Source: Brevibacterium pigmentatum
Lineage (GTDB): Bacteria; Actinomycetota; Actinomycetes; Actinomycetales; Brevibacteriaceae
Direction of reading: 5' to 3'
DNA: 64,000 bases
Assembly: GCF_011617465.1 (NCBI RefSeq)
Contig: NZ_CP050153.1
Span: 2,294,001-2,358,000, forward strand
Both the position numbers and the translations under genes were made by a program. The notes under the pieces are model-generated. The model did not search any database and had not been told where the DNA came from. It saw only the letters and a list, made by a program, of their open reading frames with translations. This document shows, piece after piece, positions 1 through 64,000 of the stretch. How positions within the stretch are numbered: the stretch's first letter is position 1; the number at the start of each line of letters is the position of its first letter.

Positions 1-4841
<4,841 letters not shown>

Positions 4842-5470
4842 AAATTATGTTACGAATGAATCCCGGCAAGACAGCCGATCGTCACGGGGTGACAGACCGG
4901 CTCATCAAAAAATATCCCGACCAAACACACTCACCCCACAAAACGGTTGGCGGTTCGGCGAAGAACCACCCACCAGGAGTGAAATACTGTTCGATCAGGT
5001 GATTGTCTTACCAGAAATAATAAATGTTCTGGCATCACAACTTGTTCAAACAAACACGCTATTGGATTCTCAAACCACAAACACACACCCATCACCACCA
5101 CCCGAAAAGACGAGCGTGTTCACTGGGGGTATCAGTTCCTATTATGTGTCACCCACCCGGTGTCCTGACACTTGGATCAAACCGTGTTTGTCCTGGTCAG
5201 ACCCAGTGGAAACGGTGTTCCGTGAACCTCGTTTCCGGCGGGGCAACGAGATATAACTCTAGACCACTCCATCCGCACCGTGCAACTCGAAAGCGGAAAT
5301 TCCGCTGTGACACCCGTCACCGGGTGCAAAGACCCGGGTCTACGCCCAACTTCGCTGGCACAGCCGCACGCTTCCCGACCCCGCCAGACGCTCGCCCGTT
5401 GAAGTCGTTTGCCATCACTGCGCAGGTGATTCCCAGCGTTTCAGCACGCCCCGGCCCCTACACTGACGGA
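4842..5470 (-). promoter_or_regulatory. rRNA operon leader and promoter region
   Basis: This gene-free stretch of about 630 bases lies between the 16S 5' end and the divergent FNT channel gene. It is where the rRNA promoters should be. A candidate promoter on the minus strand is TTGCAC (complement of 5280-5285), an 18-base spacer, then TAGAGT (complement of 5256-5261). A leader motif shared with the spacer lies at 5052-5080. The open frame that crosses this stretch into the FNT gene has no coding character before 5471. The promoter assignment is tentative. Confidence 0.5.
5052..5080 (-). promoter_or_regulatory. boxA-like/processing motif in the 16S leader
   Basis: On the minus strand this reads GTGGTTTGAGAATCCAATAG followed by CGTG. 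It matches the spacer copy at 3020-3050 across the GTGGTTTGAGAATC core. The pairing of one copy before 16S and one before 23S is typical of actinobacterial antitermination or processing elements. Confidence 0.55.
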
Positions 5471-6313
5471 ATGACTCAGAAGGAGCAGCGGGAACGTCTC
5501 GGCCGCAACGACCTCGATCTCGAAGATGCCCTCATCGACGAAGCGGCCAACACAGTCACTGAGGGTGCCAAGCGGCTCAATCGGAAGTGGCCGGAACTGA
5601 TAGTCACCGGGCTCTTCGGCGGAATCGATGTCGGGCTCGGCATCTTGGCCATGGTGCTCGTCAAGCAAACGACCGGGTCGGAGATTCTCGCGGGGATGGC
5701 GTTCGGCATCGGCCTATTGGCTTTGAAGCTGGCGCATTCGGAGCTATTCACCGAAGAGTTCCTTCTTCCGATCAACGCCGTCATCGCCGGCCAGGCGAAT
5801 TGGATCCAGGTGTTCCGCCTCTGGCTGACGACTCTCGTGACGAACCTGGTCGGCGGTGCGGTCTTCGCCTGGCTGATCGTCATCGCCCTCCCGGATTACC
5901 ACAAGACGATTGCGGATATGGCGCTCAGCTATATCAATCAGTCCTCGCTCATCGTCATGCTCTCCCTCTCGCTTCTGGCCGGCGCGACGATCACTTTGTC
6001 GACTCGCATGCAACAGGGAACGTCGAATGACGTCGTCAAGGCAATCGTCTGTATGATCACCGGCTTGCTGGTGATCGGAGCGAGCATGTTGCACGGAGCC
6101 ATCAATGCGATCGTCGTCTTTGCCGCCATGATGGCGGGCGCGGACATTTCGATCCTTGATTTCCTGCAGTGGTTCGGAATCGTGATCCCGTTCAACATGC
6201 TCGGTGGGCTGCTGATCATCACCCTGCCTCGGATCGTACGCACTCGCCGTGTGCTCTGGGCAGTGCGCAGAGGCCGCATCTCGCTCGAGGAACTCGAGGA
6301 GCAGAGCGCTTAA
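5471..6313 (+). CDS. Formate/nitrite transporter (FNT) family membrane channel, YfdC-like
   Basis: A 280-residue integral membrane protein with about six hydrophobic helices, the usual size for FNT channels. Family marks are an ELFTEEF segment in the position of the ELFTGN-type broken helix, TNLVGG in a later helix, and a central histidine in MLHGAIN (about residue 208), where FocA has its pore histidine. FNT proteins pass small monovalent anions such as formate, nitrite or hydrosulfide. The substrate here cannot be told, and the general look is closer to E. coli YfdC. The ATG at 5471 was chosen because the longer open frame to its left lies in the rRNA leader. The N-terminal 40 residues are charged and cytosolic. 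It is divergent from the rRNA operon and stands alone. Confidence 0.85.
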   Translation: MTQKEQRERLGRNDLDLEDALIDEAANTVTEGAKRLNRKWPELIVTGLFGGIDVGLGILAMVLVKQTTGSEILAGMAFGIGLLALKLAHSELFTEEFLLPINAVIAGQANWIQVFRLWLTTLVTNLVGGAVFAWLIVIALPDYHKTIADMALSYINQSSLIVMLSLSLLAGATITLSTRMQQGTSNDVVKAIVCMITGLLVIGASMLHGAINAIVVFAAMMAGADISILDFLQWFGIVIPFNMLGGLLIITLPRIVRTRRVLWAVRRGRISLEELEEQSA

Positions 6314-6322
6314 GCCGTTGGT

Positions 6323-6724
6323 TCAGGCTCCGCGGTAACCGGGCATGAGCTGGTCGCTGTCGACGATCTGCTTGCCCAGGGGCATGAGCGAGACGGGGAT
6401 GAGTTTGATGTTCGCCCAGCCGAGCGGGATGCCGATGATCGAGACGAACAGCGGGATCGAGGTGATGACGTGGCCGATGGCCAGCCAGACGCCGGCGACG
6501 ATGAGCCAGATGATGTTGCCCAGGGTCGTCGCCACTCCTGCCGGGCGGGTTTCGATGACCTCGCGGCCGAAGGGCCAGAGTGCGTAGTTGCCGATGCGGA
6601 AGGACGCGATTCCCCACGGGATGGTGACGATGAAGATGCAGGCGATGATGCCGGCGGCCCAGTATCCGAGTGCCAGCCAGAGGCCGGAGAAGATGAACCA
6701 GATGATGTTGAGCAGGGTGCGCAT
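6323..6724 (-). CDS. YccF domain-containing small membrane protein
   Basis: A 133-residue protein built from two related YccF-type halves. The first has LLNIIWFIFSGLWLALGY and a WPFG motif. The second has LGNIIWLIVAGVWLAIGH and a MPLG motif. Each half holds two hydrophobic segments, so four membrane passes are likely. The family is widespread in bacteria but its function is not established. It is convergent with the FNT gene, with only nine bases between the two stop codons. It begins with ATG at 6724, preceded by GGAGAT on the coding strand. Confidence 0.85.
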   Translation of the reverse strand: MRTLLNIIWFIFSGLWLALGYWAAGIIACIFIVTIPWGIASFRIGNYALWPFGREVIETRPAGVATTLGNIIWLIVAGVWLAIGHVITSIPLFVSIIGIPLGWANIKLIPVSLMPLGKQIVDSDQLMPGYRGA

Positions 6725-7038
6725 GATCTCCTCGTGCGTTCGTCAGTCGGTATTCGTTCGGTTATCCGTCATCTGCCAGTCTGCTCGATGACCGCATGCT
6801 TTTCCATGGTGATGGCCCCACATCGCCAGTCCGGTTGACCGCCGGCTGCCGGAGCGCACGCTGATTGACCGCGTTCCGTTGGCCGCAAGGCTGCCGCTGA
6901 AGCCGCCTCTACAATGCAGCCTCTTGTATTCGTCGATGACAAGGTTTTCCGTTGTCGAACGGTCCCAACTGTCGTGAATACGACAATGCCGCGCCCTCCG
7001 GGTGCGGAGGACACGGCATTATCAATGACGGAGGCTGC
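6725..7038. other. Intergenic stretch between yccF and tyrS
   Basis: About 310 bases without a supported gene. The right end holds the tyrS terminator hairpin. The left half probably contains the yccF promoter, but I find no convincing -35/-10 pair. The overlapping open frames have no recognisable protein signature. Confidence 0.6.
6985..7020 (-). terminator. Terminator hairpin downstream of tyrS
   Basis: AATGCCG at 6985-6991 pairs with CGGCATT at 7014-7020, and an inner CCTCC/GGAGG stem closes around a short loop. It starts 18 bases after the tyrS stop codon. The outer A/T bases give a short U run on either strand. Confidence 0.7.
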
Positions 7039-8325
7039 TCAGCCGACGATGTCGACAGCACCGAGGGTCTTCTTGCCTCGGCGCAGGAGGACGACTCCTC
7101 CAGCTTCTGTCGAGAGCACATCCGCAGAAGACAGGGTCTGCTCCTGGTCGGCGACCTTGACGTTGTTGACGTACGCTCCCCCGTCCTTGATGGCACGGCG
7201 AGCCTCACCCTTGGACTTGACGATGCCGGCAGCGACGAACGCATCAGCAACCGGCAGGCCTTCGGCCAGCTGGGTCGTCGACACCTCACCCCGCGGCAGC
7301 TCGGAAGTTGCCGCACCCAGCGTCGACGAATCAAGGCCGGTGAGCTCTCCCCCGCCGAAGAGGGCGGAGGCCGCGGCGATGGCCTGTTCGTAAGCCTGGC
7401 GTCCGTGGACCAAGGTGGTGACATCCTCGGCGAGGGCCTTCTGCGCTACACGGGTATGCGGGGCAGCAGTGAACTCGGCTTCGATGGCGTCGATCTCGTC
7501 GAGCGGGCGCAGCGAGAACACCTTGAGGTATTTCACCACGTCGCGGTCGTCGGCGTTGAGCCAGAACTGACTGAAGGCGTACGGGCTGGTCAGCGACGAG
7601 TCGAGCCACACGGTGCCGGATTCGGTCTTGCCGAACTTCGTTCCGTCGGCCTTCGTGATCAGCGGGGTGGCCAGGGCGTGAACGGACTTCTGCTCGACGC
7701 GGCGGATGAGGTCGACGCCCGAGGTGAGGTTGCCCCACTGGTCGGAGCCGCCGGTCTGCAGGGAGCAGCCGTAGCGGCGGTTGAGTTCGAGGTAGTCGTT
7801 GCCCTGGAGGATCTGGTACGAGAACTCGGTGAAGGAGATGCCGGCTTCGCTGTTGAGGCGCGCGGAGACGGATTCCTTCGCGAGCATCCGGTTGACCGGG
7901 AAGTGCTTGCCGATGTCACGGAGGAAGTCGATGGCCGACAGCTGGGAGGTCCAGTCGAGGTTGTTGACGATCTGCGCGGCGTTGGGGCCGTCGAAGTCGA
8001 GGAACTTCTCGACCTGGGCGCGGATCTTCGCCACCCATTCTTCGACGACCTCACGCGGGTTGAGCGTCCGCTCCCCCGACATGCGCGGGTCGCCGATGAG
8101 ACCGGTGGCGCCGCCGACGAGGGCCAGCGGGTTGTGTCCGGCCTGCTGGAGGCGGGCGGCGGTGAGCAGCTGGACGAGGTTGCCCATGTGCAGGCTCGGG
8201 GCCGTCGGATCGAAACCGACATAATAGGTCAGCGACTCCTCGGCCAGGGCTTTCTGCAGGGCGGTCTCGTCTGTGGAAACTGCGACGAGCCCGCGGGCCT
8301 TGAGTTCGCTGAAGATGTCGGTCAC
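7039..8325 (-). CDS. tyrS: Tyrosyl-tRNA synthetase
   Basis: A 428-residue class I aminoacyl-tRNA synthetase that charges tRNA-Tyr with tyrosine in the cytosol. The N-terminal catalytic domain shows YYVGFDPTAPSLHMGNL, where HMGN stands in place of HIGH. QILQGNDYLELNRRYGC and the QTGGSDQWGN block that binds tyrosine and tRNA follow, and then KFGKTESG in place of KMSKS. The C-terminal 70 residues form an S4-like RNA-binding domain (KGEARRAIKDGGAYVNN). The length is normal. It is a single gene followed by a terminator hairpin. The ATG at 8325 fits the family N-terminus. Confidence 0.96.
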   Translation of the reverse strand: MTDIFSELKARGLVAVSTDETALQKALAEESLTYYVGFDPTAPSLHMGNLVQLLTAARLQQAGHNPLALVGGATGLIGDPRMSGERTLNPREVVEEWVAKIRAQVEKFLDFDGPNAAQIVNNLDWTSQLSAIDFLRDIGKHFPVNRMLAKESVSARLNSEAGISFTEFSYQILQGNDYLELNRRYGCSLQTGGSDQWGNLTSGVDLIRRVEQKSVHALATPLITKADGTKFGKTESGTVWLDSSLTSPYAFSQFWLNADDRDVVKYLKVFSLRPLDEIDAIEAEFTAAPHTRVAQKALAEDVTTLVHGRQAYEQAIAAASALFGGGELTGLDSSTLGAATSELPRGEVSTTQLAEGLPVADAFVAAGIVKSKGEARRAIKDGGAYVNNVKVADQEQTLSSADVLSTEAGGVVLLRRGKKTLGAVDIVG

Positions 8326-8397
8326 TTCGGTCCTTTCGAATCTTTGGTCTGTGCCGGCGCGGAGCCGACGGGGTCAATTCTACGTGTTTGCCGAGGC

Positions 8398-8754
8398 GGC
8401 ACTTCCCTTGCCTGCCATCTGAGCAACAGCGACGGACTGAACAACTCACGGTTCGCCATCTCGTCCTCGGCGCAGGAGCACTATCCCTGCACCCGCGCCG
8501 TGGCCAAGGCCGTTCATGCGTCCGAGCAGAACCTTGCGGGAATCGTTTGGCACTCTCGACAAGCTGAGATCAGCCACCAGCCAGACGCCGAAGTCCTTGT
8601 CCTGTTCGCCGACCGATTGGCCAAAGGCCGTGATGGGCTGGTTCCCACACAGTCGCTGACGGCGGTCGGTTCGATCGGCGAAGGAGCCGGACGCATCGTA
8701 TTGGACGAGCTGCTCGAGGATCTCGGCGTCACCGTGGTCTCACCGCTCAGCTGA
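8398..8754 (+). pseudogene. Remnant of a RES-domain protein (C-terminal part)
   Basis: The last 110-odd codons of a plus-strand frame ending at 8754 resemble the C-terminal half of RES-domain proteins: YPCTRAVAKAVHA, then LAGIVWHSRQAE, then VLVLFADRL. RES toxins degrade NAD+ and are usually paired with an Xre-like antitoxin. No start codon with a ribosome site is visible, the N-terminal half of the domain is missing, and no antitoxin gene is nearby. The part of the frame to the left of about 8398 is the antisense of tyrS. I infer a decayed gene. The alternative is chance resemblance. Confidence 0.5.
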
Positions 8755-8806
8755 GGCCAGCTCCCCCTCATCGGCGTATAGAGGAGCGATTCCTCAACCG
8801 GACCAG

Positions 8807-10267
<1,461 letters not shown>

Positions 10268-10386
10268 TCATTGAAATGAAGAAACTCAGTTGTCATTGTT
10301 CCAGTTTTCCCTCGCCGAGGCGGCCGTCCGTCCCGTGGATTCCCACCGAGGCAGCGCGCCCGGCTCCAGGGCACGCCGACAGAAGC

Positions 10387-11903
<1,517 letters not shown>

Positions 11904-11940
11904 TCATCGGCGCTGGGCTCGTCAGCGCTGAGTTTGCGGC

Positions 11941-13227
11941 TCAGCCGGCGATGAGGCCGGGTAGGGCCTCGATGAACGGGGTGAGCTCGTCGGTGGTGAT
12001 GGTCAGCGGCGGGGCGAGGCGCAGGCGTCCCGGGGCGACAGGGTTGATGATGAACCCGGCCTCAAGTGCGCGGGCGGCCACGGCCTTCGAGTCCGGGACC
12101 TGGCCGTCAGCGGCTCCATCCGCACCGTCAGCTGCGGCGCCAGCACCGGCTGTCAGTTCGAGCCCGAGCAGCAGTCCCTTGCCGGTGATCTCTCCGATGC
12201 CGTCGACCTTTGCCAGCTGCCCCTTGAGCCAGTCGCTGGTCTCGGACACGTGGTCGAGGAGGTTGTCCTTCTCGATGGTCTCGAGCACGGCGAGTCCGGC
12301 AGCACACGACAGAGGGTTGCCGCCGAAGGTCGTGCCGTGCTGACCGGCTTCGAGCAGCTTCGTGTTCGCATCCCCGACGGTGATGGTCGCACCGATCGGC
12401 ATTCCGCCGCCGAGTCCCTTCGCCGAGGTGATGATGTCTGGAGTGACGCCCTCACCGATCTCGGGATCCTGGTGAGCGAACCACGAGCCGGTGCGGCCGA
12501 TGCCCGACTGCACCTCGTCGAGGACCATGAGCGCCCCGACCTTCTGCGTCAGTTCTCGCACCGCGGTGAGGTAGCCGGCCGGATGCGTTCGCACGCCGAC
12601 CTCTCCTTGGACGGGTTCGATGAACACAGCCGCGGTGTTCTCATTGATGGCTGCTTCGAGCGCTTCGACATCCCCGTAGGGGACGTGGACGACTCCGGGA
12701 ACGCCGGGAGCGAAGGGCTCACGGTAGGCGGCCTTCGCCGTCAGTGCGAGGGCGCCCATGGTGCGGCCGTGGAAGGCCCCTTCGACGGCGATGATGAAGG
12801 GCCGTCCCCCGCCGGCGGCGCGGCGGGCCATCTTGAAGGCCGCCTCGTTGGCTTCGGTTCCCGAGTTCGAGAAGAACACGGCGGACCCGGCGGGCAGGTC
12901 GAGGATCTCGTGGAGTTTCTCTGCCAGGCCGATCTGGGCCGGAGATGTGAAGAAGTTCGAGATGTGGCCGAGTGTCGAGGCCTGCTCGGTGATGGCGCTG
13001 ACCCATGCGGGGTGACAGTGGCCGAGGGCGTTGACGGCGATGCCGGCGAGCAGGTCGAGGTACTTCTTGCCCGCCGAATCCCACACATAGGAGCCTTCAC
13101 CGCGGACGATGTCGAGCTGCGGGGACCCGAACACCGGGGACAGGACACGGGAGAAATCGTCGCGCCACGTCTGGGCCTGGTCACAAGCCTGCGCAGCCGA
13201 ATCCTGCGTACCCGTCTGATCACTCAT
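11941..13227 (-). CDS. argD: Acetylornithine aminotransferase
   Basis: A 428-residue PLP enzyme of aminotransferase class III that makes N-acetylornithine from N-acetylglutamate semialdehyde. Motifs are [15 protein letters not shown], the PLP-holding [12 protein letters not shown], and [10 protein letters not shown] with the Schiff-base lysine. An extra segment rich in alanine, glycine and aspartate (about residues 355-370) is inserted near the C-terminus and is probably a surface loop. Its ATG overlaps the argB stop as ATGA at 13224-13227. Confidence 0.95.
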
Positions 13228-14252
13228 GAACGTCCTCCGTTGCTGTCGTTGCTAGCGTTCAAACCATCCGTCGGGGCCGCCTCGGCGGGGTTCGCCTGGT
13301 GCCCGTCGCCCAGCGGTGCGGGTTCGACGATGGTGTCTTCGACCATGGTGCCGATACCCTCCGAGGTGAAGACCTCGAGGAGGAGGGAATGCGCCATCCG
13401 GCCGTCGATGATGTGGGCCTGCTTGACCCCATGCTCGATCGCCTCGAGTGCGGCGGTCATCTTAGGGATCATCCCCGAATCGAGCGACGGCAGGAGTTCG
13501 CGCAGCTTGTCCGGGTCGATGCGGGAGATGAGCGAGGACGTGTCCGGCCAGTTCGCGTAGAGGCCGGGCACATCGGTGAGCATGATGAGTTTGTGGGCCT
13601 TGAGTGCCTTCGCCACCGCCGAGGCGGCCAAGTCCGCATTGATGTTGAGCGGCTTTCCGGCTTCTCCCCCGATCTCCGAGGCGATGGAGCAGATGACGGG
13701 CACCCGTCCGGCGTCGAGGAGTTCGGTCAGCACGGTGGTGTTGACCTGGGCGATTTCGCCCACCCGGCCGAGGTCGATGACTTCGCCGTCCACCTCGGCG
13801 GTGGTTTTGTTGGCGAGAAGAAGGTCCGCGTCTTCACCGGACAGTCCGATCGCGGCGTCACCGTTCTGGTTGATCCGGGACACGATGTCGCGGTTGACCT
13901 GGCCGGACAGGACCATGCGGATGACTTCGGCGGCTTCCTCGGTGGTCACGCGCTGCCCGGCCTTGAACTCGGACTCGATGCCCAAGCGTTTCAGCATGGC
14001 CGAGATCTGGGGGCCGCCGCCGTGGACGACGACGGGGCGGATGCCGGCGAAGCGGAGGAACGCGATGTCATCGGCGAACGACTGCTGCAGCTCCGGGGAG
14101 ACCATGGCGTTGCCACCGTATTTGATGACGATCGTGGCACCGGCGAAGGTCTTGATCCAGGGCAGCGCCTCGGTGAGCGCTTCGGCCTTGACCTGGGCGG
14201 CGGCGAGCCGTGCGGCCGTGGATTTCGTGGACATGTCGACGGGGCTGTTCAT
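13224..14252 (-). CDS. argB: Acetylglutamate kinase
   Basis: A 342-residue kinase that phosphorylates N-acetylglutamate, usually the arginine-inhibited step. Motifs are [20 protein letters not shown] and [12 protein letters not shown]. The C-terminal tail of about 35 residues, rich in Pro, Ala and Asn, extends beyond the usual end of the family. The start at 14252 was chosen because its ATG overlaps the argJ stop as ATGA. The longer frame upstream is the antisense-like arginine-rich shadow of argJ. Confidence 0.95.
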
Positions 14253-15427
14253 GAGGAGTAGGCGCTGTTCTCTTCGACGTAGTCGTGGGTGAGGTCCGAG
14301 GTCCACACGGTGGCGGTGTCGTCGCCTGCGTGGAGGTCGATGGTGACGTCGACGGTGCGGTCGAACGTCACGTTCGCGGGGTCTTCGTCGGGGCCGGAGG
14401 CCGTGCACACCTGGACGCCGTTGATGATGACGTCGATCTGGGTGGGATCGAATTCCGCCGAGGTGGTTCCCACCTGAGCGACGACGCGCCCCCAGTTCGG
14501 GTCCTCCCCGAAGATCGCGGCCTTGAACAGGGCCGACCTGGCCACGGAGCGGGAGACGTCGACGGCGTCTTGCTCGCTGGCGGCACCTTTGGTGGTGATG
14601 GCGATGTCGTGGTGGGCGCCTTCGGCGTCGACGTGGAGTTGGTGCATGAGGTCGAGGCAGAGTTCGCGCAGCAGGGCGGTGAACTCGTCGGCGTCGACGT
14701 CTGCATCGTGGGCGCCGGACGACATGAGGATGACGGTGTCATTCGTCGACATGCACCCGTCGGTGTCAAGGCGGTCGAAGGACTGGCTCGTCGAAGCACG
14801 CAAGGCCTGGTCGAGAGTCGCTTGGTCGAGTTTCGCGTCGGTGGTGATGACGACGAGCATCGTGGCCAGCCCCGGTGCGAGCATGCCGGCGCCTTTGCCC
14901 ATGCCTCCGATCGTGTAGCCGCTGGCCCCGGTGCGGCTGGCGGTCTTCGCGACGGTGTCGGTGGTCATGATCGCTTCGGCGGCGGACTGTCCGGCTTCGA
15001 CGCTGGTATCGGCGGCGGCGACGAGTGGTGCGAGGTTGTTCACGATGGAGTCGCGGAAGTCCTGGCCGCCGACGCCGATGAGTCCGGTCGAGCATACGAG
15101 CACGTCCTCGGCCACGGTGGAGGTGCCGGCGTCGGTGAGGAGTTCGGCAGTGGTCTGCGCGGTCAGGGTGGTGGTCTCGTAGCCGAAGTCGCCGGTGTAG
15201 CAGTTCGCTCCCCCGGAGTTGAGGACGACGGCGCGTGCCTGCCCGTTGGCCGAGGCCTTCTGAGACCACAGGACGGGGTTGGCCTTACAGCGGTTGGAGG
15301 TGTAGACGGCGGCGACGGCAGTGTCGGGTCCGTTGTTGACCACGAGTGAGAGGTCTTTGGTGCCGGAGGGTTTGAGCCCGGCGGTGAGTCCGGAGGCGGT
15401 GAAGCCGAGTGGGGCGGTGACGCTCAT
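14249..15427 (-). CDS. argJ: Bifunctional ornithine acetyltransferase / N-acetylglutamate synthase
   Basis: A 392-residue ArgJ that transfers the acetyl group from acetylornithine to glutamate, so acetyl is recycled. The precursor cleaves itself into two chains before a conserved threonine, seen here in [22 protein letters not shown] and [13 protein letters not shown] are further family blocks. Both neighbour joints are ATGA overlaps (argC at 15424-15427, argB at 14249-14252), which fixes the start. Whether it is mono- or bifunctional cannot be read from the sequence. Confidence 0.96.
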
Positions 15428-16533
15428 GGGGCGACTCCTTCGAGGGGAAGGGCGGTGGTCTCGTCGAGACCGAGGGCCAAGTGGATGGATTGGATGGCTT
15501 GTCCGGCCGTGCCGCGGACCAGGTTGTCGAGTGCCACGACAACGAGGATCTTCTCCGCGCGTTCGTCGACGGTGAACTGGATCTGCGCGATGTTCGACCC
15601 GGGCGTGGCTGCGGTCTGCGGCCACTGGCCGTCGGGAAGGACACGGACGAAGGGTTCGGCGGCGTAGGCCTGGTCGAAGGCAGAAGCGAGCTGCTCCTTG
15701 AGCACCGCTGTGTCGAGAAGTCCCTCGGCGGTGCGCGGTGCGGCTTCACCTGCGTCGGCAGTAATAGTCGCGAGGATCCCGCGGGCCATGGGCACGAGGG
15801 TCGGGGTGAAGGAGATGCGGGTGGGGCCGTCGGCGGCGTCGGCGCCGAGGACTCCGTTGAGGTTCTGTTCGATCTCGGGCACGTGCCGGTGGGTGCCGCC
15901 GGTTCCGTACGGCGAGGCGTTGCCGAGGATTTCGGCGGCGGTGAGGTGCGGTTTGAGCGCCTTGCCTGCTCCGGAGACGCCGTTAGCAAGAACAGCATTG
16001 AGCCCGGCGGGAGCGGCGAGGCCAGCCTGGATGAGTGGCGCGAGGCCAAGCGTCACGGCGGTCACATTGCAGCCGGGAACGGCAATACGAGTCGCGGCCT
16101 TGAGAGCTTCACGCTGCTTGGCGCCGTTGGCGGTGAGGAGTTCGGGCAACCCGTACGTCCAGGTGCCCTGGTGTGCGGAGCCGTAGAACTTCTCCCACGC
16201 CGCCGCGCTGATGAGGCGGTGGTCTGCGGCGAGGTCGACGATGAGGGTGTCCGGGCTCGTGGATTCGAGTTCGGCGGCGATCTGTCCGGACTGGCCGTGC
16301 GGGAGCGCGAGGATGACGACATCGTGGCCGGCGAGCACCTCGGCGGTGGACTCCTGGACCACGAGGTCAGAGAATCGGGGAAGATGGGGTTGATGTCGGC
16401 CGAGCTTCTCGCCCGCGGTGGAATGTCCGCACACCGTGGTGACGTTCAAGTGGGGGTGAGTGCTCAGCAGCCGGAGGACCTCTCCCCCGGCGTATCCGGT
16501 GGCACCGGAGACGGCAACCGTAAGATCGTTCAT
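15424..16533 (-). CDS. argC: N-acetyl-gamma-glutamyl-phosphate reductase
   Basis: A 369-residue NADPH-dependent reductase, third step of arginine synthesis. The N-terminal Rossmann motif GATGYAGGEVLRLL and the catalytic cysteine in VAVPGCNVTAVTLGLAPL are present. It is the first gene of the arg cluster. I place the start at the ATG at 16533 (MNDLTVAVSGATG). A frame extension of seven residues upstream runs into the regulatory region. The promoter region is shared with the divergent quinone oxidoreductase. Confidence 0.95.
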   Translation of the reverse strand: MNDLTVAVSGATGYAGGEVLRLLSTHPHLNVTTVCGHSTAGEKLGRHQPHLPRFSDLVVQESTAEVLAGHDVVILALPHGQSGQIAAELESTSPDTLIVDLAADHRLISAAAWEKFYGSAHQGTWTYGLPELLTANGAKQREALKAATRIAVPGCNVTAVTLGLAPLIQAGLAAPAGLNAVLANGVSGAGKALKPHLTAAEILGNASPYGTGGTHRHVPEIEQNLNGVLGADAADGPTRISFTPTLVPMARGILATITADAGEAAPRTAEGLLDTAVLKEQLASAFDQAYAAEPFVRVLPDGQWPQTAATPGSNIAQIQFTVDERAEKILVVVALDNLVRGTAGQAIQSIHLALGLDETTALPLEGVAP

Positions 16534-16568
16534 ATGTATAACCATACCAGGCAATTAATTTATATGCA
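16531..16568. promoter_or_regulatory. Candidate ARG box(es) in the argC-qor divergent region
   Basis: The 44 bases between the two divergent start codons are strikingly AT-rich for this genome. They hold two ARG-box-like arms, TGCATATAAATTAAT on the minus strand (16554-16568) and CATATGTATAACCAT on the plus strand (16531-16545). ArgR sites in other bacteria are imperfect palindromes of TGAATWWWWATTCA type. The position just before argC is where one expects the operator. The match is partial. Confidence 0.4.
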
Positions 16569-16577
16569 GGAGGCGTC

Positions 16578-17552
16578 ATGACCCAGGCAGTTCGTGCAAT
16601 GCAGGCCGGTGGACCCGAGGTCCTTGAGTTCGGCGAGATCGAAACTCCGAAGCCGGGCCCTGGTGAGGTGCTCGTCAACGTCGAGGCCGCAGGCGTGAAT
16701 TTCATCGACACGTACCGCCGTTCGGGCGTCTACCCGATGGAGTACCCGCACGTCGTCGGCGTCGAGGGCACCGGATATATCGCCGAGGTGGGCGAAGGCA
16801 TTGAGAGCTGGCAAGTCGGTGACCGTGTGGCCTGGCACGAGGGCCCGGGTTCGTATGCGACGCAGGTCGTCGTGAAGGGCGATTTCCTTCTGCGTGTGCC
16901 GGAGGGCGTGTCCGCCGAGGTGGCTGCGGCGATGCCGCTGCAGGGACTGACGGCGCAGTACCTGGCGACGAGCTCGCACGAGATCAAGCCGGGACAGACG
17001 GCACTTGTGCATGCTGGTGCCGGCGGCGTCGGTCTGCTGCTCACGCAGATCATCAAGCACCTGGGCGGCAATGTCATTTCAACGGTGAGCACCGAGGAGA
17101 AGGCGGAGCTGGCGCGAAAGGCCGGCGCCGATGACGTGTTCCTCTACGGTGAGGGCGTCGACATCACGGCGAAGGTCAAGGAGCTCACCGACGGCGAAGG
17201 TGTCGATGTCGCCTATGACGGTGTCGGAAAGACGACGTTTGATGCATCGCTGGCGTCGATCAAGCCGTTGGGATCGATGGTGCTCTTCGGCGGGGCCTCG
17301 GGTCAGGTGCCGCCGTTCGACATCCAGCGATTGAACTCTTCGGGGGGAATCTTCCTGTCCCGTCCGTCTCTGGCGTGGTTCGTGCGCAGCTCGGAGGAGC
17401 TGGCGAAACGTTCGGCGATGCTCTTCAACGGCATCGAACACGGCTGGCTCAACTTCCGCGTCGGCGCCACGTTTGCTCTGGCTGATGCCGCGGATGCACA
17501 TCGGGCACTTGAGGGCCGCAAGACGACCGGCAAAGTTGTGCTGACGGCCTGA
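16578..17552 (+). CDS. NADPH:quinone oxidoreductase, zinc-free MDR family
   Basis: A 324-residue medium-chain dehydrogenase/reductase of the quinone-reductase type. GVNFIDTYRRSGVYP and VVGVEGTGYIAEVGEG mark the N-terminal GroES-like domain. VHAGAGGVGLLLTQ is the nucleotide-binding turn. The zinc ligands of alcohol dehydrogenases are absent. It probably reduces quinones or other conjugated carbonyls with NADPH. An AGGAGG ribosome site lies four bases before the ATG. It is divergent from argC and marks the left border of the defence island, which starts 130 bases downstream. Confidence 0.92.
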   Translation: MTQAVRAMQAGGPEVLEFGEIETPKPGPGEVLVNVEAAGVNFIDTYRRSGVYPMEYPHVVGVEGTGYIAEVGEGIESWQVGDRVAWHEGPGSYATQVVVKGDFLLRVPEGVSAEVAAAMPLQGLTAQYLATSSHEIKPGQTALVHAGAGGVGLLLTQIIKHLGGNVISTVSTEEKAELARKAGADDVFLYGEGVDITAKVKELTDGEGVDVAYDGVGKTTFDASLASIKPLGSMVLFGGASGQVPPFDIQRLNSSGGIFLSRPSLAWFVRSSEELAKRSAMLFNGIEHGWLNFRVGATFALADAADAHRALEGRKTTGKVVLTA

Positions 17553-17682
17553 GTAACGAACCGGAAACAACAGTCTCAACACGCTTCAAACTACGGTAAT
17601 CCCTTCAAAACTGGTTGTAATCTACTTACCGTGACAGATGAAATTTTGGAGTAGCGCTTCAGGCGCGAAGGAGTTCAGTCTG

Positions 17683-20652
17683 ATGCACTACGAGATTGCG
17701 CATGCGCTTCCGGAGGAGAGCAAGCTAGATCAATTCGTCGACCGCAAGAGCCACGAGGAAGACCCTAAGTACCCGGCGCTAACCGACTATCAGTCGAAGT
17801 ACTTTGCACATGAGTTGCAACGTAGCCATGCGAGCGACCATGTCGGCAAGCTTGCCGGTCTTCTGTTCGACGCACAGGTTGAGCCGAAGCCTCACCAGAT
17901 CGACGCGGCGCTGTTCGCTTTGCAAACCCCGTTCCTACCAGGCGTGATCCTGGCAGATGAGGTCGGCCTCGGAAAGACAATCGAGGCCGGCATCGTCATC
18001 TCGCAATACTGGGCCGAGCGTAAGCGCCGCATCTTGATCATTGCGCCGTCGAGCCTGCGTCAGCAGTGGAAGCAGGAATTATACGAGAAGTTCCTTATCC
18101 CATCCACGATCCTAGACGCCAAGTCGAAGGGCTCGTTGCTCGCGAAGGCGGGCTCCCGTACCCCTGAAGCACTCATCTGCTCTTACGAGTTCGTCCTCCG
18201 CCACGAGACCTCACTGCTGAAGTCATGGGATCTGGTGGTGGCGGACGAGGCTCACCGCCTTCGCAGCTACTGGAACGGTAAGGCGAAAGTGGCCGAGTCT
18301 GTCTCACACGTGGCCCGGAGCGCTCACAAGACGGTGTTGCTCACAGCGACGCCACTGCAGAACAAACTCGAGGAACTATACGGGCTCGTCTCGATCTTCG
18401 ACCCCGACTACTTCTACTCACTTGATGCGTTTCGTGAGCGATATATCAAGAATCGCGACCTGACGGGCGACGACGACCTGGTCGAGCGTGTGGCAGTGAT
18501 CTCCAAGCGCACGCTCCGCAAGGACGCCAACAAGTACATCCAATTCACAAAGCGCATGCCTTTGACGGTGGAGTTCACACCGTCGCCCGCTGAAGCACGC
18601 CTGTACGACCTAGTCAACGACTATCTACAGCGCGACGAGCTGTTCGCGTTCGCAGGTTCACAGCGCCACCTCTCGGCGCTCATCATTCGCAAGCGGCTAG
18701 GTTCGTCGACGTATGCGGTTGCGAGCACGTTGGAGAATATTGCCAATCGCTTAGCGGACGAGGTGGCCGCCGGCAAGCTCCGTGATAACCGCGGCGGATT
18801 GTTCTTGGCCGACTTCGAAGCTGGCGATGAACTCGAGGCTGAGATTGCAGAGGAAGCCGAGGAGGTCTCGAACCAGACCTCAAGCGCGCAGCTCGATAGC
18901 GAAACGCTAAAACGCATGCGCGCCGAGGTAGATGAGCTCCGCGAATACGCGGAACTTGCTCGTTCGATCATCGTCAACCAGAAGGCGGTCAAGCTGAACG
19001 AGGCCCTCGATTTGGGCTTCGAGCGCCTCCGTGAGCTAGGTGCCGCCGAGAAGGCTATTATCTTCACCGACTCGACCAAGACGCAGGAGTACATCGCCCG
19101 CACCCTGGCCGACGCCGGCCGTGACGAGGGCGTCGTCTTGTTCAACGGTTCGAATACCTCTCCCGAGCAAACGGCAATCTATCAATCCTGGTTGGCGGCC
19201 AATAAGGACGGCGACCTAATTACCGGCATCCCCGCAGTCGACCGCCGCAAGGCCCTCGTTGAATACTTCCGCGACCAGGGCACGATCATGATCGCGACCG
19301 AGGCAGCGGCTGAGGGCATCAACCTTCAGTTCTGTTCGATGCTCGTCAACTACGATCTGCCGTGGAACCCGCAGCGTGTCGAGCAACGCATCGGCCGCGT
19401 CCACCGGTTCGGCCAAAAGCACAACGTTGTCGTTGTGAACTTCAGCAACAAGGGCAACGTTGCCGAGCAGCGCATCCTGGAGCTGTTGACGAACAAGTTC
19501 CAACTGTTTTCGAGCGTGTTCGGCGCCTCTGACGAGGTGCTCGGAGCGGTGGAGGACGGCCTAGACTTCGAGAAGCGAATCAGCGATATTCTCACCCACT
19601 GCAAGACAGCAGGCGAGATCGAAGCAGCGTTCAAACACCTCGAGGATCAGTTCGCGGGCGAGATCTCAAAGGAAATGGCCAGCGCTAAGGCCAAGGTCTT
19701 CGACCACCTCGATCCGCACGTGCAGGATCGTCTCAAGGCGTACGACGAACAGTCGGGCGAGGTTCTCAACAAGTTTGAGCGTCTCCTGCTTGCGATCACA
19801 CAACACGAACTGCGAGATGTCGCAACGTTCGAGGGTGACGGTCGCACGTTCGTGCTAAACCAGACTCCGACCAAGGACGCGCCAATAGGCCACTACTTCT
19901 TCAAGTCAAAGCCGCTCCCGAACGCACACCAGTATCGCTACGCGAGTCCGCTAGCACAGCACGTAACAAAAACCGCAAAGGCACACGGGACGCCCGAGCG
20001 CGAGCTGACGTTCTCGCTCGCCCAGTCGAAGCGCGCAAGTAATGCGGTCAAGGCACTCGAAGGCATGAGCGGTGACCTCACGGTCAACCTGCTGACCTTT
20101 ACGATGCAGGCCCGCGACGAAGACATTTCCGAATCATACATGCTCGCCGGTGGCATGACGGACGACGGCCAGTATCTGGATGAGGAATACGTCGCAGACA
20201 TCCTTGACCTCGCCTGCCTCAAAATTAGTGAACAACCGGCCACGGTCGACGTCACCAAGATCGAACCGCGGCTCGAAGCGCGGCTCGATGAGCTGGAGAA
20301 AGAGGTCCAGGGACGCAACTCTCGCCACTACGACCAGCAGGAGGAGTTGCTGTACCGCCACCAGCAGGATCGCAAGGCTGAACACGAAGGCAAAATCCGC
20401 GAGTACCGCACCAAGGAGAAAGCAGCTCGCAAAGCAGCGAAACAGGCGGATGACCCGATGGAGCAGCTCAAACTCAAGCGCGAGGCACGCAAGTGGGAGC
20501 GCAGGGCAGACGAAGCCGACGACGGTTTCCGCGATGCACGCCGCAAATTGCGGGCCGAGATCGACGAGAAACTCGACATGATCGAACAGTCCCTAAAAGG
20601 TACGCAGAACCGCGAGCACCTGTTCGCGATCCGTTGGCGCATCGTCGCATAG
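17683..20652 (+). CDS. SNF2-family DEAD/DEAH helicase of the defence block
   Basis: A 989-residue superfamily 2 helicase of SNF2/HepA type. Motif I is DEVGLGKT (about 92-99), motif II is ADEAHRL (about 187), and TATPLQNK is the motif III equivalent. In the C-terminal RecA lobe, IIFTDSTKTQ precedes QRIGRVHRFGQ (motif VI, about 565). A long charged coiled-coil tail (about 880-970) is rich in Lys, Glu and Arg. Such proteins translocate on duplex DNA. The ATG at 17683 has AAGGAG nine bases upstream. An earlier ATG at 17638 would add 15 residues but lacks a ribosome site. It stands 55 bases before a type III-like methyltransferase and resembles the SNF2 helicases of DISARM and similar systems, but no DrmA/B/C genes follow. 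Confidence 0.88.
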   Translation: MHYEIAHALPEESKLDQFVDRKSHEEDPKYPALTDYQSKYFAHELQRSHASDHVGKLAGLLFDAQVEPKPHQIDAALFALQTPFLPGVILADEVGLGKTIEAGIVISQYWAERKRRILIIAPSSLRQQWKQELYEKFLIPSTILDAKSKGSLLAKAGSRTPEALICSYEFVLRHETSLLKSWDLVVADEAHRLRSYWNGKAKVAESVSHVARSAHKTVLLTATPLQNKLEELYGLVSIFDPDYFYSLDAFRERYIKNRDLTGDDDLVERVAVISKRTLRKDANKYIQFTKRMPLTVEFTPSPAEARLYDLVNDYLQRDELFAFAGSQRHLSALIIRKRLGSSTYAVASTLENIANRLADEVAAGKLRDNRGGLFLADFEAGDELEAEIAEEAEEVSNQTSSAQLDSETLKRMRAEVDELREYAELARSIIVNQKAVKLNEALDLGFERLRELGAAEKAIIFTDSTKTQEYIARTLADAGRDEGVVLFNGSNTSPEQTAIYQSWLAANKDGDLITGIPAVDRRKALVEYFRDQGTIMIATEAAAEGINLQFCSMLVNYDLPWNPQRVEQRIGRVHRFGQKHNVVVVNFSNKGNVAEQRILELLTNKFQLFSSVFGASDEVLGAVEDGLDFEKRISDILTHCKTAGEIEAAFKHLEDQFAGEISKEMASAKAKVFDHLDPHVQDRLKAYDEQSGEVLNKFERLLLAITQHELRDVATFEGDGRTFVLNQTPTKDAPIGHYFFKSKPLPNAHQYRYASPLAQHVTKTAKAHGTPERELTFSLAQSKRASNAVKALEGMSGDLTVNLLTFTMQARDEDISESYMLAGGMTDDGQYLDEEYVADILDLACLKISEQPATVDVTKIEPRLEARLDELEKEVQGRNSRHYDQQEELLYRHQQDRKAEHEGKIREYRTKEKAARKAAKQADDPMEQLKLKREARKWERRADEADDGFRDARRKLRAEIDEKLDMIEQSLKGTQNREHLFAIRWRIVA

Positions 20653-20707
20653 CCTCCTACATTCACACAACGTTTTCGAATTGTTAAGCAAGGGAAGAGT
20701 GAAACTT

Positions 20708-22684
20708 ATGAGCGAAGAAGTCCACCAAACACCATCTTCAACCCCGAACTTCCAGACTGAGCTCGCGGCCCAGCTCGCCGAGCTAATGCCCGAGGTCATT
20801 GCCGACGGCAAGGTGGACGTGGAAAAGCTCAAGGAGCTGCTGGACAGTAACGCAGCCGATACCAGTGAGCGGTTCGGGCTGTTCTGGCCCGGCAAGAAGC
20901 GCGCCCTGCGTGCGGCTCAAGAGCCGACGACAGCAACGTTGCGACCGGATTTCGAGAACTCGAAAGATTGGGATTTCACAAAGAACGTGTTCATCGAGGG
21001 GGATAACCTCGAGGTGCTAAAAATCCTGCAGAAACACTACCACGCCAAGATCAAGATGATCTACATCGATCCGCCATATAACACCGGCAAGGACTTCGTC
21101 TACCCGGACAATTACAAAGAGGGGCTTGATACTTATCTCGAGTGGACGCGTCAGGTCAACAAAGAGGGAAAAAGGCTCTCGACCAATGCTGACACCGAAG
21201 GACGCTACCATTCCAATTGGCTCAACATGATGTATCCACGGCTGAAGCTCGCACGCAACCTCCTGAGCCAAGACGGCGTAATATTCCTCTCCATTGATGA
21301 CCACGAATATGACAACCTCAAGAAACTTTGTGATGAGATTTTTGGCGAATCCAATTTTCTGAACACTTTCGTCTGGGTTAGCAACCTGAAGGGCCGTCAG
21401 ATCGCTGCCAGCGGTGCGGCGGGCACCAAGGAGTACGTCCTTTGTTATGCTCGCCGAGCTGATGACGCGGGCGAATTCATTGGCTCAGGCGCAAAACTCA
21501 AGACGCTGATGCCTTCCATATATAAAGGCTTTAAATACAAAGTTGAGCACGACGAGCATGGAGCCTATGTCCTCAAGAACGAACTCCACAACACCAACTC
21601 TGTATTTAATGAAGTGACTCGCCCTAACCTAGTTTTCGACATTTACTACAATTCATCAACGGGCGATGTCAAAACTGCCGATGTATCCAATGAACACGTT
21701 TACGACGGATACATCAAGATCGCCCCAAAAAAGAACAATAACGGCACGAACAAATTTCATGCCTTTCGCTGGAGTCGGCGCAAAGTCGAATCAGAATCAC
21801 ATGACCTCTCATTCACACAGGGGGCCTCAGGCTGGAAAGTCCATACGAAAGTCCGAGATGTCGATGGAGCGACGGTCAAAGACCTCATCATGGACATCAC
21901 TACCAACGAGGGATCGGCAGATATAAAGGCAATAGGTCTCGATCCCAAGTGGTTCGAATACCCAAAGCCGGTGAACCTTGTGAAGCTTCTCATCGACATG
22001 GCTTCAGATGAAGAGTCAATCATTCTCGACTTTTTTGCCGGGTCAGGTACGACTGCACACGCTGTGATGTCACTCAACGCGGAGGACGGCGGCAATCGGA
22101 CTTTCGTTCAAGTCCAGCTTCCGGAACCGCTTCTTGAAGGTCAGCCGGCTCGACGAGCGGGTCATCATTCGATTGCCGACATTTCGGTGTCTCGAATTCG
22201 GGCCGCTAGCGCCCATATCCAGAAAGCGTCAAGCAATCGCTTGCCCGATGACAACGACCCCGACTTTGGAGTACGCGCCTACCGACTCGCGAAAACCAAC
22301 TTTGCGGCGTCGAAGCATTCTAGCGAGATTGATCCGAATCAACTGGAGCAACATCTTCTCAACTTGCGCGATAGCAGTATTGCGGACGATGCAACGGCGG
22401 ACGATCTCCTTGTTGAGATTCTCCTCAAACAAGGCTACTCGCTGACTGAACGGATAGTTCCAATCAACGTGGCCGGCCTCAACCTTCGTTCGGTGGGTGA
22501 CGGCATCGTGTTGGCCTATCTGAACAAGCAAGTCAAGCCAACGCTCGAACAGTTGCGCGCCCTCGTGCACGAAGACCCTGCTCGTCTGATCGTCCTTGAG
22601 GATACATTTCAGGGCGACGACCAGCTCAAGACCAACTTGGCTCAGCTCTGCAAGAGCTACGGCATCGAACTATGGACGGCCTGA
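20708..22684 (+). CDS. Site-specific DNA-methyltransferase, type III Mod-like (beta class)
   Basis: A 658-residue DNA adenine-N6 methyltransferase. Catalytic motif IV DPPYNTG is at about 121-127 and comes before the SAM-binding motif FFAGSGTT at about 442-449, the order of the beta class that includes type III Mod subunits. The stretch between them should hold the target recognition domain. The C-terminal 150 residues (about 510-658) contain NLRDSSIADD and lead to a helical end. The start at 20708 (MSEEVHQ) was preferred to an ATG nine codons upstream because it begins the family-like N-terminus. Its stop is two bases before the Res start. It likely marks self DNA for the block. Confidence 0.92.
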   Translation: MSEEVHQTPSSTPNFQTELAAQLAELMPEVIADGKVDVEKLKELLDSNAADTSERFGLFWPGKKRALRAAQEPTTATLRPDFENSKDWDFTKNVFIEGDNLEVLKILQKHYHAKIKMIYIDPPYNTGKDFVYPDNYKEGLDTYLEWTRQVNKEGKRLSTNADTEGRYHSNWLNMMYPRLKLARNLLSQDGVIFLSIDDHEYDNLKKLCDEIFGESNFLNTFVWVSNLKGRQIAASGAAGTKEYVLCYARRADDAGEFIGSGAKLKTLMPSIYKGFKYKVEHDEHGAYVLKNELHNTNSVFNEVTRPNLVFDIYYNSSTGDVKTADVSNEHVYDGYIKIAPKKNNNGTNKFHAFRWSRRKVESESHDLSFTQGASGWKVHTKVRDVDGATVKDLIMDITTNEGSADIKAIGLDPKWFEYPKPVNLVKLLIDMASDEESIILDFFAGSGTTAHAVMSLNAEDGGNRTFVQVQLPEPLLEGQPARRAGHHSIADISVSRIRAASAHIQKASSNRLPDDNDPDFGVRAYRLAKTNFAASKHSSEIDPNQLEQHLLNLRDSSIADDATADDLLVEILLKQGYSLTERIVPINVAGLNLRSVGDGIVLAYLNKQVKPTLEQLRALVHEDPARLIVLEDTFQGDDQLKTNLAQLCKSYGIELWTA

Positions 22685-22686
22685 TC

Positions 22687-25600
22687 ATGAGATCCAGCAC
22701 AACGAAAAGCGAGTTCAAGTTCGACGCCAGCCAGCCCTACCAACTGGACGCGATCAACTCCGTCGTCGACCTGTTTGACGGTCAGCCAAAGGACGCCGAG
22801 AAACTTGAAACGACGCTTCGCGGCCAGGTAGCCGCTGTCGACTCAAACGACATCACGACGTTTGACCTCGATCTCACGCAGGAGGTCGGCGCAGTTGGCA
22901 ACCGCCTTGTGCTCGACCGCGAAACGATACTCGCGAACCTGCGGCGGGTGCAGGACAAGAACGGCCTCGAGGTTGCTGCGAAGCTCTTTGATCAATCCGC
23001 GCTCAACTTCGACATCGAGATGGAAACGGGCACGGGCAAGACGTACGTATATCTCCGCACAATCTTCGAGCTGGCCACGCGGTATAGTTTCACCAAATTT
23101 GTCATTCTCGTCCCGAGTGTGGCGATCCGTGAGGGAGTGAACACTAGTATCCGGCTAATGCGTTCGCATTTTGAAGAGCTGTACAAGAAACGTGGCATTA
23201 CGTTCGATTCGTCAGTTTACAGCGGTAAGGCTGCGGACGAGGTCCGCGGTTTCGCGACATCGACCAACGTACAGATCATGGTCATGACCATAGATTCCAT
23301 CCGCGGCAACGCCAATACTCGAATCATGCACCAGGCACGTAACCAGCTAGGTGGTCTGCGGCCAGTGGACTATTTGAAAGCAACGCATCCCGTCGTCATC
23401 ATGGACGAGCCGCAGAATATGGAGTCCCTCCTCTCTCAGTCCGCATTGAGTGAACTCGATCCGGTGTTCACGTTGCGTTACAGCGCGACGCACAAGAAGC
23501 TCCGCAACGTCGTCTATCGACTCGATCCCGTCGACGCGCACGACCTCGGGCTGGTGAAACAGATCGTGGTGGCCGATGTGCAGCAACAGGGTGCGGACGC
23601 GACACCGTACATCAAGCTGGTTGAGGTCAAAAATGACAAGGGGTGGGTTGCCCGGCTGGAACTATCCTGCCGCAAGGCGGACGGTACGCTTGAGCGCCGC
23701 GTGGTAAACGTCAAGCAGAACCAGGAGCTGTCAGATCCCCGTCTGTCCGACAACGCGAGTTACGACGGCTGGCGCGTCAACGAGATGAGCATAGAACCCG
23801 CTTACGTCGACCTCACACTCCATGGCTACATGTACCAGGGCGAGAGCATCGGCGGCTCCTCGGGGGCGGTCTACAAGGAGATGATCCGAGAGACAATCAA
23901 GGAGCACCTCCGAAAGGCGACGCAGCTACGCGCCAGGGGTATAAAGGTGCTCAGTCTGTTCTTCATCGATAAAGTCGAGAGCTTCCTCGGTGATGGCTCG
24001 AATAACAACGATGCGAATGGTCAGTTCGTGAAGTGGTTCGACGAGCTGTATTTAGAGGAGCGCTCCAAGTCGTCGCAGTGGCAGGAACTGCTGCCACAGG
24101 ATCCGGCCGCGCTGCGCCGCGGCTATTTCTCTGTCCTCAAAGGCAAAAAAGGAGCAGCCGACAAGTTCCACGACACGTCCGGCACCACCAAGGCTGACGA
24201 TGACGCCTATGAGCTGATTATGCAGGACAAGGAGCGTCTACTTGACGCGAACGAACCGACACAGTTCGTCTTCAGCCACTCTGCCTTACGAGAGGGCTGG
24301 GACAACCCGAACGTCTTCCAGATCTGTACCCTGCGCGAAATGGGCGCCGAGACAGAACGCCGCCAGACACTCGGTCGTGGCTTGCGCCTGCCAGTCGCGA
24401 GGAGCGAAGGCGGCTACGAGCGTGTAGCGGATCGTGGCATAGCTACGCTGACTGTGGTCGCGAACGAGTCGTACACGCAGTTCGCCGACGCGCTCCAGAA
24501 AGAGTACAAGGACGCAGGCGTCGAGATCGGCCGCGTACGCAAGGCGGAGTTCTCAAAGATCCCACTACAAAACCCCGATGGGTCGCTCACCGATGAGAGG
24601 CTCGGTTACACAACATCTGTGTCAATCTGGGAGCATCTGCTCGCTCAAAGATTCATCGACAAGGACGGCGTTGTGCAACCGAAGTTCCAACCGAACACGG
24701 TTGGCTTCAGCCTCAATATGCCCGCCGATTTCGTTTGGACAGAGCCCTTTGTAATCGAATTGATAAGTCGCGCCAACATCGGCAAGTACATCAAAAACAA
24801 AAGAAAACGCTACCCTAGGACGCTTAACAAGGAACTGTTCGCTAATCCGGAATTCGAGATTTTCTGGGAGACTATCAGCCGACGCACTACGTACCGCGTC
24901 GAGTTGGAACGCGACAAGATCATTGAGAACTCGGTTAAGGCGATCAAGGAAGCACCGAATATCGATCCACTGCGAATCCAGGTCACACGCGCGGGAGTGA
25001 AGGTGCTTCGCGGTGGCACGAAGGGCCAGGAGCTTGGCTCGCGCCAGCAGGAGCTTCGCGGTAGCTACGATCTTCCGGACATTATCCAAGAGCTGCAGGA
25101 AGCCACTTCCCTGACCCGAAAGACAATCGTCGACATCCTCGTCGGCAGTGGCCGACTGGACGAGTTCATTGCAAATCCCAACGACTTCATCAGCATGGCA
25201 AAGCGCCTCGTTCAGACCGAGCTCGCCAAACGCGTCGTTGACGGTGTGCAGTATGAGAGGATCGCAGGCTCTGTCTATGAGCTGCGTGAACTCCAAAAGG
25301 ATGGTGCGGAAGAAAAGGAACGTTTTCTTGACCAGATGTACAAACTCGAAAACGCAGAGAAGTCGAACTTCGACTACATCGTGTACGACTCCGATCCCGA
25401 ACGGCAGTTTGCCGAACTACTCGACGGCCGCGAGGACATCAAGTTCTTTATGAAGCTGCCTGACAAGTTTAAGATCGACACTCCGGTCGGGCCATATAAC
25501 CCAGACTGGGCAATCGTAAAACACGAGAGCGGCGAAGAGCATGTCTACATGATCCGAGAGACAAAAAGTACCCTTGATGTTTCAAAACTCAGACCTACAG

Positions 25601-25695
25601 AACTAGCAAAGACGATCGCAGCCAAACGACACTTCAAAGCCATTGGAATCGACAACTATCAGTTATCTGCCCCTGACGATTGGAACCTGCAGTGA
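22687..25695 (+). CDS. Type III restriction Res-like helicase-endonuclease
   Basis: A 1002-residue protein. The N-terminal SF2 helicase has Walker A ETGTGKT (about 112-118), a DEPQ motif II (about 239-242), and REGWDNPNV plus RRQTLGRGLRLPV as motifs V and VI. The C-terminal PD-(D/E)XK nuclease shows YNPDWAIV followed by MIRETKST, giving the D...E-x-K triad near residues 940-960. This is the ATP-dependent cutting subunit expected to work with the Mod protein encoded directly upstream. The ATG at 22687 lies two bases after the mod stop. Its own TGA overlaps the next gene as GTGA. Nothing suggests truncation. Confidence 0.93.
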   Translation: MRSSTTKSEFKFDASQPYQLDAINSVVDLFDGQPKDAEKLETTLRGQVAAVDSNDITTFDLDLTQEVGAVGNRLVLDRETILANLRRVQDKNGLEVAAKLFDQSALNFDIEMETGTGKTYVYLRTIFELATRYSFTKFVILVPSVAIREGVNTSIRLMRSHFEELYKKRGITFDSSVYSGKAADEVRGFATSTNVQIMVMTIDSIRGNANTRIMHQARNQLGGLRPVDYLKATHPVVIMDEPQNMESLLSQSALSELDPVFTLRYSATHKKLRNVVYRLDPVDAHDLGLVKQIVVADVQQQGADATPYIKLVEVKNDKGWVARLELSCRKADGTLERRVVNVKQNQELSDPRLSDNASYDGWRVNEMSIEPAYVDLTLHGYMYQGESIGGSSGAVYKEMIRETIKEHLRKATQLRARGIKVLSLFFIDKVESFLGDGSNNNDANGQFVKWFDELYLEERSKSSQWQELLPQDPAALRRGYFSVLKGKKGAADKFHDTSGTTKADDDAYELIMQDKERLLDANEPTQFVFSHSALREGWDNPNVFQICTLREMGAETERRQTLGRGLRLPVARSEGGYERVADRGIATLTVVANESYTQFADALQKEYKDAGVEIGRVRKAEFSKIPLQNPDGSLTDERLGYTTSVSIWEHLLAQRFIDKDGVVQPKFQPNTVGFSLNMPADFVWTEPFVIELISRANIGKYIKNKRKRYPRTLNKELFANPEFEIFWETISRRTTYRVELERDKIIENSVKAIKEAPNIDPLRIQVTRAGVKVLRGGTKGQELGSRQQELRGSYDLPDIIQELQEATSLTRKTIVDILVGSGRLDEFIANPNDFISMAKRLVQTELAKRVVDGVQYERIAGSVYELRELQKDGAEEKERFLDQMYKLENAEKSNFDYIVYDSDPERQFAELLDGREDIKFFMKLPDKFKIDTPVGPYNPDWAIVKHESGEEHVYMIRETKSTLDVSKLRPTELAKTIAAKRHFKAIGIDNYQLSAPDDWNLQ

Positions 25696-27584
25696 GAATA
25701 CATAATGTCCAAATTCGAAACTTTCGCACCCTTGCCGATGTCTCAATAAATTTTGATTCGGTAACCACTTTCATAGGTCCTAACGGCAGCGGAAAGTCGA
25801 CAGTCCTTCACGCTCTCGACTGGTTTTTCAATGGAAAGCCTGGCGACATGAGTGAAGAAGACTGTTCTTTCGGAGCGACAGACAGGGATATCGAGGTCCA
25901 AGTTACATTCTCTGACCTAACACAACTAGACCGCGCCGAACTCGGAAAGTACGCACCAGATTCAGTTGAGACCTTCACTGCATGGAAGAGACGAACGCCA
26001 ACGGGAGACGAAACACTTTCGGCTAACGCAAAAGGATTCCCAGAATTCAATGAAATAAAGAAGGCCACTACGGCAAAATTAAAAAAGGAGCTTTACTCCC
26101 ACCTCAGGAACGAGCGGAAAGACTTGGACTTGCCGCTAGCCAACACTGCCACCTCAATCGACCAGGCTATAACAACTTGGGAATCCGAACATAATGATCA
26201 ACTTTCCAACTTGCCCGAAGAACTTCAGACAAACTTTTTTGGCTTCAACAGTGGCGGAAAAATGAGTGGGCTTTTCGACTTTGTCCTTGTCACCGCCGAT
26301 CTTCGGGCTAGCGAAGAATCACTCGACGCGAAAGCCAGCATACTCGGACGCATTCTGGAACGTACAATCGATCGTTCTGCTGCCGATGATGAGATTGCAC
26401 AAATCATAGATGAGAGCCGCAAAAAGCAACAAGCAGTTTATAACGCTAAGTTCAATTCAGAACTTCTGGAATTAACGCAGCATTTGAATGACACCGTCGC
26501 GAAATACTCGCCGGGCAGGGAGATAAACGTCAACCCTTCCGAAATCGAACTCAAATCACCCAAGACTACTTTTGACGTGACGGTGAAGGACGGCGATACG
26601 TCTACGGCTGTCGAACGTCAGGGACATGGGTTCCAACGAACAATGCTGATATCGGCCCTTCAAGTTCTTGCAGAATCTGGAACCGCATCAGAACAAGGTG
26701 TCATTTGCCTAGCAATTGAAGAGCCCGAATTGTACCAGCACCCCATTCAGGCGCAAGGATTTGCAAAAGTATTGCGTGCATTGGCTGAAGATTCTGAGAA
26801 CAATATCCAGGTTACCTACGCGACTCACAGCCCTTACTTTGTTGAGGCTCGACACTTCGATCAGGTTCGCCGGCTAACGCGAACTGCAGAAGAACACCCA
26901 CGCGTAACCATTCACCATTCTACCGTCGCGAATATCAGAAACACACTGGATGGTTTCATGAAGCCCGAGGCAGTGGATCGACAAATAGATTCCATCCTAG
27001 CCAACCAATTGTCCCTAGCGCTCTTTTCGCAACGCGTACTTCTCGTAGAAGGCACTACCGAACTTGCCGTCTTTTACGGCATCGGAGATCGTGAAGCCGT
27101 AGCTTTTCTCGAAGCAGCCGGAGTATCCATTGTGGCGACTGGCGGGAAGACGAACATTCCAGTCCTCCACTCGATACTCAGCGCACTGGGCATCCCAACC
27201 TACACGCTATTCGATGGCGACGGAGGCTTCGAAACACGCGCTCGCGCCAAAGGCAAGAGTGATGAGAAAATTGCCAGTGAACGAAATAACCACGTAGCCG
27301 CAAATAAAACGCTACTGAAATATTTCGATCTTCAAGTCACCGATTTTCCACCTGCTCAGATCCATGACCGCGTAGCAGTATTTGACGATCATCTAGAATC
27401 GTATATGGCCGCCTATTGGCCCGATTGGGTCACTTCTTGCGAAGCAGTCGAGGCCGAAATGGGTATATCACTCTCAAAAAATCAATCCGCTTACCGACTG
27501 GCCACGTTAAATGCCAAAGGCCCTATACCCGAGATGTTAAAAGCCATTATCGAGCACGCTAAATCGATCGAATTCATTAGATGA
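25692..27584 (+). CDS. OLD-family ATP-dependent endonuclease (AAA ATPase plus TOPRIM)
   Basis: A 630-residue OLD-type protein. The N-terminal SMC-like ATPase has IRNFRTLADVSI, Walker A GPNGSGKST (about 29-37), and a C-terminal ATPase half with LAIEEPELYQHP as Walker B. The TOPRIM domain follows with LLVEGTTELAVFYGI (about 450) and TLFDGDGGFE (about 505). OLD proteins are nucleases found in phage exclusion (P2 Old) and in Gabija as GajA. The GTG start overlaps the res stop as GTGA, so it is probably translationally coupled. Its codon use is visibly AT-richer than the arginine genes, a sign of transfer. No UvrD-like GajB gene follows directly. Confidence 0.9.
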   Translation: MRIHNVQIRNFRTLADVSINFDSVTTFIGPNGSGKSTVLHALDWFFNGKPGDMSEEDCSFGATDRDIEVQVTFSDLTQLDRAELGKYAPDSVETFTAWKRRTPTGDETLSANAKGFPEFNEIKKATTAKLKKELYSHLRNERKDLDLPLANTATSIDQAITTWESEHNDQLSNLPEELQTNFFGFNSGGKMSGLFDFVLVTADLRASEESLDAKASILGRILERTIDRSAADDEIAQIIDESRKKQQAVYNAKFNSELLELTQHLNDTVAKYSPGREINVNPSEIELKSPKTTFDVTVKDGDTSTAVERQGHGFQRTMLISALQVLAESGTASEQGVICLAIEEPELYQHPIQAQGFAKVLRALAEDSENNIQVTYATHSPYFVEARHFDQVRRLTRTAEEHPRVTIHHSTVANIRNTLDGFMKPEAVDRQIDSILANQLSLALFSQRVLLVEGTTELAVFYGIGDREAVAFLEAAGVSIVATGGKTNIPVLHSILSALGIPTYTLFDGDGGFETRARAKGKSDEKIASERNNHVAANKTLLKYFDLQVTDFPPAQIHDRVAVFDDHLESYMAAYWPDWVTSCEAVEAEMGISLSKNQSAYRLATLNAKGPIPEMLKAIIEHAKSIEFIR

Positions 27585-27637
27585 ATAATTTCACCCGCGA
27601 TCGCCATAGCAGACATTCGGCTTACGGATATTATACC

Positions 27638-27675
27638 GTGGCGCGCCCACCGAAGCCGTTATCATAGTATTACCT
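27638..27675 (+). repeat. Left copy of a 38-bp direct repeat flanking the IS1634-like element
   Basis: GTGGCGCGCCCACC, two variable bases, then AGCCGTTATCATAGTATTACCT. It matches 29398-29435 at 36 of 38 positions. Families IS1634 and IS1549 are known for unusually long and variable target duplications, so I read this pair as the target-site duplication, now with two substitutions. Confidence 0.75.
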
Positions 27676-29399
27676 GAGTTGCTTCACTTTAGTGTCCCGG
27701 TCCTGGCCCGAAAGTCTCGACGTTTTCGATCAACTTCGCGGCCGATGGCGGAAGCTCGGGTGGGAACACGAGCTCGTGACCATCGATCTCGCCCACGAAC
27801 TCACGCAGCGGCCGCAGCGTGGTCACGATCTTCTTCAAGGACATCCCCGTGGCTTCCTGCATGAACCTCGATACGGCCAACGCCGTGAACACAACCGTCA
27901 GGTGCGCCTCGATCGCGTCACGAGTGCGATGGAAGATCGGGCGGGCTCGAAGGTCGGTCTTCGACATCCGAAATGACTGCTCGACATGCCACAGGTCATG
28001 ATAAGAACCAACGACGTCGTTGGCCGACATCACGTTCGCGGCGATGTTCGTGACGTAGCCTTTCCAGCCGGCCAACCCGACGGCCTTGTCATAACCAGCC
28101 TCATCGAAGACCTTAGTCGACCCCTTGGCTTTGACGAACCGTGCTGCTTTCGGTTTCGATTCCCCATCGATGATGCGCATCGCGCGGTTGCGTTGCAGAT
28201 TCAGCGTCTCCCGGTCCCTCACGGCTCGTTTCCGCCTGTATTGCCACACTGCCCGCCAAGCGTGCGGATGATCGACAGGTGACCATACAGGTTCGGCACG
28301 AGTCAGCGTCCGGTTCTTGTTCAACGCCACATCGGCTCGTGGGGTCAGGGTATCGATGAGCTGCCCGTCGTCGGTGTTCGTGCCGTTCCAGGTGAAGAAG
28401 GTCGCCAGATCATTCGGTGCCTTCGTCTGCCGTGAGCCCACGATGAATCTCAGCCCTGCGTCATCGATGGCCTTCAGGTTCGCAGCTGAGAGCATTCCAG
28501 CATCAGCCACGATGACCATATCGGTAACCCCGTGACGGTCCTGGAATCCCTTGACGATCGGGATCATCGTGAACGTCTCTGCCAGGGGGCACCTCCCACT
28601 TGTGGGGGATTGCCTTCGAAACAGCCGATCTCTAACGGAAACCCGGTCCGATCGACGAGGAGGCCGACAACGATCTGCAGGTCGACTCGACGTTCTTTGG
28701 AATAGCCGACGTTGCGCAGTTCGTCTTCTTTCTCTGCCTCAAAATAGAGAGTCGTCACGTCGTAGAGAATCAAAGAGATCCCTGTCGTCGCGACCGAATA
28801 GTCGAAGCACTTCTGCGCGATGGTTTCTCGGTACGCATCAGCATTGACTCGCTGCAGGCACCGGGTGAACGTGCTGCGATGTTTGGTATCGGCCCCGAGC
28901 TCGTCAAGGACTCGAATGCTGTCGGACTTCGATGTGGGTTCGACGATGCGAGCGAGGACGAGCTGGAAGAAGGCTTCGTCATCAACGACGTGGAAGCCGA
29001 GCCTGTCGTAGGCAGTGCGGATCGTATCGATAAGCAGACGCGATGCCGATCCCTTCACACGTCGACGCGAACCAGCAGAGACCTTATTTCCGGTGTCGAG
29101 GTCCAAAGACAGTTGTCCGGTGGACTCGTTGATTTTCTCGCGGCCGGCTTCTTCGAGAGCTGCTAACTGTGCCGGGGTGTGCGCGGAGCCGAGGTGTTCA
29201 ATAACGGTGAGTTTGCCGTGGCGTTTCGTCACGATTTGGACCGCGGTTGCCCCGGATGCGGTCGCGACTTTCCTCAGTCGCAGGCTCATACACTCATTCT
29301 ACGGACCGTTTAGTGTCCCGATTTCGCGCATATCAGCACTCTCACCAGCACCGACGCCGAATCAAACCCCAAAATCAGGCCAAGTGAAGCAAGTCAGGT
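27672..29399 (-). mobile_element. IS1634/IS1549-like insertion sequence (IS4-type DDE), transposase frame interrupted
   Basis: About 1.73 kb bounded by 18-bp inverted repeats with one mismatch: ACCTGAGTTGCTTCACTT at 27672-27689, and its complement with G to C at 29382-29399. One transposase gene on the minus strand fills the element but is split into two frames. The flanking 38-bp direct repeats overlap the inverted-repeat tips by two to four bases. The element sits between the OLD gene and the AddAB-like pair, both intact, so it landed in intergenic DNA of the island. Confidence 0.85.
27689..29289 (-). pseudogene. IS1634-family transposase split by a 26-base palindromic segment
   Basis: The N-terminal frame (28564-29289, 241 codons) contains LYDVTTLYFEAEKEDE with the first catalytic Asp and reaches PLEIGCFEGN. 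The C-terminal frame (27689-28567, 292 codons) starts at MIPIVKGF and holds VIVADAGMLS with the second Asp and EQSFRMSKTDL with the Glu. Family members continue from CFEGN through a short linker and AET to IPIV. Here the segment 28583-28608 lies between GN and AET and shifts the frame. It contains the perfect inverted repeat CCCAC-TT-GTGGG. The transposase is likely inactive unless the site is recoded. Confidence 0.8.
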
Positions 29400-29435
29400 G
29401 GCGCGCCCACCTCAGCCGTTATCATAGTATTACCT
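29398..29435 (+). repeat. Right copy of the 38-bp direct repeat flanking the IS1634-like element
   Basis: Same sequence as 27638-27675 except TC for GA in the variable pair. It begins inside the tip of the right inverted repeat and ends in AGTATTACCT. This is consistent with a long target duplication. Confidence 0.75.
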
Positions 29436-29812
29436 CAAGGCACTTTTGCTTAATTAAGATTCATCTGAAAATTTACCTTGATCAATCGCGGAAAACGTTT
29501 ATCTTGACCGGTTTATGAAAATATCATTAGCAATTTGTGTACGCGGAAGATTTTTAGGTGTACCACACGGCAATGCGCTAATTTTATCATACTATTCCTC
29601 ATTATGTTGAATACTATTTGTGCCGCATTGTCACTTATATCGAGCACTGACTGGCTCGAGAATGGATGGAGAATCTATTCTATATGTTGGTGACTCAACG
29701 GAGAGTGCGGAGGTCACGGCACTGGTCCGCTGTCCGCCCACTTGATGCAGTCACTTTCTAATTCACGTTTAGACTCGGCATCTTGCAAGTTCGACCGACG
29801 GCATGCATCTCT
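29436..29812. other. AT-rich intergenic stretch right of the IS element
   Basis: About 375 bases with no supported gene. Positions 29440-29660 are much AT-richer than the rest of the window, with runs such as GCTTAATTAAGATT. This is typical of acquired or decayed DNA. I see no clear terminator hairpin for the helicase-nuclease gene that ends at 29813. Confidence 0.5.
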
Positions 29813-32800
29813 TCACATCTTCGTCGTCTGCACCGCCAGAAATTGAACTTCGGCGATAGCGCCCAAGAGTGGGAGGTGGAGGAGTACCTGTGCTGGGGCG
29901 TTTCCACCGGTCGTCTGCAATGCCTTACGGTAGACGGCCATCTGGCCGAGGTACTTCTCCCGGATATGACCAACTGGGTCGGTTCCCGGATACGACTTAT
30001 GGTCGACAAGGATATGGTCCCGATTCGGTAGAAGAATGCGGGAGTCGATCCAGCCTTCCATCACCTGTGCGTCATCGTTGCGCCAGGCTATTGGGGACTC
30101 TGTGACCACCTCGGCGCCGGGGTACCTCGTCTCCACCCATTCGGTCCACCGTTTACCGACTTCGATGAGCACGTCCGCATTCAGCACACCGTCGGCATCC
30201 CAGCGCGAGAGGATCCGCTCGGCCGCTGTCCGCTTCAGTTCATCGGTCAGTGTGGAAAGAGGCAACCCCAGGTAGGCGTGGACAGCGTCGCCGACGCGAT
30301 CCCAGTCTTTTCCGCCCTTGTCCACCAACGGCTCCCCCAACTTGGCAAGGATCCCCACTTCGGCCTCGACACCGATTGAAGGCACGCTGCTCGCGGTGAA
30401 CCGTGCCGGCAGGTGAGGCTCAACCGAAATCGAACCTCGGATAGGAATGTCCGTGTGGGCGAAGAACGACCGCGGCAAACCAGTCGAATCAGCCGTGGGG
30501 CAGTCTTCGATGTCGATCGGCAGGGCACTGATACGAATCGGCATCTCCGTCAAAGCATCGCGTCCGTTGCTTCGCCGGTCGGCGACGCGCAGGACTCCGT
30601 GCTCGTCGACGGCAATCGCTGATTGGTCGGCGCCCGTCGGCTTCTCCCATTCGAGCAGGCCTTCCGCCACAGAACTGGTGAGGACATTATCCGTGCCCGT
30701 GGGGTCTCCGAACGCCACGATGCTGTGAGTCTCGGCCCGGGTGAGCGCGACATAGAGCAACCGTGCGGTCTCTTCCTTCTCTGCTTGCCCTGCGCGACTG
30801 ACCGCATCCAGACGGCTCAATCGGACCTTTAATGGGTCATAGTCCTTGAGCACACGAGGCAGGAACCGCAGAGCACGATTCGCCAAGGGATGACGCGCGT
30901 CGAAAACCGGAGCCTTCTCCACGGTGATCTCCCGGTGCCCATAGTCTTTGGCCACGGGAACACCGACGATGACGACCGGCCACTGCAGACCTTTCGACTG
31001 GTGCATGGTCGTCACGAGCACGGCATCGTGAGCTGTCGTCTGTTCATAGGATCCGGCCGCCTCGGTGAGGTAATCGAGCAGGCCTGCTGGAGTGACCGGC
31101 GAACGCGTCTGTTCCGAAGCGTCCGCATATTCACCGGCGATCTGGCACAGGGAATCAAGCGTTGCCAGACGGTTCTCCGGTGTTGTCCACGCTTTGATCC
31201 GCTGCGGCAGGTCGAGGGCATCGATGATGCTCAGCAGCAGGTCAACCGGTGAGTGATGAGCGGCATTGAGCGCCAGTTCCGACAGGGCGGCCAGCGCGGG
31301 ATCATCCCACCACGTCCGAGGCTGGTCACGCCGTTCTTTCTTGTCGACGATCCGTGCCGCATCTTCGAACCATGTGTCGTGGCTGCCATGGTCGGGCATG
31401 AGAGTGACGAGTTCGGCGAGCGCCACCGCGTCGTCCCGGTCGACGACCGCGGCCAAACCGGCGGCAACGAACTGTCCTTCCCTGGTTGAAAGCAGATCGC
31501 TGGTCGACCCTACTGCGCGGATGCCGCGTTCGCGAAGTTCAGAGACGACCCGGGAGACCTGAGAGTTCGTGCGAACGAGGACAGCGATATCGCCCTGTTT
31601 GACGTCGCCGTCGGGCAACTGAGGCGAGCGCTGCAAGAAATCTTCGACTCCCGCGGCAATGGCTTTACCCATCCGCGTGTCCGCGGATCGAGTTCCGCCA
31701 GCTGTCGTGGTCGGTACCCAGAGTTCGCGGCTGCCAATGTGGCGCAGGTGTTCACGCTGCGGCGGGATGCTCAGCACCACCTCGCTTTCCTTCTGGTCGG
31801 CGAAGACCGAGCTGAAGAGAGTATTCGACAGATCGAGAGCCGGTTCGGTCGAGCGCCAGGACGCGCCGAGGTTCTCCGAAGTGGCCTTGCCCAGTTCTGT
31901 CTTTCCATCGATGAGTGCCGAAAAGACATCGTTCATCAGCTCAGGGTCGGCTCCGCGGAATCCGTAGATGGCCTGTTTGCGATCGCCCACCCAGATGACT
32001 TCGTCGACGAGGTCGGCGAGTTCCATGAAGATCGCCAACTGGATGGGAGACGAGTCTTGGAACTCATCGACGGCGAGCAGGCGGTAACGAGAAGCGATCG
32101 ATGTCCTCACTCGTTCGTTCGTGCGCAGCAGGTCAAGGGCGCGAACCTCCTGGTCGACGAAATCCATGACCCCGAGGGTGTTCTTGTGTTCCTCATACGC
32201 CGACAGTGACGCGATCGCTGTGTCAATGACGAGGGTGATCAGTGCCTCGATGTCAGAGTGGAAGGCACTGTTGGCGAGGAGTTCCTCAGACACGAGGCGA
32301 GCGCTCGACTCATCGAGAACCTGTTTGGGCACTGCTCCGGGCGCCTTCCCACCTGGCACGGCCGTGTACTTCCGCTCTGCCACCTTCGCCCATGTCGACC
32401 ACGGGACTCGCGCGAACGGAGCAGCCTCCTCGGCGCCGTTCTCGAGTCCACGGAGGAAGCGGTCAAGGGTGACGATGCTGCCTTCTACGTTGCCTTCGTT
32501 GGTCTTCGTCACCTTCGGCCCCTCAGACGGAGGTTCCTCGCCGTTCTGGAAGACTCGCAGTGCGTCGCGCAGCTGCTCGATGTCGCCGGCCAACCTGTCA
32601 CACCACTTCTGCCGTCCGTCTCCCCCAGCGGCAGGAAGAGCTGAGAGGAAGAGCTCCGCCGAAGCGCGTGCCGATGCTCGCAGTGCGGCCTCGCCGAGGT
32701 GGTTCGCCCGGGCCGCCTCGGCGACGGATCTGACAAGGTCGGACCAGACGACGGGTCCGTGGCCGAACGCGTTCGTATCACCGGGGCTGCCGTTATGACC

Positions 32801-33214
32801 GGTGCGGACGAGCAGATCGCGGTGAGTGGCTTCAGCTTCGGCAACAACCGCGTCGACGGCTGTGGTGAAGACGATCGCCTGTTCCTGTTCGTCGAGTACA
32901 CGCAGTTCTGGTGAGAATCCAGCGTCGATGGCGTATTCAGTGACGAGGCGGCCGGACATCGAGTTGATGGTGCCGATGAGTGCGGTGCTGATCTCCTCGG
33001 CGGCGGTGATGTTCCCGTCATCGAGGAGTCGCTTCTGCGTCTTTTCGACGAGGTCGGCCGCGGCGCGGACGGTGAACGTGGTGGCGATGACTTCGCTGGC
33101 GCGCAGGACGGGTTGGCCGTCGTCTGTTGTCTGCGACAGTCGTTCGGAGAGCACTTCCGTCAGTCGGTACGTTTTGCCTGATCCTGCCGAGGCGGTGATG
33201 ACGTGAACGCTCAT
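29813..33214 (-). CDS. UvrD-like helicase with C-terminal RecB-type nuclease (AddA-like)
   Basis: A 1133-residue superfamily 1A helicase-nuclease. Helicase motifs in order are ASAGSGKTYRL (about 8-18), ATTFTVRAAADL, AVDEFQDSSPIQ (about 385), VGDRKQAIYGFRG, TTMHQSKGLQWPVV and LLYVALTRAETH. The C-terminal nuclease has EGWIDSR (about 1053), ILVDHKSYPG and GQMAVYRKAL, giving the D...D-x-K...Q-x-x-x-Y pattern of RecB nucleases. Its ATG overlaps the stop of the upstream nuclease partner as ATGA, so the two form a pair like AddAB. Actinobacterial housekeeping usually relies on AdnAB, where both subunits have helicase motifs, so this pair is probably accessory. Confidence 0.9.
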   Translation of the reverse strand: MSVHVITASAGSGKTYRLTEVLSERLSQTTDDGQPVLRASEVIATTFTVRAAADLVEKTQKRLLDDGNITAAEEISTALIGTINSMSGRLVTEYAIDAGFSPELRVLDEQEQAIVFTTAVDAVVAEAEATHRDLLVRTGHNGSPGDTNAFGHGPVVWSDLVRSVAEAARANHLGEAALRASARASAELFLSALPAAGGDGRQKWCDRLAGDIEQLRDALRVFQNGEEPPSEGPKVTKTNEGNVEGSIVTLDRFLRGLENGAEEAAPFARVPWSTWAKVAERKYTAVPGGKAPGAVPKQVLDESSARLVSEELLANSAFHSDIEALITLVIDTAIASLSAYEEHKNTLGVMDFVDQEVRALDLLRTNERVRTSIASRYRLLAVDEFQDSSPIQLAIFMELADLVDEVIWVGDRKQAIYGFRGADPELMNDVFSALIDGKTELGKATSENLGASWRSTEPALDLSNTLFSSVFADQKESEVVLSIPPQREHLRHIGSRELWVPTTTAGGTRSADTRMGKAIAAGVEDFLQRSPQLPDGDVKQGDIAVLVRTNSQVSRVVSELRERGIRAVGSTSDLLSTREGQFVAAGLAAVVDRDDAVALAELVTLMPDHGSHDTWFEDAARIVDKKERRDQPRTWWDDPALAALSELALNAAHHSPVDLLLSIIDALDLPQRIKAWTTPENRLATLDSLCQIAGEYADASEQTRSPVTPAGLLDYLTEAAGSYEQTTAHDAVLVTTMHQSKGLQWPVVIVGVPVAKDYGHREITVEKAPVFDARHPLANRALRFLPRVLKDYDPLKVRLSRLDAVSRAGQAEKEETARLLYVALTRAETHSIVAFGDPTGTDNVLTSSVAEGLLEWEKPTGADQSAIAVDEHGVLRVADRRSNGRDALTEMPIRISALPIDIEDCPTADSTGLPRSFFAHTDIPIRGSISVEPHLPARFTASSVPSIGVEAEVGILAKLGEPLVDKGGKDWDRVGDAVHAYLGLPLSTLTDELKRTAAERILSRWDADGVLNADVLIEVGKRWTEWVETRYPGAEVVTESPIAWRNDDAQVMEGWIDSRILLPNRDHILVDHKSYPGTDPVGHIREKYLGQMAVYRKALQTTGGNAPAQVLLHLPLLGAIAEVQFLAVQTTKM

Positions 33215-36060
33215 GAGTGGTCCCCCGCGATGCCGTAGATGAGGTTGAAGTTGCTGTAGGACTGGTTCTTGGCCACAAAGAGACGGCCTTCTTCCAGCTC
33301 ATCCGCTTTGATGGTCTTGAGCGCTTTGTCCACCTGTGTGCTCTTGGTGTGGGGGTTGACGCCGAATTCGGCGTGGACGTCTGCGCTCAGTGAGTTGAAG
33401 CGGCCGGTGGCGATGGCGGACAGTGTGTGTTCGATTGAGGCTTGGATCATCGGCCATAGTCCTGCGGGATCGCCACCGAGTCCGTTGCCGTCATCATCGA
33501 AGCTGTCGGCTGTTCCGGCATTAAAGTTCTCGTCGAGGCCGGAGTCGGTCGAGATGAATCGTCCTTGTTTGAGCATGAAGTACGCGGTGAGTGGGTTGGC
33601 ACCCGTCGGCGAGTCGCTGGTGTGTGAGTAGATGCTCAGCTGGACGGCTTCACCGTCATCGATCATCGTTCGATAGCGCTTCTCGTAGTTCGCCCATTTG
33701 AGGTCGATGATTGCCGGTCGGCCGTCGCTGAACGCGCCTTCAAGATCGCGCTGTCCTCTCAGCTGAACGGTCATTGCTTCGCCGGCGACGGTCAGTACCC
33801 AGTCGTGGTCGAAGCCGGTTTCGGCGCCGACGATCGTGATGCCGCGGTTTCTGAGCGTGGTGAACAGATGAACCAACGATGCGGTTGCGGTGGACCTGAT
33901 CGTGTTTTTACGTGCCAGCTGCCCCGGCAGGAGCAGCTCGGAAGCGAACCGTGGGACGAGCCGGTCGAAGGCCTTCGCGATGTCGGCGGGTGTGGTCGCC
34001 GAGGTGTCGCTGTCGTTCCTGGCCTGCACAAGGTCTTCGACCACGGCGTGAGCCAAATTGCCGATCATGCGGTTGTCTGTGGGGATGTCGAAAGTGAACC
34101 CGCGACGCAGGCCGAGGCCGCGTTCGAGCGTCCAGCCCAACGGGTCGGAGAGCAACTGGTCGATCTGGCTGAAGGACAGCGTCTCCGGCAAGAGGTGGCG
34201 GAAGTCGCCTTCGAGGACGCGCGAGACTCTGTTCGGGGCAGTGAACTGTTCGAGGCTGACGATCGACGTCGGAATGGCCACGTCATCCAGTTGCCATGTC
34301 TCGTCTGTGATGAGATCCGCGACGGTCCGAGCGACCGTCGGGTCGGAAAGCACTGCGTCGACGGATGCGTTTGGAAAGTGCTCGCGGTCTGCAGCTGAGA
34401 TGTCTTCTGCCAGTCGTGAAAGTACGGGGTGGAGGGCCACGGGTTCGCCTCGGCTGGTCTCGGGGCAGAAGCAGATGAGGTTCACAGCGGCGCGGAGACC
34501 GTCGAGTTCGGCGGCTTGTCTCAGTCGTTCTTTCTCTGTCGAGGTGGAGATCCGGACTCCTGATTGCGCCAGTGCGTCGATTTCGGCTGGGTCCCAGGTC
34601 TCGTTCGCCGAGGTGGCTGAGCGCTGTGAACACCACCAGATGACGGTGTCGGTGCCTTCCGGGACTTCTGCGGGGCTGGTGACGACCGTCCAGTCGGCGG
34701 CTTGGGCGTGGGCGTCGACTCGGGTTGCAGTCGGTGCACTGGATTCTGCGATGTCGAAGAGCTCGCGGACTCGGATGGTGTTCGTACCGAGCCGGGAGAT
34801 GGCGGCGCGGAAGGACGCGAGGTGGGTGGCCGCCTCGGCGATCAATGCGGTGGTGTCGTCCTGTGCTGTGTCAGCGATGCGGTTGCCGTTCAGTCTGCGC
34901 AGGCGTGTAGCCAACCAGTCCAATGCGGGGTTGAGGGAGGCGAGGTCGAGCTCGTCTGAATCGGCCGCGGGCGGCCTGGTGCGCAGGAAACCGTCTAGTG
35001 CTTGCTCGGTCTCCCAGGCTCGGGTGGCGGTGTCGGCGTTCTCGGCTGTTCGGGATTTCAATTGGTCGAGAGCGTGCATCCACGCGGACTCAGGGTCGCT
35101 GGAGATACCCGGTTCTTGGGTGAGGGCTTGCAGGAGCACCGACGACACTCCCTGCGGAACGAGCGACGTGGCGGGGGAAGTTGCGTCGTTTGTGCCGAAG
35201 GAGAGATGCAGGAACTCGGCGACTCGACGGATATCGGTCGGGGGCAAGACAGCGCCGAGGAAGACAGGGAGTATCTGGGCGGACGGATTTGCTGGGTTGG
35301 AGTCGGCGATTCCGAGCGTCGGCGCCTGTCGTCGTGCCAGCTGTTGGTCGAGGACAGCGGTGGCATCGCCGGCGATGATGCAGGTGCGCTCTCGGTCGTT
35401 CACATTTGCGAGGTACCGGGCGGCCGCCTCGGCGGTGGACCAGGTATCGGGGCCGCGCACGATGGTGAGTTGCGGCGTTTCCGTTGGTGCTGCGGACTCC
35501 GTGACGGTCACGCCTGCAGCTTCTACCGCGCCGAGGATGTCCTGCCACACCTGCGGGAGAGTATCCCTCTTGTCACGCAGTTCGATCGAATCGATTCCGA
35601 GCGGCCAACTAGCTCCGTATAGCCGGAGCAACTCGAGAGATTCGCGCACGTCGTCTGCACGACCGGGCGCAAGCGTTGCGGCGGTGTCATGTGGCGGACC
35701 GATCACGACGAGACTTTCGACTGTAGCCAAGGCGTCGAGTCGAGGGTGTGCGGAGTAATCCTGGCCGTCATTGGCCGGTTTCCAACCAGCCTCGATCGCG
35801 TCGTCGCGCAGCTCGAGCAGATGGTGGGCGGTGTTCCAGGGGTCGTTAGCGAACGACCGGCGATACCAAGGATGGTCAGCTTGTGCCAGCAACGACCGGT
35901 ATTGAGCGATGCGAATGGGGCGGTCGATGGTGGGTCGGGTCGTGCCCAATCGAGTCTGGAGGATGCCGAGCAGACCTAGCGGGCCGGTGACAACGATCGT
36001 TCCCGTTGTGTCAGTCGACCACGGTGCCCGATCGAGGTTCCATCCGAAGACGATGCGCAT
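33211..36060 (-). CDS. PD-(D/E)XK nuclease partner subunit (AddB-like)
   Basis: A 949-residue protein encoded upstream of, and overlapping, the UvrD-like gene. The C-terminal third carries a RecB-type nuclease: GQRDLEGAF (about 767), PAIIDLKWANYEKRY and EAVQLSIYSH, matching the D...D-x-K...Q-x-x-x-Y pattern. I see no Walker A site at the N-terminus, so it lacks its own helicase, as AddB does. I chose the ATG at 36060 (MRIVFGWNLDRAPW). A copy of this start region is found again at 38753-38829. It likely processes DNA ends with its partner. Whether it protects against phage is inference from its place in the island. Confidence 0.8.
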   Translation of the reverse strand: MRIVFGWNLDRAPWSTDTTGTIVVTGPLGLLGILQTRLGTTRPTIDRPIRIAQYRSLLAQADHPWYRRSFANDPWNTAHHLLELRDDAIEAGWKPANDGQDYSAHPRLDALATVESLVVIGPPHDTAATLAPGRADDVRESLELLRLYGASWPLGIDSIELRDKRDTLPQVWQDILGAVEAAGVTVTESAAPTETPQLTIVRGPDTWSTAEAAARYLANVNDRERTCIIAGDATAVLDQQLARRQAPTLGIADSNPANPSAQILPVFLGAVLPPTDIRRVAEFLHLSFGTNDATSPATSLVPQGVSSVLLQALTQEPGISSDPESAWMHALDQLKSRTAENADTATRAWETEQALDGFLRTRPPAADSDELDLASLNPALDWLATRLRRLNGNRIADTAQDDTTALIAEAATHLASFRAAISRLGTNTIRVRELFDIAESSAPTATRVDAHAQAADWTVVTSPAEVPEGTDTVIWWCSQRSATSANETWDPAEIDALAQSGVRISTSTEKERLRQAAELDGLRAAVNLICFCPETSRGEPVALHPVLSRLAEDISAADREHFPNASVDAVLSDPTVARTVADLITDETWQLDDVAIPTSIVSLEQFTAPNRVSRVLEGDFRHLLPETLSFSQIDQLLSDPLGWTLERGLGLRRGFTFDIPTDNRMIGNLAHAVVEDLVQARNDSDTSATTPADIAKAFDRLVPRFASELLLPGQLARKNTIRSTATASLVHLFTTLRNRGITIVGAETGFDHDWVLTVAGEAMTVQLRGQRDLEGAFSDGRPAIIDLKWANYEKRYRTMIDDGEAVQLSIYSHTSDSPTGANPLTAYFMLKQGRFISTDSGLDENFNAGTADSFDDDGNGLGGDPAGLWPMIQASIEHTLSAIATGRFNSLSADVHAEFGVNPHTKSTQVDKALKTIKADELEEGRLFVAKNQSYSNFNLIYGIAGDHS

Positions 36061-36102
36061 GCTTGGTCCTTTCCAGAGCAACTATCTCGACAGTATTCGG
36101 AC
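36025..36102 (-). repeat. Parent copy of a degenerate direct repeat flanking the GmrSD gene
   Basis: This covers the first codons of the AddB-like gene and about 40 bases of its upstream region. The core CGAAGACGATGCGCATG and the GAGCAA...TCGACAGT...TTCGGAC blocks recur at 38753-38829 in the same orientation with roughly 80 percent identity by eye. Confidence 0.75.
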
Positions 36103-36417
36103 TGGGCAAATTCGCCAAACGCTTTACCGAAAGTGGTCTCATGCGAAAGACTCGCCCACAGCGACGATGGCCCCGCAGTGTCAGATGCCGACTGTAGTGT
36201 TGGAGCAACCCAAATGAACTGCGCCCGGACTGGAAATGTGACTGCCAGCCAAATCAATATCAGTGCCTTTCAGACGAGAGCCTCGGAGACACGGTTCAAT
36301 GAATACGTCCGCACGACCACGTAAAGCTCTGGCCACTAGCCACGAAGGCACGCAACATGGTTCAGTGGCTAAGAAGTAAAATGTACCGGTTCCCCAGCGG
36401 TCGAAAGGAATACACGC
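36061..36417. promoter_or_regulatory. Divergent promoter region between the AddB-like and GmrSD-like genes
   Basis: About 360 bases drive both neighbours. For the plus-strand gene, AAAGGA at 36404-36409 is the ribosome site and TAAAAT at 36377-36382 is a possible -10. Inverted arms TAGCCAC (36337-36343) and GTGGCTA (36365-36371) just upstream could bind a regulator. The left 40 bases belong to the repeat that recurs at 38753-38829. Confidence 0.4.
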
Positions 36418-38598
36418 GTGAAAACTGACGTCGTCAAACCTAAGGATATTTTCTACAATCCGACGCGATTTGTTGTTCCCCTGTTCCAGCGGCCGTACGT
36501 CTGGTCTAAGGAGGACCAGTGGGAACCCCTCTGGACCGACATAACTCGCCTGATCGAGATCATCAAAAATCACAATGCCTCAGCGACACACTTCCTCGGA
36601 GCGATCGTCATTCAATCGGTTCCGACTGGCTTGGGCGACCTACCAACCTGGAGCGTCATCGATGGCCAACAGCGGCTTACAACTTTACAGCTGCTATTGG
36701 ATGCTCTGCACAGTCAGTTAGTGAACCGTTCTTGGGTCCAATTGGCAGGGCAGGTACAAGCACTGATTGAAAATCCCAGCGACTATCGCTTTGCTGACAA
36801 CGATCAGTTCAAGCTCTGGCCGACTAATCGCGACAGACACGCTTTCGCATCTGTCATGTCTGCACCAGAGCCCGTTGACTATGCAACTTTCGGCCAATCT
36901 CGTCTCGGCGAAGCCCACAAATTCTTCTCTGATTCTATCGACCAATGGCTGGGCGATGACGGCGAAAGTGAGCGCAAGGGCAGGATGCTTGTAGCCTGCA
37001 TTATGGATCGGCTCGAAATTGCCAGTATCCGCCTAGACGAAGACGAAGACGCGCAAGCTATATTTGAGACCTTAAACGCTCGAGGGACTCCACTGTCGGC
37101 AGCGGATCTCATCAAGAATTTTGTCTTTCAAAAATTCTCGGGACCCAGCGAAAAAGCCGAGCAGGCATACAATGACTATTGGGCCGACTTTGAGACGCCA
37201 TGGTGGGAGCGGTCGATCACTTCCGGACGCATCAAGAACACTCGCTCTTCCCTATTTCTGTGGCAATGGCTGGTCGCACGAACTCTCAACGACTTTCCCA
37301 TCCGTGAGGTGTTCGCCCAGTTCAAGCACTACGTGGTGACATCCGCAAACGACGTGCAATCCATCTTGCGGCAAATCCGAACTGCAGCTGACAAGTATCG
37401 CTCAGTGATCGAGGCCTCGGAGAATGCCAATGGAGTATTATCTCGCGTGGAGCTTTTCAGCTATCGTGTTGGCCTACTAGACTCCGAGGTCGCTCGCCCA
37501 CTTCTGATCTGGCTGGACGAACCAGAACAGTCTGCTATTTCCCCGTCTGAACGCGATCAGATACTTGCAATTCTTGAAAGCTGGTTCGTCCGAAGGTCCT
37601 TAGTCAAAGCCAGCACAAAAGGATCGAACAGGTTCATCATCGACCTGTTACGACGTTTGAGTCATACGTCGGTAGGCCAGCTGGTCCAATCAACTCAAGA
37701 TTATCTGTCCACGAATCACACAGGCTCCGGCTACTGGCCGGACGACGCTGAAGTTCGTGAAGCTCTTATTGATGCTCCTGCCTACACCAAATATCGACGC
37801 GATCGACTCCGAATGGTGTTCGAAGCACTGGAGGATCACCGCCGCGGGTACCCGGATGGAAAGCAGCTCACGATGGGCCCGATAGTTCGCGGAAAGGGCA
37901 CAATTGAGCATCTCATGCCACAAAAATGGCGTAAACACTGGTCCGCTGAGCTTACTGAAGATGAAGAGCTTGTTCGCGACCAGAGCCTCCAGCAACTTGG
38001 AAACCTCACCTTGGTTACTCAAATACTGAACTCCAGATTTAGCAACGGCTCTTGGGAGACTAAACGCGAGCATTTCCTTACCTACGATGATGTCCTCATC
38101 ACCAAAGACGCTCTAAAATTGAGCTTCGACATATGGAATGAGTCAACAATCAGGCAACGGACCTCTATGTTGATCGACCAAATCCTGGAGATCTGGCCCG
38201 TACCAGCGGCTCATGTAGGGTTGCCGGCAGAACCTGAGGCCCCGCCTACGACGAGCAACGTAGACGTCGCTCAGTTAGTCAATTCGGGCTGGATTGATGC
38301 AGGAACCGAGCTCGTGCCACGTAGTCAGAAATATGAGAACCGCTCGGCATTCGTCTCGCAAGATGGACGACTCTTCGTCGACGACACCTCTTTCCAGACC
38401 CCATCAGCAGCGGCGTATTTCATCCGAGGGTCTAACTCGAACGGGTGGACCTTTTGGATGATTAAAGATACCGAAGAATCGCTACATGACCGGCGTACTG
38501 ATTATGTCGTGAGCCTTGGAGAAGAGGACACTTCCACAGACGATGGCTCTAAGTTCGAAACGTTCGACGTTTCTGAAGAAGACGAGCGCAGTGAATAA
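36418..38598 (+). CDS. GmrSD-like DUF262-DUF1524 protein with C-terminal RAMA-like domain
   Basis: A 726-residue type IV restriction-like protein. The N-terminal DUF262 domain shows VVPLFQRPYVWSKEDQW and VIDGQQRLTTLQLLLDAL, plus the ARGTPLSAADLIKNF block. The DUF1524 nuclease of HNH type has TIEHLMPQKW (His about 498) and LGNLTLVTQILNSRFSN. The last 100 residues match the RAMA pattern: GTELVPR, DGRLFVDD, FQTPSAAAYFIRG and NGWTFW (about 625-682). GmrSD proteins cut modified phage DNA using NTP, and RAMA domains are predicted readers of modified DNA. GTG start at 36418 with AAAGGA eight bases upstream. The gene sits between two copies of a degenerate repeat. Confidence 0.88.
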   Translation: MKTDVVKPKDIFYNPTRFVVPLFQRPYVWSKEDQWEPLWTDITRLIEIIKNHNASATHFLGAIVIQSVPTGLGDLPTWSVIDGQQRLTTLQLLLDALHSQLVNRSWVQLAGQVQALIENPSDYRFADNDQFKLWPTNRDRHAFASVMSAPEPVDYATFGQSRLGEAHKFFSDSIDQWLGDDGESERKGRMLVACIMDRLEIASIRLDEDEDAQAIFETLNARGTPLSAADLIKNFVFQKFSGPSEKAEQAYNDYWADFETPWWERSITSGRIKNTRSSLFLWQWLVARTLNDFPIREVFAQFKHYVVTSANDVQSILRQIRTAADKYRSVIEASENANGVLSRVELFSYRVGLLDSEVARPLLIWLDEPEQSAISPSERDQILAILESWFVRRSLVKASTKGSNRFIIDLLRRLSHTSVGQLVQSTQDYLSTNHTGSGYWPDDAEVREALIDAPAYTKYRRDRLRMVFEALEDHRRGYPDGKQLTMGPIVRGKGTIEHLMPQKWRKHWSAELTEDEELVRDQSLQQLGNLTLVTQILNSRFSNGSWETKREHFLTYDDVLITKDALKLSFDIWNESTIRQRTSMLIDQILEIWPVPAAHVGLPAEPEAPPTTSNVDVAQLVNSGWIDAGTELVPRSQKYENRSAFVSQDGRLFVDDTSFQTPSAAAYFIRGSNSNGWTFWMIKDTEESLHDRRTDYVVSLGEEDTSTDDGSKFETFDVSEEDERSE

Positions 38599-38958
38599 CG
38601 ACGCATGATTCCTCCAGAACAGTGACTCAGTTGCTTGCGCTACAACGGGGGAGCTTCTTATTTCGGAAGCTGATGGCAGACTGCAACAAAGAGAAAGAGC
38701 TGATTTGCGGTCTTTTTCGCTATAGCGTTCACCTTGTAGCCACGAACTGTATTGCGCGATCGAATTTCTGTTCGAAGACTATGCGCATGTGTGGCCCTTC
38801 CGGAGCAATTGTGTCGACAGTCTTCGGACACGGAAGAACCACGAAATTATTTGGGCCGCCAGGGTTGGATCTGGTCGGATTTCACGAATCAATGGTGCCC
38901 GTGTCAGTGGCTCCCCATAGGCTCATCTCTAGGCTTAAGAGTACAAAGGAGCAACACC
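38599..38958. other. Intergenic stretch containing a broken copy of the AddB-like gene start
   Basis: About 360 bases without an intact gene. The central part is the repeat at 38753-38829. I see no terminator hairpin after the GmrSD gene. AAGGAG at 38946-38951 is the ribosome site of the next gene. Confidence 0.6.
38753..38829 (-). repeat. Decayed second copy of the AddB-like promoter and start codons
   Basis: Aligned with 36025-36102, this keeps CGAAGAC-ATGCGCATG, GAGCAA, TCGACAGT and TTCGGAC. Read on the minus strand it still encodes MRIVFEQKFDRA, against MRIVFGWNLDRA in the intact gene, then departs. It is too short to be functional. Confidence 0.75.
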
Positions 38959-39645
38959 GTGGCCGTCACAGACGAAGAGATCAAGACTTTGGTCGAGTAT
39001 TGCGAAACCAACCTTGGGGATCCGCATCTTTGGAAGACACCGGATGGCTACCCCAACAGCCTCGCGTTGTGCATAATCGATTCGATCTACTCAACCGGAT
39101 CACACTATTCGTCGGTTGTGAATGTCATCGAACGGTACAAGAGCATTCCAAGCGGCGAACGTCACGGAGCCAAGGACTTAGCAGCCTCCATCCAGAAGGT
39201 AGGCGGTGCTCGAAACTGGGCAACTACCATTGCAGAGAACCTCAAACCCGCCCATACGAGGTCTGGCGCTCCGTTGAAAGCCGACATCATTGAGCAAGCT
39301 GCCGACCTCTTGGTTCATGAAGACATCGACACAGTCCCTGATCTTGTCGCTGCCGTCGACGGTAAGCTCACGAACAATTACGTTTACCACGGCTGGAAAC
39401 GCCTGCCCAGTCAAAGCTCTGGGGTGACCTACAACTACCTGCTCATCCTGGCCGGCATGCAGTCAATCAAACCTGATCGGATGGTCCTTCGTTTTCTCGC
39501 GGAAGCCCTGGGAGAAGAAGCTGACGTTGAAGGCGAGCGAGCAGTGGATCTGCTCACCGAGACTGCAAAAGCGCTCGATGTCGAACCACGCGCGCTAGAT
39601 CACATTGCATGGAGAGCAGCGTCGGGCCGTGAACTCGTCGACTAG
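38959..39645 (+). CDS. Uncharacterised 228-residue protein, possibly helix-hairpin-helix-like
   Basis: I do not recognise the family with certainty. The GTG at 38959 has AAGGAG seven bases upstream, and the frame before it is non-coding repeat DNA. The protein is soluble and mostly helical. LALCIIDSIYSTGSHYSSVV resembles the first helices of HhH-GPD DNA glycosylases. SGVTYNYLLILAGMQ followed by KPDRMVLRFL resembles the hairpin and the Asp-bearing turn of that fold. If so, it may act on damaged or modified bases, which would suit its place after a modification-dependent nuclease. It closes the defence island. A plain DNA-binding role is equally possible. Confidence 0.6.
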   Translation: MAVTDEEIKTLVEYCETNLGDPHLWKTPDGYPNSLALCIIDSIYSTGSHYSSVVNVIERYKSIPSGERHGAKDLAASIQKVGGARNWATTIAENLKPAHTRSGAPLKADIIEQAADLLVHEDIDTVPDLVAAVDGKLTNNYVYHGWKRLPSQSSGVTYNYLLILAGMQSIKPDRMVLRFLAEALGEEADVEGERAVDLLTETAKALDVEPRALDHIAWRAASGRELVD

Positions 39646-39727
39646 TACCCGGCCAACTAGTCAGATTTCGACCCCGTCGTTGGCAACAGAATCTTTGTTG
39701 TTGGATGCCCGAGCGCTAACAGCACGA

Positions 39728-39774
39728 AGAGGCTTTCCGCGGTCAGTGTTGGAATCCAACTGCAGAAAGCCTCT
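39728..39774. terminator. Strong hairpin between the island and the dgo operon
   Basis: AGAGGCTTTC (39728-39737) pairs with GAAAGCCTCT (39765-39774), and the loop contains a second small stem (TTGGA/TCCAA). It lies between the converging 228-residue gene and the galactonate permease operon and could stop transcription from both sides. Confidence 0.7.
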
Positions 39775-39799
39775 CCTACATGGGGCGAAGCAGTTCGCG

Positions 39800-40195
39800 C
39801 TACTCCTCCACGCGCTCAACCTTGCCGACGAGGAACACGTACGACAGCACACCGACGATGGTGACCGCCGCCATGTAGACGAAGGCCGGGGCGAAGTCGA
39901 CGTCGGTGACGAGGAATCCGATGACGATCGGGGTGGCAATCGATGAAAGGTTGCCGATGAAGTTGAACATGCCTCCGGTCAGGCCCAACAGTCGTTCCGG
40001 TGCCAGCGCAGATACCAGTGACCAGGTGATCGAGGCGAATCCGTTACCGAAGAACGCGATCGACATGAACACGATGACCAAAGCCGACGAGTCCGTGTAG
40101 TTCGCGCCGAGCATGAACACCGTCATCGCCAGACCAATGATGATCGGCAGCTTCCGTGCCATCCCCAGCGACAGCCCCTTCTTGACCATGAGGTC
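39800..40195 (-). pseudogene. MFS galactonate-type permease, C-terminal fragment (interrupted by IS3)
   Basis: About 131 codons encode the last helices of an ACS-family MFS transporter: DLMVKKGLSLGMARKLPIII, SIAFFGNGFASITWSLVSAL and the final helix to KVERVEE. The upstream part lies at 41492-42404. Removing the IS3 element and one GGTC copy rejoins the frame as SGTVSDLMVKKG, a normal MFS loop. The intact protein would be about 435 residues, the second permease of the dgo operon. The insertion falls in a cytoplasmic loop and must inactivate it. Confidence 0.88.
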
Positions 40196-40264
40196 GGGAC
40201 TGATGCAGGGTTTGGGGACATCTGATCTGGCTTGTTCACAGGCAAGCCTGGAAGGATTGACACC

Positions 40265-40573
40265 ATGCCACAGCCCTATCCGAAAGAGTTCCGCGACGAC
40301 GTCGTCCGCGTCGCCTTGAACCGCGACGAGAAGACCACGATCGCCCAGATCGCCAAGGACTTCGGCGTCCACGAAGGCACCATCGCGAAATGGCTCCGCC
40401 AAGCAGACATCGATGCCGGCAACAAGCCCGGAAACACCACGGACGAGTCCGCCGAGCTGCGCGAGCTGCGACGTCGAACCCGTCTGCTCGAACAGGAGAA
40501 CGAGGTCCTGCGCAGGGCTGCCGCCTACCTGTCGCAGGCGAATCTGCCGTCAAAAGGCTCTACCCGCTCGTGA
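40265..40573 (+). CDS. IS3-family transposase OrfA
   Basis: A 102-residue helix-turn-helix protein: YPKEFRDDVVRVALNR, then IAQIAKDFGVHEGTIAKWLRQ as the HTH, then a leucine-zipper-like RTRLLEQENEVLRRAAAYL. It binds the element ends and regulates transposition. Near its end, TCAAAAGG (about 40548-40556) could allow a -1 slip into orfB, giving the OrfAB fusion typical of IS3. The ATG at 40265 follows GGAAGGATT. Confidence 0.9.
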   Translation: MPQPYPKEFRDDVVRVALNRDEKTTIAQIAKDFGVHEGTIAKWLRQADIDAGNKPGNTTDESAELRELRRRTRLLEQENEVLRRAAAYLSQANLPSKGSTRS

Positions 40574-41457
40574 GAGAGCTCGCCGCCGACGGGATCCCCG
40601 TGGCGGTGTCGTGCCGGGTTCTCAAGCTCTCCCGCCAGCCCTACTACCGATGGCTGGCGGCCCCTGTCCCCGAAGCCGAGGTGAATGAGGCGTATCGGGC
40701 CAACGCCCTCTTCGACGCCCACCGAGACGACCCCGAGTTCGGGTACCGGTATCTTGCCGACGAAGCTGAGATCGCCGGCGAGCCCATGGCGGTACGCACC
40801 GCATGGCGGCTGTGCTCGGATAACGCCTGGTTCTCGGTCTTCGGCAAGGCCCGGGCCAAGAATGGGAAGAAGCCCGGCCCACCTGTTCACGACGACTTGT
40901 GTGTCGTTACCGACGCCGATGGGCGCACCCGCCACGAGTTCCGGGCCGATGGACCGAATCAGCTGTGGCTAACCGATATCACTGAGCATCGCACCGATGA
41001 GGGCAAGCTGTACATGTGCGCGATCAAGGATATCTACTCCTCGCGGATCGTCGGCTACTCCATCGGGGCCCGAATGAAGGCGCGCTTGGCCGTTGATGCC
41101 CTCGAGATGGCTGTGGCCCGTCGCGGTGGTGACGTGGCCGGATGCGTGGTCCATAGCGATCGCGGCAGCCAATTCCGGTCGAAGAAATTCACCCGCGCAT
41201 TGGCCCGCCACGGCATCGTCGGGTCAATGGGCCGCGTCGGCGCGGCTGGCGATAATGCGGCTATGGAGAGCTTCTTCGCTCTGTTGCAGAGGAATGTCCT
41301 CGACCGTCGCCGGTGGGCGAGCCGAGAGCAGTTGAGGCTCGCGATCGTGACGTGGATTGAGCGGACGTATCACCGACGTCGGCGGCAAGCTCGGTTGGGT
41401 CGTTTGACACCTGTTGAGTACGAAACAATTATTGAGTCACCTGCAGTCGCAGCGTGA
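40570..41457 (+). CDS. IS3-family transposase OrfB (DDE integrase core)
   Basis: The catalytic part of the transposase, 295 residues from a GTG at 40570. In nature it is probably made mainly as a frameshift fusion with OrfA. The rve-type core is visible: LWLTDITEH (first Asp), CVVHSDRGSQFRS (second Asp) and NAAMESFFALLQRNVL (Glu). An N-terminal HTH_21-like region has FGYRYLADEAEI. It ends 34 bases before the right end of the element. Confidence 0.9.
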   Translation: MRELAADGIPVAVSCRVLKLSRQPYYRWLAAPVPEAEVNEAYRANALFDAHRDDPEFGYRYLADEAEIAGEPMAVRTAWRLCSDNAWFSVFGKARAKNGKKPGPPVHDDLCVVTDADGRTRHEFRADGPNQLWLTDITEHRTDEGKLYMCAIKDIYSSRIVGYSIGARMKARLAVDALEMAVARRGGDVAGCVVHSDRGSQFRSKKFTRALARHGIVGSMGRVGAAGDNAAMESFFALLQRNVLDRRRWASREQLRLAIVTWIERTYHRRRRQARLGRLTPVEYETIIESPAVAA

Positions 41458-41491
41458 CACCCCGATTGTCACCTCTCTCTGCACCAGTCCC

Positions 41492-42404
41492 GGTCCGAGA
41501 CCGTACCGGAGAGCAACACTCCGACAAGCGCCGCGATGAACGGCAGCGATGCCATGAAGCCCGACTCGATGTAGTCCATTCCTCGGTAGTCGACGAGGTA
41601 GGTCGGGAACCAGGTGAGGAAGAACCACAGGGTCGAGGTGAGGCAGAACTGTCCGAGGTAGATGCCCCACAGCTTCCGCCGCGTCAGCACGACCTTGACG
41701 TCGGACCACTTGAGCTTCGGCTTGGCCTCCTTCTTCACTCCGCTCTCGACATCGACGAGTCCCCCGCCTGAAGCGATGAGATCGATCTCAGCTTGGTTGA
41801 CGCCGGCCTTGTCGCGCGGCTCCCGGTAGACGAACCACCAGATCCCGGCCCAGATGATGCCGACAACACCGGTAAGGATGAACACCCAGTGCCAGGTCAG
41901 AACGGTCTGCAGCCACGACAGCACCGGTGTGAGCAGCGCCAGTCCAATGAACTGACCGGAGGTGTAGAAAGCGATGACTCGACCGCGTTCGCGCTCCGGG
42001 AACCATGCGGTCGCGACCTTGTTGTTGATGGGGTAGGCGGGTGCTTCGAACCCGCCGACCATGAGTCGCAGGATGATGAGCGCGATGAAGCCGCCAGACA
42101 TGCCCATGAACAGAGTGGCCAGCGACCACAGCACGAGGCACGACGCATAGAGCACCCGCGGTCGGACCCGGTCGACGAGCCATCCGCCAGGAAGCTGCAT
42201 CGCAGCGTATGTCCATCCGAATGCCGAGAGCAGCAGACCCTGCTGCCCCGTGGTGAGATCGAATTCCTGAGACAGTGCCGGCATCGCAATGGACAGGTTT
42301 GCCCGGTCCATGTAGTTGATGACGACGGTGATGAAGAGCAGAACCGCGATGATGTAGCGGGTCCGAGTGGGGCGAGTGGTGACTGCGGTGTCGAGTTTCG
42401 TCAT
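41492..42404 (-). pseudogene. MFS galactonate-type permease, N-terminal fragment (interrupted by IS3)
   Basis: About 304 codons from MTKLDTAVTTRPTRTRY through LLSGTVSD. They cover the first eight or nine helices of an anion:cation symporter of the MFS, with VINYMDRANLSIAMP and GGWLVDRVRPR (the loop motif between helices 2 and 3). The ATG at 42404 overlaps the stop of the preceding permease gene as ATGA. The rest of the gene is at 39800-40195, beyond the IS3 element. The protein made now would run a few codons into the IS and stop. Confidence 0.9.
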
Positions 42405-43735
42405 GATGTGGGTTCTCCGTTTTTTGGTGAGCTGCTGGTCACCCGGATCGGGGCACGCAGCAGGAGCAGGTAGGTGATTCCCGCAATCACTGCGACAACG
42501 GCGCCCAGGAGGAAAGGAACGAGGTACGAGTCCGTGGTTGTCACCAAGACTCCGGTGAGCCAAGGCGAGAGTGAACCGGCGAAGTAGCCGCCGAAGTTCT
42601 GGATTGATCCCAGTGAGGCGACGCGACTACCAGTGACCACATCAGCAGGGATTGACCACCCCACGGCGCTCAGTGCACCGCAGAAGAACAGCGCAAGACT
42701 CATTGCCGACAGTTGGAGAACAAAGTGGCCGGTAGTGACTCCGACAAGGATCGAGCATACGGCGAGCGCGCCGCCATAGATTGCAGCGATCTGTCGTTTG
42801 CAGACCAGAGGAGCTAATTGGTCTCGCACCCGCGAATACTTCGTGGTGAACCAGCCACCGAGGATACCGCCGATGCCTCCGACCGCGAATGGAATCGCCG
42901 TGTACCACCCAAGTGCGGCATCGGCCACAGAGTAGATGTCGTTGAGCATCAGGGGCAGAAAGGTCACGAAGATGTTCAGTGTCCACACGACGGCGACGAA
43001 TCCCAGCACCATTGCCCAGGTTTGGGGCTTGGTGAAGAGCTTCAACCACGGGATATGGCCGGTTGGGGCGTTGTCGTCTTCCTCTCGGGCGCGGATGTGC
43101 TCGAGTTCAGCCTCCGAGACTCTGCGATCGTGTTCCGGAGAACGGTAGAAGGCCCAGAATCCTATTGCCACGATGACACCAAGCACGCCGAGGATGACGA
43201 ACATTGCTCGCCAACCGAAGCCCATAATGAGGAAGGTGAGGATCGGCGGAGCGACGGCGGGTCCCCATTTGCTTCCCGAGTCGTAGACGCCGACTGCAGC
43301 TCCGCGCTCTCGGGGTGGGAACCACTCGGCGACTATCTTCGCTGAAGTAGGCGATACCGGGGCTTCGAAGACTCCGAGCAGGACTCGCGACACCATAAAA
43401 TGCCACATGTGGTGGCCAAAAGCCATCAGCGCAGTGGCGATCGACCAGAACCCCAACGCCATGACGTATACCGGCTTCGCACCGAGACGATCGGTCAGCC
43501 ATCCACCTGGCAGCTGAAAGAACGCGTATGTCAGTGAGAACGCAGTACCCAACAGCCCGATGTCCGCGGCGGTCAGACCGAGTTCGTCGATCATGTGCGG
43601 GGCTGCGATCGACAGTGACGATCGATCCATGTAGTTGATCATCATCGCTGCGAGCAGCCATCCGAGAATCCACCACCGGGCTCGTCCCGGCGAGGCTACG
43701 CGTCGCGACACTGTAGTTTCAATCTTTGAGCTCAT
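42401..43735 (-). CDS. MFS transporter, ACS family (probable galactonate/hexonate permease)
   Basis: A 444-residue 12-helix transporter. MMINYMDRSSLSIAAPHMI and GGWLTDRLGAKPVYV are typical of the hexuronate/hexonate branch (ExuT, GudP, DgoT). RVLLGVFEAPVSPTSAKIVAEWFPPRERG is the conserved helix 4 to 5 segment. It is encoded 36 bases after dgoD and overlaps the next permease by four bases, so it is likely the galactonate uptake gene that still works after the second permease was lost. Substrate is inferred from context. Confidence 0.88.
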   Translation of the reverse strand: MSSKIETTVSRRVASPGRARWWILGWLLAAMMINYMDRSSLSIAAPHMIDELGLTAADIGLLGTAFSLTYAFFQLPGGWLTDRLGAKPVYVMALGFWSIATALMAFGHHMWHFMVSRVLLGVFEAPVSPTSAKIVAEWFPPRERGAAVGVYDSGSKWGPAVAPPILTFLIMGFGWRAMFVILGVLGVIVAIGFWAFYRSPEHDRRVSEAELEHIRAREEDDNAPTGHIPWLKLFTKPQTWAMVLGFVAVVWTLNIFVTFLPLMLNDIYSVADAALGWYTAIPFAVGGIGGILGGWFTTKYSRVRDQLAPLVCKRQIAAIYGGALAVCSILVGVTTGHFVLQLSAMSLALFFCGALSAVGWSIPADVVTGSRVASLGSIQNFGGYFAGSLSPWLTGVLVTTTDSYLVPFLLGAVVAVIAGITYLLLLRAPIRVTSSSPKNGEPTS

Positions 43736-43771
43736 CGTTGAACACCCCTCTCTCCTACCGATACCGTCGTG

Positions 43772-44920
43772 TCACCACTCCGCGAAGGAGCCGTCGGTGT
43801 GCCGCCAGATCGGGTTGCGCCACCGGTGCCCCTCGGCGGATCGTTCGATGACGTACTCTTCGTTGACCTCGATGCCGAGACCTGGTCCAGAGGGGATGTC
43901 GATCATGCCCTCGTCGTAGTTGAACACCGATGGGTCGGTGACGTAGTCGAGCAGGTCGTTGCTCGTGTTGTAGTGGATTCCCAGGCTCTGTTCTTGAATG
44001 AAGGCGTTGTAGCTGCCGGCATCGACCTGCAGGCAGGAGGCGAGTGCGATCGGCCCCAGCGGGCAGTGCAGTGCGAGTGCCACATCGTAGGCTTCGGCCA
44101 TCATCGAAATCTTCCGCGTCTCTGTGATGCCACCGGCGTGGGAGACATCCGGCTGGATGATGTCGACGGCACCGGAGGCGATCACCTCACGGAAGTCCCA
44201 CCGAGAGAAGAGCCTCTCCCCCAGCGCGATCGGCGTTGGTGTGTTCGCCATGACGTCGCGGAGTGAACCGAAGTGTTCGGAGAGCACCGGTTCTTCGATG
44301 AAGAGCAGCCGGTAGGGTTCGAGTTCCTTGATAAGGACCTTCGCCATCGGCTTGTGCACTCGACCGTGGAAGTCGACACCGATGCCGAAGTCCTCACCGG
44401 TGGCTTCCCGGATCGCCTGGACGTTCTCGATGACCTGGTCGACCTTGGTGTACGAGTCGATGAACTGCAGCTCCTCGGTCGCGTTCATCTTCACGGCGGT
44501 GAATCCGCGGTTCTTCGTCTCGAGTGCGGCTGCGGCGGTGTCGCCTGGACGGTCTCCGCCGATCCACGAATACGTGCGGATCCGATCCCGGACCTTCCCG
44601 CCGAGCAGCTGATGAACCGGCTCGCCAAGCGCCTTGCCCTTGATGTCCCACAGTGCCTGATCGATTCCGGAGATCGCACTCATGAGGATGGGGCCACCGC
44701 GGTAGAAGCCACCGCGGTACATGATCGTCCACAGGTCCTCGATGTTCGCCGGATCCTTGCCGATGAGCAGGTCGGAGAGCTCATCGACGGCGGCGGCCAC
44801 AGTCGCGGTCTTACCCTCGATGATGGGTTCGCCCCATCCCACGATCCCTTCATCGGTTTCGATTTTGAGGAACAGCCACCGAGGCGGCACTGTGTACGTC
44901 GTCATCGACGTGATCTTCAT
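43772..44920 (-). CDS. dgoD: D-galactonate dehydratase
   Basis: A 382-residue enolase-superfamily enzyme, the same length as E. coli DgoD. It converts D-galactonate to 2-dehydro-3-deoxygalactonate. Metal ligands and catalytic residues are visible in [28 protein letters not shown] and [10 protein letters not shown]. The N-terminus [20 protein letters not shown] matches the family and fixes the start at 44920. It is the third gene of the dgo operon after dgoK and dgoA. Confidence 0.95.
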
Positions 44921-44964
44921 TGGTCTGGCCTTTCGTTCGGATGTTGTCGTTGATGGAGCGGTGT

Positions 44965-45579
44965 TCAGTTGGTGTGCACCCACGCCGAGGCGATCGCCTG
45001 GGCCCGGGTGCGGACGTCGTCGGGGCGGTCGCCTCGGCGATAGAGCGAGGACCCCAGGCCCAGGCCCGCGGCTCCGGCGCCCCGCCATTCGGCGGCGTTG
45101 TCGACTCCTACTCCCCCGACGGGAAAGAGTTCGGTGCCGGTAGGCAACACCTCGCTCCAGGCTTTCATTCCGCCGATACCCACCGCCGAAGATGGGAAGA
45201 GCTTGACGTTGGTGGCGCCGGCTTTGACTGCGGCGAACGCTTCGGTCGGGGTCGCCGCACCTGGGTATGGGGTGAGCCCAAGCTCGAGTGCGGTCGTGAT
45301 GACGTCGCAGTCGGTGTCGGGAGCGACGATGATGCGGGCGCCTGCCTGTTGGCACTTGTGGACCTGGTCGGCGGTGAGCACCGTGCCGGCCCCGACCTCC
45401 AGTGTGTCTCCGAACTTCTCGACCAACGCCGTAATCGAGGCAAGTGGGTCGGGCGAGTTGAGTGGCACCTCGATGGCGGAGAAACCTGCGTCGACGATGC
45501 CTTCGGCGATGTCGAGGACTTCGTCGGAACGGACGCCGCGGAGGATGGCGATGAGGCCGGCGGGAACTGAGTCAGGCAT
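44965..45579 (-). CDS. dgoA: 2-dehydro-3-deoxy-6-phosphogalactonate aldolase
   Basis: A 204-residue KDPG/KDPGal aldolase that splits the phosphorylated intermediate into pyruvate and glyceraldehyde 3-phosphate. [10 protein letters not shown] holds the conserved Arg, [11 protein letters not shown] the Glu, and [12 protein letters not shown] the Schiff-base Lys. VGGVG near the C-terminus binds phosphate. It is not fused to dgoD as in some annotations of E. coli. Its ATG overlaps the end of dgoK by eight bases. Confidence 0.94.
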
Positions 45580-46552
45580 GGGAGTTCTCCTTAATCGGCA
45601 CGAGGCCGGAGTGTTCAGCGATGCGGAAGAGTCCGGTGGCGGCCGCGCGTGGATCCGCGCTGATCGTCTCTCGGCCCGCTCGGTGCAGTGCGCGGGTGTA
45701 GCGCTTTGTCAGATCTGTGGTCCCGCAGACGACGACGGGGGCGCTCGACTCAGCGACCACGGTGAGCTGGTGAGCCACCTCGGCGCCGATGAGCATTCCC
45801 GAGAGGTAGTCGTTGATCTCTTCGGCGCGCAGGCGTCCGTTCAGGGCCCAGGTTCGGGCCGAGAAGATTGAGGACGTCAATGCGGCGGGGTTGTCGCCTC
45901 CGACGTTCAGTCCCCAATCGAAGGCCTTGGAGTGGAAGCCCGCGGTGGGTTCAGCGAGGCGGCTGAGGATTGATGACGTGCTGAGCAGGCCGAAGAGCTC
46001 TCCGCTCATCGAGGTGGTGAAGTCGGTGACTCGTTGTCGGTGGCAGCTCACCCATTTGGTATGGGTACCAGGGAGGATCACCGTGCTGGGTTCGTCCTCT
46101 TCTTCGCCGAGGAGGCCGAGCAGTTGGGTCTCTTCCCCGCGGATGACGTCGGGAGCGGTCGCCTCGGTCGGGGTTTTCTGCAGGCCGGGAACGATGTGGA
46201 GGTCACCCGTCGTCAGGTTGACCGTCGTCAGTTCCCCGCCCATGTCGCTGAGGTCGGTGGGCAATTCGAGGTAGCCCGCCTCGGCGACACCCTGTGTTGA
46301 GCCGATCATTCCGCAGGCGAACATCGGCAGGGGGCCGTAGCTGGTGAGCCAATCACCGGCCGCGGTTTCAGCGATTCGGGAGAAGTCGCCTCGGAGGTCC
46401 GCGGTGTCGGAGCTGACGGCCATGATGCCGTCGGAACCATTGCGTTCTGCGAGGACCTGTCCGTCGCTGCCGATGAGGAAAGCTCTCAGCGAGCTCGTTC
46501 CCCAGTCGAGGCCGATCATCTGTGGGGCCTCGGGTGGTGCCAGATTTGCCAT
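45572..46552 (-). CDS. dgoK: 2-dehydro-3-deoxygalactonokinase
   Basis: A 326-residue sugar-acid kinase that phosphorylates 2-dehydro-3-deoxygalactonate. GLDWGTSSLRAF near the N-terminus is the phosphate loop of the family. GMIGSTQGVAEAGY and LPGTHTKWV are further conserved blocks. It is the first gene of the dgo operon and faces the IclR regulator gene. I took the ATG at 46552 rather than a GTG nine codons upstream, because the upstream codons overlap a repeat that looks like an operator. Confidence 0.92.
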   Translation of the reverse strand: MANLAPPEAPQMIGLDWGTSSLRAFLIGSDGQVLAERNGSDGIMAVSSDTADLRGDFSRIAETAAGDWLTSYGPLPMFACGMIGSTQGVAEAGYLELPTDLSDMGGELTTVNLTTGDLHIVPGLQKTPTEATAPDVIRGEETQLLGLLGEEEDEPSTVILPGTHTKWVSCHRQRVTDFTTSMSGELFGLLSTSSILSRLAEPTAGFHSKAFDWGLNVGGDNPAALTSSIFSARTWALNGRLRAEEINDYLSGMLIGAEVAHQLTVVAESSAPVVVCGTTDLTKRYTRALHRAGRETISADPRAAATGLFRIAEHSGLVPIKENSHA

Positions 46553-46557
46553 AAGAG

Positions 46558-46609
46558 CCACTATGGGCACGTGTTCCACTATGCGCCACCGGTGTCCCTA
46601 TATGTGGGA
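46558..46609. promoter_or_regulatory. Candidate operator between dgoK and the IclR gene
   Basis: CCACTATG occurs twice (46558-46565 and 46576-46583), 18 bases apart, just before the dgoK start. A small palindrome TCCC-TATATGT-GGGA follows at 46595-46609. Only 76 bases separate the two divergent genes, so a shared IclR-type operator is expected here. Which element is bound is not known. Confidence 0.45.
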
Positions 46610-46628
46610 TGGGTGACATACTGGGGTG

Positions 46629-47429
46629 ATGATCGAGGATTCTGGAACTGTTATCGGCGAAGCCATCCCGCAGGGCACTCAGACCCTGGCCAGAGGGCTG
46701 CAGATCGTCAGCGCCGTGGCTCATGGCTCGACGACGCTGAAGTCGATCGTTGATTCGACGGGTATCGGTCGGTCAAGTGCACACAGGATGATCCAGCTGT
46801 TGGTGCAGATGGGGTATCTGCGGCATGGGTCGCCAGGAGAGTTTCGGCTCGGGCCGACGCTGATCGAGTATGGTTTCACCGCACTCAATCAGGATCCGCT
46901 GCCGGTCGTAGCCAGGGAAAGCCTAGAGGCGTTGGCTGAACGGACTCAGGACACGATCCATCTCTCGGTCGAGGATGGTGAGTCGGTGCTCTATCTCCAC
47001 AAAATTCCGGGCACACGTGGAGCGGAGATGCGATCACGTATTGGCCACCGGATGCCGATGACTCGCACTGGTGTCGGCAAGGCGCTGTTGCTTGGGCAGT
47101 ATGACCGGTGGGAGCGTTTGTTCGTTGCAGAGAACCTTGGTGCGGACTCCGCTGCGGTGGATGCATTCGTCAAGCGGATGCAGGGCTACACCCGAGACGG
47201 AGCCTCACTCGATCTCGAGGAGAATGAGCCGGGGATCCGGTGTGTGGCTGCTCCGGTTCGGGACGGCAGCGGAGACATCGTCGCCGGAATTTCACTGTCG
47301 GCGACGCGTCCCTTCATGCCGAAGGATCGGATGCAGGCGTTGGTGCCGGTGATGAAGGCTGCGGCGAAAGAGATCTCGGTGAAGTTGGGGTATGGCGCCG
47401 ATCGCGACCGGCTAGGCGGTCGCAACTAA
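46629..47429 (+). CDS. IclR-family regulator of the galactonate operon
   Basis: A 266-residue IclR protein. The N-terminal winged helix has LARGLQIVSAVAHGSTTLKS and GIGRSSAHRMIQLLVQMGYL. The C-terminal effector domain shows GHRMPMTRTGVGKALL and CVAAPVRDGSGDIVAGISLS. It is divergent from dgoK and probably controls the dgo genes in response to galactonate or 2-dehydro-3-deoxygalactonate. Start is the ATG at 46629; a GTG one codon earlier is also possible. Confidence 0.9.
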   Translation: MIEDSGTVIGEAIPQGTQTLARGLQIVSAVAHGSTTLKSIVDSTGIGRSSAHRMIQLLVQMGYLRHGSPGEFRLGPTLIEYGFTALNQDPLPVVARESLEALAERTQDTIHLSVEDGESVLYLHKIPGTRGAEMRSRIGHRMPMTRTGVGKALLLGQYDRWERLFVAENLGADSAAVDAFVKRMQGYTRDGASLDLEENEPGIRCVAAPVRDGSGDIVAGISLSATRPFMPKDRMQALVPVMKAAAKEISVKLGYGADRDRLGGRN

Positions 47430-47439
47430 TGCGGGCCCC

Positions 47440-47615
47440 GCAATTCTTGTAGGTCGGTCGATGACGACGCTGAACGCTGGTCGATGACCGCCACGATGCC
47501 CGCGGTACCTCCGGGTTGCTCTTCTTTGGAATCACCATCTTGAACCGCCGAGCCCGCAGATACTCACGGGGCGCTCTGACCCCATCAGCGCGGTCGGCCA
47601 GCACAGATTCCAAAA
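47440..47615 (-). pseudogene. Remnant of an IS5-type transposase
   Basis: On the minus strand, VLADRADGVRAPREYL and RARRFKMVIPKKSN resemble the ADKAYSSRAIREYLRRR and VIPxxS block near the second catalytic Asp of IS5-family transposases. The rest of the gene is missing and the frame is lost on the 3' side. It lies in the short gap between the IclR gene and the AbgT gene. Identification rests on about 30 residues. Confidence 0.45.
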
Positions 47616-49232
47616 TCAGTGAAGAACAACCCCGGGGCCAAGCGGAATGCCCAGCAAATACCACACGCAGAAGAAGAGACCCCAGCCAATGAGGATCGCG
47701 AGCGAAAGCGGAACCGTGAAGGCCATGAGTGTGCCGATCCCCGCGTCCTTACGATATCGCTGAACGAATCCGAGCGCGAGGACGAAATAGGCGCTCATCG
47801 GTGTCACGGCATTCGTCACTGAGTCTCCGATCATGAACGACACCATAGCGGCCTCAGGGCGAACACCGTAGTACATCATCATCGGTACGAGGATGGGCGC
47901 AAAAATCGCCCACATCGCCGAACCACTCGTCACGATCATATTGACAAACGCCACTCCGACGATGATGACAATGAGCACGACCAGGTGTGGGGCCTCGAGC
48001 CTCTGGAGCAGATCTGCGCCGTTGACTGTAAGTACCGAGCCGATTCCTGTCCAGCTGAAGTATGCAAGAAATTGGGCCACGGCGAAGAAGAGGACAATGA
48101 CGGGCGCTAGATTGATCACACCCGCGATCATCGCGTCAGGAACAGCTCTGAGAGTGGTGAATGCTTTGGTGCTGTATCCGTAGACGATCCCCGCCAGAGT
48201 GAAGAAGAGAGAGATGAAGATCGCGATGTTATCGAGGACCATCGATTCGACCAGCGGCTGGCCGGATTCGATGAATGGTGAGTCCGGCAGCAGCAGGATG
48301 ACGACCACTGCGCCGATGAAGACCACTCCGGCTGCCGTTGCCCGCAACAGGCCGTGAGTCTGGCTGTTGTCGAGAGAAATCGACTCGGTGCGCTCCTCCA
48401 CGGGTCGACCGTGTCCGGTGGCTTCACTGGCGGTGGCTTCGCTGTCGGCATTTCCACCGTCGTTCGCGGCTTCTTCTGCCGGGGCCTTGAAGTCCTCTCG
48501 GCGTGCGAGCACGAGTTCCACGACCAGGGTGATGATCACGGCGAGAAGCAGCGACGAGGTGGCCGAGAAGAAATAGGTTGCTACCGGTGTGATCGAAGCG
48601 CTCGAGTCGACTGTCCGGGCCGCAGCCGACGCCAGCGAAGAGCGGATCGCATCGGAGGGAGTGACAAGTGGACTCGCATTGAAACCGGCGGATACAGATG
48701 CGTAAGCCACCATCACGCCGAGAACTGGGCTCCGTCCCGCAGCCTTGAAGGCCATCGCTCCCAACGGGATCATCACCAAGTAGGCCGCATCGCCCATGAT
48801 GTGGGCGATCATTCCGCTGAAGGCGATCGCGAAAGTCACCCACCGTTTGGGCAACCTGATGATCGTCAGCCGGATGAGGGCTTCGAGCACGCCACTCTTC
48901 TCAGCGACGCTCACACCGAGTAGGACCACGAGCACGACCGCCAGGGGCGGGAAGGATGCGAAATTGTCCAGCGCCGATTCGATGGCGTACTTGAGACCAT
49001 CGGTCGACAGCAGGTTTTTGACCTCGACGACCTCATTGGACTCGGGCAGCGTCACTGAGACACCGGCCGCCGAGAGCACCCAGCTGACGATGCCGAGCAG
49101 CAGAGCCATGATCCAGAACAGCCAGAACGGGTGCGGAAGCAGATTTCCGATCCGCTCGATGAAGCCGATCGCTCGATACAGCAGTGGGAGTCGCTCCGGC
49201 GCAATGGGTTCGGCGGTGATTCGTGAAGTCAT
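47616..49232 (-). CDS. AbgT-family transporter
   Basis: A 538-residue membrane protein with about 11 or 12 helices. LLPHPFWLFWIMALLLG at the start, GMIAHIMGDAAYLVMIPLGA, AGFNASPLVTPSDAI and SGSAMWAIFAPILVPMMMYYG are typical of AbgT proteins. These move p-aminobenzoyl-glutamate or related aromatic-amino acid conjugates, and some export sulfonamides. It is the last gene of a three-gene operon, 30 bases after the FAD oxidoreductase. This suggests uptake of an amino acid-like or dipeptide-like substrate. A cytosolic loop of about 45 residues (235-280) is unusually acidic. Confidence 0.9.
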   Translation of the reverse strand: MTSRITAEPIAPERLPLLYRAIGFIERIGNLLPHPFWLFWIMALLLGIVSWVLSAAGVSVTLPESNEVVEVKNLLSTDGLKYAIESALDNFASFPPLAVVLVVLLGVSVAEKSGVLEALIRLTIIRLPKRWVTFAIAFSGMIAHIMGDAAYLVMIPLGAMAFKAAGRSPVLGVMVAYASVSAGFNASPLVTPSDAIRSSLASAAARTVDSSASITPVATYFFSATSSLLLAVIITLVVELVLARREDFKAPAEEAANDGGNADSEATASEATGHGRPVEERTESISLDNSQTHGLLRATAAGVVFIGAVVVILLLPDSPFIESGQPLVESMVLDNIAIFISLFFTLAGIVYGYSTKAFTTLRAVPDAMIAGVINLAPVIVLFFAVAQFLAYFSWTGIGSVLTVNGADLLQRLEAPHLVVLIVIIVGVAFVNMIVTSGSAMWAIFAPILVPMMMYYGVRPEAAMVSFMIGDSVTNAVTPMSAYFVLALGFVQRYRKDAGIGTLMAFTVPLSLAILIGWGLFFCVWYLLGIPLGPGVVLH

Positions 49233-49262
49233 CGGTCTCCTTTGATCGACATGAAAGTGGTG

Positions 49263-50423
49263 TTATTGATCGCCGAGCTGCAGTGGCGGGCCCAGGTGGC
49301 CGACGGTCGCCGTGGCATATTTGAACCGGGTCGGGCGGAAATTCTCAAGCAAGTCCTGTTGGCTGTCGGCGACGAGCTCCTCGGCAGCCAGACGGCCGAG
49401 CAGCGGGCCAAGCGTGATCCCGCTGTGAGTGACGAGGCAGTAGGTACGAGATAGCCCCGCCGCGAATCCGGCGATCGTGAAACCGTCGGCAGGCAGGGAC
49501 CGATAGCTCACGCGAAGGTCGATCAGGCTGGGCGTTGAATCGTTGGTCACCGCAGTGAATCTCTCTGCCATTTCCTTGGCAAATGGTCCTTCGTTAGTTG
49601 GTGGGGCGGCAGGGTCGACTTGCGGGTTGAGGTCGAGAGCCTGGACGACGATCGTTCCGTCCTCCCCCGGTCGCAGATTCAGCTCGGGCGTGTGCACGAC
49701 TGCCTTCACCCGCGTCGAGTTCGTCTTCACATAGCCGAGGAGACCCGTCACCGCAGATCCCCGACCAATCTCATCGTTCATCGGAGTCTCGAATCCTGAG
49801 GCTTGAGCCAGCGCCTGCGTCCAGCGTCCTGTGGCGAGCACGACTCGATCTGCTGAGAGCACACGTCCGTCGCCGAGGTGGACCTCGACTTGAGCGCCAC
49901 CTTCGTCCACCTCGGTGACTGTTCCTCTGACCAGCTTCGCGCCATGTTCGACAGCGTGTGCACGAAGGTTGTGCAGCAGCTGTTCGGTGACCACATATCC
50001 TTCTGATGGAAAATGCGCGATCAGTTCGATGTTCTCAGGAACTGAGATGTCTCCGGCGATCTCGCTTACGCGATCGGCTGAGAGCAGCTCTGATGGATAT
50101 CCGAGCTCGCTGAGGCGAGCGATCTTTTCCTCCAGTTTCGGTGCCTGGCGCGCATCGGCCATCTGCAGTCCGCTCGATCGATGGTACGTGCGCGGCCCCG
50201 GCAGAGTGTCGGCGAGTCGGGAGTGCTCTTTCATTCCGGCGATATTGAGTTCGTGATAAGCGGGGTCGAGTTTTCCATTGGCGTTCGTCCAGGCGAAGCT
50301 CGTGCCGGAGGTGCCGGCACCCAGGTCTCGAGCATCGACGAGCGTGACGTCGGCACCTGACATGACCAGATTGTCGGCGGTGCTGAGCCCGAGCATCCCC
50401 GAGCCGATGACGATGATGTGCAT
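49263..50423 (-). CDS. FAD-dependent oxidoreductase, D-amino acid/glycine oxidase (DadA-like) family
   Basis: A 386-residue DAO-family flavoenzyme. IIVIGSGMLGLSTADNL is the FAD-binding Rossmann turn, followed by VTLVDARDLGAGTSG. The C-terminal LSRTYCLVTHSGITLGPLLG closes the FAD site, as in DadA and glycine oxidase. It probably oxidises an amine or D-amino acid. It lies 26 bases after the GntR gene and 30 before the transporter gene. The amidohydrolase diverging from this operon could once have supplied its substrate. Confidence 0.9.
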   Translation of the reverse strand: MHIIVIGSGMLGLSTADNLVMSGADVTLVDARDLGAGTSGTSFAWTNANGKLDPAYHELNIAGMKEHSRLADTLPGPRTYHRSSGLQMADARQAPKLEEKIARLSELGYPSELLSADRVSEIAGDISVPENIELIAHFPSEGYVVTEQLLHNLRAHAVEHGAKLVRGTVTEVDEGGAQVEVHLGDGRVLSADRVVLATGRWTQALAQASGFETPMNDEIGRGSAVTGLLGYVKTNSTRVKAVVHTPELNLRPGEDGTIVVQALDLNPQVDPAAPPTNEGPFAKEMAERFTAVTNDSTPSLIDLRVSYRSLPADGFTIAGFAAGLSRTYCLVTHSGITLGPLLGRLAAEELVADSQQDLLENFRPTRFKYATATVGHLGPPLQLGDQ

Positions 50424-50449
50424 ATGAGGTCCTCTGTATTCGTTCGTTG

Positions 50450-51154
50450 TCAGTTGGCGGGCAGTTCGATGAAGAATTCGGAGGTCCCCGGTCGGACCAA
50501 GGTTGCTGTCGTCTCCAGCACTTGGTCGTCTGGTGCACGCAGCTCACGGCGACGCCTCAGAGCCGGTGTTCCCGACTCGCACGTGAGCAGTTGGGCTTCA
50601 CGGTCACTGACTAGTGTCGGCTCCAGATAGACGCGAATAGTATCCACTTCGACTTCACGAGACTGCAGGTGGTCGAGGATGACGAGGTCTTCGAGCTTCT
50701 GGCGAAGGATCGTCGGGGCAGCGGAGAACAGGATGACGTGTGTCTCCAACGCATGCGGACGATCGAGAGCATCGAACTTCAGACGGACGATTTCGGTGAC
50801 TGCGGTGTCGGCCTCAACTCCGGGAAGCGGCAGCACCGCGTCGGAAGCGACGGTCACCTGGGCCGAGAGCACCTCGTGCCGTCCGGGCCCTCCGTGACGG
50901 GCCACGGCCGGGTTGGTGAACGACAGCAGATTGATCTGCTTCCGCGAGGTCGCGACAAATGTCCCGCGTCCCTTCTGGCGTACGACGACCCCATCGGCGG
51001 CAAGCTCGTTGAGAGCTCGTTGCGCCGTCGGCCGACTCACCGAGTACCGCGTGCAGAGTTCATTCTCGCTGGGGAGTTTCGCTCCTTCAGGAAGTTCTCC
51101 TGAGCGGATCTGCCGTTGGAGGTCTCGCTGAATGCTCCGAAACAAATCGTCCAT
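50450..51154 (-). CDS. GntR-family regulator with UTRA effector domain (HutC type)
   Basis: A 234-residue regulator. The N-terminal winged helix contains GAKLPSENELCTRYSVSRPT and GVVVRQKGRGTFV. The rest is a UTRA ligand-binding domain with VTEIVRLKFDALDRP and ETHVILFSAA. It is the first gene of the operon with the oxidoreductase and AbgT genes and faces the broken amidohydrolase gene. It probably represses both directions. I chose the ATG at 51154 (MDDLFRSIQ); five codons upstream overlap the operator-like sequence. Confidence 0.9.
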   Translation of the reverse strand: MDDLFRSIQRDLQRQIRSGELPEGAKLPSENELCTRYSVSRPTAQRALNELAADGVVVRQKGRGTFVATSRKQINLLSFTNPAVARHGGPGRHEVLSAQVTVASDAVLPLPGVEADTAVTEIVRLKFDALDRPHALETHVILFSAAPTILRQKLEDLVILDHLQSREVEVDTIRVYLEPTLVSDREAQLLTCESGTPALRRRRELRAPDDQVLETTATLVRPGTSEFFIELPAN

Positions 51155-51157
51155 AGG

Positions 51158-51181
51158 TTGACAATACATCTATACACTTGT
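51158..51181. promoter_or_regulatory. Candidate GntR/HutC operator over a promoter
   Basis: ACAATACATCTATACACTTG plus one T (51161-51181) has matching ACAA/TTGT ends and a TGTATAGATGTAT centre, similar to HutC-type sites. TTGACA at 51158-51163 on the plus strand could be the -35 of the divergent amidohydrolase gene. The site lies four bases upstream of the gntR start, so autoregulation is likely. Confidence 0.5.
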
Positions 51182-51435
51182 CCTAACAAGCTGAGATTCA
51201 AAAGAGACGGAACATCGTTACCCAATGTCTGGCAGCACCGTCTTTGCAACGACGAGAGCTTTAGCGCAGCCTCACGGCTGACCACCGATTTGGCCGCGTA
51301 CGAGTTCGGAATGAGAACGAGTTCTGTCTGGCGAGCTCATAGTGCTGACCAGCGAATACTCGGATAGTGTGAATTGAATCGAACATCTCAAAGACGAGTG
51401 CGCCGATCAATTCCGAGATCCTTAGGAGACCACCG

Positions 51436-52942
51436 ATGACGTTTGGATCCCCAGCTCAAACCCCTGCCACCGACAGAGCATCAGGCACCGGACCATTCGA
51501 CACACTCATCCTCCGAGACGTCATGATCGTCGACGGCACTGGAGCCGCACCGTACGGTCCCGCAGACATCGTGGTAAACGGAGACCGGATCACCGGAATC
51601 TGGGAACCGAACGGTGCGAGCGGCCTCACCGAACGTCCCTCGATCGACGGCGCCGAAGTCATGAACCTCGACTGCGCCTACGTCATGCCAGGATTCATCG
51701 ACTCCCACGCCCACATCGGCAAACCCGAGCAGGCACCGAGCGCCGACTACGTCTACAAGCTCTGGCTCGGCCACGGCGTGACCAGCATCCGCGAACTCGG
51801 CGCCTTCAACGGCCTCGATTGGACCCTGAACGAAGCCCGCCGCGCCGAAGCCAACGAGATCGCGGCCCCGCGCCTGCACGTCTACCCCGCCCTGCGCGCC
51901 GGAACCCTCACCGGGCCCACCCCGGTCACCGCCGACGCAGCAACGGCATGGGTCGGCGAGGTCGCCGACCGCGGTGCAAAAGGCGTGAAGTTCTTCGGCA
52001 CCTCCCCCCACCGTGTTCGGAGCCGCCGTCGAAGCGGCACAGGCACGTGGTCTGCGAACCGCCTGCCACCACGACCAACGTCGGGCCGCGCAGGTCAACG
52101 CGCTGACCTCTGCTAGATGGGGACTGAACAGCATCGAACACTGGTACGGCATCCCCGAGGCGATGTTCCGCGACCGTACCCTCCAGCACGTGCCCACCGA
52201 CTACAACCACAACAGCGAACCCCAGCGCTTCAGCCAAGGTGCACACCTGTGGCTGCAGACCGCCGAACGTGGCAGCGCCGCCTGGCAGGAGACGCTCGAC
52301 GAACTCCTCGAACTCGGCACCGCACTGAGTCCGACCTTCAACATCTACATCGGGTCCCGCGATGCAGCCCGCGTGCGCACCTCTGAATGGCACTCCGAGT
52401 TCACTTCCCCCACCCTGTGGGAGTTTTTCCAACCTTCGGCCGACAAGCACGGCTCTTATATGGGCGACTGGACGAGCGAGGACGAGATCGCCTGGCGCCA
52501 CGCCTACGTCAAATGGATGTCCTTCGTCAACGATTTTAAGAACCTCGGCGGCCTGGTCACGGCCGGCTCGGATTCGGGCTTCATCTACAAGGTCTTCGGC
52601 TTCGGACTCATCGAAGAACTCGAACTCCTCCTCGAAGCAGGCTTCCACCCCCTCGAAGTCGTCCGCGCCGCCACACTGAACAGCGCCGTGCTTCTCGGCA
52701 TCGACGACGAACTCGGTTCCGTCGAACCCGGCAAGATCGCCGACCTGCTCATCGTCAAGGACAACCCGCTGAGTAACTTCAAGGTCCTCTACGGCCACGG
52801 CCACCTACGCGCCGAGGAATCCGGCCTCAACCGCGTCGGCGGTGTCGACTTCACCCTGCGCTCCGGCATCGTCTACGACGCCCGGGAACTGCGCAACGAC
52901 GTGAAGGCCATGGTCGCCGAGGAGAAGTCCGCCCAGAACTGA
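51436..52942 (+). pseudogene. Amidohydrolase-family gene with a frameshift in a C6 run
   Basis: The first frame (51436-52116) holds DVMIVDGTGAAPYGPADIVV, the metal-binding FIDSHAHIGKP and GVTSIRELGAF. It is in the expected frame to GVKFFGTSP. The second frame (52013-52942) continues with VFGAAVEAAQARGLRTACHH, SIEHWYGIP, TAGSDSGF and the closing GSVEPGKIADLLIVKDNPL. The switch coincides with six C at 52004-52009. Five C would restore one frame of about 500 residues. AGGAG precedes the ATG. The product would be a zinc-dependent amidase or peptidase-like enzyme. It could be a true mutation, a contingency tract or a sequencing error. Confidence 0.85.
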
Positions 52943-52956
52943 CCGCCATAGCTCGG

Positions 52957-52984
52957 CCCCGGCCGGACTCATGTCCGGCCGGGG
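52957..52984. terminator. Bidirectional terminator between converging genes
   Basis: CCCCGGCCGGAC, a TCAT loop, and GTCCGGCCGGGG form a perfect 12-bp stem. It lies 15 bases after the amidohydrolase stop and 24 bases before the stop of the converging DUF885 gene. There is no T run. Confidence 0.75.
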
Positions 52985-53008
52985 TCGACGTCTTCAGAGG
53001 CGAGGTCC

Positions 53009-54736
53009 TCAGTGACCGGCAGCCGCCTGAGTCTGTCGCTTAGCTGCTGCCGCCCGGATGTAAGCACGCACATGCGCCTGCAGCACGGTGAGCGGAACGC
53101 TGCCCATCCCGAGGACCGTGTCGTGGAAGTCCCTGATCGAGAAGTCTTCGCCCAGCGTCTCCTCGGCTTCCTGACGCAGCTGCTGAATCGTCAGCTGCCC
53201 GAGGTAGTAGGCCGTGGCCTGACCCGGCCAAGAGATGTACCGATCGATCTCCGTGACGATCTCATGTTCGGCGATCGCTGTGTTCTCCCGCAGGAAGTCC
53301 TGCGCCTGCTCCCGGCTCCATCCAAGCGCATGCATGCCCGGATCAACGACGAGGCGCACGGCTCGCCACATCTGGAACGACAGCATTCCCATGCGTTCGA
53401 ACGGTGTCTCATACATCCCCATCTCATCACCGAGCCGCTCGGTGTAGAGGCCCCAGCCCTCACCGAAGGCTGAGATATAGAGTCGCCGGAAGTCCTTCAG
53501 CTCGAGCTCCTCGGCCAGCGAGATCTGGAACGAATGGCCCGGCGCGGATTCGTGCAAGGTCAGTGACGGCAGCGAAAACAGCGGTCGGGCCGGCAGGTTG
53601 TACGTATTGAGCAGGTACCGGTCGGGAGCGCCGCGGCCGAACGTATCGAATTTCGCGATCTCCGCCGGTGTCTCCATGATCGCGAATCGCTGCTGTGGCA
53701 GCTGTCCGAAGTATTGGTGGACGACCCGGTCGAAGGCCTTGCACGTGTACGCGGCCTCGGCGAGCAGCTGACGCTTCGTCGTTGCATAGAAATGCGGGCT
53801 CGTGCGCATGAACTCGAACAGGCCCGGCAGGTCACCGGGATAGCCGAGCTCGGCAGCGACGTCGTCCATCTCCTCCCGGATCTTCTTCACTTCGACTTGT
53901 CCGATGTCGAAGATCTGCTGCGGGCTGAGCTCCGTCGTCGAATACTCCCTGATCTGCGACCGATAGAACTCGAGGCCGCCCGGCTGGTCCACCGCGGCGA
54001 TCGACTCCGGCAGGTTCGGCAGATACTCCGTGGTCAGGAAATCGAGCAGCTTCCGGTAGGCGGAAACGACTTCGGTCGAAAGGACATGCGCGGCCGCCTC
54101 GTGGAGCTCGGTGCGAACCTGCCCGGGTACGACCGGCGGGATCCGTCGAAACGGTCCGAAGAACGAGAGCTCGGTGACGTCCTCGGCTTCGGCGATGACC
54201 CGCACCGGTTCCTCCCGCCCACTCATACACACGCGTGCCGGACCGAAACCGCGCGCCACCCCGGCCCGCATATTCTCGATCTGTTGGTCGAAGTACCGAG
54301 GGATGTCGGCGAGCATGCGCAGATACGCTCTTGCCGACTCTGCATCCTCGAGCACCAGGCGATAGGCGTCGAAGGCCATCGAACGCCAGAACGCGGAATC
54401 CGCCGTCGCCGGACGCTCCCACATGCGGTTGCGCTGCGCCTCGACGAGAGTGGTCAGCTGCTGGTGGTAGACGTCGAAGTCGACTTTCTCGTCAGCACTG
54501 AGGTCAGCGGTTCTGAGCGCGTCGAGTTCGCCGAGGGTCTTCTCCCACATCTGCCGGCGACGCAGCTGCGCCTTCTCCGAAACATCGGGCAGGAAGTCGA
54601 CGACGGACGCTCGGTGCGACAGCGTCCCGAATTCGGCCTCCCTCCACGTCCATTCGGCGTCGATGATCTCGGCAAGCAGTCGGCTCGTCGCTGAGACCTC
54701 GGCACGGCCGTCGTGACGATCATGTTGTCTGGACAC
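53009..54736 (-). CDS. DUF885-family protein (putative zinc metallohydrolase)
   Basis: A 575-residue protein. The metal-binding LTLHESAPGHSFQ (HExxxGH) and AFGEGWGLYTERLG are the family hallmarks. The family resembles M32/M3-like metallopeptidases, and its substrates are poorly known. No signal peptide is visible, so it is probably cytosolic. The GTG at 54736 has AGGAG seven bases upstream; a frame extension of 21 codons beyond it has no ribosome site. It follows a truncated S10 peptidase gene by 70 bases on the same strand, so both may once have belonged to a peptide degradation unit. Confidence 0.88.
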   Translation of the reverse strand: MSRQHDRHDGRAEVSATSRLLAEIIDAEWTWREAEFGTLSHRASVVDFLPDVSEKAQLRRRQMWEKTLGELDALRTADLSADEKVDFDVYHQQLTTLVEAQRNRMWERPATADSAFWRSMAFDAYRLVLEDAESARAYLRMLADIPRYFDQQIENMRAGVARGFGPARVCMSGREEPVRVIAEAEDVTELSFFGPFRRIPPVVPGQVRTELHEAAAHVLSTEVVSAYRKLLDFLTTEYLPNLPESIAAVDQPGGLEFYRSQIREYSTTELSPQQIFDIGQVEVKKIREEMDDVAAELGYPGDLPGLFEFMRTSPHFYATTKRQLLAEAAYTCKAFDRVVHQYFGQLPQQRFAIMETPAEIAKFDTFGRGAPDRYLLNTYNLPARPLFSLPSLTLHESAPGHSFQISLAEELELKDFRRLYISAFGEGWGLYTERLGDEMGMYETPFERMGMLSFQMWRAVRLVVDPGMHALGWSREQAQDFLRENTAIAEHEIVTEIDRYISWPGQATAYYLGQLTIQQLRQEAEETLGEDFSIRDFHDTVLGMGSVPLTVLQAHVRAYIRAAAAKRQTQAAAGH

Positions 54737-54806
54737 TTGAGCACTCCTGTTCTCGATGGGGATCGGTTCGGTATCGTACGGCCCGACGACGGGCCGCACA
54801 GCTGAC

Positions 54807-55966
54807 TCAGAGGGGATTGTTCGACGCAGGCTTGTCCCCGGCTCCGGATGCCCACGCGATGAAGTCGTCGATGTCGCGCAGCTGATCGACCCGGACCTGC
54901 TGGTCGACGTACATCATGTGCCCGGCCGGATAGTAGCGGCGGACGATCTGGTCATGGGACTCATCGGAGATCCGCAGGTGCGCCAGAACGTGCTCCGAGG
55001 CGGCGAACGGTGTCGCCGAATCGTGATATCCGAAGCCTACGTAAACCTTGAGATGCGGGTTCATCCGCATCGCGAAGGCGAGGTCCTCGGCGGTGTTGAC
55101 CGTGGAGTTCTCGAACTCCTTGTACGACCAGGGGTGAACCCGGGCAGTGAGCACCTCGTAGGTGAGATCCGATTCGTAGCCGAGCTCGGCTCGCAGCAGA
55201 TGATTGATCCCCACGGTGTACGGGTATTGGATCGCCGGATACGAGGGGTCGTCGCCGAGTACTTCGGAGGCGACCTTGCCCGGGTGCGCCGTGAACCGGG
55301 AGTCCAAACGACCGATCCGCAGCCGCTGGTCGCGCAGCAGCTCGGTGAAGAAAGTGAACTCATCGATGCGCAGGTCGGCCAGCGCCACGAACTCCTCATC
55401 GACGCCGATGAGCTCGGCCAGTCGCGTACCGACCCGAGCGCGCTCGGACTCGGCGAGCCGGTGTCCGCGCTCAAGCGCCCGGCTGAAGTCCCCATAGGCG
55501 AAGTCCGTTGCCTCGGCGACGACGTCCTCTAGCTCGCGTCCGGGGTGTTTGCCGTGGTAGTGCGCGATGGCGGCGAAGGTCGGCAGGTAGTGGATGTAGG
55601 GTGCCTCGTTGCCCTCCGTGAAGTCGATCGTGGCGAAGTCGAGGACGGCCGAGATGAGCAGGATTCCGTTGAACGCGATGCCGTGCCGTTTGGCCAGGTG
55701 TCCTGCAAGGGCCGCGGCCCGAGTGGTTCCGTAAGACTCCCCGGCGAGGAACTTCGGCGAGATCCATCGGTTGTTCCGAGTCAGCCACAGCCTGATCGCC
55801 TCGCCGACGACGTCTCGGTCACCGGTGAACCCGTGGAAGTCCTCGGGCTTCTCCCCCTCCGCGGTGCGGGAGTATCCCGTGGTCACCGGGTCGATGAAGA
55901 CGAGATCGGCATGAGCCAGCGTGGTTTCAATGTTGTCGACGAGGCCGTAGGGCGGCGGGGTGCTGC
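54807..55966 (-). pseudogene. S10 serine carboxypeptidase-like gene, 5' truncated
   Basis: About 385 codons remain. The catalytic Ser is in LAGESYGTTRAAAL, the Asp in GFGYHDSATPF and the His in YPAGHMMYVDQQ. Homology continues upstream of the first possible start (GTG 55886) through PPPYGLVDNIETT and LVFIDP, then ends at about 55966. The N-terminal 100 or so residues, including the oxyanion-hole FNGGPGSSS block, are missing. No start codon with a ribosome site is available, so the gene is probably dead. The break coincides with the broken end of the DUF2804 gene. Confidence 0.85.
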
Positions 55967-56241
55967 GTCTGGGCGGCCAGATCGAAAAGATCAGCGAAGA
56001 GCTCGAGTGGACCTACAACACCGGTGACTGGATGGCCCCATGGACAATCAAGGGCGAACGAGTCAACCTCACCTTCATCCCCGAATACCACCGGCGCTCC
56101 GAATTCGACAAGAAGATCGTCAGCAGTCGCGAGGAACAGGTATTCGGCCATTTCTCCGGCGCAGTCTGGTCCCTAGCGGGGCGGGAGTATCGTGTGGAGA
56201 ACATCTTCGGATGGGCGGAAGAAGTCCACCGACGGTGGTGA
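55960..56241 (+). pseudogene. DUF2804-family gene, only the C-terminal part left
   Basis: The 93 codons match the end of DUF2804 proteins: GQIEKISEELEWTY, DWMAPWTI, VNLTFIPEYHRRSEFD, VFGHFSGAVWSLAG and FGWAEEVHRRW. Full members have over 300 residues, so about two thirds is missing. It begins exactly where the S10 gene on the other strand breaks off. Both lack their 5' parts, which is what a deletion between two divergent genes would leave. Confidence 0.75.
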
Positions 56242-56252
56242 TGGTCGGCCCC

Positions 56253-57182
56253 CTACGCTGTGGTCTGCACCCCGAGGAACTCTCGGATGGCCGGCATCTC
56301 TCGCCTCGCCTGCGACAGCCCCATCCGGTGGGCCGCAGCCAGGCGAGAGAGGTCGCGGGTGCTGTTGTCGACGGGCATGCGGTCGGGAGCAAAGACATGA
56401 GCTTTCCCCTCCGCTTCCAGCTCGAAGATACGTTCGCGGGTTTCGTTGTACCGCTTCCAGCGAGTCAACAAGGCGTCGGCCAAAGCCGGATACCTGCGGA
56501 ATATTCCACGGTAGACTGCCGGGAATCTTTGGGACTCTTTCCGATACCCGCGCTCTTGCGTCAGGACGATGACGAATTTCTCGAAGCCCTCGCGCTGAGC
56601 CTGACTCAACGCGATTCCGCCGTCCTCCCCCATCGCACCGTCGACGTACACGTGCCCATCAAGGTGCACAGGCGGCATGACAATCGGCATCGTCGATGAC
56701 GCCTGGACACGGATCATCAGATCGTCGATATTCGGAGTGTCCTTCTTCGACCACACCGCCTCGTCGCCGGTCTCGGCGTCGAACGCAATGATGCGCATGT
56801 CGCCGGCGCTTGCCTCGTAGGTGTCCCAGTCGAACGGCAACGCCTCGTCGGGTGCACCAGCACGTTGGTAGATGTACTCGCCATGGAACATACCTTTCCC
56901 ACGAGCGAAGTACCGCCATCCGCCGAACTCTTCTTCCTTGGCGAATTCGACGAACGATCGACGCACTCTCCACCTATCTCCGGACAGATAGTTCACTGCA
57001 GTGGAAGCTCCCGCACTGATGCCAGCGACCCAGTCGAATGACAGGCCTTCGTTGAGCAAGGTGACAGCCATGGCACTGGTGAGTGAGGCCCGCATCCCAC
57101 CGCCTTCGAAGATGAGTGCGGTATCGCTGATTCGCGTCGTCTCCACTGGCTCCGTCACTTGGTCTACCCGAGCCCTTCCCAC
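56253..57182 (-). CDS. Patatin-like phospholipase family protein
   Basis: A 309-residue lipid acyl hydrolase of the RssA/YjjU type. LIFEGGGMRASLTSA is the oxyanion loop, GISAG (Ser about 56) the nucleophile elbow, and VDGAMGEDGG gives the catalytic Asp. No signal peptide is visible. Its start overlaps the stop of the UbiB-like kinase gene by 19 bases, so it is probably cotranscribed with it. An internal start closer to GGGMR is possible. The physiological substrate is unknown. Confidence 0.88.
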   Translation of the reverse strand: MGRARVDQVTEPVETTRISDTALIFEGGGMRASLTSAMAVTLLNEGLSFDWVAGISAGASTAVNYLSGDRWRVRRSFVEFAKEEEFGGWRYFARGKGMFHGEYIYQRAGAPDEALPFDWDTYEASAGDMRIIAFDAETGDEAVWSKKDTPNIDDLMIRVQASSTMPIVMPPVHLDGHVYVDGAMGEDGGIALSQAQREGFEKFVIVLTQERGYRKESQRFPAVYRGIFRRYPALADALLTRWKRYNETRERIFELEAEGKAHVFAPDRMPVDNSTRDLSRLAAAHRMGLSQARREMPAIREFLGVQTTA

Positions 57183-59179
57183 GTCATCCTCTGCCTGAGC
57201 GCTGGTGCAAGAACCAACGCTGCAATCACACTACCAGCAAGTAACATCCAGGCGCCGAAGTAGGTGAAGAGTTTGAGCTCTGGTGCCAATGCCGGCCCGA
57301 AATCTGCAGCCATAAGGATCACTCCGCCGAGGATGAGTGCAGTCGACACGATCACCTGGATGAACTGTTCGACGGTGGAGACAAGGAGGTTCTTGATCGT
57401 CGCGATATTCAGTCCGCTCGTACCGACGTCGAGCGTGCCGTCCTGCAAGTGACCGGCAATTCGCGAGATCTGCCCAGGCAACTCAGCGATCTGTGGTGCC
57501 GTCGCTGCCGCGTAGAGCGCCATCTCGTGTCGGTCGACTCCCAGTCCCCCGACCTCACGCAGCAGCATCTTCCCGTTCTGCGTGACCAGCGCCAGCAGGT
57601 TGAGCTCCGGCACCAAACGAGTGATCGATCCTTCGAGGGTGCTGATAGCACGGAAAGCTGTCGCCACTGAGGCCGGCATCGGGAAACCGAAGTCGACAAC
57701 GAAGTCGATGAGCTCACCGAACAGTGCCGCCGACGTCGAGCCCGGCGCACCGTCGCCGTATTTGAGCATGATTTGCCCGATCTCACGCTGCAGCTCTCGC
57801 AAATTCACCTCACTCGGAGTGCCAAGCAGCTCAAGAATCGCAGCTGTCGCTGCTTGCGAGTTCTGAGAGTCGAAGGCCATCAGCAGCAGGGCGATCGCTC
57901 TGCGGTCGCGTTTGTCGATGCGCCCAACGGCGCCGAAGTCGACGAGGCCGGCGCGGCCTGCGCTCGAGACGACGATGTTTCCGGGGTGGAGGTCGGCGTG
58001 GAAGATTCCCTTCCCTAGCACTTGGCGCACGACCATGAGGAAGAGGTCCTGGGCGATCTCTCTGCGCGCGATCTCGGAGAGGTCGTCGACCACCTCGGCG
58101 CCGTGGGACAGAGGGGAGCCCTCAACGAGATCCATGACGATGACGAACTCGCCGGAGAGCTCCTTATACACGTGCGGGATATGGACAACAGAATCGGTCT
58201 GCGTCGTCGACCGGCCGGTCTCGTCGGCGAGGCGGAGGGCTTCGATGTGGGCGAGCTCGCCGCGGTAGTCGAGCTCGCCCTGCAGAGAATCGACGAAGCT
58301 GCGGGCGAGCTTCGCGATGCCGATCTTCTTCGCCCAGTCGGTGGTGCGATCGAGACGGTCGGCCAGGGTGAGGACGATATCGCAGTCGGCTCGGACCTGT
58401 TTGCGGATCTTCGGCCGTTGCACCTTGACCGCGACCACGCGACCTTCCCAGGTCACGGCGCGGTGGACCTGACCGACGGAGGCACCGGCGAAGGGTTTCT
58501 CATCGAACTCGGCGAACACCTCGGCGACGGGGCGGCCCCATCGGGCTTCAAGCTGGTCCTTCACTTCGGCGAAGGGAACGGGCTTGACCCCGGCTTGGAG
58601 GGTTGAGAACTCCTCGACGAATTCGTGCGGGATCATGTCACCGCGCGTGGCGATGAACTGGCCGAGTTTGATGAACGTGACCCCCGAGGCGGCCAGGGCG
58701 TCACGGGTAGTGGCTGCGATCTCTCGGAGAGAAACGCGCAGGGTGGGAATTCGCGGTCGGAGGTAGCGGGAGAGGCCGAATTTGATGAGGATCGACTGGA
58801 TCTGGGCCAGGCGGTTGACGCGGCGGTACCAGGTGGGGATCTTCGGTGCGTTGCGGATCAGTGAGCTCAGGGTGCCCGAGGGCATGATGAGTTCGATCGC
58901 CAGCAGGACGAACATCTGGATGACGATGAACCAGGCGAAGAGCAGCAGGAAGACCATGATGGCGGGGAAGCTCATCGACAGGTTCGGGTATTGGTCGGAT
59001 TCGGAGATGCCGAGGAGTTTGTAGGCCTGGAGGGTGATGGGCCAGATGGAGAGGCCCATGATGAGGGAGACGATGGTGTTGCGGGCGGCTCCGGTGCCGG
59101 TGAGCATCATCCGCCGAACGAGGAATCCGACGATGAGCGCGCTGAGGACGCCCAGTCCGCTGGTGTAGAGGATCGTCAC
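57164..59179 (-). CDS. ABC1/UbiB-family atypical kinase, membrane protein
   Basis: A 671-residue protein. Three N-terminal membrane segments (within about residues 5-100) precede the ABC1 domain. The KxGQ motif is in TFIKLGQFIATRGDMIP, the Ala/Gly-rich loop in FAGASVGQVHRA, the Lys in VVAVKVQRP, the catalytic loop in GIFHADLHPGN, and the DFG equivalent in LVDFGAVG. Two further membrane helices close the C-terminus. UbiB-type proteins support quinone biosynthesis or lipid handling. This long version with added membrane helices is common in actinobacteria. ATG at 59179. Confidence 0.92.
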   Translation of the reverse strand: MTILYTSGLGVLSALIVGFLVRRMMLTGTGAARNTIVSLIMGLSIWPITLQAYKLLGISESDQYPNLSMSFPAIMVFLLLFAWFIVIQMFVLLAIELIMPSGTLSSLIRNAPKIPTWYRRVNRLAQIQSILIKFGLSRYLRPRIPTLRVSLREIAATTRDALAASGVTFIKLGQFIATRGDMIPHEFVEEFSTLQAGVKPVPFAEVKDQLEARWGRPVAEVFAEFDEKPFAGASVGQVHRAVTWEGRVVAVKVQRPKIRKQVRADCDIVLTLADRLDRTTDWAKKIGIAKLARSFVDSLQGELDYRGELAHIEALRLADETGRSTTQTDSVVHIPHVYKELSGEFVIVMDLVEGSPLSHGAEVVDDLSEIARREIAQDLFLMVVRQVLGKGIFHADLHPGNIVVSSAGRAGLVDFGAVGRIDKRDRRAIALLLMAFDSQNSQAATAAILELLGTPSEVNLRELQREIGQIMLKYGDGAPGSTSAALFGELIDFVVDFGFPMPASVATAFRAISTLEGSITRLVPELNLLALVTQNGKMLLREVGGLGVDRHEMALYAAATAPQIAELPGQISRIAGHLQDGTLDVGTSGLNIATIKNLLVSTVEQFIQVIVSTALILGGVILMAADFGPALAPELKLFTYFGAWMLLAGSVIAALVLAPALRQRMTWEGLG

Positions 59180-59299
59180 CCGTCAGCCCTTCCGTCGACT
59201 TTGTCCTACGCGATCACCAGCCTAGTTGATTAGGGAGTAGGTTCGATTGAGAGTTTGCGGTGGATCGGAATAGCTCTCTTCCGATCACGCACCGACAGC

Positions 59300-59319
59300 G
59301 ATATCATTGTAGTGATATC
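59300..59319. promoter_or_regulatory. Palindromic operator of the toxin-antitoxin operon
   Basis: GATATCA, six bases, TGATATC: a perfect inverted repeat with 7-base arms. It ends one base before the AAGGAGG ribosome site of the antitoxin gene. FitAB/VapBC complexes typically repress their own operon by binding such palindromes. Confidence 0.75.
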
Positions 59320-59331
59320 AAAGGAGGGGCC

Positions 59332-59559
59332 GTGGAACAGATTCTCATTCGCAATCTGCCCGAGGGCACCAAAGCCATATTGCGCAGACGAGCAGCTGCT
59401 CATAACTCAAGCATCGAGGCAGAAGCCAGGGAAGCTCTTGCCGTAGGCATTGCGGCCGAGGAGCCGACTTTTGTCGGCCTCATCTCGATGAGCACCGATA
59501 CTCAGGTCGAGTTCGAGCCTAAGCGCCTTGGCCTGAAGGCACGTAGCGCAGAGCTATGA
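59332..59559 (+). CDS. FitA/VapB-like ribbon-helix-helix antitoxin
   Basis: A 75-residue protein with the FitA-type N-terminus: [20 protein letters not shown], then [10 protein letters not shown]. The ribbon-helix-helix domain should bind the palindrome just upstream. The C-terminal tail (about 45-75) would wrap the toxin. The GTG at 59332 sits four bases after AAGGAGG; the longer frame upstream overlaps the operator and is not likely translated. The stop overlaps the toxin ATG as ATGA. Confidence 0.9.
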
Positions 59560-59981
59560 ACTTCCTTCTTGACACGAACGTCGTTTCAGCTCTGCGAGTA
59601 CGAGGACGAAATCCGGAGGTCGAAGCCTGGTCGAGTTCGGTGCCCGCTCAAGCCCAGTTTGTATCAGCCTTGAGTATTTCCGAGATCGAGCGTGGTGTAG
59701 CGGCGAAGGAACGCACGGACTCACAGCAAGGCAAGATTTTGCGAATGTGGTTCGAGGACATGTTGCTCCCCGGTTTTGCGGGACGCGTTCTCCCCTTCGA
59801 CCTGACCGCCGCCCGTGCGCTGGGCTCGTTCCGCGTACCTGATCGTGCACCGCTCGACGACGCCCTCATTGCTTCGATCGCGGTTGCTCACCACATGACT
59901 GTCGCTACCCGCAACACTAAGCATTTCGAAGCGCTGGACGGAGTGCAATTAGTAAATCCGTGGTCGGGCTATTCCAGCTGA
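59556..59981 (+). CDS. PIN-domain toxin (FitB/VapC-like ribonuclease)
   Basis: A 141-residue PIN-domain protein. Acidic residues expected for Mg-dependent RNA cleavage are in [11 protein letters not shown] (Asp 6), LSISEIERG (Glu) and [11 protein letters not shown] (Asp), followed by [10 protein letters not shown]. VapC toxins cut tRNA or rRNA when the antitoxin is lost. The length is normal and all catalytic positions are kept, so the pair is probably active. It ends 27 bases before a strong terminator. Confidence 0.92.
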
Positions 59982-60008
59982 TCCCAGCCTTGTTCGCACA
60001 ACACAAAA

Positions 60009-60051
60009 GCCCTGTTGAACGGTGGACTATTCGCCATCCGTTCAACAGGGC
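60009..60051. terminator. Strong bidirectional terminator
   Basis: GCCCTGTTGAACGG (60009-60022) pairs perfectly with CCGTTCAACAGGGC (60038-60051), 14 bp, with an A run on the left and a T run (CCTTTTTAA) on the right. It separates the toxin gene from the converging TRAP transporter operon. Confidence 0.93.
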
Positions 60052-60083
60052 CTTTTTAAGTTCGGGCCTAGCCCGCTACGGTA

Positions 60084-61361
60084 CTACTCCGGCCGGTGCT
60101 CGGCCATGACCTTTTCGAAGAGCTCGTCGCCGAGCTTGTCGTAGTTAGCGTCCTCCGGGTACCACTCGTCGAGTGAGGCGAAGTCGCCCTTGTCATCGTA
60201 GGCGAGGTCGGACACGGACTTCGCCCACTCGGTTCCAGCATCGCCCAGAGTCTTGGGTGCATCCGGAACCGAAGCCTTCTCAGCGGTCTTGTCCGACAGT
60301 TCCTTCGCGTACTTCGCCATCTGCTTCTGCACGTCATCGTCGAAGGGCTTGACCGAACCGTCGTTGTCCTTCGCCTGCTCGACGGCCTGTGCCTTCGCTC
60401 CGATGACGACCTCCATCATCGTGGCGAACGTCGTCGACATCGAGTCGAAGATAACCTGCTGGTAGGCCACGGGCAGTTCCGAGTACTTCTTGCCGGCCGT
60501 GATCGCGCCAGCCGACCGGGCAATCCCCGCGTCCGAGGCGACACCGATGTTCGGAGCCACCTCGAAGGTGCCGGCCTCGACGTTCGGTGCCAGCTGTCCG
60601 AGATCGCAGTCAACGGTTCCGCGCTGCAGTGCCTCATAGGTCTCCGGGAACGACAGCGACACCGGGGTTGCACCCAGATCGGTCACTTGCTTGCCCGCCG
60701 CGGCTGAACCGACGCGCACCTGCTTGCCTTTCCAATCATCAAGCGAGGTCATCGGCTTCGAGCACATCGTCGAGTACCCGCCCGCGGCGAGCATCGGAAT
60801 GAGCGGAACGAGGTTCTTCTTCTCGAACTCCTCAAGCACCTCGGGCGTCTCCCATGCTGCCTGCACACCGGCCGCGTTCGCCGCCAGATCACTGGCCACC
60901 GGCGAGGACGGCAACGTCGACATGGCCGTGCCGATCGCGTCGAAGGCCGGGTACTCGGCCGGGGTGTACGACGGCAGAGTGAAAGCAAGGTCGACGCGGC
61001 CATCGGCCAGTGCGTCATCGACGTCGGCGTAGCTGGCGATCGCCTGACCCCACACGATGTCGGCGGTGATCTTTCCACCCGAGCGCTTCTCGATGGCCTT
61101 CTTCACGTCGAGTCCATTCGGCGCGAGGATCGATTTCTCCGACATCGCCGACGGCTGGAACTTGATCGTCACCGGATCAAGGTCGGCCAGAGCCTCATCG
61201 ATCTCGTCCTGCGAGGCGTCATAAGCGAAGCCCTCCCCCGCGGAGTCACCCGAACCGGAGCCGTCGCCGCCGACGGATCCGGCGCATCCGGCCAACAGTG
61301 CCAGCGATGCGACCGCCGCGATGGCCTTGGCGGGGCGTGCTGCCGTGCGGATGCGCTTCAT
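60084..61361 (-). CDS. TRAP transporter substrate-binding lipoprotein (DctP-like)
   Basis: A 425-residue extracytoplasmic solute receptor. The N-terminus has a lipoprotein signal with the lipobox LLAGC (Cys about 26), so it is anchored to the outer face of the membrane. The mature protein follows the TRAP pattern: WGQAIASYADVDDALADGRVDLAFTLP, LDDWKGKQVRVG and FPETYEALQRGTVDCDL. It captures an organic acid for the DctQM membrane unit encoded upstream. It is the last gene of the operon, 141 bases after dctM. The ligand is not evident. Confidence 0.92.
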   Translation of the reverse strand: MKRIRTAARPAKAIAAVASLALLAGCAGSVGGDGSGSGDSAGEGFAYDASQDEIDEALADLDPVTIKFQPSAMSEKSILAPNGLDVKKAIEKRSGGKITADIVWGQAIASYADVDDALADGRVDLAFTLPSYTPAEYPAFDAIGTAMSTLPSSPVASDLAANAAGVQAAWETPEVLEEFEKKNLVPLIPMLAAGGYSTMCSKPMTSLDDWKGKQVRVGSAAAGKQVTDLGATPVSLSFPETYEALQRGTVDCDLGQLAPNVEAGTFEVAPNIGVASDAGIARSAGAITAGKKYSELPVAYQQVIFDSMSTTFATMMEVVIGAKAQAVEQAKDNDGSVKPFDDDVQKQMAKYAKELSDKTAEKASVPDAPKTLGDAGTEWAKSVSDLAYDDKGDFASLDEWYPEDANYDKLGDELFEKVMAEHRPE

Positions 61362-61502
61362 GGGACTCCTTTGAACGAGAGCTGAGAATTCCCTCCAATC
61401 ATATGCCTGGATGAGGTCACCCTAACCATGAGTCCACTCACACCCTGCGGCAGCCACACAGACGACACATGGCACTGATGGGCACGGCCACCTCGGCGAG
61501 GT

Positions 61503-63110
61503 TCACCCAGACATTCCACCGCTGGTGCGGCTGATAAGGGCGGGCAGCCATTCGGTCATTCCGGGCACGGCAACCATGAGGATGAGGAAGACCACGACGA
61601 CGGGCAGGAACCACAGCAGGGAGACGAAGATATCGCGGAGCGTGACCGTGACACCGAGGTTGACCTCGGAGTTCTTCGCGATCGAGTGGACGATGTAGGG
61701 GATGATGCCGACCGGCGGGGTGACCATGGCGAACTCGCCGAGGAGGACGACGAAGACCCCGAACCACAGCGGGCTCACGCCCATCGCCTCGAGGGTGGGC
61801 AGGAGGATCGGGATGGTCAGCAGCATCATCGACAGGGTGTCGAAGAACATGCCCATGACGATGTAGAGGACGATGAGGACGAGCAGGAATCCGATCCGCG
61901 AGAGCCCGAGGTCAGTGATGAGGCCGGTGAGGATGGGGGCGAGTCCGGTTATGGCGAGCAGGCTGGTGAGCATGGTCGCGCCGATCATGATGAAAAAGAT
62001 CGCCGAGGTGGCCGCCACCGTATCCATGGCCGAATCCGCGATCTTCCGCCACGGTTGTTCCCCTCGCTTCTCCCAGAGGCAGAGGAGGAGTGAGCAGAGT
62101 GCGGCGGCGGCTCCTGCCTCGGTGGGGGTGAAGAGGCCGGAGAACATGCCGCCGAAGAGCACGACGAGGATGATCGCGAAGCCCCAGACGCCGGTCAGGG
62201 AGGTGAGGCGGTCGCGCCAGGTGGTCGTGGGGCGGGTGGTGTTGCCTGGGCTGTCCGTGGTGTTCGCTGGGTTCTGGGCGTTGTGGCCGCGGCCGACGAG
62301 CTTCGGTGCGATGACGCCGATGGCGAAGATGAAGGCGGCGAAGCACACGGCGAGCAGGATTCCGGGGACGGCTCCTGCCATGAGCGCGGGGCCGACGGGG
62401 ACGGAGGCGATGCCGGCGTAGACGACCATGAGGATCGAGGGTGGGATGAGGTTGCCGGTCATGCCAGAGACCATGATCGTGCCGACGGCCATGCGGCGGT
62501 CGTAGCCGGCTTTGAGCATTTCGGGGATGCCTGCCCGGCCGAGAGCGTAAGTCATGCCGATGGTCGAGCCGGTGACCGCAGACAGTCCTGCCCCGGCAAA
62601 GGTGGTGCCGATGCCGATGCCGCCGGGCAGCCAGGAGAACCAGTGGTCGGCGACGCGGTAGACCTTGCCGGAGAGTCCAGATTGGGTGAGCAGCATGCCC
62701 ATGAAGATGAACATGGGGAGCACGCTCATCGACCAGTCAGAGACGGCGCTGAATGGGGCGGTGGACAGGATGTTCATCGTCGCCGGGATGCCGGACACAG
62801 CGTAGACGCCGATGATCGACGGCACCGACAGCGAGATGGCCACCGGGACGGAGAGGAAGAGGAGGACGAGCATCATCCCGATGCACCAGGCTCCTCCGAT
62901 GGCAGCGGAGGGGCTGGTGAAGAGGCCGATGAGGCAGACGGCGACGAGGCCGAACCCGATGGTCACGGCGAGTGTGCCGGGCCGTTCGCGGCGGGAGCCG
63001 TTCGGGAAGAGTGCCGTGGTGGGTTTCTGGGTGGTGGCGCCGGTGATGCTCGCTGTGTTGGAGTCTTCTGGCGGCAGGGGTGCGCCCTTGAGGTCGGTGT
63101 TCGCGTTCAC
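61503..63110 (-). CDS. TRAP transporter large permease (DctM-like)
   Basis: A 535-residue membrane protein with about 12 or more helices. GAGLSAVTGSTIGMTYALG, GMTGNLIPPSILMVVYAGIA and TPTEAGAAAALCSLLLC are signature segments of DctM permeases, which use the sodium gradient to import organic acids. The loop around residues 285-310 is rich in Asn and Thr. The GTG at 63110 overlaps the dctQ stop as GTGA, which decides this start. An N-terminal extension of about 45 residues comes before the first helix. Confidence 0.92.
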   Translation of the reverse strand: MNANTDLKGAPLPPEDSNTASITGATTQKPTTALFPNGSRRERPGTLAVTIGFGLVAVCLIGLFTSPSAAIGGAWCIGMMLVLLFLSVPVAISLSVPSIIGVYAVSGIPATMNILSTAPFSAVSDWSMSVLPMFIFMGMLLTQSGLSGKVYRVADHWFSWLPGGIGIGTTFAGAGLSAVTGSTIGMTYALGRAGIPEMLKAGYDRRMAVGTIMVSGMTGNLIPPSILMVVYAGIASVPVGPALMAGAVPGILLAVCFAAFIFAIGVIAPKLVGRGHNAQNPANTTDSPGNTTRPTTTWRDRLTSLTGVWGFAIILVVLFGGMFSGLFTPTEAGAAAALCSLLLCLWEKRGEQPWRKIADSAMDTVAATSAIFFIMIGATMLTSLLAITGLAPILTGLITDLGLSRIGFLLVLIVLYIVMGMFFDTLSMMLLTIPILLPTLEAMGVSPLWFGVFVVLLGEFAMVTPPVGIIPYIVHSIAKNSEVNLGVTVTLRDIFVSLLWFLPVVVVFLILMVAVPGMTEWLPALISRTSGGMSG

Positions 63111-63595
63111 TGCCCCTCCTCTGCCTCGGCGCGGCGGCGGAACATCGCGACGACGTCGAGGATGTAGAGGACGGCAAGGAGGACGAACACGACCGGGACG
63201 AGGTAGTACACGGGCCACGTGATGACGGCGGAGACGTCGGCGGTTGATCCGATCGCTGTGTTCTCCAGGGCTTTCATCAGTCCGAACCAGGCGAAGGCGA
63301 TCGAGACAAGCGCACCGAGGATGCAGGCGAACACCGTGAACACTACGGCGGTGGCAGGCTTGGCCCGCTCGATGGCCATGGTCACGGTGATGTGTTCCTT
63401 CTGCAGCTGCGCGGCGGGAATGCCGAGCAGCGCAACGATCGGCAGGTACCAGTATTCGACGATCTCGTTGGTGCCGTAGAGCGGGGCGTGGAAGAGCGAC
63501 CTGGCCAAGGCGTGGGTGACGATGTGGGACATCATCACGATGATCGCCGTAGCCGTGGTGACCGTCAGCCACCTGTCGAGGACCTTCGTGAACAT
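63107..63595 (-). CDS. TRAP transporter small permease (DctQ-like)
   Basis: A 162-residue protein with four helices, the usual DctQ build: TVTTATAIIVMMSHIVTHAL, IVEYWYLPIVALLGIPAA followed by QLQKEHITV, a third helix, and the closing YLVPVVFVLLAVLYILDVV. It pairs with DctM in the membrane. I take the ATG at 63595 (MFTKVLDRW); an ATG 21 codons upstream (63658) would add a cysteine-containing tail unlike the family. It is the first gene of the operon. Confidence 0.88.
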   Translation of the reverse strand: MFTKVLDRWLTVTTATAIIVMMSHIVTHALARSLFHAPLYGTNEIVEYWYLPIVALLGIPAAQLQKEHITVTMAIERAKPATAVVFTVFACILGALVSIAFAWFGLMKALENTAIGSTADVSAVITWPVYYLVPVVFVLLAVLYILDVVAMFRRRAEAEEGQ

Positions 63596-63758
63596 CAGAA
63601 GCGCATCACCGTCTTTCCCTATGCAGCACGACGAAATACTCCTCGATAGTCGAGCCATCCATGATGATTATGGATTGTGCAGCAAGAAACTTTTGGGGTT
63701 TGAATATCACGATCACTCAATTAGTCCTCGCTGAAAAAGATTCATCCTGGACATACAA

Positions 63759-64000
63759 TTACTCAACAATGTCCGCATTCGGACTGCAATTGGAGCTCTT
63801 CTCAGCGTCACCAGAGAAGGCAACGGCAGCGTCGAGCAATTCAACGTCAGTCACCGGTTGGAGATCCTTGGGCGAAAACGCACCGCTTAAGAACAGATAC
63901 CCCCAAAGGTACAAGAACAGCGACAACACAATCCATGCGACGAAGATGCGAGACTGGTCTTCCGGAACGAAGGCCATTGCGGAGGCAAGCACCGCGATGC
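63759..64000 (-). CDS. C-terminal end of a membrane protein (partial), possibly an amino acid permease
   Basis: The frame is open to the right edge, so the gene starts outside the window. The visible 80 residues contain one or two membrane helices (ILASAMAFVPEDQSRIFV-like segment, then VLSLFLYLWGYLFL) and a soluble acidic tail ending in NADIVE. The arrangement of a short polar link and a last helix recalls the end of APC-type amino acid permeases. This is a guess from a small fragment. Confidence 0.4.
   Translation of the reverse strand, partial: IAVLASAMAFVPEDQSRIFVAWIVLSLFLYLWGYLFLSGAFSPKDLQPVTDVELLDAAVAFSGDAEKSSNCSPNADIVE

Follow-up and report, generated by a model that had tools for sequence, protein, structure and literature searches.

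A SNF2-family helicase, a type III-like methyltransferase (Mod) and a type III-like restriction protein (Res) form a fixed core in Brevibacterium pigmentatum and its relatives, in which one stretch of Mod is variable and the gene that follows Res is replaced between near-identical cores. The window (the whole stretch of 64,000 nucleotides analyzed here, positions 2,294,001 to 2,358,000 of contig NZ_CP050153.1) carries this core followed by a gene for an OLD-TOPRIM nuclease. Judging from sequence comparison, the locus is probably a variant of type III restriction-modification (RM) in which SNF2 is a constant motor component and a cargo slot follows res, the OLD protein likely serving here as a second line of defence.

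Locus Organization and Gene Calls

The genes for SNF2, Mod, Res and OLD lie in a row on the Brevibacterium chromosome (Table 1) and all four open reading frames (ORFs) are intact, in the order and with the spacing described in an earlier note made from the sequence alone. The SNF2 ORF is open from 17638 to 20652 and its in-frame ATG at 17683 gives a protein of 989 amino acids. For mod the ATG at 20708 was taken as start (a possible alternative is the in-frame TTG at 20681), and for res the ATG at 22687, the alternative in-frame ATG at 22672 giving an overlap with mod and no 2-nt gap. The GTG start of OLD at 25692 lies within a GTGA whose TGA is the Res stop. With the chosen starts both the 2-base mod/res gap and the GTGA overlap reported in the note were seen, and its motifs were recovered in the ORFs as well (DPPYNTG preceding FAGSGTT in Mod; METGTGKT, DEPQ and YNPDWAI...RETKS in Res). 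No tRNA genes were found in the window, and the UvrD-like/PDDEXK_1 pair to the right is itself accessory. Genes in relatives were called using a simple ORF rule.

Table 1. Features of the SNF2-Mod-Res locus and its neighbours (positions in the window).
Feature	Position	Strand	Basis
Zinc-binding dehydrogenase gene, left neighbour of the island	16578..17552	+	Same in three Brevibacterium species
SNF2-family helicase (DrmD-like)	17683..20652	+	Profile matches, conserved motifs
Type III Mod, beta-class adenine methyltransferase	20708..22684	+	Profile matches, EcoP15I Mod match, DPPY
Variable Mod stretch, likely target-recognition region	21278..22330	+	About residues 200-550; identity drop vs. L038, L096, L035
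Type III Res, SF2 helicase and RE_endonuc nuclease domain	22687..25695	+	Pfam, PADLOC, EcoP15I Res match, motifs
GTGA junction, overlap of Res stop and slot-gene start, where the cargo slot begins	25692..25695	+	
OLD-family ABC ATPase with TOPRIM nuclease domain, slot cargo here	25692..27584	+	Pfam, motifs
UvrD-like and PDDEXK_1 pair, right neighbour of the slot	29813..36081	-	Same in three Brevibacterium species

Protein Families

Mod matched the Pfam model N6_N4_Mtase and Res the models ResIII (PF04851) and RE_endonuc (PF19778), all above cut-off. Both proteins resemble EcoP15I (Mod vs. 4zcf_A, 195.5 bits; Res vs. 4zcf_C, 188.7 bits) and were assigned by PADLOC to MTase_III (572.7 bits) and REase_III (892.6 bits). 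The DPPY motif is kept in 58/58 aligned Mod sequences (window included; 4 of 62 sequences, each shorter than 550 aa, were removed), and METGTGKT and DEPQ in 47/48 aligned Res sequences (window included), the exception being the 152-aa Res piece of locus L060. In comparisons with three relatives (L038, L096, L035) the identity of Mod is 0.84-0.98 at residues 50-200 and 0.20-0.58 in the variable stretch, while Res is 87-89% identical; this stretch is likely the target-recognition region. The FAGSGTT motif lies near residue 450, inside it. With a beta-class Mod, a Res with SF2 motifs and a C-terminal PD-(D/E)XK nuclease, and a variable Mod stretch, the locus has the sequence features of a type III system, and domains, motifs and EcoP15I matches agree with the type III-like restriction system proposed in the note.

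SNF2 carries the Pfam domains SNF2-rel_dom and Helicase_C (above cut-off), and its Walker A and DEAH motifs are kept in 62/62 aligned sequences (window included). Its top profile is DrmD (PADLOC, 580.2 bits; NCBIfam DrmD_b, 584.7 bits), although both NCBIfam DrmD models stay under their cut-offs (584.7 against 950 and 256.2 against 610 bits); weaker matches were to HmaA (206.8 bits) and one DrmA model (114.6 bits). An AlphaFold2 model built from the SNF2 alignment was too poor for use (mean pLDDT 52.7, pTM 0.32), and no match to SNF2 was found in a phage collection at E<=1e-60.

OLD belongs to the OLD nuclease family by its Pfam domains AAA_15 (160.9 bits) and OLD-like_TOPRIM (62.7 bits), both above cut-off, and has Walker A/B motifs and the TOPRIM E and DxD. 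It scored 87.2 bits against the Thermus scotoductus OLD 6p74 and 36.9 bits against GajA, and with PADLOC 200.9 bits for Old and half of this (102.6) for GajA. Profile searches of the kind advised in the note gave, with PADLOC-DB and NCBIfam, names for the single families but none for the four together.

Conservation of the Core

Among 80 SNF2-anchored loci, 10 were cut by contig ends, and in 67 of the 70 readable ones type III-like Mod and Res adjoin SNF2, leaving three exceptions. Intact and close Mod-Res was present in 59 of the 80 loci (51 in the order SNF2-Mod-Res and 8 in the order Mod-Res-SNF2), Mod-Res was disrupted or distant in six (L039, L097, L100, L101, L102, L113), and two had another Mod/Res-like pair (L080, L082). 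The association of SNF2 with Mod-Res is far above chance, and that of OLD is not general; SNF2 is thus a real, fixed third partner of type III-like Mod-Res. Res is up to 97% identical between genera, and the core clade is spread across many actinomycete genera.

A Probable Cargo Slot Behind Res

A co-directional gene follows Res in 37 of 47 readable same-order relatives, 25 of them within 20 nt of the Res stop, and an ATG or GTG lies at -4 to +2 nt of that stop in 22 of the 47 loci (at exactly -4 in 14), compared with 2/46 loci (L054, L064) when the identical start-stop test was applied upstream of SNF2. A looser upstream count, in which genes of at least 100 aa were taken and longer overlaps allowed, gave a co-directional gene in 15/47 loci and one within 20 nt in 3/47, these three overlapping by 34-52 nt. 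The stretch that begins at the Res stop is best read as a cargo slot. The core does not need a slot gene, since 10/47 same-order relatives are without one by the gene criterion. In 15 of the 37 occupied slots the gene lacks a start codon at -4 to +2, and the slot is looser in loci of the order Mod-Res-SNF2.

Slot occupants resemble OLD, PrrC-like, Ppl, Tmn, IetA, QatA, DRT4, GmrSD and Hachiman proteins, and related cargo families recur among slots; the cargo of L045 is a DUF6414 protein. Because PADLOC searches with alignments count members per family model rather than members with any match, the share of defence proteins was estimated from 14 of the 37 first-slot proteins, each scanned by itself; 12 of these matched a PADLOC model at E<=1e-10, with scores including QatA (268 bits), Drt4 (517 bits) and PDC-S06 (854 bits). 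A HamB match (730 bits) came from L057, where that gene is second in the slot. The slot proteins of L036 and L066 had no PADLOC match in single scans, that of L066 being PDDEXK_1. By eye, the start of the 510-aa slot gene of L044 resembles a serine recombinase, and the slot genes of L044, L066 and L036 are not obviously defensive. Defence genes were also found upstream of SNF2, in up to 2/35 per model compared with up to 12/37 in the slot (the latter figure being that of the generic ATPase model mad3, ABC-ATPase models cross-matching), so that the slot signal partly reflects the usual clustering of such genes in islands. Elsewhere Hachiman, Qat and DRT4 are known as autonomous systems, which weakens the case that cargo depends on restriction.

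Exchange of Cargo Between Cores

The 38 slot proteins fell into 24 clusters, and with single linkage the window OLD belonged to the largest (8 members) together with AAA_13 proteins. Cargo was related in 4/101 pairs with Res at least 80% identical (pairs that are not independent of one another) vs. 36/602 pairs below 80%. In 11 of 14 pairs the DNA identity falls to chance at the Res stop (0.47-0.54 after the stop; shuffled, 0.47), with res 84-94% identical right up to the stop in the pairs outside Brevibacterium and, over the final 200 nt, just 62-77% identical in the three pairs from within Brevibacterium. The window, B. antiquum (L038/L171) and B. sandarakinum (L096/L172) have in common the dehydrogenase flank on the left and the UvrD/PDDEXK pair on the right, and between these flanks the cargo is OLD in the window, a Tmn/YobI-like ATPase in B. 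antiquum and an IetA-like ATPase in B. sandarakinum. The slot gene is replaced between near-identical cores. Just behind the dehydrogenase gene lies an insertion hotspot.

Alternative Explanations

The earlier note took the tight row as a sign of one operon with a joint function, in which SNF2, Mod, Res and OLD would be a single machine with two nucleases. The spacing and the GTGA overlap speak for this, as do two Nesterenkonia loci (L063, L107) in which all four families recur in this order, and with regard to SNF2 the partnership stands. A close OLD (62-64% identity), however, follows Res only in these 2 of the 47 same-order relatives and is absent from the slot in the other 45; both Nesterenkonia loci have a truncated or interrupted OLD frame; OLD matches in six further genomes (sample of 396) all lie away from SNF2-Mod-Res matches in the 13-19 kb read; and the base composition of OLD is unlike that of Res (GC3 0.48 vs. 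0.70). Distant OLD-like slot proteins (23-29%) occur in L047 and L111, and in the remaining loci the slot is empty or holds an unrelated gene or another ABC ATPase. We rejected the four-gene machine as quite improbable given that so few relatives keep a close OLD, and a co-evolved set that includes OLD is not supported. The pattern named in the note as speaking against its proposal, Mod-Res without the extra gene and that gene at unrelated loci, was found for OLD and not for SNF2.

It is also unlikely, if less so, that there is no slot at all and that a mobile core simply lands beside varied island defence genes, the gene after Res being a mere local neighbour. The high Res identity between genera, the insertion hotspot and the defence genes upstream of SNF2 would fit such a scenario, but against it stand the excess of start codons meeting the Res stop over those upstream, the recurrence of related cargo families and the three Brevibacterium loci in which cargo differs although both neighbours are the same. 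The DrmD, HmaA and DrmA scores of SNF2 could place it in a DISARM- or Hma-type system, with Mod-Res incidental; this is hardly credible given the subthreshold DrmD models, the lack of any further DISARM gene or DUF499 among the best 25 matches per list for the four proteins and in the flanking genes scanned (nine by Pfam, three by PADLOC), and the tracking of type III-like Mod-Res by SNF2 in 67/70 loci.

Proposed Function

In the type III variant with a cargo slot that we favor, Mod would mark asymmetric sites on host DNA and Res bound to Mod would cut unmarked DNA, while SNF2 would be a double-strand DNA motor that helps the complex to move over protein-coated phage DNA or to clear it. With its start sitting on the stop codon of res, the slot gene likely receives most of its ribosomes from those that have just finished Res, so that the effector would be translationally coupled to Res. 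Such coupling could hold a dangerous ATPase-nuclease at a low level, delay the cargo until Mod has protected a new host, in the way that delayed translation of EcoP15I Res is reported in the available text of PMC12707154, and keep the cargo present whenever restriction is present. Against phages that inhibit or evade restriction, the backup would be the cargo, here OLD. Cargo is probably exchanged by recombination within the conserved res sequence, as res in the pairs outside Brevibacterium remains highly identical up to the stop.

Type III restriction is usually presented as needing two genes, to which this clade adds a fixed third gene, the SNF2 motor, and a defined place for effector exchange. 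We tentatively suggest, at somewhat less than even chances, that SNF2-Mod-Res is a mobile immunity chassis with two exchangeable modules (the Mod recognition stretch and the effector at the Res stop) that may hold whole defence systems such as Qat, Hachiman, DRT4, IetA-type, PrrC-like and OLD under restriction-timed translation, firing when restriction fails. The clade offers a handle on two questions, namely the role of an accessory SNF2 motor in restriction and the safe carriage of toxic backup effectors into new hosts, and with 12 of the 14 singly scanned proteins matching known or candidate models the slot could be a cheap source of new defence effectors.

Comparison With Known Systems

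No SNF2-Mod-Res set was found in the literature on type III systems with SNF2, accessory helicases, PrrC or embedded systems, as far as the available texts go (including PMC12707154, PMC2292703, PMC10853773, PMC7251935 and PMC12839542); the ABC-ATPase survey gkaa726 may hold one. No literature was found on DUF4391 combined with restriction.

DISARM consists of a DrmA and DrmB core with a DrmMI or DrmMII methylase (PMC9142583, available part). The window SNF2 aligns with NCBIfam DrmD over residues 70-997 (256.2 bits), under the cut-off as given above, but among the matches listed there was no DrmB, DrmA appeared only as a cross-match, the methylase is a type III Mod and the scanned flanks lack DISARM genes. 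Hma or type 1 BR systems combine a helicase, an m5C methyltransferase and a DUF499-type ATPase according to the available parts of PMC8565338 and PMC12839542; the methylase here is an N6_N4_Mtase and DUF499 was absent from the matches listed for the four proteins. Membership in Gabija, in which GajA adjoins the UvrD-like helicase GajB, was rejected since no GajB lies directly beside OLD and the GajA score is half that of Old; at 2.2 kb from OLD, on the opposite strand, there is a UvrD-like gene in which some segments resemble GajB (111.4 bits). With P2 OLD, 6p74 and GajA the window OLD has the ABC ATPase and TOPRIM domains in common, and it differs in that its start overlaps res.

Effectors beside modification-based cores are described in the available parts of several papers. 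PrrC in the EcoprrI type I operon acts on inhibition of restriction (PMC12707154), and PrrC and PARIS (PMC12707154, PMC12839542) resemble the slot in that an effector gene answers restriction inhibition, whereas the host operon in the window is type III with SNF2 and its effector position is exchanged among many unrelated families. BREX backup effectors include OLD-TOPRIM (PMC12839542) and Dnd systems have backups (PMC10853773); OLD-TOPRIM, GmrSD and other effectors likewise stand beside these cores, which are BREX/DUF499 and Dnd, unlike the type III core here; the phrase "type III restriction" has 0 occurrences in PMC12839542. Other RM operons pair SNF2-family or Rad25-like helicases with MORC ATPases (PMC2292703, available part).

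Helicase-DUF4391-Mod-Res operons, seen in actinomycetes, proteobacteria, firmicutes and an archaeon, likewise have a type III Mod-Res with a SNF2-like helicase upstream, but this helicase (981-1146 aa) has weak similarity, a DUF4391-size gene is added and Res is 32-38% identical to that of the window by blastp, and up to 41% in another comparison. Canonical type III RM systems (EcoP15I, EcoP1I), to which Mod and Res are alike by sequence (EcoP15I 4zcf), consist of two genes, and the window operon adds to these the fixed SNF2 gene and the cargo slot.

Gene order in the window

The row of four genes described in the earlier note, with two bases between Mod and Res and the Res/OLD overlap at GTGA, was read as claimed within a chromosome of 3.9 Mb. 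The Mod start codon (ATG) lies 55 nt behind the SNF2 stop codon, the Mod-Res gap turns into an overlap if the upstream in-frame ATG is taken as the start, and the OLD start codon GTG overlaps the Res stop. By profile, the first product is an SNF2-family helicase closest to DrmD, Mod and Res are both of type III, and the fourth product is an OLD-TOPRIM nuclease. Among solved structures, SNF2 is related to RapA and chromatin remodellers, Mod to EcoP15I and further Mods, Res to EcoP15I, and OLD to the Thermus scotoductus OLD and next to GajA. GC3 was 0.48 in the OLD gene versus 0.70 in Res.

Features of the block and its right flank
Feature	Window positions	Strand	Remarks
SNF2-Mod-Res-OLD	17683 to 27584	+	four intact ORFs
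Transposase-like remnant	27689-29289	-	two ORFs (292 and 241 aa) directly after OLD
UvrD-like/PDDEXK_1 pair	29813-36081	-	1133 and 956 aa

Fixed core and its distribution

An SNF2-anchored scan of named genome contigs (alignment A1, 22 sequences) gave 83 relatives, of which the best 80 loci were kept. SNF2-Mod-Res was intact at 51 of these and Mod-Res-SNF2 at eight; Mod-Res was disrupted or distant at six (L039, L097, L100, L101, L102, L113), and at two (L080, L082) SNF2 adjoined another Mod and a Res-like helicase, which in L080 had only weak REase_III matches. Contig ends cut ten loci (L043, L068, L069, L085, L086, L093, L094, L098, L099, L105), and the three exceptions were L056, which lacked Mod-Res, and the SNF2 fragments L103 and L114. 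By this sorting (51 + 8 + 6 + 2 against three exceptions) SNF2 is paired with a type III-like Mod and Res in 67 of the 70 readable loci. The SNF2-Mod-Res core is fixed, and its motifs are retained (window included: SNF2, 62/62; Mod DPPY, 58/58; Res helicase motifs, 47/48).

The system is accessory. SNF2 was matched in 4/60 family genomes (E ≤ 1e-100) and 10/396 genomes of the phylum sample (E ≤ 1e-80), Res in 6/60 (E ≤ 1e-50) and 23/396 (E ≤ 1e-30), and both together in four phylum-sample genomes (G000, G298, G374, G076). Among the six SNF2 genomes of that sample without a Res match, a long methylase adjoins SNF2 in two (G131, G185).

The B. senegalense copy (L039/L156) has an interrupted Mod with Res pieces about 15 kb away, and the interval carries a second SNF2-like gene (1100 aa) with companions. 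Just upstream of the full SNF2-Mod-Res of Arthrobacter sp. zg-Y769 (L050) lies a second Mod-Res end with a nearly identical Res tail, possibly a tandem duplication. At 40% identity, E. coli and Aeromonas media plasmids carry SNF2 relatives together with a long methyltransferase of about 1050 aa and a DEAD/DEAH helicase; in A. media an AAA ATPase and DUF4276 pair is inserted between them, and in Deinococcus an AIPR gene follows SNF2 (L192, L194, L193).

Among the 22 other phylum-sample genomes with a Res match, 15 regions were examined (G039, G098, G165, G173, G233, G383 and G387 were left out). A helicase with blastp similarity to the window's SNF2 protein accompanied Mod and Res in 12, the exceptions being G346, G380 and G342, the last of which is a short contig. 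Nine of the 12 consisted of a gene for an SNF2-like protein (981-1146 aa long in eight, truncated by the locus edge in the ninth), then a gene of about 204-271 aa, then Mod and Res. Pfam identified DUF4391 in two of three such small genes scanned (L141, L150), and did not find it in the third (L142). This sister layout, helicase-DUF4391-Mod-Res, occurs across phyla, an archaeal plasmid included (L141, L150, L185, L187, L190, L191). Eight regions from 128 matched records were read: the layout was annotated on plasmids of Paraburkholderia, Methanomethylovorans, Enterococcus and Providencia, Cupriavidus had SNF2-Mod-Res and Rhizobium SNF2-Mod-DUF262-Res, and for Thiodictyon and Aeromonas hydrophila the gene table, which was incomplete, listed no helicase upstream. 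A second insertion position lies between Mod and Res, holding DUF262, RhuM or other genes (L073, L149, L153, L186, L188). DUF4391 together with restriction was not found in the literature searched.

Slot downstream of Res

At least 1 kb downstream of Res was available in 47 of the 51 loci with the window's gene order. Slot genes were defined as genes of 150 aa or more, co-directional with Res, whose start lay no further than 30 nt before or 260 nt after the Res stop. The slot was occupied in 37/47 loci, in 25 of them with a start at most 20 nt from the Res stop; the ten others were L050, L054, L058, L064, L072, L077, L088, L090, L109 and L110. An ATG or GTG of the slot gene fell at -4 to +2 of the Res stop in 22/47 loci (exactly -4 in 14), and the same test upstream of SNF2 gave 2/46. 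A looser upstream count, window included, gave a co-directional gene within 260 nt in 15/47 and within 20 nt in 3/47.

The occupant of the slot is exchanged. Together with that of the window, the 37 slot proteins fell into 24 single-linkage blastp clusters, the largest of which (window OLD, L047, L051, L063, L075, L107, L111, L112) was joined partly via common ABC-ATPase parts. Of the association of four genes put forward in the earlier note, SNF2 with Mod-Res stood (67/70 loci), and OLD as a constant member did not. Related slot proteins were shared by 4/51 pairs at Res identities of at least 90%, 0/50 at 80-89% and 36/602 below 80%, so even a near-identical Res does not predict the cargo. 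In 14 DNA pairs the last 200 nt of Res were 84-94% identical (11 pairs outside the Brevibacterium trio) or 62-77% (three within it). Over the 200 nt past the Res stop, identity was 0.47-0.54 in 11/14 pairs (shuffled sequence, 0.47) and stayed high in three with a common cargo start (L045/L084, L063/L107 and L048/L084, the last for 200 nt only).

The three Brevibacterium loci argue against explaining the swap by a change of insertion site alone, since different cargo lies between the same flanks. On the left, the window, B. antiquum (L038) and B. sandarakinum (L096) share a dehydrogenase gene (DNA identity 82% across 7.3 kb), on the right the UvrD-like/PDDEXK_1 pair (69-75%), and Res is 87-91% identical among them. 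The interval holds OLD and an IS in the window, a YobI/Tmn-like ATPase (1253 aa) in B. antiquum, and an IetA-like ATPase with a 464-aa gene, which had no PADLOC match, in B. sandarakinum. In the genus, the stretch that follows this dehydrogenase gene is a hotspot.

The remnant after OLD, in which Pfam DDE_Tnp_1 matched the first (292-aa) ORF only, resembles an insertion sequence whose frame has been interrupted. The UvrD-like/PDDEXK_1 genes are an accessory helicase-nuclease pair accompanying the island in the three species. In PADLOC the UvrD-like protein gave GajB-like or RT-helicase segments as its 25 best matches; its PDDEXK_1 partner had no PADLOC match and was itself matched in 4/29 relatives.

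Cargo families

Fourteen of the 37 first-slot proteins were scanned singly against the PADLOC models (E ≤ 1e-10) and 12 were matched: Ppl-like (L035, L061), Tmn (L038), PDC-S06/AAA_13 (L040, L051, L112; weak PrrC matches in two of three), OLD/AriA-like (L046), GmrSD/HEC-06 (L073), IetA (L096), Mokosh-like (L055), QatA (L060) and DRT4 (L074). L036 and L066 had no match at this threshold. The second slot gene of L057 matched HamB (730 bits). L045, L071 and L084 share a two-gene front of the cargo, a DUF6414 gene (Pfam seen for L045) and an AAA gene, and continue with genes that are PDC-S06-like or OLD-like; this amounts to a nested swap within the slot. In the scan of the whole set, mad3, a generic ATPase model, matched 12/37 slot proteins and Old 6/37; the upstream side of SNF2 also has defence genes, with at most 2/35 proteins per PADLOC model. 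In the Mod-Res-SNF2 loci L078 and L079 a homologous 337-aa gene follows SNF2 (PDC-S19/DUF3644 in the scanned L078 copy).

Over residues 50-200 the Mod protein of the window was 0.84-0.98 identical to those of L038, L096 and L035; over about residues 200-550 identity fell to 0.20-0.58. Identity also dropped at about residue 150-200 in six other close pairs (L074/L075 stayed low to the end), as would be expected for exchanged target recognition. The system thus appears to have two exchangeable modules, the Mod recognition stretch and the slot.

Putative function and comparison with known systems

Going by their families, Mod and Res would act as a classical type III system, and the SNF2 protein may be a motor that moves or clears. 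The stop-start overlap suggests that the slot gene is coupled to Res. By analogy with PrrC/EcoprrI (PMC12707154), PARIS and the BREX backup effectors (PMC12839542) and the Dnd backups (PMC10853773), the cargo may serve as a backup to restriction.

No named system of this composition was found: PADLOC-DB and NCBIfam list the parts only as separate families, and the literature searched, where most subscription papers lay beyond reach, names no such set and does not describe SNF2-Mod-Res with a slot. Backup effectors beside modification systems are already in print. Within the reach of our searches, no publication combines a type III SNF2 core with a slot that is defined, swaps its content and overlaps the Res stop.
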